The notes under the pieces are model-generated. The model saw nothing but the letters and a program-made list of their open reading frames with translations. It was not told where the DNA came from and did not search any database. From Kappaphycus alvarezii (taxonomy: Eukaryota > Rhodophyta > Florideophyceae > Gigartinales > Solieriaceae): 64,000 nt of DNA. This document shows positions 1-64,000 of this stretch, piece by piece. Made by a program: the position numbers and the translations under genes. The stretch is from contig NADL03000515.1 in NCBI GenBank assembly GCA_002205965.3, forward strand, positions 434,001-498,000. The letters run 5' to 3'. Position 1 is the first letter of the stretch. The number at the start of each line of letters is the position of its first letter.

Positions 1-828
1 CCTCCATAGGGCCGCAGATCTTTGCGGCGTACTGCCGGCCGAAAGGGCTCGCACAACCCGCAAGCCGGGTCGTACGCGAGGTCTGTCTTCCGGACCCCAC
101 ACCAGCTCTCTGTAGGGCCGACTGTGGTCGCAAGTTACACTTGCCTCGAGAGAGAACTTTGACACAAACGTCGGAAAAATTCCCACACGGTGCCATGGGC
201 TTCGGCTAATTAGAGTGCGCTTGAAGCGGCCAACGCGTTTGAACTGAGGTCTTCGAGAGGACTGAGGTAATTGGGGTCAATGATGCTGGCTACATACAAA
301 GCAAGATTGAGCTATTCAGGTGGGGTAAAGCAATGAAATTTCAAACGGAAGGTGAGTTCCACTTGGTGGTGGACCGAGTCAGTCATGGGGAAGTCGTTGG
401 ACTGAGTGTAGAACTCTGTTTGGACAGAGTCAAGTCGTAGCGAGGGGGCGGTGGTTGCTCCCGACGACTTCAGCTTAATTAGATATTGGAGCCAACATCC
501 CGAGGCACAAATGCAATTAGATAGAAACGGATGCGCATATCTCCAACCCGGCCGGTGAGGGCCAGCGAGTTATTGCATCTTTTTGTTTTTTCTTCCAAAA
601 AGTTCATCATTAAAGGGAGGGACCCGATATAGGAACTGAGCAGAGCAATACCCTGTTGCGAGAATTTTTTCATAGATGAACGGTGCAAGATACACGTAGT
701 GGTGTCGGCAAGAGGGGACGGCCAGAAAACGTGTGTTCTCTGGGGTTGAGGAATGGCCTATATTGAGGCCTGCGGAAGTCAGTAATGTCGATGGCCTTGC
801 GGAGCTTGACATTTGTGCCTAGCAGTTT
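1..828. other. Sequence downstream of a decayed reverse transcriptase, no assignable gene
   Basis: No ORF here can be assigned. The minus strand may hold the decayed downstream part of the reverse transcriptase remnant at 829-1480, because open stretches at 479-812 follow on from it, but no motif is clear enough to claim. Confidence 0.4.
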
Positions 829-1480
829 TTAGTCATCCCTGTACCAATGATGGTACCTTAGAGATGCGCGCGCCTCGATTTCTCGGGAAAGGGGGTGCAA
901 AAAAATGGAGAAAATCAGCATGCTGGCTGGGTCCCCTTGTCGTATCCCGTCCTCACTGGAAATATCAGAGGCCGGGCCTGAAGGCAGGATGAGCATCGGC
1001 TTCCTGCGGGCATACACCATATTTAGGAAAAAGCACAGGGACGGGACTTTGTAAAGCGGCATGTAGGTCATTCTCTGGTAGGGGAATTGATTGAATTCTT
1101 TGTGGGAATCATTCGAAAGGAGAAAATAATCGACATTCTGGTGCAGTTTTTTTAACTCCCTGTCGGACGCCATGAACAACTTCGTCGAGGTCGTGGGGAA
1201 TCGAAATAGCTAGGTGGAGGGAATCAAGGTATTCCCAGCTGTCTTCAAGCGCCGGGGGCGAAAGGACCTTGGTGACTAGCCGGCGCAGTGCGGTTAAATC
1301 TCAATCGGACGGATTTTGTCCGGTCGCGGTTGGGTGGTAATCAAGGTGGCGAGGGATAGGAACTGGGTGGTGTCTTGAGGGAGGTCCCCTCGCTCAAGTC
1401 TCCTGACTACAGCAGTTAGTGCCTAGATACCCGTGAGCCCGGCCTGAGGCACGACTGTCGTATAGGCGGGAACATCTAGA
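829..1480 (-). pseudogene. Non-LTR retrotransposon reverse transcriptase remnant
   Basis: The open part (829-1179, 116 codons) contains GIRQGDPASMLIFSIFLHP, which matches the palm motif (QGDP plus LHP) of the intact-looking reverse transcriptase at 14263-15345. It ends in WYRDD followed directly by a stop, where that gene has WYADD. Upstream on the same strand (1180-1480) other frames show pieces such as RGDLPQDT and KIRPIEI that fit the fingers region. Several frame changes and stops show decay. This is the same family as the element at 12432, in opposite orientation. The function would have been RNA-templated DNA synthesis; no activity is expected from this copy. Confidence 0.7.
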
Positions 1481-2381
1481 AGATGAACGAGGCCCGGATA
1501 CATCCGACCTGGGCCCGGGCAGAGTTCAGGTTGAGGTGGCAACAGATCCGAAGACAGCAGTCTCCGTGATGTGCATCGGCGGGAGAAGGTCTGCGGCAAC
1601 AAAGGGCATCAAGGGCGTTGACAGAGCTGGTTGCAGGGCGCGGAGTCGGGAAACTGCCGGTGGGGTCCCTAACATCGGCGATGCGTGACTGATTAAGGGA
1701 GCGCATCTCACGGCTATATTGACTATCAACAGCGAGGCACTCTGTCCTCCGAAAAATTGGATCATAGTCTCGTATTCAGAGGGAGGGAGACGTAAGAAAG
1801 TGCGTTACTGGCGATCAGGTGAGCTTGTAGGGCTTCTGTCCGTAGTTCACCACATTAACTGTTATTGGCTCGACACATACGATCTTGAAGTCCTTAGTGT
1901 TGCCGAGTGTGTGATTGCAACTCAGGCACCCCCGGAGTAATTGGCCGAGAACGGCAGTGGGGAGGAATTGGATTCGAAGTGAAGTGGAGTGAAAGGTCTT
2001 TGGGTTCCGCGCAACTGTTCATGTTACAGTACTGTACAGTAGGTACCGTATGGCAACATTCGCCCATTTTATGCCATGTTTGTCGGCCACAAGTGAAGTG
2101 TTTAAAATTTTCCGAATAAGTGTCCAGTCTCGACAGTTTGAGGCCCAGAGAAGTCGATTAGGCAGATTTTCTAATTTTTACTGAACGTTCATTCTGATAT
2201 TTACTCCAAGGGGGGTTCTGTATGGCATCAGGCAGGAGTTCACAGCATGGTACAAACATAACAAACTGTACAGCACAGCACATCACTGTACAGCACAGAA
2301 CAGTACTGTGCCGTGGTGTACCATTTGTTGCACTTTGCATTGTACTTTTCTCCATCATAAATTCTGAAATTCGCCAAATCA
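1481..2381. other. Unassigned spacer with palindromic GTAC-type repeats
   Basis: No recognisable gene. The minus strand at 1481-1700 may still be 5' sequence of the decayed reverse transcriptase. Two clusters of ACTGTACAG-type palindromes lie at 2024-2041 and 2258-2323. Confidence 0.4.
2024..2323. repeat. Clustered TACTGTACAGTA-like palindromes
   Basis: The strand reads TTACAGTACTGTACAGTA at 2024-2041, and further copies of CTGTACAGCACAG and CAGTACTGTG lie at 2275-2310. The same degenerate palindrome recurs at 10868-10935, 28560-28582, 44477-44499, 55361-55385, 61379-61393 and 63133-63253. Most lie between recognisable elements. Meaning unknown. Confidence 0.6.
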
Positions 2382-3300
2382 GTGTTCTATGTCGATGAAT
2401 TTTTTTCTGATAATGATAATTTTGATAAGCTCGTTGAACTTACAGCTCGTTTGTTTGCGTCGAAACCGATTAAATATGACAATGTTGAGTTCTTTGAAAT
2501 CCATATTGAAACTGAAAATCGGTTGATGGTCAGCGAAAGTTCAACGCCCATCAAAAAGAATAACTTGTCAAACTCAGGACGATTCAGAAAGATTCTACCT
2601 TTGATCTGTTCCGTTCCATCCGGGCCGCGCCGCGCCACTTTTATATGGTTATCTCACAGCCGTACAGACACATGCTGTGCAGCTAACCGTGGAGCACAAG
2701 TACCCACGGAGACATTCGGAAAGAAGGCCATCGATGAAATTAATACTTCCATAAGTTATACTCAAATCTCCCACGCTCAATTTGAACACCATGCATATTT
2801 ATAGTTATGCATATACATCGTTTGAGACAAACGCAGGTCTTACTTAGCAGCTAGGATTCATCATTTTACTTTGTGATGACTCAGACCGCTGACACGTTTT
2901 GAACTATAGCAGCCGCATTTTTCGTCGATTCATACTACCTATCATTAAAGGAGCAGTGTGCGCAATATCTGCCGCATTTGATTTCGCTCACATATTGAAA
3001 AACGGCTGTAGAGCACATCTTACGCCTTCAGATAACTTTGCAATTGTTCACAGACTCAAAGCAAATTTTCGATTCATTACCCGTGTCTCAAAAATAACTG
3101 AAAAAAATTAATGATGGACATCGCTACTGATTGCGAAGCCTATAAAAAGTTCTAAATATCGAATGTTGGACTTATCTCAGGTATTGAAAATCCTGCTCAT
3201 GGTCTAACGAAGCCGGAAGTTTGCAAGCCTCTCCTAAAAATTCTAGTGGCTGGTGTTGACAAAAACTACATCGAACAATGGATTAACCGTAAGACGTAAC
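2382..3300 (+). pseudogene. Ty1/copia pol remnant (reverse transcriptase end and RNase H)
   Basis: An open stretch (2382-2804) starts with YVDEF, a variant of the copia YVDD catalytic box, and continues with residues that fit the copia palm and connection. From about 2800 the frame reads QLGFIILLCDDSDR, LNYSSRIFRR and ISAAFDFAHILK, interrupted by stops, which matches the copia RNase H domain. Around 3180-3300 pieces such as KILLMV, LVLTKTTSNN and the plus-strand ENYIEQW-like end suggest the normal pol terminus. An in-frame TAG and several frame changes mark it as dead. It is a separate copy from the one at 4982-6330 because both cover the RNase H region. Confidence 0.7.
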
Positions 3301-3564
3301 GCACCCCGGCCTCGCTTTTTGAGAGGATGGTAATTTTATGCGAAAAGGGCTCGTGATGGTTACAGCACAGCAAGCACACAGTTTTCTATGACAATGCAGC
3401 ATCTCTTACAGCTCAGCAGGAATGCCGAGATATTTTTATGATGTTAATTGACTACCAAATGCTACTGTAGCCATTCCATTTATTTCTTCGTGGTGACCTA
3501 ACTCTACACTGCACTCTTCTTGTAAGTACAGTGCAGAGGGGCTACAAAAAGTCTATATAAGGAC

Positions 3565-3783
3565 TTGCTTACCATGAAACTGGGCAAATACAAGACAGTA
3601 ATCATCAACCATCAGATAGAAGAAGTAAAAACTTGTTCTTGCTGCAATAATGGGAAGCCAACCCGTCGAGCACAGCAGTCTGTGGCTGTGTCAGACATTG
3701 TAACCTCTGCTTGTAGGGCTGGCAGTAGAATTTCACCAGCAACCTTTCTGCGTGTTACACGTGTCATACCTTTTGACCTGTGA
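3565..3783 (+). pseudogene. Possible Ty1/copia integrase zinc-finger fragment
   Basis: A 72-codon open stretch contains KYKTVIINHQIEEVKTCSCC followed by NNGKPTRR. That spacing resembles the C-x2-C half of the copia integrase zinc finger and the GK-TR motif after it. No catalytic core follows. It lies between two copia pol remnants on the same strand, which supports the reading, but it is short and could be coincidence. Confidence 0.35.
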
Positions 3784-3899
3784 TACTGCAGGGTTAATTA
3801 ATAATTAGTAATAATTTACTCATCGGTCATTTAGAGTGCAAATTGTCGATCAAATGCTTGGTATGAGATTCCAATCACTTTTCGCGGGACGAGGGTAGC

Positions 3900-4090
3900 T
3901 CTTAAGAGATAGAACACAGGAGGTCAGAACAGAAAAAATCCACTTTATAGTCAATCGCTACGACAGAATTGATGATACCACTCTCCTATATAGGATGTGT
4001 TCACCTCCCTCTTACTCTTATATCTCCCTAAAAGCACATTCAGGAGCACAGCTGAACTGTAGAAGCCTCGCCCTTTTGGAGCAGAGGTGG
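3900..4090. repeat. LTR-like repeat related to 7900-8039
   Basis: This stretch and 7900-8039 share the same order of short blocks: GAATTGA-GATA, ACTCTCC, a CACCTC block, CTTATgTCTCC/CTTATATCTCC, then an ACAG-TGAA stretch and GAAGC. They flank the copia fragments, so they may be remains of copia LTRs, but ends and target duplications are not visible. Confidence 0.3.
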
Positions 4091-4981
4091 AAAACAACGG
4101 CCTCCAATTTGTAGTGCAAAGGGTCGTATTGGTTTGTCAGTTGAGATAGAGAGATCAGAATTTGATCTGATCTTGATCCGAATCATCGGCACTCCCGTCT
4201 TTCCAACGACTAAAATTGAGGACCTACTCACGCTTCGGGCTTATTTTTCTTTCCTCTGCTCGCACGACCCATTGCAGATTGTCCAATTCAATGCGTTCGT
4301 CCTCCATAAGTCTTGTTGTTGCGTCACACCTACCTTTTTTCATCAAATCATCAGCTGGACTATCTTTTATCCGCTTCCGGTGCAGATATATCTGATTCCA
4401 ACTCAGACGCTAGCCGTTATGGGGAGGGCGCTGTAAACTATATTCATTTTAAGGACGGCTCTCGAGAGGCCGACGATATATTGAAGGTAATCTCATCCTC
4501 CGTTGAGAGTGCCGAACTCGGCTTTACCGATGAAAATGCGAATTCTTAGATTGAAATATACATGAAAGACAAGTTATTTCACTCATGCGCAACAACCCAC
4601 CCGAGAGACTCAAGCACCAACTCTCCCACTCAGCTCGCTTACTTTATGCTGCAACTCCTGCTGACCTCAAGTTCCCGCGGACTTTCCGCCCTGTATCGCG
4701 CGAGCGAACAGTTGCCATCTCCTTACAAAACTGTATCGGTGGCCCAAATCCACGCTACAATATGTGGATTTTTTTATGGGGCATGCTTGGGCGGCGTTGC
4801 GTCACGTTCCGTTATGGGGCGTCGTCAATCCCTTAGTTATTGCCGCATGCTGAAGCTTAACTTCAAGCTTAAGCCTTCTAATATCACTTTATTTTTTTGC
4901 ATCGGGTTTTTTTTATAGCCTACGAACCCTCACATTCCGTCTATCCCCCCAAAAGGCACATTTTTACCACTGGATATTGGT
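4091..4981. other. Decayed sequence upstream of a copia pol remnant
   Basis: Short overlapping plus-strand ORFs (4134-4436, 4313-4549, 4585-4836) have no clear domain. The stretch DGSREADDILKVISSS near 4455-4510 may belong to the copia polyprotein upstream of its integrase region. I see no complete gene. Confidence 0.35.
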
Positions 4982-6330
4982 GTGATGGACAATGATATTC
5001 CTCTCTCAAAAGGATTTGATATCCTGTACCGCGACTATATCATCCCGAGCAACGTGGAAAATGTCCTGAACAGTCGTCTTGATCATTGGCAACTTCCGAT
5101 CACACGAAAAGACAATCGCATGTTCATCGTTTTGGGCCCTGAGTCAGTTCTTTTTACTATGAGTGAGCTTCAAAAGCTTCATCCCCACTTCTGTCATCCA
5201 AATGTCACAAGACTCTACAATTTACTCAAGCGTTCAGATCCCCTGATGTTAACGCGGACACCGGCTCATGTGCGCTGTCTTTCTCAAGCCCTCTAAGGAG
5301 TTTAAACTACACAGCGGCCAGTTCCTTCGCCTCGTTAAACTCCTTTACGGTTTCTTCGAGAATATCGAATATTGGCGCGAGACTTTTTTTAAGCACCTGG
5401 ATGAAGACCTCGGGATGACTCCCATTGCCGGTGACCTTTCCTTTTTCTTTGGGAATATGCGAGGATCATTGCGAGAATGATAGGCAATTGCGTTGGCGAA
5501 ACCTAATGTGCGGGATCTGCCGGTTTTGAGAATGACACAAACCTAGCTGAGCGCATGTTTGAAACAAAGAAACGCGAGTACGATGAATTCACTTTTGCTG
5601 GATTACAGATCAAAAAAATTGAGGATGGTTACCTGTTACACTAGGAGCGTTACGCAAAGCGGCTACAGGAGTTGACACTTGACTGCACGTTCGCCCAGTA
5701 CAGATCCAGGCGGGAAGCACTTTCCTGGCTCACAAATATCCGACCAGATATTTTCGCCGACGTCAACCTCGCCGCGCAGGTCACTGAACATAAATGAGCA
5801 CGAAAAGATGTACGAGCTCCGAATGAAAAAATTCGGTGTATACAAGCCGCGCCACGGAGACGTCAAAATCAACGCATATTTGGCAAAAAAATCACTGTTT
5901 ATCACGATTTTTCTGACGCATCGTTCTCAAACACCCCACCACTACACTCGTGACTGTGATTTATCGAATTTTTATGCAATCGAATTGGAAACGCAAATAT
6001 TCTGCAATTTTGTCTCTAAAATTCAAAGCGTATCGGGCGTTCAGCGTTAGGGGTGAATGCTACGCCTTTGCCGATGGATCCGACTGGGGTTAGTTTGCGT
6101 CAAGATATAGAGCGAATGTTGGGCAGACAACTACCATTGAAGCCCTACGCATACTTTGACATTCTGTTCAAAGTGATTATCAAGAACTCAACTACGACTG
6201 AACATATGGCAGCGTAGAGATTTCGGACATAGGATTGGTGCGAAGTGAAGATAATCCAGCTGCTTCTTTGACACCAGCCTTAAAGTGCCGCATTTTCATG
6301 GGACAAGCCGAGTATGGCACTCTCAGCGGA
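4982..6330 (+). pseudogene. Ty1/copia pol remnant (integrase finger, RT, RNase H)
   Basis: Pieces follow copia pol order across several frames. LHPHFCHPNVTRLYNLLKR (about 5175-5235) fits the H-x3-H half of the integrase zinc finger. KLLYGFFENIEYWRETFFKH and the following LGMTP (5268-5440) fit the copia RT. GYLLH-stop-ERYAKRLQE (5630-5675) fits the end of RT, with TAG where the family has glutamine. AQYRSRREALSWLTNIRPDI and NLAAQVT (5695-5795) fit the RT-RNase H linker. CAFADGSDW (about 6065) and VEISDIGLVRSEDNPAASLT (about 6210-6280) fit the end of RNase H. The integrase core and most of RT are missing. Clearly dead. Confidence 0.75.
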
Positions 6331-6559
6331 GGATGGGATTAATTTCAATAAATCGTCGGCCCCTCGAGAGTCTTTCTTAAAATGAGCCTGGTTTACAGCT
6401 TTCTCCTCATCACGGCTGGCGTCTCAGCTGGAATCAGATGTATCTGCACCGGTAGCGGAGTGATTCTGCTGTACAGAATTGGTCACATCGCGGCCTGGGG
6501 TCAGTAGCACTTGTGCGACATGTTAAAAGGTGTTACTGAAGTTGGTGCGATATTTCTTG

Positions 6560-7458
6560 TCAGCGCGAAAAATGAGCGAGGCTATCAGCGACGCGCTCGA
6601 GATTTATGAATTTGGGGGATGTATTCACTCGGTATCCCTCTTTCCCACAATTGAAGCACTTATACTTGTGGTCGCTTGTATGGGGTCCCTTATTAGAGCC
6701 TGGGTGATGACCGAATCTGGCCGTTTTTGAATAGCTCACCTTCCAAAGTGAACGACAGAAGCTCCCCGAGCCAGTCTGTAGTGTTCAATACCACCGTTTA
6801 AGGCGAAAGCGCTCTATTTCGTTTGGAGCTTATCTAGTGTGGTTTTGTAGCGCAGATATTGCATCTTCATGATCTTATAAGTAGTGGATCCCGTAAGGGC
6901 CCATTCATGGTCTCCTATCTTATGTTATAGGAAGGATCGCTTATGAAAGTAGTAGCGGAGAGGTACATGCGCCATTGAGCATAGATTCTCCAAGTCTTTG
7001 GTTAACGAGTTCAATGCCCGACATTCCGATCGACCGCCTTTTTTTTAGTGTGAGAGCTTTAGCGAGCGGGGGCGTTCCGTAAAAGCGTCCATCTTTGATT
7101 CGGAGCAGGTTTAGTTGAGTACAGCAATGACGGTTCCCCAACGTCTGGCTTGGTTTTGAATAATGCTGTAGTAGAACTCAAGCGCTTAGTAACGGAGCAC
7201 GTGGGGAAGAAATTGGAGTTTCTCCTGTACAAAGACACCATATTCCTCGCAAAATTGTTGGTGAGCCCGCAGATTGCGAGCCCAGTTCTCCTCTAATGCA
7301 CCAGAGAATTTGTCCGACTTGTTGCTGAAGTTGGAGGCAAAGATTTTATACGGTACGGCACTTTGTTTGTTGAGAGATATAGTTTTCCTGTGTGATTGAT
7401 TAGGCTGTACGAAATGGCTAGCCGCCGCTGTAGCGTGTGACGGCGAGCTCACTGTCAT
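6560..7458 (-). pseudogene. Ty1/copia-like gag remnant with zinc knuckle
   Basis: On the minus strand, 7186-7458 encodes a 90-codon stretch ending in KFSGALEENWARNLRAHQQF and CEEYGVFVQEKLQFL, which fits the start of a copia-type gag domain. Other frames downstream read GRFYGTPP, NSLTKDLENLCSMAHVPLR and, near 6640-6700, YKCFNCGKEGYR, the start of a CCHC zinc knuckle. At least four frame changes are needed, so it is dead. It faces the opposite way to the neighbouring pol remnants and so comes from another insertion or an inversion. Confidence 0.55.
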
Positions 7459-8039
7459 ATAGGCTTATGATCTCACCTCTTTTAGCAGCATGCATCATAC
7501 GAACCAAGGGCAATAAGGCAATATTTATTTTTGATATACCAGAAAAGGGCACAAATGACTCAACGGGGTATCAAACCGGCAGAAATCTCTGTAGCATCAC
7601 ATGGAATACCCTACGATTCCAAGAAGGAGCAAATACGGTTATAAACCTCCACATTAGTAACAACGTCGGAATGTGCCAATTCTGTAAGGACATTTTCCTC
7701 GTTACTAAAACTCTTGAGGGCTGTTCCTGTCAAACGCATATCAGCTACGTAGCCGACAGATTCATAATTCCAGCCTGGCTTCCATTAGAGAGCTGTAGAC
7801 CACGCCAAAAACGGCTTGGGCGATCGCATTTCGGCAGTACTTCGTCAGAATCGGCTTACCTAGCGTGACTCCCAGCTAATCCTGATATGAACTTCGCGCT
7901 CGGTCGCTCATTATACAAGCTCTACTCTAGAATTGAAGATAAAACTCTCCCGTATTTGATAATGTCACCTCTAGCTTGCTCTTATGTCTCCTCATTAGTA
8001 CTAGGTACCCTTTCGAGAACACAGTTGAATTTTGGAAGC
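7459..8039. other. Unassigned stretch with one 143-codon ORF
   Basis: A plus-strand ORF at 7437-7868 contains CQFC and CSC pairs, but I recognise no family and its start overlaps the gag remnant on the other strand. The 3' part (7900-8039) resembles the LTR-like sequence at 3900-4090. I do not call a gene here. Confidence 0.3.
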
Positions 8040-8965
8040 TGATAGAGGTAAATTGTCGGAAGAAGAGATACTCAGAACCAATTTCCCCAAAAAGGAGGTG
8101 TTGCAAGCGAAAAAAGTGCTACAGTGGTATAGTTGAGCGAACAAAAAGGAGTGGGTAGGGACGATAGTTGAGAGGGCTACAAGCAAATATAGAAGGGGCA
8201 GAGTCTACCACTGATGCTCTGTGACCAGCGTGGGAAAATGGTTCTTGGGTCTGAAGTTGACTCTCAACTTCCTACTACTCGGGACTTGACTTGAGGTTGT
8301 CTGCCAACTTGCTTGACCTCTCCATGAGGAAGCAGTTTACTCAGCTTATATAGACTTTTTGGCTAACATAAAAGTCTCAAACAAACATACTAAGTACTAA
8401 AAAATGCATAAATTGGAATCGTGTGAAAGAGAAAGACTAACATGAGATACTATTTGGATAAATATCTATATTTCCTCCTTAAAATCGTATTCCTCGATAT
8501 CAGAGCTAAACAATTCCTCCAAAATATCCATATCCCTAATGGAAGTCCCTACGAATCCCTTCGAACGCCCTAGAATTATGGATAGCCGCCTCGGACATAT
8601 CCAGTTCCTCCAATCCTCCTCGCAGCCTTCAAACTCCTCTTCACCCCTGTCAGGAGGGTCATTAATAATGATTACTATCTCAGTCTTCCTTCCGTTCTCC
8701 ACAGTAGCTCCTCCAACGCTGTACAATAGTAGCTCCCACTGGTCCACCCAGTCTTCCTCTCCTTCCGATCCTTCCACCTCAGCCTTAGACTCCTCCTCTT
8801 CTACCTCTTCTTCTGCCTCCTCTTCCTCTAGCTCCTCGTCTACCTCGTCTGCCTCCTCGAAGCAGTGCCGGCGGGAACACTCCCGAACGCGTTCCCGGTT
8901 CATTCTTCTATAATAATCATCATAGTCTGTCGGTACAATCGCCGTCAAGGCCAGAGCTTTGAGGA
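8040..8965 (-). mobile_element. Diverged, truncated Ty3/gypsy LTR
   Basis: From TGATAGAGGTAAATTGTCGG at 8040 the sequence aligns colinearly with the LTRs at 15346 and 22952, through the shared block CTCAACTTCCTACTACTC (8263-8280), the TATA-like CTTATATAG at 8345-8353 and the acidic ORF. Similarity fades near 8965, before the other LTR end would be reached, so this LTR has lost its 5' part (in element sense). No matching internal region or target duplication is visible. It is clearly older than the two LTRs of the complete element. Confidence 0.75.
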
Positions 8966-9260
8966 GGCGGCAGCATCGGATGACTTGGCATTTCCTGGCT
9001 ACACATGGTACGAACTCTTCGATAAATAATACCGTCTCTGAAGAAGTTGCACCGAGAGAGTCGAAAACCAGAGGCTCAAATAGGAAACCTGGGTTGCGGA
9101 AGGTCAGGGAGGCGGGCACTAAGCACCTTGACAGCTTTTGCTGTAGGTTCTGGACCTTGCGTTGGTGAGTGAGGGCGGTAGCCCCACCGGTTACTTGCGT
9201 CGCTTTGGTAATTGAACGTGAACGACCTGCTTGAACGAGGACGTCACGGCTACGTCGCAT
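8466..9260 (-). CDS. Acidic LTR-encoded protein, diverged copy
   Basis: An open frame of 264 codons. Residues 101-264 match the architecture of the 227-residue protein in the complete gypsy LTR: a conserved block with PTDYDDYYRR (PTDADDYIRR in the other copy), a glutamate-rich run at about 134-168, a less conserved middle, and a C-terminal MDILEELFSSDIEE (MDILEELFGSDLEN there). Residues 1-100 have no counterpart, because the LTR similarity ends there, so the true start is uncertain and the first 100 codons may be flanking sequence. The frame has stayed open despite clear nucleotide divergence, which suggests past selection. Function unknown; the acidic composition and the DILEELF motif could fit a transcriptional activator, which is inference. 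Confidence 0.55.
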   Translation of the reverse strand: MRRSRDVLVQAGRSRSITKATQVTGGATALTHQRKVQNLQQKLSRCLVPASLTFRNPGFLFEPLVFDSLGATSSETVLFIEEFVPCVARKCQVIRCCRLLKALALTAIVPTDYDDYYRRMNRERVRECSRRHCFEEADEVDEELEEEEAEEEVEEEESKAEVEGSEGEEDWVDQWELLLYSVGGATVENGRKTEIVIIINDPPDRGEEEFEGCEEDWRNWICPRRLSIILGRSKGFVGTSIRDMDILEELFSSDIEEYDFKEEI

Positions 9261-11121
9261 GCGATGGGTCGGTCTGGCAGACCAGCTTCAGAGTCAATAT
9301 AGCAGTGTTCTATGAGCGCCCCATGCTGCTCGTTCCAAGTACAGTATGTAGATTGGTCTCGTTCCTCTCGGGACTCAGCCGTCACATATGCAACGGCAGG
9401 TCCGGGCCGTGCTGACTCGAAGGCACGCTGTAACAGCCGTTACAATACGTATGTCCAATGAAGCCTGTCTGTTGGGTGGCCTCGAAGGTTTCCTTTCAGG
9501 TTTCTCAGTACACGCATCCAACACAATACTCAGATATGCAATTTGATTGGGTCATGGCCAATACACCTGTCACAGTAAAGGTACAGCACCCCCGGTTTAG
9601 CCGAGTGCTGAGGCGTGGCAAACAGCGTGATACTGTAAACATTTAGTTCTGTAAACACTTGGCTCGTCACGCGGCGAGACTCGTCCGGAATAACGCCAGA
9701 TGTCTGCTGGAAGGAGTTTTGGGCGAATCTTAATGCCACAGCGAGTTGGTTCCGGGGAAACGGGGTTTCTCCGATATATCAGTCGCTACGCAAAGTAGGC
9801 CTCGTCTCCGTAATCTCTAGGCGCAACCCTACCCACTGTACCATTGATCCTTGGCAATAAATCCCCCCTTTTCCGCCTGTGCAAATGAATGTAAAAATTA
9901 GGAATGGGTTTGGAATACAGTTTTACCCACGTGCACCAAAGCGTTAAAAAATTAGGGCTTTATAACGACGAAAGTTGCCCGTTCGCCATGTCAATAGCCC
10001 GCATACGAAATGAGATGCTCGAATCCTCTGCTGCGGGCAACTAGCGCGGGCAACTGCCCTGGAGGAGGCAAAATGCACGCTCTCATATTCGAGCAACTTC
10101 TTGCTTCGAGCATGCTCATGGTCGGATCCTGCAGTGGACACTATAGTAGAAACTATTTAAGTACACTGTTTCCAGAATTCCGACACCCCCGCAAAATCAT
10201 CGAAAATACAAAACTCACAAACAAGGCCTGCCAAAATAAATAATTTTTAAATTCTATGGTCTACATAGTACCTGTACGTAAATTCCACTGATTTCTCAGC
10301 TTACCGTGCCCCTGCCACCTGACTCAAACCGTTCGTATAAAGTATACGATAGCAGCTCATGGCCCTACGGCAGAGAAAGAAAGACCCCTATCGTGAGCTT
10401 ACAATAGATCTGCTAAACAGACTCGACCCGACAACGGCTGAACCGCTGCCCGAACCAACAAACGGGAACATGCTTTATTCGGATCGAAACGGTACTTTTT
10501 CGGGCTACAGGAGCAAAGCAGCAATAAGCGGCGTCGACGAAGAAAAGTGCTCCCAATATGCGGCCTCGATGGCAGAACAGACAGCAGGACCGCACGACTT
10601 TGTACTCCTCGCTTGCTGTCAAGACAGGCAACGTGGAATGCGGTGGGGGGGAGGCAGGGGGCGCTGAACAATGTAGAACTTGATCATAGGCTAACGTGCG
10701 ATAGGCTCAGTTGTTAGCTTGCCAGGTTTCTTTTTCCCAGCCTGTCTAATTTAGCTGCAGAACCGTAACCAGCGTCTATTCTGTACAGCGTTACGACAGC
10801 AAGAATTGAAGAAACTTGTGGGTCTGAATAAAATTTAGGGGAGCGAAAAAAATCCTTCTGCCGTACGAGAATACGTACGTACTGTATGTACACAGTACTG
10901 TATTATGATTCCATACTGTATGACTATGGCTCACCTGAGTTACTGTGCTGTATTCACTCTTGTGCTCAGTTGACAGATGGTAATACTGAACTGTACTTTA
11001 CTTTGCCCGCTCGAGTGAACAGGATCACGACAATCAAGCATCACAGTCCGTGATTCTCAGCATCTTTGATCCGTAAATGTGACCGCATCTGCGAATTTGT
11101 TACACAATCTGCAGGTCAGTT
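9261..11121. other. Unassigned 1.9-kb spacer
   Basis: Several short ORFs on both strands have no recognisable domain. A cluster of GTAC-type palindromes lies at 10868-10935. The string GTCGGATCCTGCAG near 10122 recurs near 63096, followed in both places by a GGACAC block. No gene is called. Confidence 0.4.
10868..10935. repeat. Cluster of GTACTGTA-type palindromes
   Basis: Reads ATACGTACGTACTGTATGTA followed by CACAGTACTGTATTATG and ATACTGTATG. It belongs to the same degenerate palindrome family as 2024-2323 and 63133-63253. Confidence 0.55.
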
Positions 11122-11203
11122 GTGCCTTTAAAACGACCGACAACCCTCGGGGACCGACCATTCTTCCCTCATCCAACGATCGAGGCGTTCCCGCATCGTC
11201 ACC

Positions 11204-11608
11204 ATGGCCAAGCAATTCTTCCTTCTCCTCCTTGTCCTCCTCCCAGTCCTAACCGCCCTTCCCACCCCCCTCTCACCCCTCCAACGCCAATCCCCCACAT
11301 CCAACGATCGAATCGGTCTCTGTGCCCGCGGAGTAGTTACACGTCCCGCCCGTTGCCTCTGTCGTCTCATGTTCCAAGATCGGCTCATCGTCAGTGAAGA
11401 ATCCTTGTTTATAAACTCATGCACTTCCACATTTGGAAGTCGCCGCCGCGTGCTTGCTATACGCAATGCTTGTCGACCATTCCGAAATCGTATGGGACGT
11501 GTGAATATTACGAGGCTGATTGCTGCTTCAAATCGAGTGTTGAGGAGGTGTTTACCGATGCTCCCGGCTATGGAGGTTGAGGACTTTGTGAGGCCAAGAG
11601 GGAGCTGA
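11204..11608 (+). CDS. Small secreted cysteine-containing protein (hypothetical)
   Basis: A 134-codon ORF with a strong start context (GTCACCATGG). The first 20 residues form a classic signal peptide: a short charged start, then FFLLLLVLLPVLTALP, with likely cleavage after the ALP/TP region. The mature part is basic and has six cysteines (about residues 40, 51, 53, 73, 90, 116), which could make three disulfides. No domain is recognised. A TTTAAAA stretch lies about 75 bases upstream. It overlaps no transposon I can identify, so it is the most plausible host gene in the window. Its role is unknown; small secreted cysteine-containing proteins have many roles, and I do not assign one. Confidence 0.55.
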   Translation: MAKQFFLLLLVLLPVLTALPTPLSPLQRQSPTSNDRIGLCARGVVTRPARCLCRLMFQDRLIVSEESLFINSCTSTFGSRRRVLAIRNACRPFRNRMGRVNITRLIAASNRVLRRCLPMLPAMEVEDFVRPRGS

Positions 11609-12431
11609 TGTCGTGGGCGGGTTGAGTGCCTTTCAAGAGGACGCGTAGGAGCTGAGGTAAATCTGTTAGATTTCTGGTGTTCTTCACTGAGTAAAAATCG
11701 TAGCCCTGTCTTGAGCTGATTTGTTCGGATGTTCACATGTCATTGAGAACGTCAGGTTCTGGGTCCAGCCTAATTCAGGGCGGCACCCCCTGTTCTATCC
11801 AGGTTTTCTGCAGAGTGACGGACACTTCTGGCACTACAAAGGTACATAACTCTGTGGGTGACTTCGCAAAACCGCAGCTACTATCCCTTGAACGTAACTG
11901 GATTACGCAAGGGTAGACAAGACGTTTATCGGGTTCAACTTAACTTGCGGAAAACCGGTCGTGGGCACGGAACCGTGCGTCTGCTGGTTCCAGGATTAAC
12001 CAGCACCTCGAATGATAAGACTCCAGGTGGTTTGGCATTGCTGTATCCTTAAATTTTATTTCATTCATCATTTGGCTGAAGTAAGTATTGTAAATTTTCC
12101 CCCCTTCATCGTCTTTAGCTGACTTGTCATTTTATTTCTTCGCTTAAGCTCCCTCCTCCACCTACACCTCGCCCTCCCTCGTCCGACGTTCGAGCCCGCT
12201 CCCGTGGTCCTGCTGCGGTTGCGCTCTGTCGCGCGACGACGGTGCTTTCGCCTCATCTTCCCTCTTCTCCTGGTTTTTTCTCTTTTTTCTTCTTTGATTC
12301 TCCCGATCTTCGCCAGATTCGTTTTTCCACAGCGCTATCTTATTGGCTACTTCTTGATTTTAAGTCTATCGTGATCTTTTTATTGGCTATTTCCTTTCCC
12401 GTGATCTCCCGACCCCACAGTTTCTGCCACC
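11609..12431. other. Intergenic stretch ending in a pyrimidine-rich leader
   Basis: No gene is recognised in 11609-12130. From about 12130 to 12431 the plus strand is strongly pyrimidine-rich (for example TTTTTTCTCTTTTTTCTTC near 12276) and runs into the Kozak-like GCCACCATG of the non-LTR ORF1, so it is probably the 5' untranslated region of that element. Confidence 0.45.
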
Positions 12432-13582
12432 ATGCCTTCCCGACCTTCTTCTGAGCATTCCGACACCGTTGTTTCCCTAACCCATGCGTCGATGGACTAT
12501 CTGGTCAAATGCGTCTCCATCTTTGATGGAGTCGTCAATCTCTCCGACCCTGCAGCCACAGCTGCATTCTGTTCTGCCGTTCAGAACTCCCCCGTGGCGA
12601 CCGCTCTGGCCCCTTCTCTGCAAAACAACCCTCAGTTTCGTTCCGTCCTGCAGATCTTGACCTCTCTTGCGGCCCCTTCCTCGCCGACTTCTCCAGCCAC
12701 TGAACCGGACCAATCTCCCAATCCTGCTCCTCAGCCTCCCGCACAATCCTACCTACGCGCGGCGGCCATGCCCCCAACAGCCCCAAAACCCCTCCGCCGT
12801 CTCCCTTTCCTGGGCCGCCAAGGCCTCACCCATCAGGGTGACCTTTCAGCTGTTCGCATCTCCACCAAGTTTGCGGGTCGCGTCCGCCGAGCTACTCGAG
12901 GGCTTTTTGGCGGCAACACCAAGCGAGTTGTCGTCGTCACGTCTCCTCCGGACTTTCCTGTACATGATCCGTCCGCTTTCCGCCGAGCCATCACACAAGG
13001 TGGTTTTCCGGGCTCCTGTTCCATTATTCGCTCCTCTTCCCCGCATATCTTCATGGTGTGCGCTGCCGAGCGGGATTTGGCGTCTTTGCCTCCCGCCTAT
13101 ACCGCCTTCCGAAACTTGGCGAAGACATCGGACAACTACGACCCTCCCGAACTCGTGTTTTCCGAAATCATGGACATCTCTTCAGACCTGTCACCTGCCC
13201 AGCTCCGCGGCGTCCTTCCTGGCCTTCGACAAGAAATCGAACGCCTGGAATCTCCGTCCTGCTTGTGGTATCCGGCTCCTGCTTTTGCCCAATCCCTCCG
13301 CGAAATGGAGTCCGCAGCTTACCAGACTCTTTCTGCCGATCCCACCTTTGCCCGGGACATGCCTCCCCTCGCACCCCTTCGGCTCCCGCTGTCCACTCTA
13401 AGCGCCGTCGCGCCCGTCCAGATGTGACCGATACGGATGGTTTTACCCTGGTTGCACGTCGCGGCCCTGGGCCCGCGACCTCTTCTGCTCCTAGCTCCCC
13501 CGTTCCCCCGCAGGTTGATGGTCGGTTCTCTGTCCTCGAATACGTTTCAGTTCCGGAATCAATGACCGATAATGACCAGTAG
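12432..13582 (+). pseudogene. Non-LTR retrotransposon ORF1 (one frameshift)
   Basis: The frame opens at a GCCACCATG start and runs to 13427 (331 codons). Similar composition then continues in another frame to the stop at 13580-13582, ending with KRRRARPDVTDTDGFTLVAR and VPESMTDNDQ. A single frame change near 13340-13390 therefore seems likely, giving a protein of about 383 residues. It is proline-rich at about 85-120 and basic afterwards, as expected of an RNA-binding ORF1 product, but no RRM or zinc knuckle is seen. The stop overlaps the ORF2 start by 11 bases. GC-rich, unlike the neighbouring gypsy and Ulp1-bearing elements. Confidence 0.6.
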
Positions 13583-15345
13583 GATTGCTTCTGTCCCTCC
13601 TACTGCCCTTACTTTCCCTGCTCTTTTCAGGGCTTCGATACCCGTTCTTCCGTACATCCCTCGCCCAGTTCAAGCAGCGGCCTACGACCTCTATTTTGCC
13701 TCCTTGAGCCGTGTCATCGCTGCTCCGTCTGATGCACATCGTCATCGTGCCCTTCTCGAACTTGTCGCCCTCCCCAAACTCGTATTTCGACGCAATCATC
13801 CTCGCTTCCATCGCTCGAGCCGCTCTGAAATCTGCTCCAATCTTGCCGACCGCATTCGTCTCGCATCTTCCGGTCTTTTCGATGACCTCTTCATTGAAGC
13901 CCTCTCCCTTTTCGGGGCCTCCCACCCCCTGCTACCCATGCCGACGCCTCTCATTCCCCATCTACCCTCCAGCGCAGCCGCCGCTTACTGCACCGTGGCA
14001 GTCCTTCCCGCGCCACAGCAGCCTTACTGCACGATACCCCACCTGTTGTGCCCTCGGAAGACATTCTCCGCAGACTCAAATCCCTTCACCCCACGCCCAC
14101 GTCCCCCGTTCAGCCCCTCCCTAACTCTCGTCTTCCCCCTGCCGTCAAGTTTTCCGTTTCGGATGTTCGTAGAGCCATCCATAGCCTCGACCCGTCCACC
14201 GCCCCTGGATCTGATGGCCTTTCCCCGCTCTTTCTCCGTATGTTGCTTCGACCTGCGGGGGAGTGCATCCCGCCCGCGACTGTCTTTATGTGCTGACCAA
14301 GTTTGTTAACATGTGTTCCAACGGCGAACTACCGGACTCGTGCAGGGCCTACTTCTGTGGGGGCCGGCTCACAGCCCTCCACAAGCCCAACGGTGGACTT
14401 CGCCCTATAGCTGTTGGTCTCCTCCTCCGCCGACTTATTGCCCGCCTCCTCGCTCACAAGGCTTGCTCGACTGCAGCTTCCTATCTCTTGCCTCATCAAC
14501 TCGGCGTGGGCGTTAAAAGCGGGGCAGAGGCCATTGTTCATGCCGTCCGTCGCCTGACGCAAAACACCAAGTTCCAGGACCACGTATTGATCCAAGTCGA
14601 TGCCCACAATGCTTTCAACAGCATTTGTCGACAACGCATTCTTGATGCCGTTCTGGACTTTGCACCTGGCATCGCGCGATGGGTTCACTACTGTTATGGG
14701 GATACCTCTTTTCTCTCATTCGGTTCATTCTCCATACTAAGCGCCGATGGCACTCAACAGGGGGATCCTTTGGGGGCTCTGCTTTTCGCTCTCGCTCTCC
14801 ATCCTCTCGTTCTCAAGTTCCAGGAGCGATTCCGGCCCCCGCTCAACGCTTGGTATGCAGACGATGGGAACTTGGTCGTTCCCCGCTCGCAGGCCCTCGA
14901 GGCTTTGCAATTCTTCCAGAGTCAGGGACCAGCCATCGGGTTCGCACTGAATATGACCAAAACTCACGTATACGGCCTCTCCTATAATCCCTCTCCCCTC
15001 ACTCTTCCCTGCCCCTTCTCCACGCCCGATGGCTTTACCGTTCTCGGCTCTCCCATTGGTTCCGATACCTTCGTCAGCGCCGCATTTCATACCCGTCAAG
15101 CTGAAGTAGATCGCATCTTTTCCTGTCTTCAGTCCTTCGATGACGCCCAGATGGCCTACCACTTGCACCGTTTCTGTGCGAGCGCCTGTAAGGTTGTTTA
15201 TCTGCTGCGGACTCTCTCCCCCCACCAATCTACGGCTTTGGCCGTCAGCTTCGACCGGAAGCAGCGGGAGGCTTTCGCACAGATTCATGGTCCTTGCACC
15301 GACTCCGAATGGGAGCAAGCCTGCCTTCCTATTTCCTACGGGGGC
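13572..15345 (+). pseudogene. Non-LTR retrotransposon ORF2, 5' part: reverse transcriptase
   Basis: ORF2 starts at ATG 13572 inside the end of ORF1. The coding frame changes near 13985-14050 and again near 14260-14280. Recognisable parts: SVSDVRRAIHSLDPSTAPGS (RT entry, about 14160), LTALHKPNGGLRPIAVG (fingers), LIQVDAHNAFNS with the first catalytic Asp (residue 113 of the 14263 frame), GTQQGDPLGALLF (163-175) and AWYADD (196-201, catalytic pair). The frame ends at PISYGG because a gypsy LTR is inserted at 15346; the continuation LGILLASS is found at 24524 after the insertion. It makes cDNA at the target in intact elements; this copy is broken. Confidence 0.85.
15341..15345. repeat. Target site duplication of the gypsy insertion, left
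   Basis: GGGGC precedes TGATAGG at 15346. The matching copy follows the other LTR: GGGC at 24521-24524 in copy A and a full GGGGC at 40438-40442 in copy B. A 5-bp duplication is normal for Ty3/gypsy integrases. Confidence 0.85.
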
Positions 15346-16905
15346 TGATAGGGGTAAATCGTCGGGAGAAGAGATATTCAGAATCAACCACCCCAAGAAG
15401 GAGGTGTTGCAAGCGACAAAAGTGCTACCGTGGTATAGTTGAACGAACGAAAAGGAGTGTATAGGGAAGACAGTTGAATGGGCTACAAGCAAGTATGGAA
15501 GGGGCAGGGTCTACCACCTATGCTTAGTGACTAGGGTAAAATAAATGCTTCTTGGGTCTGAAGTTGACTCTCAACTTCCTACTACTCTGGACTTGGCTTG
15601 AAGTTGTCTGCCAACTTGCTTGACCTCTCCATGAGGAAGCGGTTTACTCAGCTTATATAGACTTTTGGCTACCCCTAAAGTCCGAACAAAACTACAGAAG
15701 GTACCAGGAAATGCATACAAACAATTTGTGTGGATGATATACTCTAAACAAAAGATACTTAAGAAACTAACAATCAATGAGGTCCTCTTATTTCCCATTC
15801 TCTAAATCAGATCCAAACAACTCCTCTAAAATATCCATGCTGTCCAAGCAGTCCCCACAAATATCTGCGAATGGCTCACAGCTCTCTATTCCCTCCTGGG
15901 AGATATCTAAACTACTAAAGATATCTCCATCCGGTTCCAGCGTCGGCACCACTTGATCCATACTCTCCAGTCCAGGCCCCACCAGTAAAACACTTTCCAT
16001 GCCCCCATTTCCCTCCTCCAACTCGTCCTCGTCCTCGTCATCCTTTTCTTCCTCTCTTCTCCTCATCCTCATCCTCATCCTCCTCATCCTCCTCTTCATC
16101 CTCATCCTCATCCTCATCCTCATCCTCTCTTCATCCTCATCCTCTCCTCATCCTCCTCTTCAACCTCATCCTCCTCTTTAACCTCATCCTCTTTCCCCTG
16201 AGTCTCGTACACTAGCTCAGGGGCTAACCATTCCTCGAAGGACTCCCCGCTCTCCTCCTCGACTTTCTCAGTCTCATCCTCACTTACCTCCCTCGCCTCT
16301 TCTTCTATGAAGAGGCGGCGAACGAACTCGATGATTTTCTTCTTTGTTTGACGCCGGATGTAGTCGTCGGCATCGGTTGGCCCGTAGGCGGCGAGACGAA
16401 GGCCATTGATGGGACGGGAAGGGCGGTTTTTGGAGATAGGGACAGAGGGGCGATTTGACGTCATGTTTCTGTAAAAGGGGTGAGCGGGGTGTGTAGGGGG
16501 ACAGGAGTGCTGAGCAAAATGATCGGGAGCGTTTAAGACTTGGAATAAAGGTGTTTAAATAGGCTCCCGGGGCAGGTTCTATAGATTAGAAATAGGTAAA
16601 ATAAATCTGCAAGGGATTTTTGTAGTAGTGCATTTGCGCCCTTTGTCTCAAAAAAAAATATTTTGGAGGAGGAGGTAAGCAAAAAGGGAAAAAGAACTTA
16701 ATTCGGGATCGATTCAGAGGGGTGGATACAGTGTAAAAATATCTAGATAAAATGGAAGTAAATTTGGAGAGGACCGCGTAATGATAAGCGAGGTTCAGGG
16801 AGGACGAGGGAGGACCGGAACTATAAGCAAATTTGGACAAGGATAGGTAGTACAGTAAACTGAAGGTCTGTAGATGACGGCGACAAAAAAAATCTGCGCC
16901 TAACA
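15346..16905 (-). repeat. 3' LTR of the Ty3/gypsy element
   Basis: 1,560 bases, from TGATAGGGG to GCGCCTAACA on the plus strand. It is nearly identical to the 5' LTR at 22952-24520; I see substitutions near 15448 and 15461, a missing G near 16771, one A fewer near 16890, and rearranged codons in the acidic repeat near 16055-16160. It carries a TATA-like CTTATATAG at 15652-15660 and a frameshifted copy of the acidic ORF. Confidence 0.92.
15788..16464 (-). pseudogene. Acidic LTR-encoded ORF, frameshifted copy in the 3' LTR
   Basis: The same gene as at 23394-24077, but a net loss of 7 bases inside the acidic (GAT/GAG codon) repeat near 16055-16160 changes the frame. The N-terminal half (16120-16464) and C-terminal half (15788 to about 16050) are each intact in different frames. 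This shows that the microsatellite-like acidic tract is unstable. Function as for the intact copy. Confidence 0.8.
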
Positions 16906-16913
16906 CCCCCCGC
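16906..16913 (-). promoter_or_regulatory. Polypurine tract of the gypsy element
   Basis: In element sense GCGGGGGG lies directly before the 3' LTR (TGTTAGG). This is the expected place for the purine primer of plus-strand DNA synthesis. It is short and G-only rather than mixed A/G. Confidence 0.55.
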
Positions 16914-16969
16914 ACTTAGGTCGAACGTCCCGTCTCGTTCTCAATGCTCTTGTTGTTCTTGTGGGAGTT

Positions 16970-19900
16970 CTATCCATTCATCAGGGAGAGTATAGGGTTC
17001 ACTGTAAGGATATGGTAGTAGCTCATTTCCAATATGATGAGAGAGTGTGTACCGTGCGATAACCGGCTCATCTCCTTGGTCAAGAGTTTCGTAGATTCGG
17101 CGTATGGTTTCATAGTGTTCTCTATGAGCTCCTCCCGTTTCACTTCTCCAAACCTTCCAAATGTGAGGTAGTAAACGTAGTATGCAAACTTTTCTGGCAA
17201 CGGGTCCAGAAACGGGTATCTGAAGGAGAAAAAAACTCGCAACATAAGGACTGAGTCCTCACGAGTAAGGTGCGCCCCGTGAATGGTCTGGAAGCACATG
17301 CAAATACTAATGGCAAAAAAGGAAATTACTTCTGCTTCTCGAGGGTCCTCTGTCATTTCGCGAAGCCAACGTCTAATTGGTAGTCGTCCAATAATTAAGG
17401 ATGCATAGTTTCCCCTTGGGAGACTAGGCGGTGTTTGGGGCGATCTTCTTGGCGATCTTCCTCGCTGCTCCCGACGCCTTGCCCTCTTCGATGATCCTCC
17501 TCGATCACTTGATGGTCCTGCCCGTATCATCATCACGGTCTCGGGAGGATCTTGGTCTCCAGCTGAGGTTGTGTTTCTGAGCGGAGCAACGTAAGGTTCC
17601 CATAGAGGATACGGGACCAGTCGATATTCCATATCAGGGGGCAAGCTGTAACCTCTCAGTCGCACATCTTGGTTGTTCTTGAGAAATACGTAAACTGGAC
17701 GGATAATGTTCAGATATGTTTGCGACAAGTCTCCGATAGCTACCATTCCATACCTCCCTATAGAGTAATGATATATGACTTCCACAAACTCTGGACCTGC
17801 TTCCGTGAACCTTCCGTTTTGGAATGAGAATAGAACTCTGATCAATAGTCGGAAATCTTCTTGAGGTAGCAATGGTCCGTTCAACGTACGAAAACATAGG
17901 CATATATTAATGTAGAAATGGATGATTACGTGGAGTTCGTAGTAGTCACGCGTAATCGAGATGATCCATTCCCAGGCCCTTTTTCCTCCCATAGGAATCA
18001 TTCTATAGTTAAAGATGAGTATTCCCCGTGGTTGCGCATAGTCCTGTGTGAGAAGGAATTCTTCAGGCCTCTGATGGTAAGGGACCAGACGACGTGCATG
18101 GATTGCCCTCCTTGATCTCTTCCCTGAGCTTGAACAGAGCTTATAATGCGGGTGTCTTTCCTCCGTGACGATGCAAGGGTTCGAGTACTTTGTTTGGAAA
18201 GCCGGCCACTTCACAGCCTGTTGCATTGCTTTTCCGTGTGCTACAAGTACTTTAGAGCCGACTGAGAAAGTTTGGACTGGAGGCTCTTCATCCTTATTTC
18301 TTGTCTGTGTTAGCGCGCGGTGTGATCTCCAGCTTTCGGTGGCCAGTAGTTCGACCTCTCTACTCTCTTCATCGATAACATTTGTTTCCATATCTCTCTG
18401 TAACATTCTAGGAGCTCTTCCGTACATTAGCTCAAACGGTGACCGTCCACTTCTTCCTCTTCTTCGACGATAGCCGTATAACACTTTTGGTAAGGCATCT
18501 TCCCACTGGATTTCATTCTCGGACATAGTTTTCGATATTGATCGTTTGATGGTTCCAACCATCCTCTCCGCTTTCCCGTTTGACATAGGAGCATATGCGA
18601 GAACTGTCTTTAGCTGAATACCTTTTTCTTCCAAGAAACGAAGCAGTGAAGTTGCAGTAAAACAAAGTGCGTTATCCGAGATGATCCTTTTTGGAAGACC
18701 AAACGGTTCAATTATTTCTTTTTCGATGAATCTCAGGACCACTTCAGCATTGGCCTCCTCAACTGCAACTGCTATTGGCCATCCAGTAAGATGTTCCACC
18801 CCTATAAGGAGATATTTGTTTCCGGAAGAGGTTTCCTTGAATGGGCCGGCAAAGTCAATTGAAAAGGTTTCAAAGAGACCGGAAACTGGAAAGCCTAGAG
18901 TTGTCTTATACTTTCGTATTGGCGTGAATTTTTGACAGTTGTCGCAGCTTTTCACGAAGTTATAGACGTCCTTATGGATACTGGGCCACCAGAATCTCTC
19001 AGTAACGAATTTCTTGGTTGTTTCGAGATCCCAATGCCCTAACTCATCATGAAAAGTCCTCAAGATCTTCATTCTTTCTTTCAAAGGGGCCACTAGTCGA
19101 GGACCGGCTTTCGTGTGTCGGAAGAGTTTCCCATTCCATAGTGTAAAAGCCTTTTGATTCCTGCGTACCCAATTTCTGTGTTCAATATCAACCTTTCTCA
19201 TTTCTAGTCCATCAAGGAATTTAATTAGTCCGTGAATATTAGCTTCGTACTCGTTATTGTTCGGCACTTGCACCTCGGCAACTCCGACGATGTTCTCGGA
19301 AGCTTTTTCATTTGGAATCAGTGGATCCCTCAAGCGGGATAGGTAGTCGGCAGGCTGATTATTGCGTCCGGGCCTATACACAATTTCAAACCGATATTCT
19401 GCGAAAATGTCGAGCCATCGGGCCAAGCGGTGATGTACATCTTTCTTTTGGAATGCTGTCTTAAGTGCCTGGTGATCAGTTATCAAGACAAATTTCTCGA
19501 GTGATAAAAGGTATACGCGAAACTTTTTCAGTGCGAAGACAACAGCGAGCGCTTCTTTTTCGCAGACTGAGTATCTCCTTTCCGCATCATTCAGAGTGCG
19601 ACTTGCGAATTGAACCGGGTGTAGTCTTCCGTTTTCATCTTTTTGGGACAAAACGGCACCCAAAGACCGTTCTGAGGCATCTGTCTCCACAACAAATGGT
19701 CTCTTGAAATCTGGATACATGAGCACTGGGGGACACATAGCTTATCTTTAAGCTCTTCAAATGCGGTTTGCATTTCCTTGTTCCATAAAAATTTTCCGTT
19801 CTTTGTTGTGCTGGCATGTAACGGTGCTGCAGTCTTGGCGAAATCTTTGATAAATCTCCTGTAATATGAGGCCAGTCCTAAGAAGCTTCGAACCTCCGTC

Positions 19901-20986
19901 TTTGAAGCGGGCCTTGGTGCCAACTTGATTTTTTTCGTTTTCTCTGGATCCACTTTAATTCCCTCTTGATCGACGATATGACCGAGTAATTGGATAGACG
20001 TTTTCGCAAAGAAGCATTTGCTTAACTTAATTTTCAGGCTGTACGCAGCTATTCTCTCCACCACGTCTTGACATGCGAGATGTGCTGATCCAAGGTTTTT
20101 GAGAATATACCACATCATCGATATAAACTCTTGCAAATGAAGTCCTTTCAAAACCTCGTTCATCATTCTTTGGAATGTAGCTGGGGCATTCATGAGACCA
20201 AAAGGCATCACTTCGAACCTGAATGTACCGGCTTTGCTGGTAAAAGTTGTTTTTTCCTTGCATTTTTCATCCAATGGAATCTGCCAATAACCAGTGTAAA
20301 GATCAATTGAGGTGAAGTATCTCCCGTCCTTCAAGTCCTCGAGGATTTCCTCCATATTTGGATCGGAAATCGATCGGGTATCATTCTCTGGTTCAGTTGT
20401 CGGTAATCGACGCAAAAGCGAAGTTTTCCATCCTTCTTTGGTGCTACCACAACTGGAAATGACCATGGGGATGAAACTGGCCGAATAATATCATTTTCCA
20501 GCATACTTGTAACATTTCTGAGATAAATTGGTCATATTTTGGCGGTTGACGTCTAGGCCTGTGGTAAATTGGTTTAGTATCGGTAAGTTCAAATGAGTGA
20601 GTGACCGGTACACTTGCTTGTCTTAGATCGGAAACGCTCCATGCAATTACTTCGGAAGATGTTAACATGTCGGATATTATCATTGAGGCGGGGGCTGGAA
20701 GGTGCTGTACTTTTTCTTGAATTTCTCCAATTTGGCGCTGGTCCTTTTCTTGATCCTCACCCTCCAAATTTTGAAGGACCTCTTCCGGCGTGCTCACATC
20801 TTCAGATATGGAATTCGATATATTCTTGTTTTCCGTGCAATTGTAATCTTCTTTCATGCCCCGAATTCCGTCCTTTGATTCGATATTATCGCAAAAAGAA
20901 ACACATTCAGGTGTCAAACCTACCCTAGAATTCCATTCTTCATCTGTTTCAAACCCAGAATCATAATCGTCCCATGTCATGTTCAT
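16970..20986 (-). pseudogene. Ty3/gypsy pol: RT, RNase H, integrase and a duplicated C-terminal domain
   Basis: Pol starts at 20986 with an ATGA overlap of the gag stop. Frame 20444-20986 is an acidic leader ending at PRRQPPKYDQFISEM, then RT continues in 19591-20466 (YFTSIDLYTGYWQIPLDEK, VMPFGLMNAPATFQRMMNE). The catalytic VYIDD lies in a third frame near 20110-20125, so at least three shifts occur there, and one more near 19738. The last 922 codons are uninterrupted: RNase H (ETDAS, residue 20; TDHQ, 88), integrase zinc finger (H230, H235, C265, C268), integrase core D295, D355, E391, a GPY/F-like module (about 494-555), then two related domains of about 110 residues (571-690 and 775-885) up to the LTR. 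Not functional as read, but recently so. Confidence 0.88.
17084..18028 (-). other. Duplicated unrecognised domain at the Pol C terminus
   Basis: Residues 571-690 and 775-885 of the final Pol frame align with each other: INICLCFRTLNG with ISICMCFQTIHG, RVLFSFQ with RVFFSFR, YHYSIGRYG with YYLTFGRFG, with matched spacing throughout. I count roughly one third identity. A basic, serine/proline/arginine-rich linker (about 735-775) separates them. The region lies after the integrase and directly before the 3' LTR, where some gypsy elements have a chromodomain, but no chromodomain residues are recognised. Hydrophobic and aromatic spacing suggests an all-helical globular fold. Function unknown. Confidence 0.8.
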
Positions 20987-22862
20987 TGTCCCCGAGCGTA
21001 CCCTTTCTCACTTCCGAAAGTGTTAGTTGGTTCGGAATCTTCGCTGTCATAGCTAGAAGTGAAATCTTCACTGTCCGTCTCTCTTAGATCTTCCGGATGT
21101 GTGCTTTTGTCGAAATCCAGGGGCATCTTCACGTTTCTGCCGTCAACATTAACTGAAACGATTTGGTTGCCCAAGTCAATGCAGGTCCCTAGTCTTTCCA
21201 TGGTAGGACAGCCAATGATTGCATCGAAAGGGAGCTCCGGCATGACGAGAAAGTCTACATCAACTTTAGAGTCCCCAAAGAACACGGAAACCTTGTTAAC
21301 AGTGCCCATGCATTTTGAGACGGTTCCATCCGCCACAGTTATTCTTCGAGTAGTTGGAATAATTTCGAGACCTAAATCTGTCACCAAAGTTTCTGAGATA
21401 AGGTTTGGAACAGCGCCCGAATCGAAAAGAGCTTGGGTTTTCATTCCCAATACTTTGACTGGTACTAGTTTAAGACGTCTTGGTGCTGTCGAGGCCGATT
21501 GAAGAAACAGTTTCTTACCCTTAGCGGACTTATTAGACCTGATAATTTTTTTGAGTTCTTTTCTCGCATCCTCTGCGTCGCCCCTCAAAAGTTGACCAAA
21601 CGTTATCCCAGTTGGGGCCGATGCAAGCTCAGCCACCAAATTGTACTTCTTCACATATTCTAGTACGTCCTTCGGGATACTCTTAAATTTCTTACTCTTT
21701 CTCGTCTTCTTGGCCGAAGTGTTTCCCACCCCTGGAACAACTTGATCAAGCCTCTTGGTTCGAGGAGGTACAGGTGCTGGGATATGCTCCAGCATTCCAT
21801 AATCTAGCCTAGGTTTTTTCGACAAAACGTTCCCTTCCCCATCCCTTTTTGTCACATTAACTTGACTGATTTCTTCAGCGATGGATACATTACCGGCATC
21901 CGCCAACCTTTGATCCTTCCTGTTTTGTAAGATTTTCATCTCTGGTCCTGACTCACTCCTCGCGTCCGATAAATTTGCTCTTCTGTTGTCTTTAGACCAG
22001 CAGTTACTTTCATGATGCCCGTAACGACCGCACTTTCCACAACGAGTGTTTCTATGTGGATTATCAGGACACCTATTTGCAAAGTGTCCAGGCTTGTGAC
22101 AGTAGGAACAGACTTCTGCGGCCTTGGGGGCCCCAGACTGGTTCTTCTTAATGGTAAGAGTAAGGCTTTCCAACTGCGAGGTTATCATGTCAAGTCGATT
22201 ATCGAATCGGGTTTCCAACCTTTCTTCCAAGTTTTTGACATCGCTCCTGACTGATTCCAATGCTGCTGCGCTAGTAGCTGGCCTTTGATAATTCTTTTCA
22301 GGATGCACGATCGGCATAGATGTACGGGTTTCCCTCGGTATTTCACTTAGTGACTGAAACGTCTCCGAATTTTTGACAAATTCTACTATGGTACCCTTCA
22401 GTTCATTAAAAGTGTGAGGGCCCTTGATGAGGAGGAAATCGGAGAGCCGCTTATCCCCATCGCCGCCTTACGCAGCATTCCGTACTTGGCTTGGGCGTTG
22501 AACCCAGCCTTTTCATAGAGATCACACAAGTATACCAATGAGCTTAACAAATCGTCGAAGTTGAGCCGGGCCTCTATGGCGGTACGAATCATCTCATCTG
22601 GTTCTACCTGCTTAGCATATTCTTTCACAAGCCACTCACATACCTCACCGAAGTTACGCCCATTCCCGTTAAGAGACCACCCGTTGATAAACTTGGCCTT
22701 ATATTTGTGCTTTGCGTCACCATGAAGATAGGCGAAGATACTTTCGGCCTTCTCTTCATCGCTCTTCTCACGCATCACAACGTTGACATATGTATAGAGA
22801 AACTCCTCAACGTCTTCATTCTTGCCCCCTGTGAACGTTATACGAGCAGCGTTGAGATCCAT
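20983..22862 (-). pseudogene. Ty3/gypsy Gag-protease, copy A (frameshifted)
   Basis: Starts at ATG 22862, 89 bases after the 5' LTR. A C4 run at 22455-22458 (C5 in copy B) breaks the frame, giving separate stretches 22398-22862 and 20983-22317. The joined reading has a helical gag domain (about residues 1-180), a predicted coiled coil (about 200-240), two CCHC zinc knuckles (C252-C265 and C275-C288), a basic region (380-450), and a retropepsin with FDSGA (480-484) and the IIGCP-LG motif near the end. Role: virus-like particle and polyprotein processing. The stop TGA overlaps the pol ATG (ATGA). Confidence 0.88.
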
Positions 22863-22931
22863 GATTACAGAAAAGAAATCCCCTCGAATGGTTCCCTAAG
22901 ACTGCTCAACTCGAATACCTCGGGTGCAACC

Positions 22932-22949
22932 CCCTCCACAAGAGTACCA
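22932..22949 (-). promoter_or_regulatory. Candidate primer binding site
   Basis: In element sense TGGTACTCTTGTGGAGGG begins two bases after the end of the 5' LTR. The TGG start pairs with the CCA end of a tRNA. I cannot say which tRNA; it is not the common initiator-Met site. Confidence 0.55.
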
Positions 22950-23257
22950 AATGATAGGGGTAAATCGTCGGGAGAAGAGATATTCAGAATCAACCACCCC
23001 AAGAAGGAGGTGTTGCAAGCGACAAAAGTGCTACCGTGGTATAGTTGAACGAAAGAAAAGGAGTGGATAGGGAAGACAGTTGAATGGGCTACAAGCAAGT
23101 ATGGAAGGGGCAGGGTCTACCACCTATGCTTAGTGACTAGGGTAAAATAAATGCTTCTTGGGTCTGAAGTTGACTCTCAACTTCCTACTACTCTGGACTT
23201 GGCTTGAAGTTGTCTGCCAACTTGCTTGACCTCTCCATGAGGAAGCGGTTTACTCAG

Positions 23258-23266
23258 CTTATATAG
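23258..23266 (-). promoter_or_regulatory. TATA-like box downstream of the LTR ORF
   Basis: CTATATAAG in element sense, about 130 bases after the end of the acidic ORF and about 306 bases before the LTR end. It is conserved at 15652, 39175 and, despite divergence, at 8345. It is the best candidate promoter for the gag-pol genomic RNA. Confidence 0.5.
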
Positions 23267-23393
23267 ACTTTTGGCTACCCCTAAAGTCCGAACAAAACTA
23301 CAGAAGGTACCAGGAAATGCATACAAACAATTTGTGTGGATGATATACTCTAAACAAAAGATACTTAAGAAACTAACAATCAATGAGGTCCTC

Positions 23394-24077
23394 TTATTTC
23401 CCATTCTCTAAATCAGATCCAAACAACTCCTCTAAAATATCCATGCTGTCCAAGCAGTCCCCACAAATATCTGCGAATGGCTCACAGCTCTCTATTCCCT
23501 CCTGGGAGATATCTAAACTACTAAAGATATCTCCATCCGGTTCCAGCGTCGGCACCACTTGATCCATACTCTCCAGTCCAGGCCCCACCAGTAAAACACT
23601 TTCCATGCCCCCATTTCCCTCCTCCAACTCGTCCTCGTCCTCGTCATCCTTTTCTTCCTCCTCTTCATCTTCATCCTCATCCTCATCCTCATCCTCATCC
23701 TCCTCTTCATCCTCATCCTCATCCTCATCCTCATCCTCCTCTTCATCCTCATCCTCATCCTCATCCTCCTCTTCAACCTCATCCTCCTCTTTAACCTCAT
23801 CCTCTTTCCCCTGAGTCTCGTACACTAGCTCAGGGGCTAACCATTCCTCGAAGGACTCCCCGCTCTCCTCCTCGACTTTCTCAGTCTCATCCTCACTTAC
23901 CTCCCTCGCCTCTTCTTCTATGAAGAGGCGGCGAACGAACTCGATGATTTTCTTCTTTGTTTGACGCCGGATGTAGTCGTCGGCATCGGTTGGCCCGTAG
24001 GCGGCGAGACGAAGGCCATTGATGGGACGGGAAGGGCGGTTTTTGGAGATAGGGACAGAGGGGCGATTTGACGTCAT
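23394..24077 (-). CDS. Acidic protein encoded within the LTR
   Basis: A 227-codon ORF lying wholly inside the LTR, in the same sense as gag-pol. Order: a basic N terminus with GLRLAAYGPTDADDYIRR (21-38) and a KKK helix, a Glu/Asp tract at about 98-151 coded by GAT/GAG repeats, then a less repetitive C-terminal third with DSMDILEELFGSDLENGK at the end. No known domain. A TATTTAAA box lies about 90 bases upstream of the ATG. Both conserved ends recur in the diverged LTR at 8040-8965, so this is not a chance frame. Possible roles are a transactivator of the LTR or a histone- or integration-related acidic factor; both are inference. The opposite-strand poly-serine frame is a shadow. Confidence 0.75.
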   Translation of the reverse strand: MTSNRPSVPISKNRPSRPINGLRLAAYGPTDADDYIRRQTKKKIIEFVRRLFIEEEAREVSEDETEKVEEESGESFEEWLAPELVYETQGKEDEVKEEDEVEEEDEDEDEDEEEDEDEDEDEDEEEDEDEDEDEDEDEEEEEKDDEDEDELEEGNGGMESVLLVGPGLESMDQVVPTLEPDGDIFSSLDISQEGIESCEPFADICGDCLDSMDILEELFGSDLENGK

Positions 24078-24166
24078 GTTTCTGTAAAAGGGGTGAGCGG
24101 GGTGTGTAGGGGGACAGGAGTGCTGAGCAAAATGATCGGGAGCGTTTAAGACTTGGAATAAAGGTG

Positions 24167-24174
24167 TTTAAATA
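24167..24174 (-). promoter_or_regulatory. TATA-like box upstream of the LTR ORF
   Basis: TATTTAAA in element sense, 90 bases before the ATG of the acidic ORF and about 350 bases into the LTR. Also present at the same place in the other complete LTRs. Confidence 0.45.
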
Positions 24175-24520
24175 GGCTCCCGGGGCAGGTTCTATAGATT
24201 AGAAATAGGTAAAATAAATCTGCAAGGGATTTTTGTAGTAGTGCATTTGCGCCCTTTGTCTCAAAAAAAAATATTTTGGAGGAGGAGGTAAGCAAAAAGG
24301 GAAAAAGAACTTAATTCGGGATCGATTCAGAGGGGTGGATACAGTGTAAAAATATCTAGATAAAATGGAAGTAAATTTGGAGAGGACCGCGGTAATGATA
24401 AGCGAGGTTCAGGGAGGACGAGGGAGGACCGGAACTATAAGCAAATTTGGACAAGGATAGGTAGTACAGTAAACTGAAGGTCTGTAGATGACGGCGACAA
24501 AAAAAAATCTGCGCCTAACA

Positions 24521-25586
24521 GGGCCTCGGCATTCTTCTCGCTTCGTCAATCCCTGAGTCCGCTTATGCGGCTTCGATGATTGATGTTTTCCGCCGTTTCT
24601 CAGATCTGCTCTCCTTCTCGGGAGACCTACACCTGGAGGAAGTGCCTCGGGCCGCGATTTCTTTATTATCTACCCGTTATCCAGACCTTTCGGCTTCCGT
24701 GTCGCCCACTTCCCTGTTTCAGAGGTGTCAAACGCCGGTCCCAGACGAACGGCTCCAGTCTGCTATCTCGTCTGAGCTTCACAGTTCGACGTTTGATCGG
24801 ATCTTCCGATCATCCTCTGACCGCGACAGATCTCGCCTCCTATCTGTCCGTGAGTCGTCCGCCTGTTCAGCTTTCTCTACTTTACCGCACCCTCACCGCG
24901 GCACCTATCTGTCCTCGCAAGCTTGGATAGTCGCTGTATCTCTACGCCTCGGCCGCGCGATTTTCTCTGGTTATGATCGATGTCCGGTATGTGCTCGCCG
25001 TTCCAACGACATCGCCCCGGTGCTCGATCCCCTGGGCAAACATGCCCTCACCTGTAAGTACAACGATGGGCAGACTCGTCGCCACAATGTCTTGCGTAAC
25101 GCTCTCCATCGCTACTGTAAGGAGCTTGGAATTTCTGCCTCTCTTGAACATCTGCTTCCTCCCCTTCCCCCTTCGTCCTCTTCCTCGTCCGCCCTTCGCA
25201 TAGATCTTTATATCCCTGCTGCATATGGCCTCGACCCGAAGGATATTGCTTTGGATGTCACAGTGGCCCATCCACAGGTCACTTCTCGCGTTTCCCAGTG
25301 TGCCCTATCTGGCGGCGCAGCTGCCTCAATGGCTGAACGTGCGAAACACACGCACTACGGTCTAGTCTGCCACACGAACGATATACGGCTTCTTCCTGTT
25401 GGTATTGATGTGTTCGGTGCCCTTGGGGCCGACGGTGCGACTTTCTTCCGGCGCCTTTCTACGTTCGCTGCTGCCCGTCGAGGCACCACTCCCCAATGGG
25501 AGCTGCACCTCCTAATCACGCGCTTTGTGTTCTGCTTGCATGGGTTACAAGCTCGTCAAATTCTTACCAGATGCATTTCCGATTAG
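24521..25586 (+). pseudogene. Non-LTR ORF2, 3' part: thumb, CCHC and RLE-like endonuclease
   Basis: Continues ORF2 after the gypsy insertion: LGILLASSIPESAYAASM leads in frame into the 336-codon stretch from 24576. In that numbering a zinc finger reads CPVC (136-139) with H156 and C160. It is followed by RRHNVLRNALHRY, then RIDLYIP (D210), ALDVTVAHP (D227) and AERAKHTHY (K257, Y261). A CCHC finger followed by D...D-x-T...K and an aromatic residue resembles the restriction-like endonuclease at the C terminus of R2/CRE-type elements, which nicks the target. The domain call is by motif only. It ends at a normal stop. Confidence 0.72.
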
Positions 25587-25808
25587 TTTCTCTCTCATCC
25601 CCCTATGCATGTTAATTTCTCTGTAATCCCCCTCAGCATGTTCTCCCACATGCTCTTTCCACATCCCGTAAAGATTACACACATGTTTCCCTTTGAATTT
25701 AGCAGGCAAATTTTTGACGAATAAAATGTCTATGCCCGAAACACCCTGCTCAGACAGCACGGTGGTACCTCTTGGGACTCAAATGAGTGGACAAGGACAC
25801 AACTTATT
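25587..25808. other. 3' flank of the non-LTR element up to the Harbinger insertion
   Basis: This probably holds the 3' untranslated region of the non-LTR element. I see no poly(A) tail or simple 3' repeat that would mark its end, and no gene. Confidence 0.4.
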
Positions 25809-25884
25809 GAGTGCATTCAGAAATTAGACAAATGGATAAATTGACAGATCTGACCAATAAGATTACAGAATTTACAATATCTCA

Positions 25885-27231
25885 GTGACAAATTTTGTCA
25901 ATTTGTTGGGGCTGCAGGGGGGCAGAACAAATCGACAAACATTTGTCGATGAGTGTAGGCCAAAGGTATTTTCGGTATACTTGCTCATGGTACATCGTCG
26001 CCTTGTTATCTGTGCTGCCGTATCGGCAGCAATAGCAACTGCTATCGCCATCAGACTACGACAAAAAAAGGCCACACGGATCTCTGCGCGTATTGTTCGA
26101 AAACGGCAACCAAGATATTTACGAGTTGCGTTGATCCGTCCGATTTCGTCTCAATCCACCACAGCATGGAGACAGCTTTTGTCGTGCGGGACTTCATCTG
26201 ACTTCATAGTGTCCCTTAACTTTGACCGTCATTCTTTATTCACTGTCCTACTACCTTTATTTCAAAGCAAGCGCCAAACGGTCAACTACGGCAGCCCGTA
26301 CATACGCGGAACAAAACTGAGTGGGCGTCGGGCGACTATAGCCACAGAAGATCTCCTTGGTCTTGTTCTCTGGTACTTGAAATCTTGTTGCCGGCAGTAT
26401 GCCCTGTGTCCGATATTTGGTTTGGTACCAACGTCTCTAAACGTTTGGGTAGACTATGGGTTAGAAGTTCTCTTACGCGTCTGCTGCGATACAAATGATA
26501 CTGTCTTGCATGTTAGATGGCCTAATTGGCATGAGATGAAGGAGTCTGCGGAACTTTTGGAATGCAATAGACCGAATGGACCGATTTTAAGAAACGTTTT
26601 CGGTATTGTTGATGGAGGCAGGATGCCTGGTGCAGACTTTATTGATAAAAACACGCATAATGCTTACTACGAGGGATACACTGCAAGCGTTGAGGTCACT
26701 AACCTGTTTGTGTTTAACTTCAAAGGAGAAATCATACATGCAGGCGTTAACTATCCAGGTTCATGGCATGACAGTAAGCTGGCGGCACTATCCGGGCTTA
26801 TCTGCCGTAAGCTAGGCGATGAAATGACTCCGCCTGTGTTTGCTGTATTAGGTGATAGTGCATTCCTGGTGGATAGTCGTATTGCAAATGGAAAGATTGT
26901 GCGTGCCAGAAAAACCAACGAAACAGCAGGAATTCCGGAAAGCATTGAAATGGCGGCGATCGATCTGGTGATGCAGAGGGTTTTGCCAAGTGAAAGGCAG
27001 TCTGCCGAGTGGGGGTTGAGAGCCGTTAAAGCCCTTTTCTGAAGATGCCGACTTGCTCTGTCTGCTGATAGTAGTAGAAGAAAGCGACTGTTGACCGTTT
27101 TTGTGTGCCTTTTCAATGCGGGAACGAGGTTGGTTGGGCTCAATTACATAACAACGACGTATGCAAACCCTGGAAGAGATACTAAACCTTGGGTACAGCG
27201 GTTTGTAGAAGAGCAGAATGAAGTTTCTTAG
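25885..27231 (+). pseudogene. Harbinger DDE transposase, copy A (late in-frame TGA)
   Basis: A 385-codon frame from 25885 to a TGA at 27040-27042, after which the same frame stays open and homologous in character (NAGTRLVGLNYITTTYANPG) for 62 more codons to TAG at 27229. The catalytic triad is in place: FGIVDGG (D243), LGDSAF (D324), RQSAEWG (E375); YYEGYTASVEVTN and PGSWHDS are typical DDE_Tnp_4 signatures. The first 34 residues are uncertain because a later Met at 35 could be the start. It would cut and join DNA at the terminal repeats with help from the Myb partner. The late stop probably removes a needed C-terminal helix. Confidence 0.85.
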
Positions 27232-27282
27232 GCATAAGTTAGTATCGTCCGAATAAAAAGACGTTTAATGATGTGAGATGGC

Positions 27283-27387
27283 GGCGCTCCTGGTTCGCCC
27301 GCACGACGTGCGGGCGAACGAGAAGCGCCGGAAAAAGTCCGCTGGTGACCCGAGCGAAGCGAGGGCGCGCGCAGCGCGCCAGCGGAC
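27283..27387. terminator. Two strong hairpins between convergent Harbinger genes, copy A
   Basis: Hairpin 1: GTTCGCCCGCAC (27293-27304) pairs perfectly with 27308-27319 across a 3-base loop, extended by GGCGCT/AGCGCC. Hairpin 2: GTCCGCTG (27337-27344) pairs with 27380-27387, and contains GGCGCGC/GCGCGCC and GAGCGAAGCGAG inside. The region is far GC-richer than its surroundings and lies between two convergent coding ends, so a role in 3'-end formation is possible. Function not shown. Confidence 0.45.
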
Positions 27388-27408
27388 CGCAGGTAGCACG
27401 CGCAGAAT

Positions 27409-28431
27409 CTAAAGCTTTTTGACGATCAGTTCTTTCATTTCCTTTAACGTCTCGTTCAAAATACCTAGCTCAGATTGCATTTCTTTCTCAACAATATCTG
27501 TTACATCCTCCTTCGTAAGCGCAGTGACATCACATGAGGGTGTGGAGCTATCCACAAGTTTCTGTATCGCACAGGAGATGTCACCAACGTGTTCAATCAA
27601 TTCATCGTCTACTTCGTCACGCGCAATACCTGTCGCCCCTGCCCTCCGTTTCCCTCGACGAGCGCCAAGCGGCACACCATCCGCCCGCCGCTTTTTTCGC
27701 AACGATACATGCCCCAAAGACGCAGCGGAGGATCCGTTTTCGCCATCCATCGCATCCACGCTGGCCGACTCATCTAGAGGTTCGTCCACGTCGCCAACCG
27801 AGACGGCATTGACCTTGCCAAGTATATCCCTCGCAATATGCTTTGCTCGTCGTACATGCGGTGGACACGATGGGTCTCCAGTAGGTTTCTTGACATAAAC
27901 CAGCTTGTCAAATTTCATCCGGAGTGAGTCAGAGTCTCTTGAAGGCCGTTGCTCCATTTCAGTTTACTCAAGGAAACGAGTGGCAACAGCAGCCCAATCA
28001 TTTCCCCCAATTGGCTCCAGCTCCTCAACGATATCTCGTAGTTTGTCAACGTCTGCTTCACTGTAGTTGGGCGATCCACTTCGTTTCCGTTTCTTCGTGC
28101 TTGATGGTTTTGAGACGGAGCCTTGTTGTGGCGTTGCAGACGTCAGTTCTACAACGGAAGCGGGGGTGTGATAAGGGTTGGAGACATTGTTTGTAAGCTT
28201 TTCATCTGTACCGTTTTCATTGCCAACCATAGTTGCAGTAGCCATAATACCTTCAGTGTTGTTGGCGAGGGTGTAATCGGGGGCAGAAATGGTTTGAGTA
28301 CACTTTGATACGGCTTCGAGAGAAGACATGACACAGGAAATGGTTGAGATGTGGATCAGGTAGAAAGCCTTGACGACACTTACGGCTTCATAGTAACCGA
28401 GGTTGCACGCAATATTGGTAAACGTGTACAA
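27409..28431 (-). pseudogene. Harbinger Myb/SANT DNA-binding protein, copy A (one in-frame TAA)
   Basis: Two frames, 27964-28431 (155 codons) and 27409-27957 (182 codons), are in the same phase and separated by a single TAA (27964-27966). The Myb/SANT-like region spans the stop: NYSEADVDKLRDIVEELEPI and GGNDWAAVATRFLE before it, RPSRDSDSLRMKFDKL and KKPTGDPSCPPHVRRAKHI after it. This matches the Harbinger accessory protein that binds the terminal repeats and carries the transposase to the nucleus. The rest has a basic cluster (LRKKRRA, ARRGKRRAG) and a C-terminal helix that may be a coiled coil. Glutamine is the likely original residue at the stop (CAA to TAA). Confidence 0.8.
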
Positions 28432-28533
28432 ATGTTTATCAATTTATCAAATTGTTGCGTTGATTTCTGATGCACTAAAAATTCTGGACAATTCTGGAAT
28501 TGCAAATCTATCCAATTTCTGAATGCACTCATT

Positions 28534-30311
28534 GCTCTAGAGATATGGCCGCGATCCCCGTACAGAACTGTACAGTACAGTAGAAAGTTTTCATCAAATG
28601 GTTTCTACGAGTGCTGTAATATCTACACAGAGTTAAGCGGGGGCAATAGAGGATAGATTTCAAGGCTTGGGCTGTGCAGATTAATTCTACAGTGGGAATG
28701 TCCAGAAAAGAGGCAGGTTCAACTCGGTTAAGATCCTAGGGGTCTATTTGCGGATCAAATAGGGTCTGGATCGATAGTATCGAACCTGTTAAATAAGAGA
28801 GGCAGAAAGTGTAAATAAAGTGTAAAAGGAGAGGGGCGGAAAAAGGGTATGAAAGGAGACACCAACCTCAAGAAAGTAAAAAATAAAGGGGGGCAGAAAG
28901 TAAAAAGAAAATAAAATAAAGAATAAACAAGTTGGAATGTTTGAAGGGAGCGTGACGCCGAAAGTACAAGTAGGATTGCACCGCACCGTCTGAAGTCACG
29001 CCATAGCTGCTGGCACCTAGACACAAGTGCCAGACGGAAGCACATCACATTGCTGTACAAAGAAGTGGTGCACCGCTGCATCCGTACCCACACTATTGAA
29101 GCAAGAGACGTATAGGAGCTGTGAAGTTGGTGAGAAGTCCATTGGTCCTGATCGAAGGGCTGCCTTCGACTCGCAACCTTCACAGAACATAATGTGAAAG
29201 TACCAGAGTCTACTAACAAAGCGCTCTGTCTCAGGTTAAGAGACCGGTTTCTTCTTTTCAGGGACAATTGATGGGTATTTTTGTAGCACATGATTTACAA
29301 CGCAGTCATCAGATATTCGACTTTGTCATACCAGTAACACAGGTTCTGCAAAAAAATGAAGTATAAGGTATGCATGTAGAATTTGTTCAGAATAGTATAA
29401 ATCAGTGATTACTGTCCACAGAAAAGTTAAAAACAATAAGATTACTCAGCCGTGCCATGTGAAAAAATTTTTGAGGTACAAAATGGCTATTTTTTGTACC
29501 TTACAACATGGCAAAGGCAGAAAAAGGCCCTTTCCCGCCAAAAGGGGCGGAATTCCGTCCGTTCTGAACGGCTATGTTTTTGAACAGTTGCTATGAAGTT
29601 CTGGATGATTATTGTTTGTTGCTGATCCACGACTTCTCAAGATATAAACTACATTTACCGCAGTGGTATTACTACTAAAAATTACTTATTGTAAATGTAT
29701 TCGAGTGATTGGGACATGAGTGACTCAAAAGATATGTAACCGTTAGAACAAACCAGTTTGACTTGAAATACGAAACAGAACTAGTCACAAAACTGTAATG
29801 GTACGAGAGTTCGGAATGATTTTCGATAACCTAAATAGTTAATTAATAGGAGATATGTCCAGAAAAGGTGAGTCAAGGGGTTATCCAGCATGATTGGCTG
29901 GACTTTATATTAAATTTACCAACAAAAAGTCATTGAACGTAAGAAGTGGAGATAAGAAGTACCAGCCAGTGACAGTAAATGCTCAACATCATTAAATAAT
30001 CTAGGTAGAGTCAATAACATCTCAAAGAGCAGTACTTTTGGGCCAAAAACAAGTTCATGGCATCATTTCACTTTTGCACTGGACGTCAGTGCCTCAAATT
30101 TCAACGGGTATATTGGAAGAATGCGCAAATCATGTATATGGAATTAAAGGATCTGATCTAAATGGGGAAGGAAATTTAACGGCCAAACAAGTGAGAATGT
30201 AAGCACTTGGTTCATGTGGGAACATAGGAAAGGTGCTTAAGACGATGGTTATCGAGTTTTCCGACATTGGGAGACTGTAAATTGCTATTTGCATTAAAAC
30301 AGAAGCACTAA
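28534..30311. other. AT-rich stretch, no assignable gene, copy A
   Basis: A 178-codon minus-strand frame at 28755-29291 is dominated by low-complexity Phe/Leu codons antisense to an A-rich tract and is not called. GTAC-type palindromes lie at 28560-28582. A hairpin AGGTACAAAA/TTTTTTGTACCT is at about 29472-29500. The left end of the Ulp1-bearing element probably lies here but I cannot place it. Confidence 0.35.
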
Positions 30312-31212
30312 TTGGGTAACAAAAAATTCCACACTATGGTGGATGCATTAACTTCAAATGTTATGCGTATAACGAACCAATCTAGGGTAAATGACCGGAT
30401 GAACAACATCGAAGTCGACAATTTACCAATTTTTATCGATCTTCCAGTTTCGAGGAAACATAATTGGGAATATTTGGAACTGGAAAATATGCAACGATCG
30501 ATAAGATCGCCCATTATGCCTCCAAATAAAAAAATGATGAACAAAATGTATGAAGGCAGAAAAGTTACGAAGTCGACGCGATCGTATCGTGTCAGTGGAA
30601 CCTAATGGAGAACGTGTGGAACTGGGACAGACACAAGGACTGATAAGACTGTCGACTGAACCAAGAGTTGGAGTTGCACATGTGAATAACCAGCCTCAAA
30701 CCGAAGAAGTACTTCGAACAAGCCCAAATAACCCAGTTCACCACATTTCTGACGATGTGGTAGCTCGCAGTCAGTCTCTTCTGCGAGATGCATGAGGTAT
30801 TTCGGCACACTCAAGAATGATGGTATACTATGATACTGAAGCTTTGAGTGTTACTCTTTTTGCTGAGATTGTTACACAACTCTTTAAGAGATACAAAAGC
30901 AGTAGGGTGGAGTCCGGTAGTAAGGTACATGGCTTACAAAATAGAAGTCTTGTTCCAAGTCGACTGAGACACAAGACTGTCTCCATTTCAAATATTGTTA
31001 TGAGGAGAACTGAGTCGAGACCTTAGGAAGACATAGGGAGACGTCACTGTGTTATGAAGATCGGAAAACCAAGTAGAAATCCAAATAAAGTACATATCGC
31101 TTTGATCCTTTCTCTTCTAGAGAGCGATCCTGCTGGGATAAAAGTGGAAGAACTATTAAGAGAGTATGTTGAAGGCATATGGACCAATGAAGTGCGCATA
31201 TCTGAAACGTGA
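30312..31212 (+). pseudogene. Unrecognised decayed gene 1 of the Ulp1-bearing element, copy A
   Basis: Codon structure persists over 900 bases. One frame runs 30312-30605. A second continues from 30550 through a TGA (30793) and a TAG (31024) and stays open to about 31212, giving segments such as ARSQSLLRDA, AEIVTQLFKRYKSSRVES and NKVHIALILSLLESDPAG. Two internal stops in about 220 codons is far below chance for noncoding DNA, so this is a decayed gene. Charged and helical; no domain recognised. In copy B an extra T near 46244 changes the start of the first frame. Confidence 0.4.
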
Positions 31213-31269
31213 GGACTACACTTCCCGAGTTAGCCCACGGGACACTAGTGTCTTGAAGAAATGAAATGG

Positions 31270-31817
31270 AGAATTGCTGGTAAAAGTAACTGTTGATCCA
31301 TTTCTAACAACCATCATGGGCGACGAAATACAAAACGGATAAATCACAGTATTGTTCAAGTCATTAGAGAAGGAAGCAAGTAGTTTTTGTTCGACTAACT
31401 CTCAAAAACCTACTGACAAGACCAGTTGCCCTACCCAAGCAATGGTTTTCTTGCGTCAATCTGAAACGGGAGAATGGTGTCATTCTAGGTTCGGCTATAC
31501 TTGTGGAGGGCAAGGTTTTCCGTTCTCTACAGACACCTTCGCGACCACTTCCCATGAATATTTGCGACTGCAGCCTACTTTGTGATTTCAAAAGTACTTA
31601 CAAGCAGGACCAAAGTGACCTAGAAGATGTTTGGAAACTTGAGTATCCTGTATCTGAATGGTATAATCACAAGATTACATCAAAGTACAAGAAGATTCAT
31701 TTCAACGGAGGAGTGCCAAAGTATATCTCAGAACTTAAACAGCAACAGCATTCTTCTGGCATTTCGAACATATTTTACAGATCTCTGTCAATTTATAAGC
31801 GTCCCTTACATCTGTGA
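31270..31817 (+). pseudogene. Unrecognised decayed gene 2 of the Ulp1-bearing element, copy A
   Basis: Two overlapping frames look coding. About 31278-31585 reads ELLVKVTVDPFLTTIMGDEI, an in-frame TAA, then ITVLFKSLEKEASSFC. Frame 31503-31817 reads DLEDVWKLEYPVSEWYNHKI and the adjoining TSKYKKIHFNGGVPKYISEL. They may be parts of one gene with a frame change near 31510. No family recognised. Confidence 0.3.
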
Positions 31818-32172
31818 CATGGAAACCAATAAGAGCGGGTGACCAAAATATGTTACAATAGAATAGAGAGTCCCAGGTACATAGTGTAGCATTGTGAATT
31901 TGGAATTTGAAATGTGCGTAGTGCCATAATGAAGAAATGGGAAGTTCTCCGACATCATAAAGTGGAAGGTAAGTAGTCAGATGATATATACTCTCTATCT
32001 TCCTATAAATTACACTACAAAACAGCTAACTTGAGTAGATCAAGTTGAGAAATAGCCATGATCGATCACTCAGAGTCACAATAGATGGTGAGGACTGTAA
32101 TTTCCCAAGCTTTATAAGCACAATATGCTCACCTGAGGAACCCCCGCGAGTAGAAGATGCAGGAGCAAGAAG

Positions 32173-33637
32173 CTAATGGGGCACAAATATCGTCAACTCT
32201 ACGCTTATGATTTCAATGTATCCAGGAATAATGGTCACAACTGATAAAAGGTGAAATAAGATAGACGGAATCTTAAGATCCCACGGAAATGTGTTTAGAG
32301 TAATTGAAGATGCTTCCGGCGGAATCCTTTCAACATGAAAGAAGAACTGGAAAAGTACATAGACTAAGCCCCAGGCTCTTTCGCACATTACTGAAGAGTA
32401 CTGAGCTAATAGAAGAGTTATAGATAATACAGGGATTACGCAAAACAAAAATTCTGCTATGAAACTCTACTGTTACTGTAAATAAACTCTGTAAACAAAA
32501 TTTTTTTCTAGTGAAGTGAATTGCAGAAATAGAATTACGCATGCAAAGAATTCCGTAACACGTGAGTATTAGCTACCCCTCTCTAAAACTGTTTCCAAAC
32601 TTACCTTTGCAACAAGCCCCATTTCAGTACCAAAAAGCAATTCTAATGACAGGCGCATGTCAGTGAGATCAAATCAGAACCATCAGCGTCTAGCATGCGC
32701 GAAAGTGGCGAAACGTGGTACTTCTCCTTATCCACCGTAGGTCATTCCACAAGGACAACCCCAACCTCATACTCAAGGAAATGGGAAACTACTGCAAAGC
32801 GCGACAGAAATAAGATGCTCATGCAATGAGGGCGATAAAAATAGCGGAAAACAATTTTGCAGTTAAGTTTTCTGGTATGTCCGACGCTGAATTTATACTC
32901 CACTTTCGTTTCTAGAGGGATCACGTCATCAAACTCATTAAAGTAATTGGGTGGCCAGAAGAGAAGACGAGTACTTCAAGAAACAGGTACGCATCGAACC
33001 CATTGATGATACACAGACCATGACAGCATTCTTGCTTCCGGGCATCTAATATAAAAAGGCAGGTTGACAGTAAAGCAGCTATCTCCTTTGACAATGAGAA
33101 TATCGCCGACATGCATTCGGCAACTACGTTACCGCTCATCATATAATGTTGACAACTTCAGACAATGTAGCGGACCATTTGGGACATTGCTCAATATATG
33201 CAAATCATCATTACCGGCAACATAGATGTAGGCATAGTGGAACTCACCTTTCGGCCTATCAGGACTTTCATTTGCGGAACCCAGATACATGAACACCGTG
33301 AATGAGGGTCGCACCTTCTCGCGGAAGTAAGATTTGGAAAACCCATATTCTCCACCTAGTAACACCTGCGGGACATACGTCCGATAGGCCTGACCATTTG
33401 CTTGACCCAGCAGCTCGGTAATCGTATCCATGACATGGGAAAGGGCAGTGCCATTCGGCGGAATAGAAGTGTAACAGGACGGACATCTTTCTTCAACCCC
33501 AATTGTGAGTAGAAGTACTCATCGTAGGAAAGAGTAAGGTTGACAGCATTTGCCCAATCATCGAGAACAAAATATCTAGCAAATCTTTTCTTTCTATTCG
33601 AAATCAGCTTGAATTCTACGCATAGAAGTCCAGCCAC
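32173..33637 (-). pseudogene. Unrecognised decayed gene 3 (minus strand), copy A
   Basis: A chain of overlapping minus-strand frames (33356-33637, 33129-33431, 32921-33142, 32742-32924, 32173-32448) follow one another with small overlaps. That is what a single decayed or intron-containing gene would give. Segments include FARYFVLDDWANAVNLTLSY, YLGSANESPDRPKGEFHYAY and IYVAGNDDLHILSNVPNGPL. I do not recognise a family and cannot define introns. Confidence 0.3.
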
Positions 33638-34962
33638 ACAAACATATCAACTCATTTACCCATTGTGTTTTCGATCATGACACATATACCTTGAACCTTA
33701 CATTGTTTCTCTTTTCGAATCCCAACGATCGTAACACACACCGGAACACTGACAAAGTCATTAACAGAGCAAAGAACAGCGAGCTGATGTACGATGTAGT
33801 TGAATGAAACAGGTTGCAAGACGACAAGCCTCAGGCTAGAGGGGCCCTGTCTGGAGGACTTATGTCGTGTACTTCGATACGGTATGTGAGGGGGCGGATA
33901 ATTTGGCAGAATAAGTGACTAGTCTCTAATGTCCTGACCGCAATGAATAGGAGGAGCGACGGGTAAACATAGTGTTGACATTGCAGTTCAAAATTTCGTA
34001 ATAGCTGACAATGCAAGTTTAGATTCTTTTTGAATTCCAATATTGATTGAATAAATTAACCCAAACGTAAGAATTATGATAAGTTATGTTTTTACAATAA
34101 CTTCAGTAGAGACTATTAGTAATGATTGGTTATTTTCAAAGTTTCAGTAACGTTTTGGAATTTTGAATTCTGTTACCCGACCGAGGTGCCTTTGCGCGAA
34201 GTCCAAAATACACCGCGTAAGCGTTATCAATTCTCGCCATTACTGAAGATTTCAATAACCAGCACTTGAAACCAAAAAGTAATCGGCCCACTTCGGCACA
34301 AATCGACTTCAAACTTTATGTTTTACAGGCATCAGAGGGAATACTAAACATATACAATCCATGATGACAATTTTCTGGCCTCTAACACACCTCAAAATAA
34401 ATTTTTATGTTCACCTAATGGCTCATACAGCAGTACTTAGTTTCAATAAATCGTTGTTCCTGGCGTCTTTCACCATTCCGTCTCCGCATCTATCAACACC
34501 ATCTACCGTCGTCAACATACCTTCATCACAACACCACAAATTGATCTAAAACCTGAAAATACCAATATTGGATCTCTCTCTACTAAAAAGAGGACCCTCG
34601 TGTCCATGTTTCGACTCTACGTCATAAGGCCTCCCCACAACCCGAATCATATAAAGTATTTCCGAATAAAATAACCGCTACTGAAGGTGAGACACGTGTG
34701 CCTCGTTCCTCTTCACATCTTACTCGTAGCCTGCCGTCCATGTTCATTTCCCAATATATCGATCCACCACTGTATTTAGGACATTCATGTCACGTGGCCG
34801 GTGTTTTCAAAAATGCAACTTAGGATCAATTGGCGTCAAAGTAGGTTACGACATCTCAACATTTCTGAAAGGCAATTCAGCGGAACAGATAGTGAAAGAG
34901 AATCCGATGAAAACTCAGAGACGTCCGAAAGCTCCCAATAAGTAGCCATCGATGTTTATTGC
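33638..34962. other. AT-rich spacer with a short acidic ORF
   Basis: Mostly noncoding in appearance. A short frame near 34814-34942 (ending GTDSERESDENSETSESSQ) is acidic and lies just before the Ulp1 gene. It may be its N-terminal part or an upstream exon. Confidence 0.3.
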
Positions 34963-35970
34963 ATGGAAAACAGCAAATATGGACATATTCGTGCTGCCAG
35001 ACGTAAACATTTAGGGGATCTTGTACTCATGCCATTATACCGTATAGAGAGATCCTTCAGGCATGATTTGAGGGGCTTCGCCTTCCAAAACTACGTGATC
35101 CAATCAGAGGAAGTGAAGGCTATTCTTGCTCCCGAGGGTTGGCTGAATGCTCAGACAATGGACGCATTTTCTTGACGGATCAACTACCGAAATGCCCGCC
35201 GCATAAGTCTGGGCCTTGGCAAGCGCATTCATATTTTCAGTATCCACTTCGAAAACGTCATCAAGGAATTCAACTACGACAAAGTAAAGCGTTGGATGTC
35301 GAGATCATACTGGAAATTCAGTGATGTGGACAGTTTATATTTCCCGATGAATATGGCTGCATTTCATTGGATTCTTCTAATTGTTGACATCAAGGGAAGA
35401 TCTATTCATCTCTACGACTCTCTACGGCAGGATGTAGCGTTATCTGATTCTAGAATTGGTCTCCTGCGGTACTATATAAGCACGGAGGCACATAATTCTA
35501 CTGGAACCAGAGAAGACCGGGATTTGAGTGTGACTCGTGTCAATGACATTGACCATTGGCCTGTCGTTGTAAATGAGCCATATCCTAAGCAACTGGACGG
35601 TGGCTCTTGTGGGATTTTTTTGTTGTGGGTCATGGAGTATTTGGAGAGAAGTGCTGTTTCTCGTTTCCAGCAGAAGGACATTCTGCTACTACGTGCACGT
35701 ACTATTACATTTCTAAAAGGTCACGATTTACATGAAGTTTCGCATCCTAAATGTAGCCAATCGTAGGAAGACGAATAGGATGAAGATGTGGATGAAGATG
35801 ATGTGGGTAAGGATGATGATTCTGATGAAGAAGGAAAGGATGGTGAGGAGAGCGAGGGTGGTAACGAAGTAAATGGAGATAGTAGGGAAGGAAGTGATGA
35901 GAAGGAAGATAGTAATGAGGATGAAGAACATAGTGAAGGTGAAGACGAAAGCGACTTGAGAAAGGATTGA
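34963..35970 (+). pseudogene. Ulp1-like (C48) cysteine protease with acidic tail, copy A
   Basis: A single phase runs from 34963 to 35970, interrupted only by TGA at 35173 and TAGs at 35764 and 35776. Before the first stop the sequence has GWLNAQTMDAF, the WLND-type Ulp1 entry motif. After it: FPMNMAAFHWILLIVD (H135), SIHLYDSL (D152), YPKQLDGGSCGIFLLW (Q210, C216). This is the full His-Asp-Gln-Cys set of SUMO-type proteases with normal spacing. The tail (from 35767) is almost only Asp, Glu, Gly and Ser. Many DNA transposons carry Ulp1 domains, which are thought to act on SUMO or to process the transposase. The stops fit C-to-T changes at Arg and Gln codons. Confidence 0.8.
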
Positions 35971-36606
35971 AAGCACACCACGGAAACAGACGGGACTTTA
36001 GCGTCTCATCCGAGGGAATCGAGCAAGCTTGCTACCACTTCTACCGTTAATCCCCCCCTTCCGGTGATGTCGATACTTCTTTAGCCCGACAAGAACCACC
36101 CTATTCTGGACAACCCAACACAGGACTCGCTGTTAATGCTCCCCCTTCCGGTGATGATGATGCCCCCCATTCCGCTAATGTTGATTCTAACCGCTCTGCT
36201 GAATTTGATACTTCTTCAGCCCGGCAGCAACCACCCTCTCCAATCCAACCTGATAAGGAGTCAGATGGGACTGTAGGATCTCATCTAGAAGAAAAAAACC
36301 AGAACACTCTTTTTGTGCATCCATAGCACTACCACCAGGACACCACTGTCTCATCCATCAACCGACGAGACTAACTTGAGGCACTCCAGACGTCTAAAGA
36401 AAGACAATCCGAGGTACTTCGTTAATCGTCCTCCAGCATCAACTGACAGGGATAATTCTCTTCCTACAGCAGCCGAATAACATAATACTCTTATTGCTCA
36501 ACCAGACACTGGCACCGACAAGACACCACCGTCTCAAGAAACACTCTCTCAACCACCGAAAAGGCGCTCCAAGCGTCTAAGGAAGGAAAATCCAAAGTAT
36601 TTGTAG
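35971..36606 (+). pseudogene. Repeat-rich extension of the Ulp1 gene, copy A
   Basis: Coding character continues after the acidic tail. Two parallel motifs DTSLARQEPPYSGQP and DTSSARQQPPSPIQP, and PPSGDVD/PPSGDDD, form an internal repeat. Further on RRLKKDNPRYF and KRLRKENPKYL repeat a basic motif, the second just before the stop at 36604. A C run at 36052-36058 has 7 bases here and 6 in copy B; neither keeps the frame, while 8 would. An in-frame TAA lies at 36478. Disordered, repeat-built C-terminal tail; function unknown. Confidence 0.45.
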
Positions 36607-36859
36607 CCTTTTGAATTATGTACTAGTTGTTCTTTCAATATTACCATGCATAGTAGATAAAAAATACGCCCCACTGTTCAAAATGTAAAACTGTTTCTTT
36701 ATACGTTATCTGACGGATCAATGAAAATCCTAATCCACTTACAGTATAGCACGTGATGGTTAACATGGCTGCGAGCTACATTTAATCGCGATGTAAGTAC
36801 TCTCAAAGTATCACAGGTTTACATACGAAGTTTCAGCAGCGCCTACATAAATGTTCATT

Positions 36860-38779
36860 CTACGCTTTTCTCCTAGCCGTCAAATTATTCTGTATACGAG
36901 CCATCAACTCTTGAAGTCCGTTTTCGTTCATGACGTCAACGATGACGTCCTGCGCTGACAACTGAACGGTCATCTGCTGCTCTAACCGAGCACCTTCATT
37001 CTGTATTGTTCGGCCAGTTTCTTCTTGCTGTAGTGTTCTAAACAATTCAGTTTTTTCTGTTAACTGCCTCTTCAGATCATAAATCTCTGCTCTCATGGAA
37101 TCAATGACAGGTGCCATTTCAGATTTGACAATGATTGCATCGAAAGGGAGCTCCGGCATGACGAGAAAGTCTACATCAACTTTAGAGTCCCCAAAGAACA
37201 CGGAAACCTTGTTAACAGTGCCCATGCATTTTGAGACGGTTCCATCCGCCACAGTTATTCTTCGAGTAGTTGGGATAATTTCGAGACCTAAATCTGTCAC
37301 CAAAGTTTCTGAGATAAGGTTTGGAACAGCGCCCGAATCGAAAAGAGCTTGGGTTTTCATTCCCAATACTTTGACTGGTACTAGTTTAAGACGTCTTGGT
37401 GCTGTCGAGGCCGATTGAAGAAACAGTTTCTTACCCTTAGCGGACTTATTAGACCTGATAATTTTTTTGAGTTCTTTTCTCGCATCCTCTGCGTCGCCCC
37501 TCAAAAGTTGACCAAACGTTATCCCAGTTGGGGCCGATGCAAGCTCAGCCACCAAATTGTACTTCTTCACATATTCTAGTACGTCCTTCGGGATACTCTT
37601 AAATTTCTTACTCTTTCTCGTCTTCTTGGCCGAAGTGTTTCCCACCCCTGGAACAACTTGATCAAGCCTCTTGGTTCGAGGAGGTACAGGTGCTGGGATA
37701 TGCTCCAGCATTCCATAATCTAGCCTAGGTTTTTTCGACAAAACGTTCCCTTCCCCATCCCTTTTTGTCACATTAACTTGACTGATTTCTTCAGCGATGG
37801 ATACATTACCGGCATCCGCCAACCTTTGATCCTTCCTGTTTTGTAAGATTTTCATCTCTGGTCCTGACTCACTCCTCGCGTCCGATAAATTTGCTCTTCT
37901 GTTGTCTTTAGACCAGCAGTTACTTTCATGATGCCCGTAACGACCGCACTTTCCACAACGAGTGTTTCTATGTGGATTATCAGGACACCTATTTGCAAAG
38001 TGTCCAGGCTTGTGACAGTAGGAACAGACTTCTGCGGCCTTGGGGGCCCCAGACTGGTTCTTCTTAATGGTAAGAGTAAGGCTTTCCAACTGCGAGGTTA
38101 TCATGTCAAGTCGATTATCGAATCGGGTTTCCAACCTTTCTTCCAAGTTTTTGACATCGCTCCTGACTGATTCCAATGCTGCTGCGCTAGTAGCTGGCCT
38201 TTGATAATTCTTTTCAGGATGCACGATCGGCATAGATGTACGGGTTTCCCTCGGTATTTCACTTAGTGACTGAAACGTCTCCGAATTTTTGACAAATTCT
38301 ACTATGGTACCCTTCAGTTCATTAAAAGTGTGAGGGCCCTTGATGAGGAGGAAATCGGAGAGCCGCTTATCCCCCATCGCCGCCTTACGCAGCATTCCGT
38401 ACTTGGCTTGGGCGTTGAACCCAGCCTTTTCATAGAGATCACACAAGTATACCAATGAGCTTAACAAATCGTCGAAGTTGAGCCGGGCCTCTATGGCGGT
38501 ACGAATCATCTCATCTGGTTCTACCTGCTTAGCATATTCTTTCACAAGCCACTCACATACCTCACCGAAGTTACGCCCATTCCCGTTAAGAGACCACCCG
38601 TTGATAAACTTGGCCTTATATTTGTGCTTTGCGTCACCATGAAGATAGGCGAAGATACTTTCGGCCTTCTCTTCATCGCTCTTCTCACGCATCACAACGT
38701 TGACATATGTATAGAGAAACTCCTCAACGTCTTCATTCTTGCCCCCTGTGAACGTTATACGAGCAGCGTTGAGATCCAT
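36860..38779 (-). CDS. Chimeric ORF: gypsy Gag-protease fused to a coiled coil
   Basis: A continuous 639-codon frame. Residues 1-550 are gypsy Gag-protease with the frame intact (C5 run at 38371-38375), including both CCHC knuckles (252-265, 275-288) and FDSGA (480-484). Residues 551-639 come from the coiled-coil protein at 52777-53310 (RAEIYDLKRQLTEKTELFRT, ending in TARRKA). The join is exactly the duplication junction at 37129-37132. The protease loses its IIGCP-LG end, so proteolysis is doubtful, but the gag and RNA-binding parts are complete. It sits under the copy B LTR (38869-40437), so it could be transcribed. Whether it is expressed is unknown. Confidence 0.75.
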   Translation of the reverse strand: MDLNAARITFTGGKNEDVEEFLYTYVNVVMREKSDEEKAESIFAYLHGDAKHKYKAKFINGWSLNGNGRNFGEVCEWLVKEYAKQVEPDEMIRTAIEARLNFDDLLSSLVYLCDLYEKAGFNAQAKYGMLRKAAMGDKRLSDFLLIKGPHTFNELKGTIVEFVKNSETFQSLSEIPRETRTSMPIVHPEKNYQRPATSAAALESVRSDVKNLEERLETRFDNRLDMITSQLESLTLTIKKNQSGAPKAAEVCSYCHKPGHFANRCPDNPHRNTRCGKCGRYGHHESNCWSKDNRRANLSDARSESGPEMKILQNRKDQRLADAGNVSIAEEISQVNVTKRDGEGNVLSKKPRLDYGMLEHIPAPVPPRTKRLDQVVPGVGNTSAKKTRKSKKFKSIPKDVLEYVKKYNLVAELASAPTGITFGQLLRGDAEDARKELKKIIRSNKSAKGKKLFLQSASTAPRRLKLVPVKVLGMKTQALFDSGAVPNLISETLVTDLGLEIIPTTRRITVADGTVSKCMGTVNKVSVFFGDSKVDVDFLVMPELPFDAIIVKSEMAPVIDSMRAEIYDLKRQLTEKTELFRTLQQEETGRTIQNEGARLEQQMTVQLSAQDVIVDVMNENGLQELMARIQNNLTARRKA

Positions 38780-38868
38780 GATTACAGAAAAGAAATCCCC
38801 TCGAATGGTTCCCTAAGACTGCTCAACTCGAATACCTCGGGTGCAACCCCCTCCACAAGAGTACCAAA

Positions 38869-40437
38869 TGATAGGGGTAAATCGTCGGGAGAAGAGATAT
38901 TCAGAATCAACCACCCCAAGAAGGAGGTGTTGCAAGCGACAAAAGTGCTACCGTGGTATAGTTGAACGAAAGAAAAGGAGTGGATAGGGAAGACAGTTGA
39001 ATGGGCTACAAGCAAGTATGGAAGGGGCAGGGTCTACCACCTATGCTTAGTGACTAGGGTAAAATAAATGCTTCTTGGGTCTGAAGTTGACTCTCAACTT
39101 CCTACTACTCTGGACTTGGCTTGAAGTTGTCTGCCAACTTGCTTGACCTCTCCATGAGGAAGCGGTTTACTCAGCTTATATAGACTTTTGGCTACCCCTA
39201 AAGTCCGAACAAAACTACAGAAGGTACCAGGAAATGCATACAAACAATTTGTGTGGATGATATACTCTAAACAAAAGATACTTAAGAAACTAACAATCAA
39301 TGAGGTCCTCTTATTTCCCATTCTCTAAATCAGATCCAAACAACTCCTCTAAAATATCCATGCTGTCCAAGCAGTCCCCACAAATATCTGCGAATGGCTC
39401 ACAGCTCTCTATTCCCTCCTGGGAGATATCTAAACTACTAAAGATATCTCCATCCGGTTCCAGCGTCGGCACCACTTGATCCATACTCTCCAGTCCAGGC
39501 CCCACCAGTAAAACACTTTCCATGCCCCCATTTCCCTCCTCCAACTCGTCCTCGTCCTCGTCATCCTTTTCTTCCTCCTCTTCATCTTCATCCTCATCCT
39601 CATCCTCATCCTCATCCTCCTCTTCATCCTCATCCTCATCCTCATCCTCATCCTCCTCTTCATCCTCATCCTCATCCTCATCCTCCTCTTCAACCTCATC
39701 CTCCTCTTTAACCTCATCCTCTTTCCCCTGAGTCTCGTACACTAGCTCAGGGGCTAACCATTCCTCGAAGGACTCCCCGCTCTCCTCCTCGACTTTCTCA
39801 GTCTCATCCTCACTTACCTCCCTCGCCTCTTCTTCTATGAAGAGGCGGCGAACGAACTCGATGATTTTCTTCTTTGTTTGACGCCGGATGTAGTCGTCGG
39901 CATCGGTTGGCCCGTAGGCGGCGAGACGAAGGCCATTGATGGGACGGGAAGGGCGGTTTTTGGAGATAGGGACAGAGGGGCGATTTGACGTCATGTTTCT
40001 GTAAAAGGGGTGAGCGGGGTGTGTAGGGGGACAGGAGTGCTGAGCAAAATGATCGGGAGCGTTTAAGACTTGGAATAAAGGTGTTTAAATAGGCTCCCGG
40101 GGCAGGTTCTATAGATTAGAAATAGGTAAAATAAATCTGCAAGGGATTTTTGTAGTAGTGCATTTGCGCCCTTTGTCTCAAAAAAAAATATTTTGGAGGA
40201 GGAGGTAAGCAAAAAGGGAAAAAGAACTTAATTCGGGATCGATTCAGAGGGGTGGATACAGTGTAAAAATATCTAGATAAAATGGAAGTAAATTTGGAGA
40301 GGACCGCGGTAATGATAAGCGAGGTTCAGGGAGGACGAGGGAGGACCGGAACTATAAGCAAATTTGGACAAGGATAGGTAGTACAGTAAACTGAAGGTCT
40401 GTAGATGACGGCGACAAAAAAAAATCTGCGCCTAACA
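38869..40437 (-). repeat. Gypsy LTR, copy B
   Basis: A 1,569-base LTR identical by eye to 22952-24520. It is followed by an undamaged GGGGC target duplication (40438-40442), which shows that the GGGC at 24521 lost one G. It precedes the chimeric Gag ORF in element sense. Confidence 0.9.
39311..39994 (-). CDS. Acidic LTR-encoded protein, copy B
   Basis: Identical in translation to 23394-24077: 227 codons, N-terminal PTDADDYIRR, acidic tract at 98-151, C-terminal MDILEELFGSDLENGK. It has the same upstream TATTTAAA and downstream CTATATAAG (39183-39175) boxes. See the copy A entry for interpretation. Confidence 0.75.
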   Translation of the reverse strand: MTSNRPSVPISKNRPSRPINGLRLAAYGPTDADDYIRRQTKKKIIEFVRRLFIEEEAREVSEDETEKVEEESGESFEEWLAPELVYETQGKEDEVKEEDEVEEEDEDEDEDEEEDEDEDEDEDEEEDEDEDEDEDEDEEEEEKDDEDEDELEEGNGGMESVLLVGPGLESMDQVVPTLEPDGDIFSSLDISQEGIESCEPFADICGDCLDSMDILEELFGSDLENGK

Positions 40438-41504
40438 GGGGCCTCGGCATTCTTCTCGCTTCGTCAATCCCTGAGTCCGCTTATGCGGCTTCGATGATTG
40501 ATGTTTTCCGCCGTTTCTCAGATCTGCTCTCCTTCTCGGGAGACCTACACCTGGAGGAAGTGCCTCGGGCCGCGATTTCTTTATTATCTACCCGTTATCC
40601 AGACCTTTCGGCTTCCGTGTCGCCCACTTCCCTGTTTCAGAGGTGTCAAACGCCGGTCCCAGACGAACGGCTCCAGTCTGCTATCTCGTCTGAGCTTCAC
40701 AGTTCGACGTTTGATCGGATCTTCCGATCATCCTCTGACCGCGACAGATCTCGCCTCCTATCTGTCCGTGAGTCGTCCGCCTGTTCAGCTTTCTCTACTT
40801 TACCGCACCCTCACCGCGGCACCTATCTGTCCTCGCAAGCTTGGATAGTCGCTGTATCTCTACGCCTCGGCCGCGCGATTTTCTCTGGTTATGATCGATG
40901 TCCGGTATGTGCTCGCCGTTCCAACGACATCGCCCCGGTGCTCGATCCCCTGGGCAAACATGCCCTCACCTGTAAGTACAACGATGGGCAGACTCGTCGC
41001 CACAATGTCTTGCGTAACGCTCTCCATCGCTACTGTAAGGAGCTTGGAATTTCTGCCTCTCTTGAACATCTGCTTCCTCCCCTTCCCCCTTCGTCCTCTT
41101 CCTCGTCCGCCCTTCGCATAGATCTTTATATCCCTGCTGCATATGGCCTCGACCCGAAGGATATTGCTTTGGATGTCACAGTGGCCCATCCACAGGTCAC
41201 TTCTCGCGTTTCCCAGTGTGCCCTATCTGGCGGCGCAGCTGCCTCAATGGCTGAACGTGCGAAACACACGCACTACGGTCTAGTCTGCCACACGAACGAT
41301 ATACGGCTTCTTCCTGTTGGTATTGATGTGTTCGGTGCCCTTGGGGCCGACGGTGCGACTTTCTTCCGGCGCCTTTCTACGTTCGCTGCTGCCCGTCGAG
41401 GCACCACTCCCCAATGGGAGCTGCACCTCCTAATCACGCGCTTTGTGTTCTGCTTGCATGGGTTACAAGCTCGTCAAATTCTTACCAGATGCATTTCCGA
41501 TTAG
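40438..41504 (+). pseudogene. Non-LTR ORF2 3' part, copy B
   Basis: Duplicate of 24521-25586 with the same CCHC (CPVC) and RLE-like motifs. Here it has no reverse transcriptase part upstream, because the duplicated unit begins within the gypsy element. It is therefore an orphan 3' fragment. Confidence 0.72.
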
Positions 41505-41802
41505 TTTCTCTCTCATCCCCCTATGCATGTTAATTTCTCTGTAATCCCCCTCAGCATGTTCTCCCACATGCTCTTTCCACATCCCGTAAAGATTACACAC
41601 ATGTTTCCCTTTGAATTTAGCAGGCAAATTTTTGACGAATAAAATGTCTATGCCCGAAACACCCTGCTCAGACAGCACGGTGGTACCTCTTGGGACTCAA
41701 ATGAGTGGACAAGGACACAACTTATTGAGTGCATTCAGAAATTAGACAAATGGATAAATTGACAGATCTGACCAATAAGATTACAGAATTTACAATATCT
41801 CA

Positions 41803-43149
41803 GTGACAAATTTTGTCAATTTGTTGGGGCTGCAGGGGGGCAGAACAAATCGACAAACATTTGTCGATGAGTGTAGGCCAAAGGTATTTTCGGTATACTT
41901 GCTCATGGTACATCGTCGCCTTGTTATCTGTGCTGCCGTATCGGCAGCAATAGCAACTGCTATCGCCATCAGACTACGACAAAAAAAGGCCACACGGATC
42001 TCTGCGCGTATTGTTCGAAAACGGCAACCAAGATATTTACGAGTTGCGTTGATCCGTCCGATTTCGTCTCAATCCACCACAGCATGGAGACAGCTTTTGT
42101 CGTGCGGGACTTCATCTGACTTCATAGTGTCCCTTAACTTTGACCGTCATTCTTTATTCACTGTCCTACTACCTTTATTTCAAAGCAAGCGCCAAACGGT
42201 CAACTACGGCAGCCCGTACATACGCGGAACAAAACTGAGTGGGCGTCGGGCGACTATAGCCACAGAAGATCTCCTTGGTCTTGTTCTCTGGTACTTGAAA
42301 TCTTGTTGCCGGCAGTATGCCCTGTGTCCGATATTTGGTTTGGTACCAACGTCTCTAAACGTTTGGGTAGACTATGGGTTAGAAGTTCTCTTACGCGTCT
42401 GCTGCGATACAAATGATACTGTCTTGCATGTTAGATGGCCTAATTGGCATGAGATGAAGGAGTCTGCGGAACTTTTGGAATGCAATAGACCGAATGGACC
42501 GATTTTAAGAAACGTTTTCGGTATTGTTGATGGAGGCAGGATGCCTGGTGCAGACTTTATTGATAAAAACACGCATAATGCTTACTACGAGGGATACACT
42601 GCAAGCGTTGAGGTCACTAACCTGTTTGTGTTTAACTTCAAAGGAGAAATCATACATGCAGGCGTTAACTATCCAGGTTCATGGCATGACAGTAAGCTGG
42701 CGGCACTATCCGGGCTTATCTGCCGTAAGCTAGGCGATGAAATGACTCCGCCTGTGTTTGCTGTATTAGGTGATAGTGCATTCCTGGTGGATAGTCGTAT
42801 TGCAAATGGAAAGATTGTGCGTGCCAGAAAAACCAACGAAACAGCAGGAATTCCGGAAAGCATTGAAATGGCGGCGATCGATCTGGTGATGCAGAGGGTT
42901 TTGCCAAGTGAAAGGCAGTCTGCCGAGTGGGGGTTGAGAGCCGTTAAAGCCCTTTTCTGAAGATGCCGACTTGCTCTGTCTGCTGATAGTAGTAGAAGAA
43001 AGCGACTGTTGACCGTTTTTGTGTGCCTTTTCAATGCGGGAACGAGGTTGGTTGGGCTCAATTACATAACAACGACGTATGCAAACCCTGGAAGAGATAC
43101 TAAACCTTGGGTACAGCGGTTTGTAGAAGAGCAGAATGAAGTTTCTTAG
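41803..43149 (+). pseudogene. Harbinger DDE transposase, copy B
   Basis: Same as 25885-27231: D243, D324 and E375 present, TGA at 42958-42960 in the same place, and the tail frame still open afterwards. The stop therefore predates the duplication. Confidence 0.85.
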
Positions 43150-43200
43150 GCATAAGTTAGTATCGTCCGAATAAAAAGACGTTTAATGATGTGAGATGGC

Positions 43201-43305
43201 GGCGCTCCTGGTTCGCCCGCACGACGTGCGGGCGAACGAGAAGCGCCGGAAAAAGTCCGCTGGTGACCCGAGCGAAGCGAGGGCGCGCGCAGCGCGCCAG
43301 CGGAC
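43201..43305. terminator. Two strong hairpins between convergent Harbinger genes, copy B
   Basis: Same sequence as 27283-27387. No compensating changes are seen between the copies. Confidence 0.45.
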
Positions 43306-43326
43306 CGCAGGTAGCACGCGCAGAAT

Positions 43327-44348
43327 CTAAAGCTTTTTGACGATCAGTTCTTTCATTTCCTTTAACGTCTCGTTCAAAATACCTAGCTCAGATTGCATTT
43401 CTTTCTCAACAATATCTGTTACATCCTCCTTCGTAAGCGCAGTGACATCACATGAGGGTGTGGAGCTATCCACAAGTTTCTGTATCGCACAGGAGATGTC
43501 ACCAACGTGTTCAATCAATTCATCGTCTACTTCGTCACGCGCAATACCTGTCGCCCCTGCCCTCCGTTTCCCTCGACGAGCGCCAAGCGGCACACCATCC
43601 GCCCGCCGCTTTTTTCGCAACGATACATGCCCCAAAGACGCAGCGGAGGATCCGTTTTCGCCATCCATCGCATCCACGCTGGCCGACTCATCTAGAGGTT
43701 CGTCCACGTCGCCAACCGAGACGGCATTGACCTTGCCAAGTATATCCCTCGCAATATGCTTTGCTCGTCGTACATGCGGTGGACACGATGGGTCTCCAGT
43801 AGGTTTCTTGACATAAACCAGCTTGTCAAATTTCATCCGGAGTGAGTCAGAGTCTCTTGAAGGCCGTTGCTCCATTTCAGTTTACTCAAGGAAACGAGTG
43901 GCAACAGCAGCCCAATCATTTCCCCCAATTGGCTCCAGCTCCTCAACGATATCTCGTAGTTTGTCAACGTCTGCTTCACTGTAGTTGGGCGATCCACTTC
44001 GTTTCCGTTTCTTCGTGCTTGATGGTTTTGGACGGAGCCTTGTTGTGGCGTTGCAGACGTCAGTTCTACAACGGAAGCGGGGGTGTGATAAGGGTTGGAG
44101 ACATTGTTTGTAAGCTTTTCATCTGTACCGTTTTCATTGCCAACCATAGTTGCAGTAGCCATAATACCTTCAGTGTTGTTGGCGAGGGTGTAATCGGGGG
44201 CAGAAATGGTTTGAGTACACTTTGATACGGCTTCGAGAGAAGACATGACACAGGAAATGGTTGAGATGTGGATCAGGTAGAAAGCCTTGACGACACTTAC
44301 GGCTTCATAGTAACCGAGGTTGCACGCAATATTGGTAAACGTGTACAA
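43327..44348 (-). pseudogene. Harbinger Myb/SANT protein, copy B (stop plus frameshift)
   Basis: Same as 27409-28431, but one base is missing near 44030, so the N-terminal frame leaves the homologous reading after QQGSV and runs to 43833. The in-frame TAA of copy A is also present. Confidence 0.8.
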
Positions 44349-44447
44349 ATGTTTATCAATTTATCAAATTGTTGCGTTGATTTCTGATGCACTAAAAATT
44401 CTGGACAATTCTGGAATTGCAAATCTATCCAATTTCTGAATGCACTC

Positions 44448-46229
44448 ATTGCTCTAGAGATATGGCCGCGATCCCCGTACAGAACTGTACAGTACAGTAG
44501 AAAGTTTTCATCAAATGGTTTCTACGAGTGCTGTAATATCTACACAGAGTTAAGCGGGGGCAATAGAGGATAGATTTCAAGGCTTGGGCTGTGCAGATTA
44601 ATTCTACAGTGGGAATGTCCAGAAAAGAGGCAGGTTCAACTCGGTTAAGATCCTAGGGGTCTATTTGCGGATCAAATAGGGTCTGGATCGATAGTATCGA
44701 ACCTGTTAAATAAGAGAGGCAGAAAGTGTAAATAAAGTGTAAAAGGAGAGGGGCGGAAAAAGGGTATGAAAGGAGACACCAACCTCAAGAAAGTAAAAAA
44801 TAAAGGGGGGCAGAAAGTAAAAAGAAAATAAAATAAAGAATAAACAAGTTGGAATGTTTGAAGGGAGCGTGACGCCGAAAGTACAAGTAGGATTGCACCG
44901 CACCGTCTGAAGTCACGCCATAGCTGCTGGCACCTAGACACAAGTGCCAGACGGAAGCACATCACATTGCTGTACAAAGAAGTGGTGCACCGCTGCATCC
45001 GTACCCACACTATTGAAGCAAGAGACGTATAGGAGCTGTGAAGTTGGTGAGAAGTCCATTGGTCCTGATCGAAGGGCTGCCTTCGACTCGCAACCTTCAC
45101 AGAACATAATGTGAAAGTACCAGAGTCTACTAACAAAGCGCTCTGTCTCAGGTTAAGAGACCGGTTTCTTCTTTTCAGGGACAATTGATGGGTATTTTTG
45201 TAGCACATGATTTACAACGCAGTCATCAGATATTCGACTTTGTCATACCAGTAACACAGGTTCTGCAAAAAAATGAAGTATAAGGTATGCATGTAGAATT
45301 TGTTCAGAATAGTATAAATCAGTGATTACTGTCCACAGAAAAGTTAAAAACAATAAGATTACTCAGCCGTGCCATGTGAAAAAATTTTTGAGGTACAAAA
45401 TGGCTATTTTTTGTACCTTACAACATGGCAAAGGCAGAAAAAGGCCCTTTCCCGCCAAAAGGGGCGGAATTCCGTCCGTTCTGAACGGCTATGTTTTTGA
45501 ACAGTTGCTATGAAGTTCTGGATGATTATTGTTTGTTGCTGATCCACGACTTCTCAAGATATAAACTACATTTACCGCAGTGGTATTACTACTAAAAATT
45601 ACTTATTGTAAATGTATTCGAGTGATTGGGACATGAGTGACTCAAAAGATATGTAACCGTTAGAACAAACCAGTTTGACTTGAAATACGAAACAGAACTA
45701 GTCACAAAACTGTAATGGTACGAGAGTTCGGAATGATTTTCGATAACCTAAATAGTTAATTAATAGGAGATATGTCCAGAAAAGGTGAGTCAAGGGGTTA
45801 TCCAGCATGATTGGCTGGACTTTATATTAAATTTACCAACAAAAAGTCATTGAACGTAAGAAGTGGAGATAAGAAGTACCAGCCAGTGACAGTAAATGCT
45901 CAACATCATTAAATAATCTAGGTAGAGTCAATAACATCTCAAAGAGCAGTACTTTTGGGCCAAAAACAAGTTCATGGCATCATTTCACTTTTGCACTGGA
46001 CGTCAGTGCCTCAAATTTCAACGGGTATATTGGAAGAATGCGCAAATCATGTATATGGAATTAAAGGATCTGATCTAAATGGGGAAGGAAATTTAACGGC
46101 CAAACAAGTGAGAATGTAAGCACTTGGTTCATGTGGGAACATAGGAAAGGTGCTTAAGACGATGGTTATCGAGTTTTCCGACATTGGGAGACTGTAAATT
46201 GCTATTTGCATTAAAACAGAAGCACTAAT
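44448..46229. other. AT-rich stretch, no assignable gene, copy B
   Basis: Duplicate of 28534-30311, including the GTAC-type palindromes (44477-44499). No gene called. Confidence 0.35.
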
Positions 46230-47735
46230 TGGGTAACAAAAAATTTCCACACTATGGTGGATGCATTAACTTCAAATGTTATGCGTATAACGAACCAATC
46301 TAGGGTAAATGACCGGATGAACAACATCGAAGTCGACAATTTACCAATTTTTATCGATCTTCCAGTTTCGAGGAAACATAATTGGGAATATTTGGAACTG
46401 GAAAATATGCAACGATCGATAAGATCGCCCATTATGCCTCCAAATAAAAAAATGATGAACAAAATGTATGAAGGCAGAAAAGTTACGAAGTCGACGCGAT
46501 CGTATCGTGTCAGTGGAACCTAATGGAGAACGTGTGGAACTGGGACAGACACAAGGACTGATAAGACTGTCGACTGAACCAAGAGTTGGAGTTGCACATG
46601 TGAATAACCAGCCTCAAACCGAAGAAGTACTTCGAACAAGCCCAAATAACCCAGTTCACCACATTTCTGACGATGTGGTAGCTCGCAGTCAGTCTCTTCT
46701 GCGAGATGCATGAGGTATTTCGGCACACTCAAGAATGATGGTATACTATGATACTGAAGCTTTGAGTGTTACTCTTTTTGCTGAGATTGTTACACAACTC
46801 TTTAAGAGATACAAAAGCAGTAGGGTGGAGTCCGGTAGTAAGGTACATGGCTTACAAAATAGAAGTCTTGTTCCAAGTCGACTGAGACACAAGACTGTCT
46901 CCATTTCAAATATTGTTATGAGGAGAACTGAGTCGAGACCTTAGGAAGACATAGGGAGACGTCACTGTGTTATGAAGATCGGAAAACCAAGTAGAAATCC
47001 AAATAAAGTACATATCGCTTTGATCCTTTCTCTTCTAGAGAGCGATCCTGCTGGGATAAAAGTGGAAGAACTATTAAGAGAGTATGTTGAAGGCATATGG
47101 ACCAATGAAGTGCGCATATCTGAAACGTGAGGACTACACTTCCCGAGTTAGCCCACGGGACACTAGTGTCTTGAAGAAATGAAATGGAGAATTGCTGGTA
47201 AAAGTAACTGTTGATCCATTTCTAACAACCATCATGGGCGACGAAATACAAAACGGATAAATCACAGTATTGTTCAAGTCATTAGAGAAGGAAGCAAGTA
47301 GTTTTTGTTCGACTAACTCTCAAAAACCTACTGACAAGACCAGTTGCCCTACCCAAGCAATGGTTTTCTTGCGTCAATCTGAAACGGGAGAATGGTGTCA
47401 TTCTAGGTTCGGCTATACTTGTGGAGGGCAAGGTTTTCCGTTCTCTACAGACACCTTCGCGACCACTTCCCATGAATATTTGCGACTGCAGCCTACTTTG
47501 TGATTTCAAAAGTACTTACAAGCAGGACCAAAGTGACCTAGAAGATGTTTGGAAACTTGAGTATCCTGTATCTGAATGGTATAATCACAAGATTACATCA
47601 AAGTACAAGAAGATTCATTTCAACGGAGGAGTGCCAAAGTATATCTCAGAACTTAAACAGCAACAGCATTCTTCTGGCATTTCGAACATATTTTACAGAT
47701 CTCTGTCAATTTATAAGCGTCCCTTACATCTGTGA
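46230..47735 (+). pseudogene. Unrecognised decayed genes 1 and 2 of the Ulp1-bearing element, copy B
   Basis: Duplicate of 30312-31817. An extra T near 46244 shortens the first open frame (46254-46523). The in-frame stops at 46711 (TGA) and 46942 (TAG) are shared with copy A. No family recognised. Confidence 0.35.
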
Positions 47736-48090
47736 CATGGAAACCAATAAGAGCGGGTGACCAAAATATGTTACAATAGAATAGAGAGTCCCAGGTACAT
47801 AGTGTAGCATTGTGAATTTGGAATTTGAAATGTGCGTAGTGCCATAATGAAGAAATGGGAAGTTCTCCGACATCATAAAGTGGAAGGTAAGTAGTCAGAT
47901 GATATATACTCTCTATCTTCCTATAAATTACACTACAAAACAGCTAACTTGAGTAGATCAAGTTGAGAAATAGCCATGATCGATCACTCAGAGTCACAAT
48001 AGATGGTGAGGACTGTAATTTCCCAAGCTTTATAAGCACAATATGCTCACCTGAGGAACCCCCGCGAGTAGAAGATGCAGGAGCAAGAAG

Positions 48091-49555
48091 CTAATGGGGC
48101 ACAAATATCGTCAACTCTACGCTTATGATTTCAATGTATCCAGGAATAATGGTCACAACTGATAAAAGGTGAAATAAGATAGACGGAATCTTAAGATCCC
48201 ACGGAAATGTGTTTAGAGTAATTGAAGATGCTTCCGGCGGAATCCTTTCAACATGAAAGAAGAACTGGAAAAGTACATAGACTAAGCCCCAGGCTCTTTC
48301 GCACATTACTGAAGAGTACTGAGCTAATAGAAGAGTTATAGATAATACAGGGATTACGCAAAACAAAAATTCTGCTATGAAACTCTACTGTTACTGTAAA
48401 TAAACTCTGTAAACAAAATTTTTTTCTAGTGAAGTGAATTGCAGAAATAGAATTACGCATGCAAAGAATTCCGTAACACGTGAGTATTAGCTACCCCTCT
48501 CTAAAACTGTTTCCAAACTTACCTTTGCAACAAGCCCCATTTCAGTACCAAAAAGCAATTCTAATGACAGGCGCATGTCAGTGAGATCAAATCAGAACCA
48601 TCAGCGTCTAGCATGCGCGAAAGTGGCGAAACGTGGTACTTCTCCTTATCCACCGTAGGTCATTCCACAAGGACAACCCCAACCTCATACTCAAGGAAAT
48701 GGGAAACTACTGCAAAGCGCGACAGAAATAAGATGCTCATGCAATGAGGGCGATAAAAATAGCGGAAAACAATTTTGCAGTTAAGTTTTCTGGTATGTCC
48801 GACGCTGAATTTATACTCCACTTTCGTTTCTAGAGGGATCACGTCATCAAACTCATTAAAGTAATTGGGTGGCCAGAAGAGAAGACGAGTACTTCAAGAA
48901 ACAGGTACGCATCGAACCCATTGATGATACACAGACCATGACAGCATTCTTGCTTCCGGGCATCTAATATAAAAAGGCAGGTTGACAGTAAAGCAGCTAT
49001 CTCCTTTGACAATGAGAATATCGCCGACATGCATTCGGCAACTACGTTACCGCTCATCATATAATGTTGACAACTTCAGACAATGTAGCGGACCATTTGG
49101 GACATTGCTCAATATATGCAAATCATCATTACCGGCAACATAGATGTAGGCATAGTGGAACTCACCTTTCGGCCTATCAGGACTTTCATTTGCGGAACCC
49201 AGATACATGAACACCGTGAATGAGGGTCGCACCTTCTCGCGGAAGTAAGATTTGGAAAACCCATATTCTCCACCTAGTAACACCTGCGGGACATACGTCC
49301 GATAGGCCTGACCATTTGCTTGACCCAGCAGCTCGGTAATCGTATCCATGACATGGGAAAGGGCAGTGCCATTCGGCGGAATAGAAGTGTAACAGGACGG
49401 ACATCTTTCTTCAACCCCAATTGTGAGTAGAAGTACTCATCGTAGGAAAGAGTAAGGTTGACAGCATTTGCCCAATCATCGAGAACAAAATATCTAGCAA
49501 ATCTTTTCTTTCTATTCGAAATCAGCTTGAATTCTACGCATAGAAGTCCAGCCAC
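48091..49555 (-). pseudogene. Unrecognised decayed gene 3, copy B
   Basis: Duplicate of 32173-33637, with the same chain of overlapping minus-strand frames. No family recognised. Confidence 0.3.
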
Positions 49556-50880
49556 ACAAACATATCAACTCATTTACCCATTGTGTTTTCGATCATGACA
49601 CATATACCTTGAACCTTACATTGTTTCTCTTTTCGAATCCCAACGATCGTAACACACACCGGAACACTGACAAAGTCATTAACAGAGCAAAGAACAGCGA
49701 GCTGATGTACGATGTAGTTGAATGAAACAGGTTGCAAGACGACAAGCCTCAGGCTAGAGGGGCCCTGTCTGGAGGACTTATGTCGTGTACTTCGATACGG
49801 TATGTGAGGGGGCGGATAATTTGGCAGAATAAGTGACTAGTCTCTAATGTCCTGACCGCAATGAATAGGAGGAGCGACGGGTAAACATAGTGTTGACATT
49901 GCAGTTCAAAATTTCGTAATAGCTGACAATGCAAGTTTAGATTCTTTTTGAATTCCAATATTGATTGAATAAATTAACCCAAACGTAAGAATTATGATAA
50001 GTTATGTTTTTACAATAACTTCAGTAGAGACTATTAGTAATGATTGGTTATTTTCAAAGTTTCAGTAACGTTTTGGAATTTTGAATTCTGTTACCCGACC
50101 GAGGTGCCTTTGCGCGAAGTCCAAAATACACCGCGTAAGCGTTATCAATTCTCGCCATTACTGAAGATTTCAATAACCAGCACTTGAAACCAAAAAGTAA
50201 TCGGCCCACTTCGGCACAAATCGACTTCAAACTTTATGTTTTACAGGCATCAGAGGGAATACTAAACATATACAATCCATGATGACAATTTTCTGGCCTC
50301 TAACACACCTCAAAATAAATTTTTATGTTCACCTAATGGCTCATACAGCAGTACTTAGTTTCAATAAATCGTTGTTCCTGGCGTCTTTCACCATTCCGTC
50401 TCCGCATCTATCAACACCATCTACCGTCGTCAACATACCTTCATCACAACACCACAAATTGATCTAAAACCTGAAAATACCAATATTGGATCTCTCTCTA
50501 CTAAAAAGAGGACCCTCGTGTCCATGTTTCGACTCTACGTCATAAGGCCTCCCCACAACCCGAATCATATAAAGTATTTCCGAATAAAATAACCGCTACT
50601 GAAGGTGAGACACGTGTGCCTCGTTCCTCTTCACATCTTACTCGTAGCCTGCCGTCCATGTTCATTTCCCAATATATCGATCCACCACTGTATTTAGGAC
50701 ATTCATGTCACGTGGCCGGTGTTTTCAAAAATGCAACTTAGGATCAATTGGCGTCAAAGTAGGTTACGACATCTCAACATTTCTGAAAGGCAATTCAGCG
50801 GAACAGATAGTGAAAGAGAATCCGATGAAAACTCAGAGACGTCCGAAAGCTCCCAATAAGTAGCCATCGATGTTTATTGC

Positions 50881-51888
50881 ATGGAAAACAGCAAATATGG
50901 ACATATTCGTGCTGCCAGACGTAAACATTTAGGGGATCTTGTACTCATGCCATTATACCGTATAGAGAGATCCTTCAGGCATGATTTGAGGGGCTTCGCC
51001 TTCCAAAACTACGTGATCCAATCAGAGGAAGTGAAGGCTATTCTTGCTCCCGAGGGTTGGCTGAATGCTCAGACAATGGACGCATTTTCTTGACGGATCA
51101 ACTACCGAAATGCCCGCCGCATAAGTCTGGGCCTTGGCAAGCGCATTCATATTTTCAGTATCCACTTCGAAAACGTCATCAAGGAATTCAACTACGACAA
51201 AGTAAAGCGTTGGATGTCGAGATCATACTGGAAATTCAGTGATGTGGACAGTTTATATTTCCCGATGAATATGGCTGCATTTCATTGGATTCTTCTAATT
51301 GTTGACATCAAGGGAAGATCTATTCATCTCTACGACTCTCTACGGCAGGATGTAGCGTTATCTGATTCTAGAATTGGTCTCCTGCGGTACTATATAAGCA
51401 CGGAGGCACATAATTCTACTGGAACCAGAGAAGACCGGGATTTGAGTGTGACTCGTGTCAATGACATTGACCATTGGCCTGTCGTTGTAAATGAGCCATA
51501 TCCTAAGCAACTGGACGGTGGCTCTTGTGGGATTTTTTTGTTGTGGGTCATGGAGTATTTGGAGAGAAGTGCTGTTTCTCGTTTCCAGCAGAAGGACATT
51601 CTGCTACTACGTGCACGTACTATTACATTTCTAAAAGGTCACGATTTACATGAAGTTTCGCATCCTAAATGTAGCCAATCGTAGGAAGACGAATAGGATG
51701 AAGATGTGGATGAAGATGATGTGGGTAAGGATGATGATTCTGATGAAGAAGGAAAGGATGGTGAGGAGAGCGAGGGTGGTAACGAAGTAAATGGAGATAG
51801 TAGGGAAGGAAGTGATGAGAAGGAAGATAGTAATGAGGATGAAGAACATAGTGAAGGTGAAGACGAAAGCGACTTGAGAAAGGATTGA
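50881..51888 (+). pseudogene. Ulp1-like cysteine protease with acidic tail, copy B
   Basis: Duplicate of 34963-35970 with the same His-Asp-Gln-Cys residues and the same three internal stops (TGA 51091, TAG 51682, TAG 51694). The shared stops show that inactivation preceded the duplication. Confidence 0.8.
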
Positions 51889-52523
51889 AAGCACACCACG
51901 GAAACAGACGGGACTTTAGCGTCTCATCCGAGGGAATCGAGCAAGCTTGCTACCACTTCTACCGTTAATCCCCCCTTCCGGTGATGTCGATACTTCTTTA
52001 GCCCGACAAGAACCACCCTATTCTGGACAACCCAACACAGGACTCGCTGTTAATGCTCCCCCTTCCGGTGATGATGATGCCCCCCATTCCGCTAATGTTG
52101 ATTCTAACCGCTCTGCTGAATTTGATACTTCTTCAGCCCGGCAGCAACCACCCTCTCCAATCCAACCTGATAAGGAGTCAGATGGGACTGTAGGATCTCA
52201 TCTAGAAGAAAAAAACCAGAACACTCTTTTTGTGCATCCATAGCACTACCACCAGGACACCACTGTCTCATCCATCAACCGACGAGACTAACTTGAGGCA
52301 CTCCAGACGTCTAAAGAAAGACAATCCGAGGTACTTCGTTAATCGTCCTCCAGCATCAACTGACAGGGATAATTCTCTTCCTACAGCAGCCGAATAACAT
52401 AATACTCTTATTGCTCAACCAGACACTGGCACCGACAAGACACCACCGTCTCAAGAAACACTCTCTCAACCACCGAAAAGGCGCTCCAAGCGTCTAAGGA
52501 AGGAAAATCCAAAGTATTTGTAG
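51889..52523 (+). pseudogene. Repeat-rich extension of the Ulp1 gene, copy B
   Basis: Duplicate of 35971-36606. The C run at 51970-51975 has 6 bases, which leaves an open frame 51947-52243 containing both ARQEPP/ARQQPP repeats. The basic KRLRKENPKYL end and the stop at 52521 are conserved. Confidence 0.45.
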
Positions 52524-52776
52524 CCTTTTGAATTATGTACTAGTTGTTCTTTCAATATTACCATGCATAGTAGATAAAAAATACGCCCCACTGTTCAAAA
52601 TGTAAAACTGTTTCTTTATACGTTATCTGACGGATCAATGAAAATCCTAATCCACTTACAGTATAGCACGTGATGGTTAACATGGCTGCGAGCTACATTT
52701 AATCGCGATGTAAGTACTCTCAAAGTATCACAGGTTTACATACGAAGTTTCAGCAGCGCCTACATAAATGTTCATT

Positions 52777-54353
52777 CTACGCTTTTCTCCTAGCCGTCAA
52801 ATTATTCTGTATACGAGCCATCAACTCTTGAAGTCCGTTTTCGTTCATGACGTCAACGATGACGTCCTGCGCTGACAACTGAACGGTCATCTGCTGCTCT
52901 AACCGAGCACCTTCATTCTGTATTGTTCGGCCAGTTTCTTCTTGCTGTAGTGTTCTAAACAATTCAGTTTTTTCTGTTAACTGCCTCTTCAGATCATAAA
53001 TCTCTGCTCTCATGGAATCAATGACAGGTGCCATTTCAGATTTGACAATTTCAATAGCCGCTTGTGCTCTTGTCATAGTGCCAGACTCCGGGTTTGGAAG
53101 GACCAATGCAGTTCCGTTCCTTACAGCGGATCGTTTCTTATTATGAGTAACTGATTTGGACATCTTTCCACCCTGTTGACCAGTCAGGCCATGAATGTCC
53201 CTATCACGATTCTTCCCACAAACAAGCTTACGTTTCGTAGTTTTGTTCAGTGGGCTAGTTTTGGTATCGGTGTCCCTCTTGTCGCCTGAGTTCTTATTTC
53301 CATGCGTCATTTCCTTGTTATTCTTGCTTTATATCATCTTAGAATCCCGTAAATAATTCATTATCGTGTTTCTCAGCGGATAAGTGATAAAACTCAGTTC
53401 TTCACTCACCAAGTCCGGATGTTTCTCTCTTAGTACATCAACATACTTCTGAATAATGTTCCGCAACTCTGATGGTTCCATTTCCCCTGCATTTATAATA
53501 ACATTGTTTCCAGTGGGCTCGATGTTACCGTCATTCTCCCATAACATTAATAAGTCAAGCACACTGTTCTTAGTAGGGGGAAGCTCAGTTGGAGGACAGC
53601 TAATTAGAGTCTCAATGCAATGCATTGCACCTTTCAGGATACGATTTAGATGACGCATGGAATGGTTGTCTGCAAGGAGAAAGTTTGTACGGTCATGTGA
53701 GTCCCCTGAGTGATTACCAAACATTCCCATCCGTAATTCCTTCCTCCCACCATAGACTTTCTTCTTAGGACTATGGAGGGGTTCGATTTTATTTGCTTTA
53801 ACATGAGTTCGTATGATCACCACCTGGGTTAGTGTCGAGATAAAGGCTTCGGAGAATTGCAATTCACGTTAGCAGCAATCATTAGCTTCTTCATAGTTCG
53901 AGATACACAATCAATCACTGCCCTCTTCCACTCTTCCGTCCCATTCTTCTTATTTGGAGCCACGTGCCCAGGTTTCATCTCATCCTCTTGTTTAATTGCT
54001 CTATACTCCTTCTGAAAATCCTTTTCAGTGATTTCGTGAGCCCAAGCAACGGAGTACATTGTATCCCTTTTCGCAGCGGACCGATGATTTCCATTCAACA
54101 CACACTGCAGTTGTCCCAATGCGACGCCATCTACTTCAATAATGGAAGGTGTTGTTACTATGGGTTCCCAAGACCTAAATTCTTCTTTCATGATTTTTAA
54201 TGCCAGGTTGTTTACATCAAAATATTCAATAGGGCGAAGAAGGCTATCAAACCCTGGAATGTGTCCCAACATTCGAATTGTTACTTGTTTTGGGGATAAC
54301 TTCATCGCCCCTGTCACTGCCTCATTTGCCGATGTGTTCGAAAGAACCATCAC
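52777..54353 (-). pseudogene. Unrecognised gene with C-terminal coiled coil
   Basis: Frame 53829-54353 (174 codons) overlaps a second frame (53329-53862), which is in phase with a third (52777-53310) and separated from it by one TAA at 53329-53331. Joined, about 530 residues. Segments: PIVTTPSIIEVDGVALGQLQ, KLMIAANVNC, then LRDSKMI, the stop and SKNNKEMTHG, a basic stretch with TTKRKLVCGKNRDRD, and a heptad-rich coiled coil (SMRAEIYDLKRQLTEKTELF) ending TARRKA. The shift near 53850 may be an intron or an indel. It converges with the Ulp1 gene and is likely its partner in one element. The copy A version is cut by the duplication at 37129. Confidence 0.5.
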
Positions 54354-54400
54354 CGCAACTGTGTTGAGACCCTAAACTCTCACACACCTTACTCGAACAA

Positions 54401-54740
54401 ATAAAATCAGGCGTGAAGTTCTGTGAATCCAAGTTGTGAGACACCATTGCCCTAACGAATGCCTTGGAGAGAAGTAAAGTCGAATGCGAGTACTTTCAAC
54501 AGTCTCACGAACCTGAATAAAACAACCTGAATAAAAAAAATCAGCGCTGAGGTTCCTTGAGTTCAATTGATGAGACACCAGTGTCCAGATGAATACCTTG
54601 GAGAGGAGGAAGGTCGATTACGAGAGCTGTCGACAGTCTGATAATCCTTAACCAAACAAACACTGTGAGGCTTGATTTTCTGGTGCTTAAATTTATGGGA
54701 CACCAGTGTCCAGATGGTAGTTATGAGTCGAACGAAGTCT
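54401..54740. repeat. Diverged tandem repeats of about 130 bp
   Basis: Three units begin near 54401, 54531 and 54661 (the last partial). Each has an ATAAAATCAG-like start, a GAGACACCA/GGACACC block and a CTTGGAGAG-like block. The third contains the near-palindrome GGACACCAGTGTCC (54698-54711). They lie just upstream of the coiled-coil gene and may be the subterminal repeats of the Ulp1-bearing element. Confidence 0.55.
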
Positions 54741-56205
54741 GACCACGCTTGTTCACAGATTTTTCTATCCGTGTCTGGAACGCAAATAGCGCTTGGTTTG
54801 GTATTTCATTCGTTTGTGAGAATTCAGAAAGACTATGCTTTTGTTAGACTACTCTGTACATCTGAGGTGTTCTTCTGAAGAGGGTGAACAAGTTTGAGTG
54901 AAAGGGGCAGAAAAGATTGCCATGAAAAAGGAAACATATGGTCGTCACGGGGTGGTTTCCACCATTTATTGAAAACCCCTGTGGATCCTTTTGATCGTGT
55001 TCACGAGACACACTTCAGTTTGAAATCAGAACGGATCTATCAATATATTTTTGGAAACACTAAATTGTGTTTTTCTCGTTTCATCGTGTCACCACTGTGG
55101 CACCGGTGTCGAGTGTGTTTTTCTTTTATAATTTGAGTTATCTGTAAAAATTACGACTAATTATATTTTGGTTGATTTCTGAGTGCACAGAGGGGAGATT
55201 CAGTAGTTTCTTCTAAAAAGTATGTGACGTGCCGTCACGAGGTGTGACGACGTTCCACCGCAGTGGAATTATCATCTGGAAAAGTGTTGCATTATGATTG
55301 GTTTATTTGAATACGACATGGCCTTGAAGTGTTTCTCGACTATCGCGCATTCTAGTGTTTTGCACTGTACTGTCATGTACAGTAATCTATAGGTGCTTCA
55401 AATGTGGCTTGGAACCGAAGGGCGGAAAGATAGGCTCCTTAGGTACCCCGCCGGGGTACATGGGATGCAGGATTCCGCCTCTCTTATTTCACCTATTGAT
55501 AGTATCTTAGCAAATTTATAGCAATGTAGGGCGAAGAGCGGGAAAAATTTCCTCCTCCGATAGGCCCAGAGAATTTCTACTGGTTGATATTAAGGGGGAT
55601 TTTTGGGTTTTTTGATGTATTGATTTTATGGTCGGTTGAAATTAATGCACGTAACCTGTAAGGACCAAGATCGGACATTACGCATGGATCCCTTTTCCTT
55701 TGGCTCCATTTTTACCTTATCAGTAAGCGGGGCAACGGAGCGATGATGAGGAAAAGTGGGGGCAAGTTTAAAATAAATCGTGAAAGTTCTGCATGACCCA
55801 GATGGGAAAAGAAACGAACACTCTAATACTGCATCAAAGTTCGAACAGTTCGAACAAAGTGACCGACTCCAACCGCCCAACGCCTCTTCCGATTAGTCCC
55901 CTTTTTCTGACATATCATATTCCCTTTCAGCATTCGAGAACCATCTCGAGGAGAAGTCGCTTGATGTCTACTGCAAAAATTTCTCGCGGGATGAACTTTT
56001 GATAAAAGAGGCTGAGGAGTAGGAAATCTTCAAGGGTCAAGCTTCTTGCCAAATTTTCGGAGCAGAATAATCCTGCAGTTGAAGAACATGAAGCTTTTAA
56101 CTCTAGATTGGACTTCATAAATATTAGAGGTTACATGACAAAGATACAGTCCTGTATAGGAGGCTCGGCGTCAACGATACCGATTCGTTTAAACTGCTCC
56201 AAAAA
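54741..56205. other. AT-rich spacer with palindromes
   Basis: No gene recognised. GTACCCCGCCGGGGTAC near 55442-55458 is a near-perfect 8-bp stem, GTGACG/CGTCAC lies near 55225, and a GTAC-type cluster is at 55361-55385. Confidence 0.4.
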
Positions 56206-58650
56206 GTGTTTTTTGACATTAGGACTGATTCAATTCGTTCTTTTAAGAGCTTCAAAAAAATAAGGACTCAAAAAAGCGATTTAAGGCTTCCAAATTGGTT
56301 AAAAGGCTTTTTCCGACCCAGATGCCGCAAATTCAGCGATAAATTCCCCGAACAGTATTTTGCTGAGTCCTGGAGATCCCTTAGGGAAGCTTGGGCATCT
56401 TGAAGATGAGAAAGGTTCAGCTCTATGAGAGGATTGCAGAACTATCCTTTTTCGTTATGAAAAACTTTGAGAGAGCAGTACATGTAAATCATGGAAAGGC
56501 CGACTGTTACTGCAGTCATTGGGAAAAAAGGGTCACGGCGCGACTCATTGCCCTAAAAAATCCCTACAGGTACAAATTTTTCGTCATTCCCAGGGTACAC
56601 CGTTACTCAAGCGGTACGCACTAGTCACAAGGGTATGAAAGTGGGCTCAGCTCAGTCAAAATCGCAGATTCAAGGCCGTAATCTAATGAAGAACTTCGAC
56701 TGCACGGAAAAGTAGCTAATGCCTGCTTCATTCGTATGTTAGACTCCTAAGGGCGACTTTATGGCCGAAGCGGAGAGAAACGCCGATTTCCAGACCCTTT
56801 CAAAGCAGAGGAGGGACATAAATATTAGCACGGATTCATTTATAAAAACTCCACTGATAATTCATCCGCCTTTTATTGTACTATCAACTAATAAGGCGAA
56901 GAAAAGGAACAGAAAAAACACGAAGGCGTGGCTCTTCTAGCTGGATCTCTTTGGGAAGTAAGAATGGTCTCAGGACTAGCTTCTGCTCGCTCAGGCATGA
57001 GATTCAGGTCGATTCTTCTTGAAGACGCGGATGGGGCTAAAGAACAGCTCAAGAGGTCATATTAGAGGATCTTTCTTATCACTCAATGGCTAGTACTATA
57101 ATGCGCCCCAGTCGGTTGAAGTTCTTCGCCATGAATATGGACAAAATGGAGACTAAATTCCTACTGGACATGACTTGCGTTCCCAATCTCATGTCATAGG
57201 GATTTTGCGAGAGAATTTTATCAGCCTCAAAGGCCACGGGTCTTACTTAAATTACCTTCACCAATAGTAATGTCTCTGAGGTCGTCTAATTCTTGAAATA
57301 TTTTCCTGTATCCTGCGGATCTTTCCTCGTACCATTGATATTTTGGTGCTTAAATAATGCTCCATTCGCTGCCACTATTGGCACACGAAATTTGGAATCT
57401 CTTCAAGCATCCCTGGACTACGGGTGGCAGAAGGTGATCTTGGCGCAGGAAAGAAGAATATTCTTTTAACGATCCATAGTGAGCTTCAGTTGATCAACAG
57501 GTCACGCTGATAGTGAGGGCATAACTACCCTCGAGGAGTCAGAGAGTGAACCGTCTTCGGTTCATCCTCCTTGGAGTGGGATGGTGGTGGTCGTGCCGGA
57601 TATCAAGCAGGAACTGGTGCTGGAGATCCTAAACAAGGAGCTGTATGAGCCAGATTTCAGGTAGCTTTCGGACTGGTTAAATTCAGCAGTGGAGGAATAA
57701 AAAGCAGAGGGAACCGCAATCTCCGCCCCGAAGGTTAACCATATAAAAGATACGGTCCCTAAAACGCAAGGACAGGGACTTAAAGATACGTCCGTGTTAG
57801 TTTTTAAATCAATGACCTCGATCCGTGCAAAGTTCTGGTTGTTCATTTCTTTGAATTGACGTGCGATACTCTTATAGATCGAAATGCTCGAGTTATGATG
57901 CTCAAGAATAACGCGATCGTGAAGAAGGAGGTTAAATGTTTTTTTGAAGAAGGTATCATCACGCCCTCTAGTTCCTCCTTGTCGTTTCCAGTGTTAATTG
58001 CGAAGACAGAAGATGATAAGTAACGTGTCTGGGTTTTTTGGGTGATGGAGAAGGAAAGCTGGCGGTTTCCTAGGATACAAGAAGTATCCGACAAACTGGG
58101 GGTGCGAAAGCATTCACAACGCTGTATATATATCCTGATATTTGGAAAGTACGCATGTCAGAGATCTTCAAGAAAAGGAATAATTTTTGTCCAGGTACTT
58201 GGGTTAAAACTTGAGGTTATTCTGTTTCAATTGATTAAAGCAATTGCGCCCCTCCAAAAAAAAGGACGGCGTGATTCTCGGATACCTTTTGCGATTTTTT
58301 TGTTAAAGACTTCGTTATTTTCTCAAAATTGCTACAAGGGCATTAACATTACAACAAGGAAGTTTTACAAAGGATTACAGAAGTGACCAAGTATAGCTTT
58401 TTCTCATCTCAATTCAAGCTACTGGGACATATGTTCAAGTATGTCTCTATCAAGATTGATGCATCCAAGATCAAGGATGTCATAGAAGCTAAGGCTCCCA
58501 GGAATATGAGCGAACTTGGAAGCAGAACAATATAGAAGGTTAATTAGATATCCTCCAGAAGCTACGACGAGTTGTACGAGGCTACACCAGTTAAAGGCAC
58601 CTTGAATAGACAAAGTAGATTTAGAAGGCTTTTGGGCACCTGTAGGAGTT
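56206..58650 (+). pseudogene. Decayed Ty3/gypsy gag-protease-RT
   Basis: Pieces follow gypsy order on the plus strand. About 56400-56470 reads MRKVQLYER and, in another frame, MRGLQNYPFSL, a gag signature. About 57120-57410 reads KFLLDMTCVPNLMS and FAATIGTRNLESLQASLDYG, a retropepsin with DMT where the family has DTG. About 57900-58140 reads CFFEEGIITPSSSSLSFPVL, FPRIQEVSDKLG and similar, the RT entry. About 58400-58500 reads SQFKLLGHMFKYVSIKIDAS followed by EAKAPRNMSEL, the end of RT. There are many stops and frame changes, and it is much older than the element at 15346. No integrase is seen. Confidence 0.7.
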
Positions 58651-59039
58651 GCGAGCAACTCCTCCAGTGCTCGCGTTCACGGACTTCGATTCTCCTCTAT
58701 TGGTAAGACCTGAAGCCTATACTAAGTATATAAGAGTATCACTATCGCAAAAACCGATTAGAGACACGTTCCAACCTTTTCAAGTTGCCTCAAACACGAC
58801 AAAATAGCAGTATCATTGATATTATAGCGGAGAATGCGAGGACCTCGCAGCTCTGATGTCTGGAACTTGATGTAAGTGAAAATTCATCCTAGAGCTTGTC
58901 TCGTCCTCTTCGAGCATGATCATTGATATGCTGTGTCAAAAGGATACTGGATTTGCTTGTATTAAACTCCATCGTTTGGATTTAAAGACATTAGGCGTCA
59001 CGAAACTTCGTGTAAATAACCTTTTGGACGCCAAACCCT

Positions 59040-59280
59040 GATAAATATCATGAACATGAATATGTATGGAACGGAAATAGAAACGGTATTGGATAAAGAT
59101 ACTGCTACAAATTTGGTGTCAGAAAAATTCTTCGGGAAGTTGAGGGTTCATCCAGGGGCTTGCGATGGTCAATTTACAATCGCATAGGGACTATTGGACA
59201 TTTAATTATTTTTGCAGATAGAGATTCATTCTCTTATATATCATTGATTGTCCGTTTTTAATTCTTGGAAGTAACTAGCC
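59040..59280 (+). pseudogene. Possible second gypsy protease fragment
   Basis: Reads MNMYGTEIETVLDKDTATNL and then VSEKFFGKL, which fits a retropepsin with DKD in place of DTG/DSG. It lies after the RT of the preceding remnant, so it would belong to another copy. Weak. Confidence 0.35.
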
Positions 59281-61493
59281 CTAGTTTATATTAATTTATC
59301 GTAACCCAGGAATTGTATTTATTGCAAAAATATTTTTTATTACGTTCGATAAAAAGTCACCTTAGCGATAGATAATAAGTAATGATTGACGTCAATGCAA
59401 TAACGCATGAAATTGACATAACTTATCAAGTACTCAAATTTGTCAACTGAGTATGAATCTGAGCAAAATTTTGCTTCATCCATTCTTAATTAAAGTTGAA
59501 GAGATTTAGCTTCGGATTCCGAGGATAATTTAGTGTTTTCAATCATTTACATAAAGAGTAGCGATTCTGATCTGCTGAGGATAGGAGCTTCTCTGGGATA
59601 TAGTAGTGATAATATCTGCGGTCTTTCCCGCCTCGAAGATGAGTCATCTCGCACATATCTCTCTTCAATTGAGAAAAGCACACGTTTTTAATATCATTAG
59701 ATATTCATTACCTAGATACCAATAATATTACTCTTTGATTTTGGCCAACGTGTCGGGCTGGGACCCTTAGGCATCAGTGGATCTGAGTTACCAACAGTGG
59801 TCAAGTTCAATTGTAGCTTAGTGATGTTCTTGCTTTTTTCTGGAAATGCTCGTAGCCTTCATTTTTCCACGACTAAGGCCTTAGATAATGGATACATTCC
59901 AAATATAAAGTATTACTCTTCCATTATTTCACCCTTGTGATTAACTCTTTGGAAAATCGTGCTGCAAGTAAATTTAATTTTATCTAATTTAGTTTATAAC
60001 GCAGGGACCAGAGCTGATGTTAACACGGTCACTGGATCCTCTACGGTTAAGAAGACCAGAAAATCTTAATTGAACTATATAAAGACTAGTGAGGGGTACA
60101 AAATAGATTATTGATAGGCTGTAAAATGTACTGTAATTGTCACTGCACTCAACTAGAACCACGCTTATATAGATACTATCGAATTTTTATATGCCATAAA
60201 TCGCTCATTATGCTTCAAATCCGTATTTCAGTGGCACGGGAATAAATCTCCAAAAAATTCATGTGCGTATTTCAATGGCTTTATTCTTCCATTTTACAAA
60301 GCCTCAAGCGAACCTGTCAAAAATTGACGAAAATAAATTGTCTTCAAAGGGAGCGCTTCGGGAGCTTTTGGGAGGTCAAGTATGGCTAATTTGCGAGGAC
60401 TTTTTCATTACAAGATCTTAGTTGGAAGTTAATTCGGGTTTGAAAGAGCTGTCCTGCTATCCTTTTCACCGCTTTTCATTGTTGGTGTGCCTTCTGTGTA
60501 CCCAGCAGTAAATTAAAACGAAGAAGACCCTATAAAAACCATGCTAGTTCTACAGAGCTACAAAATTTCTCCTGATCTGTTCTCTACGTTAAGGTCTGAC
60601 AAAGTTCTGATGTCCTTCTGTGCTACCTTTCTATAAATACTGCTAATTGGTTCTTCATACTTTCTTCTCGACCACGAGGTCAGTTCTCCTTTTTTATTTC
60701 TTATTCACCCAAATCCCGATCTTCTGATATTATTTCATCCAAAAAAACCACTGCAGGACAGTTCTACACGCCCCAGCCTATTTGTTCTCAAATTTTCACC
60801 CTCTACAATCTCTCATGTGTCTCTGTTTCATCACGACAGTATTCATGGCTTTTTTGGGGCCACAAATGGGTATTCATTGAGAACATAGCTCACGGTACGT
60901 GGTTGAATCTCAGCTGCAAGGCCTTCACAATTGGTTGTTCACAATTGGTTTTTAGCCTTTTCGACTCTAGTTTTTGGCAGAAAATATGAGCGGTTTGTTC
61001 TCATCAGCTAATTACTTTTTGGCCAATTGAAGAGAAACACCCTCTGAGGTTGTACACAAGCAGTAAAAGTATTTCCTCCGCCGACATGATTCCAGTGGAC
61101 TACCCAGAAATTAGACCATTCTACGTATCTGATTGTCACCTCTCTCGTGTTAGGTTGCGGGTTGGACAGTTTGTTGAGCAATCGGTGGATGCATAGTGTT
61201 TTCGTGATGAATGGCTCACCGAAAAAGTGACCTGAATTATGTTCAGTATCCGGTTTCCCTGCTCCAGCGCCAATTCCATCAAGTTGGCTGTTTCTGTTTA
61301 CGTTTTTCCAATCCGGATCTGTTTAAACGTATCGTGGCAAAGAGAATTCTAATTTTTTTATGAAATTGATGGCTTCCAGTACTGTACTGCAGTGCACGAT
61401 CGTAAACATAGTCAGAGCACTCTTTTTCTCTCATTTCACTCTCTTGGTGCTGTGCTTTAGCGTATCTTTTACACTTTCTACACCCGGGCCATA
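59281..61493. other. AT-rich stretch, no assignable gene
   Basis: I see no long ORF and no recognisable domain on either strand. A short GTAC-type palindrome lies at 61379-61393. Confidence 0.45.
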
Positions 61494-63012
61494 AAAGATA
61501 GGAAAGGGAGATTTTATTACTAAATCATGATGTTAGAGCCGTTAAATTTAAAAGATAATCTCTCAGGGAGACTTCTGCCATCAAACCATGTAAAAAATTC
61601 TCCGTCTTCACACACGTATGTATTCGTGCTGAGCACTATTCATCACGCGGGAAAGCTGTATCCAGAAATGATAGGACGAGACTACGTATCTCCAATTTAG
61701 ATGAGGCACTTTTGAAAATGGCGCCATGAGTGCCTTCTTCATTGGCCAGGCCTCCTTCAAATTGCCCATCCAAACCAAAAATGGGGCGCAAACAATTATT
61801 TTCCTTTTACGAAAAGGCCACAATATCTGTTCTGGCTGAGAAGAAGTACTCAGTGACTTCCATTGCGAAGCGAACGAGTAGAAGCCGAAATGTCGTGTCT
61901 CGCTTCTTGAAAGATAGACAGAGATATGGAAAACCAAATTCACACGGCCGTCCTAAAAATTTGCGAGCGCAAGCGAGCGGCATCTTGTTCGAGCGGCTAG
62001 AACAAGCCGATTCTCAGCTAGGGAACTTCGCGAAATGCTCCAGTTACTTTTTTCTGTGAGCATTACCAAGAACTACTTTGCTTGTGCTGGCCCTCTAGCG
62101 TATACAAAGTACCAAAAGGCACCGCCACCAATGTACATGCACAAGCTTAGCAGGTTTAAATGGGCACTATTCCATGTTCCATGGAGTGACGACAAATGGG
62201 GAAGCACCGTTCTCCCATGAGAAAAGGTTCTGCCTCAAAGGCCCGGACGGTGTTCATAGCTACTGGTATGACCTCATAAAGTAGCCCGAAATTCCTTCTA
62301 GATGTCAACGGAGAGGTGATGGGGTGATGTTTTGTGGTGCTTTCTCGTGGTATGGAAGAACTGCGTTAGTGCAAATTAAGGTCGCCAGACTATCTCAACT
62401 TACGTCAAGCTACTCGAGGAACACATGTTACCCTTTCTTGAAGACAATTTTCTACTTAACTGGATTTACCAACAGAACATCGGGCCGATTCATGTTAGTC
62501 GTGATGCGATGAAGTGGTTTGGGAGTAGTTGTGTTCAGCGAATGGAGTGGCCCGCGAGATCTCAAGATCTAAATCCTATTGAAAACCTGTGAGCAATCCT
62601 CATGCGGCATGTTTACGATGGTGGGCGTCAGTTTAGAAGCGAAAGTGACCTTATCAATTGCGTCCAAGCCTGTTGGCAGAACATTGAGTAAGCACTCGAA
62701 AACTAGTGATTTCAATGAAATTGCGCGCCAATGAAGTTCTAGAGAAGCAGGGTGGGCCGACACACTAATAGATTGTACTAAACTGCTATTGGTTTGAGGT
62801 AAGCACGGTAATATTGTCAAGTGTCCTATCATTTCTGGTTTTCGCTGTCCCGCGTGATGAATACTGCACGACGCGAATGCATAACAGACGTGTACAAAAG
62901 CTGAGACTGCTTGTAAATGATTTGAAAGCGGGAATCCCCCCGGGTAGATAATTTTTAATTTTAGCAGCTCTAAAATCATGATTTGGCTACCGACCCCCAC
63001 TGTCCTATCTTT
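61494..63012 (+). mobile_element. Tc1-like transposon with long inverted repeats
   Basis: About 1.5 kb. Left 61494-61676 and right 62823-63012 are inverted repeats of about 190 bases. Shared blocks include AAAGATAGGA at the outer ends, AAATCATGAT, TATTCATCACGCGGGA and CCAGAAATGATAGGAC at the inner ends. GATAGGA thus occurs at both the outer and inner end of each repeat, an IR/DR layout. A TA at 61492 may be half of the target duplication; the right one is not clear. One decayed transposase lies inside. Confidence 0.75.
61781..62691 (+). pseudogene. Tc1-like transposase (inactive)
   Basis: Starts MGRKQLFSFYEKATISVLAE with a helix-turn-helix region (SVTSIAKRTSRSRNVVSRFL, then GRP). Later frames read KGPDGVHSYWYDLIK, VMFCGAFSWYG, YVKLLEEHMLPFLEDNF, NWIYQQNIGPIHVS and PARSQDLNPIENL. 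The first catalytic Asp is replaced (FSHEK where the family has FSDEK) and the second is also lost (QQNIG where the family has QQDNA); the third residue, Glu in NPIENL, remains. At least two frame changes and an in-frame TAG occur. Intact relatives move by cut-and-paste into TA sites. This copy cannot be active. Confidence 0.85.
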
Positions 63013-63877
63013 TCTGTTGCGCAAGCTATTTTTTCGCGCATGTCGCTGCACGTGGACGACGTGGACCATCCTGTTAGCTCTTAGCTAGCAATGTAGTCGG
63101 ATCCTGCAGCGGACACCTGTTATACTAATGCCATACTGTACAGTACAGCAAAGCTCTTTTCTGGCCGGAATGTACTTTTCCTGTATTTCTGCGATCCGCT
63201 GTACAGTACAGTACAGTACTGCACAGTGCTGCTCTCGAAACAGTACTGTACGGCCATTCAGCATGGGTCACAGCGGCTCTCCCACATTCACCCCCTCATT
63301 TACAGCCAGGATTATGTATGATCCAGCCGCTGATCGGCCACTGCCCGCGACTCGACGACTCTGACATAGAGACATGCAGCGAATGACCACATGTGCACGG
63401 TGCCATGTCTCCGTAGATCTACGAGGATGACGTAGAACAAGCCATGTACGCATAAGACTACCGGTGCCCAAGAGGACCTCACGGCATTCCTCTCACAACC
63501 AGTCGCATGAAAAAGTTTAAACACATCTATGGCGGTTTGCAAGCCGTGCAAGACATGAGCTCAGTCCTCTCCTGCAGATCCACATTGAGTGGATATACAG
63601 CGGTCAGTATTGCACTTTGCTGCACAAGAGAGTTTATCGCGAGGCATTCAAAACCGTGCCACCCCTTTCGTCACGTTTCCTCGTCGCTCAAGCAATCACT
63701 GCCTTGCGAAAATCCCATCCAGTTTAAACAGTCATTCGCCTACACAGTTACATTCTGTTTACCCGTACCCTCGCCAACTCATTCCCTCTCAAGCCCGCTT
63801 GACAAAAACCAACTCCCTCACACCCTCCCACATCACGGCTAGGAACAAAGGTTAGCCAGCGACTCTTCCTACTCCCA
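63013..63877. other. Spacer with dense GTAC-type palindromes
   Basis: No gene recognised. 63133-63253 holds the densest GTAC-type cluster in the window, including GTACAGTACAGTACAGTACT near 63201. GTCGGATCCTGCAG near 63096 repeats the string near 10122. Confidence 0.45.
63133..63253. repeat. Dense cluster of CTGTACAG palindromes
   Basis: Contains ATACTGTACAGTACAGC, CTGTACAGTACAGTACAGTA and CAGTACTGTACGG within about 120 bases. Same motif family as at 2024-2323 and 10868-10935. Confidence 0.6.
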
Positions 63878-64000
63878 TCAGACAACCGGCGCCGTCAACT
63901 CCTCCGTTTCCGACAGGCCCACCAAGCGCGCAATTTCCCGCACAATCTCATAAGTAGCATTCGGTCTCCCCATTCCCTTTGCCCGTTTCCCTCTTTCTTG
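63878..64000 (-). CDS. C terminus of a gene running off the window
   Basis: The minus strand is open from the window edge to TGA at 63878-63880, giving 40 residues including KRAKGMGRPNATYEIVREIA and RLVGLSETEELTAPVV. Composition is normal for a globular protein and it is GC-richer than the nearby transposon DNA. The family cannot be told from this piece. The start lies beyond 64000. Confidence 0.45.
   Translation of the reverse strand, partial: QERGKRAKGMGRPNATYEIVREIARLVGLSETEELTAPVV

Follow-up and report, generated by a model that had tools for sequence, protein, structure and literature searches.

An open reading frame inside a Ty3/gypsy LTR

The window (the whole 64,000-nucleotide stretch of Kappaphycus alvarezii DNA analysed here) carries on its minus strand a Ty3/gypsy retrotransposon whose 5' long terminal repeat (LTR) contains a 227-codon open reading frame (ORF). 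The features discussed below are:

8040..8965, minus strand: diverged LTR remnant with an ORF of an older family (ORF part about 8466-8965)
15346..16905, minus strand: 3' LTR; its own ORF (L003) is frame-shifted in the acidic tract
16970..22862, minus strand: gag-pol region, five ORFs in this copy, with protease, reverse transcriptase (RT), RNase H and integrase matches
22952..24520, minus strand: 5' LTR containing the ORF (TGTTAGG...CTATCA), 1,569 bp, Ty3/gypsy
22952..23257, minus strand: R-U5, downstream of TATATAAG; the diverged LTR has R-U5 too
23258..23265, minus strand: TATATAAG box, putative main promoter, 3' of the ORF
23394..24077, minus strand: LTR-encoded ORF, 227 codons, 227 aa
23397..23615, minus strand: C block, the last 73 codons, ending in MDILEELFGSDLENGK
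23619..23807, minus strand: acidic Glu/Asp tract, a six-base tandem repeat in which other copies often lose the frame
23817..24077, minus strand: N block, codons 1-87, the part with demonstrated purifying selection
23919..23987, minus strand: predicted helix, residues 31-53, basic and hydrophobic
24078..24166, minus strand: ORF leader, diverged among lineages along with the N block
24167..24174, minus strand: TATTTAAA box, proposed ORF promoter; its 24-base context recurs exactly in 1,077 places
38869..40437, minus strand: LTR copy in a 15.9-kb tandem duplicate, with an intact ORF (39311-39994)

The 5' and 3' LTRs of the element are identical at 1553 of 1560 aligned bases. LTR termini are TG...CA, and 5-bp target-site repeats flank the solo copies L006, L025, L036 and L043. 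Pfam matches between the LTR pair to Ty3-type protease, RT, RNase H and integrase assign the host element to Ty3/gypsy, and the ORF spanning RNase H and integrase has Ty3 Gag-Pol as its best PDB match (E 1.1e-40). An earlier, sequence-only reading of this DNA had placed a 227-codon ORF within a 1.57-kb LTR, on the same strand as gag-pol; the coordinates, the LTR pair and the Pfam matches all agree. Because it lies inside the LTR, the ORF is present twice per full-length element.

Along the element in its sense direction, the LTR start is followed by conserved U3, TATTTAAA, leader, ORF, TATATAAG, R-U5, LTR end and primer-binding site (PBS). The ORF appears to be located in U3, since it lies upstream of the likely genomic promoter TATATAAG and of R-U5; judged from sequence, it would sit between its own promoter and the genomic one. 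In 10 listed copies the TATTTAAA box precedes the ATG by 97-119 nt. By eye, R (23150-23260) contains short inverted repeats (AAGTTG...CAACTTC) that are kept in the diverged LTR; they might fold into hairpins close to where the genomic RNA begins.

In the diverged LTR at 8040-8965, the TATATAAG box is still present and R-U5 is 86% identical. The sequence-only reading credited this LTR with an open frame that has both conserved ends of the ORF, and it does have an open frame with PTDYDDYYRR and MDILEELF-SD, but the ORF's share of that frame is smaller than the frame itself. The N-terminal ~93 residues of this 264-aa frame (8466-9260) are similar to a different repeat, listed at dozens of places, so only ~8466-8965 belongs to the ORF. 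The matches of 8970-9260 to this other repeat are at 60-75% identity, one of them within an open frame of 911 aa, and a Pfam search of this part of ORF 8466-9260 gave no match.

Copy number and integrity of the reading frame

A DNA search for the LTR yielded 4,852 candidates, of which the best 40 were scored and 30 were cut out and examined, including the window's two tandem copies and its 3' LTR. The whole ORF is open in 16 of these 30 top-scoring copies. The N block is intact in 28 of 30 and the C block in 24 of 30 (identity above 0.95), although one of the 28 counted as intact (L005, which is L044 in the protein search) has a stop inside the N block. A protein search for the ORF gave at least 182 matches (150 scored of 11,334 candidates). 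By hand count, 118 of the 182 matches listed are approximately full-length and 100 of the 118 have no stop; ranking by score favours intact copies in this list, and a stop-free match may hide a shifted stretch (L082).

Pattern searches of the whole genome found the N-terminal motif, in any codons, at 2,359 places, the exact 49-base tail at 1,156, the exact 24-mer of the ORF promoter at 1,077 and the LTR-PBS junction at 1,653, each against a control count of 0. Such numbers, more than a thousand copies in the genome against none for the controls, argue that the ORF is more than a chance frame. When 47 promoter 24-mers were taken as an unsorted sample, 38 had the N motif ~200-220 nt downstream, 31 had the exact tail and 28 had both.

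The unsorted sample, taken in contig order, also bears on the frame. It includes 36 copies in which both the N motif and an exact tail lie within range; the two are in one frame in 10 of these 36 and out of frame in the other 26 (remainders 13, 13 and 10), so that a full-length protein is impossible from most copies as assembled. The expectation that most LTR copies would be open in frame thus failed in this sample, with assembly error as a possible cause. Of the 28 acidic tracts that could be measured in the 30 top LTR copies, 19 have a length divisible by three.

Assembly error is a plausible source of the out-of-frame state of most sampled copies, because slippage in a six-base repeat should preserve the frame, and because one mismatch and five gap openings separate the 15.9-kb tandem copies; real loss may also contribute. 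The gag gene is a single 639-codon ORF in one tandem copy and is split in the other. The duplication itself (21213-37132 and 37129-53049, 99.96% identical) is either very recent or an assembly artefact, because one of its ends falls inside the gag-pol region of the element.

Purifying selection on the N-terminal block

For tests of selection we assembled 59 open coding sequences from L001-L080 (40 distinct) and added L081-L090, giving 50 distinct sequences in total; many loci are common to the DNA and protein searches, and the set comprises copies with an unbroken frame and a recognised start and motif. Six observed representatives were compared with the acidic tract excluded (NG86). Over the 87 codons of the N block, 11 of the 15 pairs are distant, with omega of 0.10-0.23 and dS of 0.99-2.24. 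Lineages A and B, for example, have dS 1.85, dN 0.22 and omega 0.12, and omega is 0.13 for A-D, 0.11 for B-C, 0.14 for B-D and 0.20 for A-E. The four close pairs gave omega of 0.37-0.88 (A-C 0.51).

Maximum likelihood (ML) gave the same picture for the N block, with omega of 0.09-0.15 for A-D, B-D, B-C and A-E, where the comparison with omega 1 yields a 2dlnL of 32-53. A-B had an unbounded dS and a 2dlnL of 60; for A-C, omega was 0.36 with a 2dlnL of only 3.4. In the two shifted frames (ML, stop codons skipped), omega rose to 1.5-7.4 for five distant pairs, and A-C gave 0.94 and 4.24.

We compared fixed differences between lineages with within-lineage variants, which number 20 synonymous and 46 non-synonymous (20S/46N). 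Fixed A-B differences (40S/34N) differ from this ratio (Fisher p 0.006), as do fixed B-D differences (31S/28N, p 0.017); fixed A-D differences (35S/45N) do not do so significantly (p 0.12), and A-C has 1S/6N. Inserted copies therefore seem to decay near-neutrally while the replicating lineages retain the protein. The prediction that dN/dS would fall below 1 once acidic repeats were excluded was borne out between distant lineages in the N block. A ratio near 1 across copies, which the sequence-only reading had named as evidence against a gene, does occur within lineages, as expected after insertion, whereas distant lineages are far below it.

These results bear on the possibility that there is no gene, and that a Glu/Asp-coding microsatellite holds a chance frame open in a young, near-identical LTR family. 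The tract is indeed a simple repeat that is stop-free in this frame, lineage A copies are nearly identical and many copies are frame-shifted. With the tract excluded, however, distant lineages approach saturation at synonymous sites and still conserve the protein, a pattern confined to this frame. As omega is far below 1 between distant lineages in the ORF's frame alone, the dN/dS test with its frame controls rejects a chance open frame, and we regard that explanation as highly improbable. The ORF is probably a functional accessory gene of the element, its N-terminal domain having been maintained as a protein for a long time.

Demonstrated purifying selection is limited to the N block. Fixed differences in the C block number only 2S/4N; comparisons of this block with lineages C and C3 give an NG86 omega of 0.38-0.55 from a small number of changes, and the C-C3 pair gives 0.73. 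The claim of a real element gene is thus strongly supported for the N-terminal part and does not extend to selection on the C block. This pattern would suit an N domain that is the only working part, 87 codons long and serving for instance as a Gag partner or integration factor, with the acidic tract and C block as a variable tail; many copies would then yield the N domain followed by a tail that is cut short or out of frame. In the unsorted sample the motif-tail spacing is indeed spread across all three frames. Several observations speak for a longer product. An in-frame acidic stretch follows the N block in aligned copies of both ORF families, the older one using other codons, and the tail motif recurs in the diverged LTR. 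The 16 fully open copies among the top 30 and the 19 of 28 tracts in multiples of three point the same way, and frame losses may be assembly errors. We consider an N domain working alone quite improbable.

The second, older ORF family includes L096 and the diverged LTR of the window, and has at least 153 matches (150 candidates scored). Over 38 codons, L091 and L096 differ with pS 0.59 and pN 0.07, and this one pair adds support for a real element gene; the other nine pairs of P0002, L091, L094, L095 and L096 range from 0.32 to 1.99; L092 and L093 were left out of this test, and pairs with more decayed copies are weaker. Acidity is maintained in this family by different codons. The older ORF type is also joined to the same backbone, since the L096 ORF lies ~650 bases upstream of an LTR-PBS junction (C57).

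Exchange of N-terminal cassettes and siblings that seem to lack the gene

Comparison of one LTR copy each from lineages A, B and D gave a mosaic. From the LTR start to the TATTTAAA box the three are 96-98% identical, the C block is identical at 221-222 of 222 bases, and R-U5 at 98-100%; between these, the leader falls to 67-72% and the N block to 66-75% identity. The change starts ~ten bases past the TATTTAAA box and stops in the acidic tract. Sequence 3' of the LTR also aligns closely: over 952 bases the window's element matches one B copy at 98.95% identity, over ~355 bases three B copies at 99.4% and over 359 bases the D copy at 99.7%. Old, divergent cassettes on a backbone that is 96-100% identical among A, B and D show that the leader and N-terminal module have been swapped, and the simplest account of these alignments is that elements recently exchanged an old module. 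A role of the ORF's own mRNA as template for this exchange is conjecture. A GGTAAGT in the lineage A ORF was considered as a splice donor and rejected, being absent from B and D.

We also looked at elements that share the 5' internal region. The best 40 matches to this region are all 100% identical; at least two of them, C739 and C846, have a listed lineage-A LTR at the other end. Two others were sampled for their absence from the best-scored ORF matches, which is no proof that the gene is missing: C725, with 746 bases before the contig ends, and C136, with 1.2 kb that does not adjoin gag. Their U3 sequences are unrelated to the ORF-bearing U3, and R-U5 at C725 is 87% identical. Neither U3 holds a comparable acidic ORF, the longest stop-free stretch in sense being 136 codons.

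A broader sample consisted of the 55 among 100 listed LTR-PBS junctions that are covered by the N-motif places. The exact tail and/or the N motif lies within range at 19 of these 55 same-PBS junctions, and neither does at the other 36. On this count the gene seems dispensable in cis, although some of the 36 may be degraded and not gene-less.

Predicted properties of the protein

The structure model of the full-length protein is poor (pLDDT 48.9), with a helix at residues 31-53 and a short helix at 212-219. When the N block was modelled alone, the same helix at 31-53 was predicted, with a mean pLDDT of 82-86 over residues 31-50, although this model too is of low confidence as a whole. Net charge is +5 in the N-terminal 30 residues, reaches -30 in the middle and is -8 in the last 30 residues, which include 9 large hydrophobic residues. 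Models and charges together point to a strongly acidic product that is largely unstructured, with a basic helix near the N-terminus and a short hydrophobic and acidic one at the C-terminus.

The sequence-only reading had called for a remote-homology search, and a remote homologue of known function was not found in Pfam, PDB, phage records or IMG/VR. Pfam searches with whole ORFs (E up to 10) gave only matches below the cut-off, mostly over the acidic tract, the best being BUD22 (E 4e-4, in L077); the N and C blocks searched apart gave one weak match, DUF1360 (E 0.06). PDB profiles returned acidic-tract matches (best E 0.012) or matches at E 1.8, tblastn against phage records reached E 0.4 at best, and in one IMG/VR scan 0 of 44 pattern stretches were confirmed as relatives.

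A proposed regulatory role

While the gene itself is well supported, its function is something that we infer. We favour, at what we judge to be even chances, an accessory gene encoded in U3 and driven by its own promoter, whose product would be an acidic nuclear regulator, probably a trans-activator with a logic like that of foamy virus Tas. The ORF would be expressed from the TATTTAAA promoter, separately from a gag-pol RNA starting at the downstream TATATAAG, both promoters being proposed from their sequence. Its product would be a mostly disordered, acidic nuclear protein whose predicted basic N-terminal helix binds DNA, chromatin or a partner protein, and whose acidic and hydrophobic C-terminal part recruits the transcription machinery. 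The element would thereby boost transcription from its own LTRs, and might act in trans on related LTRs that lack the gene.

The main rival to a trans-activator accepts a real LTR gene and makes the product an anti-silencing or chromatin-binding factor, acidic in the manner of a histone chaperone, that opens host chromatin or blocks silencers. Both ORF families have a long Glu/Asp-rich tract, and a family of over a thousand copies would have to evade silencing. Older-family copies (L091-L096) carry VIVISDSSD-like stretches after the acidic region, which we take to resemble a SUMO-interaction motif. The window's own ORF, however, is without this stretch, acidity by itself is not diagnostic, and Pfam and PDB gave no homology to known chaperones or anti-silencing proteins. 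We consider a chromatin factor rather unlikely.

The trans-activator proposal can be extended to the mosaic described above, in a form that we hold to be rather doubtful as a whole. LTRs of this family would carry an optional, self-promoted trans-activator with interchangeable N cassettes, recently moved onto one backbone and acting in trans on siblings. Old cassettes (dS ~1-2) would have entered the segment from the TATTTAAA box to the acidic repeat, perhaps when reverse transcription switched template to co-packaged ORF mRNA. The targets in trans would be siblings that share the primer-binding site and gag and have an unrelated, gene-less U3.

Comparison with other accessory genes

As the portions of PMC12548423 that treat it describe, sag of mouse mammary tumour virus (MMTV) encodes a superantigen in sense within the LTR/U3 and has a conserved and a highly variable part. 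Our ORF resembles sag in its frame within the inferred U3, its sense orientation and its combination of a conserved with a variable part. It differs in that its exchanged part is the N-terminal half and that of sag the C-terminus, and in apparently having its own promoter immediately upstream in U3; in a red algal host, moreover, a superantigen role would make no sense. Pfam includes a sag family, and Pfam-A scans at E up to 10 (Pfam profiles only) matched no retroviral accessory family.

Tas (Bel1) of foamy viruses, in the account drawn on from PMC3185757, is a regulatory gene whose promoter is distinct from the one in the LTR that makes genomic RNA. The regulatory logic that we propose for the ORF, with a putative separate promoter, is the same. 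The Tas promoter is internal, within env, whereas the ORF and its proposed promoter are inside the LTR; and Tas binds specific DNA sequences, whereas the ORF product offers a predicted basic helix and an acidic composition. Pfam-A scans matched no such family, and one IMG/VR scan confirmed no relative.

Additional ORFs (aORFs) of plant LTR retrotransposons, such as maize Grande gene23, rice RIRE2 and Silene Retand, are extra conserved genes beyond gag-pol; in the passages of PMC7264820 that concern them, they occupy the internal region, in most cases the stretch from pol to the 3' LTR, and can be sense or antisense, and Grande gene23 has a nuclear product and its own promoter. The ORF is likewise an extra conserved gene beyond gag-pol; unlike the plant aORFs it lies inside the LTR, in sense, and outside the internal region that defines their location.

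Genes wholly inside LTRs are, to our knowledge, known chiefly from a few animal retroviruses, and the literature that we searched held no LTR-internal gene in a gypsy element. The locus would combine an LTR-encoded accessory gene, with no known protein relatives in the libraries searched, and what looks like an optional, modular LTR setting. Three matches to phycobilisome families above the cut-off point to a red algal host genome. A selected LTR gene in a red algal Ty3/gypsy element would mean capture of a regulatory gene in U3 far from vertebrates. The mosaic, with one backbone, several ancient N cassettes and seemingly gene-less siblings, offers a natural experiment on whether such a regulator acts in cis or in trans, and informs how retroelements swap modules.

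Other elements in the window

Directly next to the 3' LTR, at 14263-15348, a plus-strand ORF matches reverse transcriptase (RVT_1) and apparently belongs to another retroelement. The duplicated unit also contains matches to a DDE_Tnp_4 transposase (25885-27042), DUF6818 (27409-27957) and a Ulp1-type protease (Peptidase_C48, 35296-35766), which are perhaps parts of DNA transposons.
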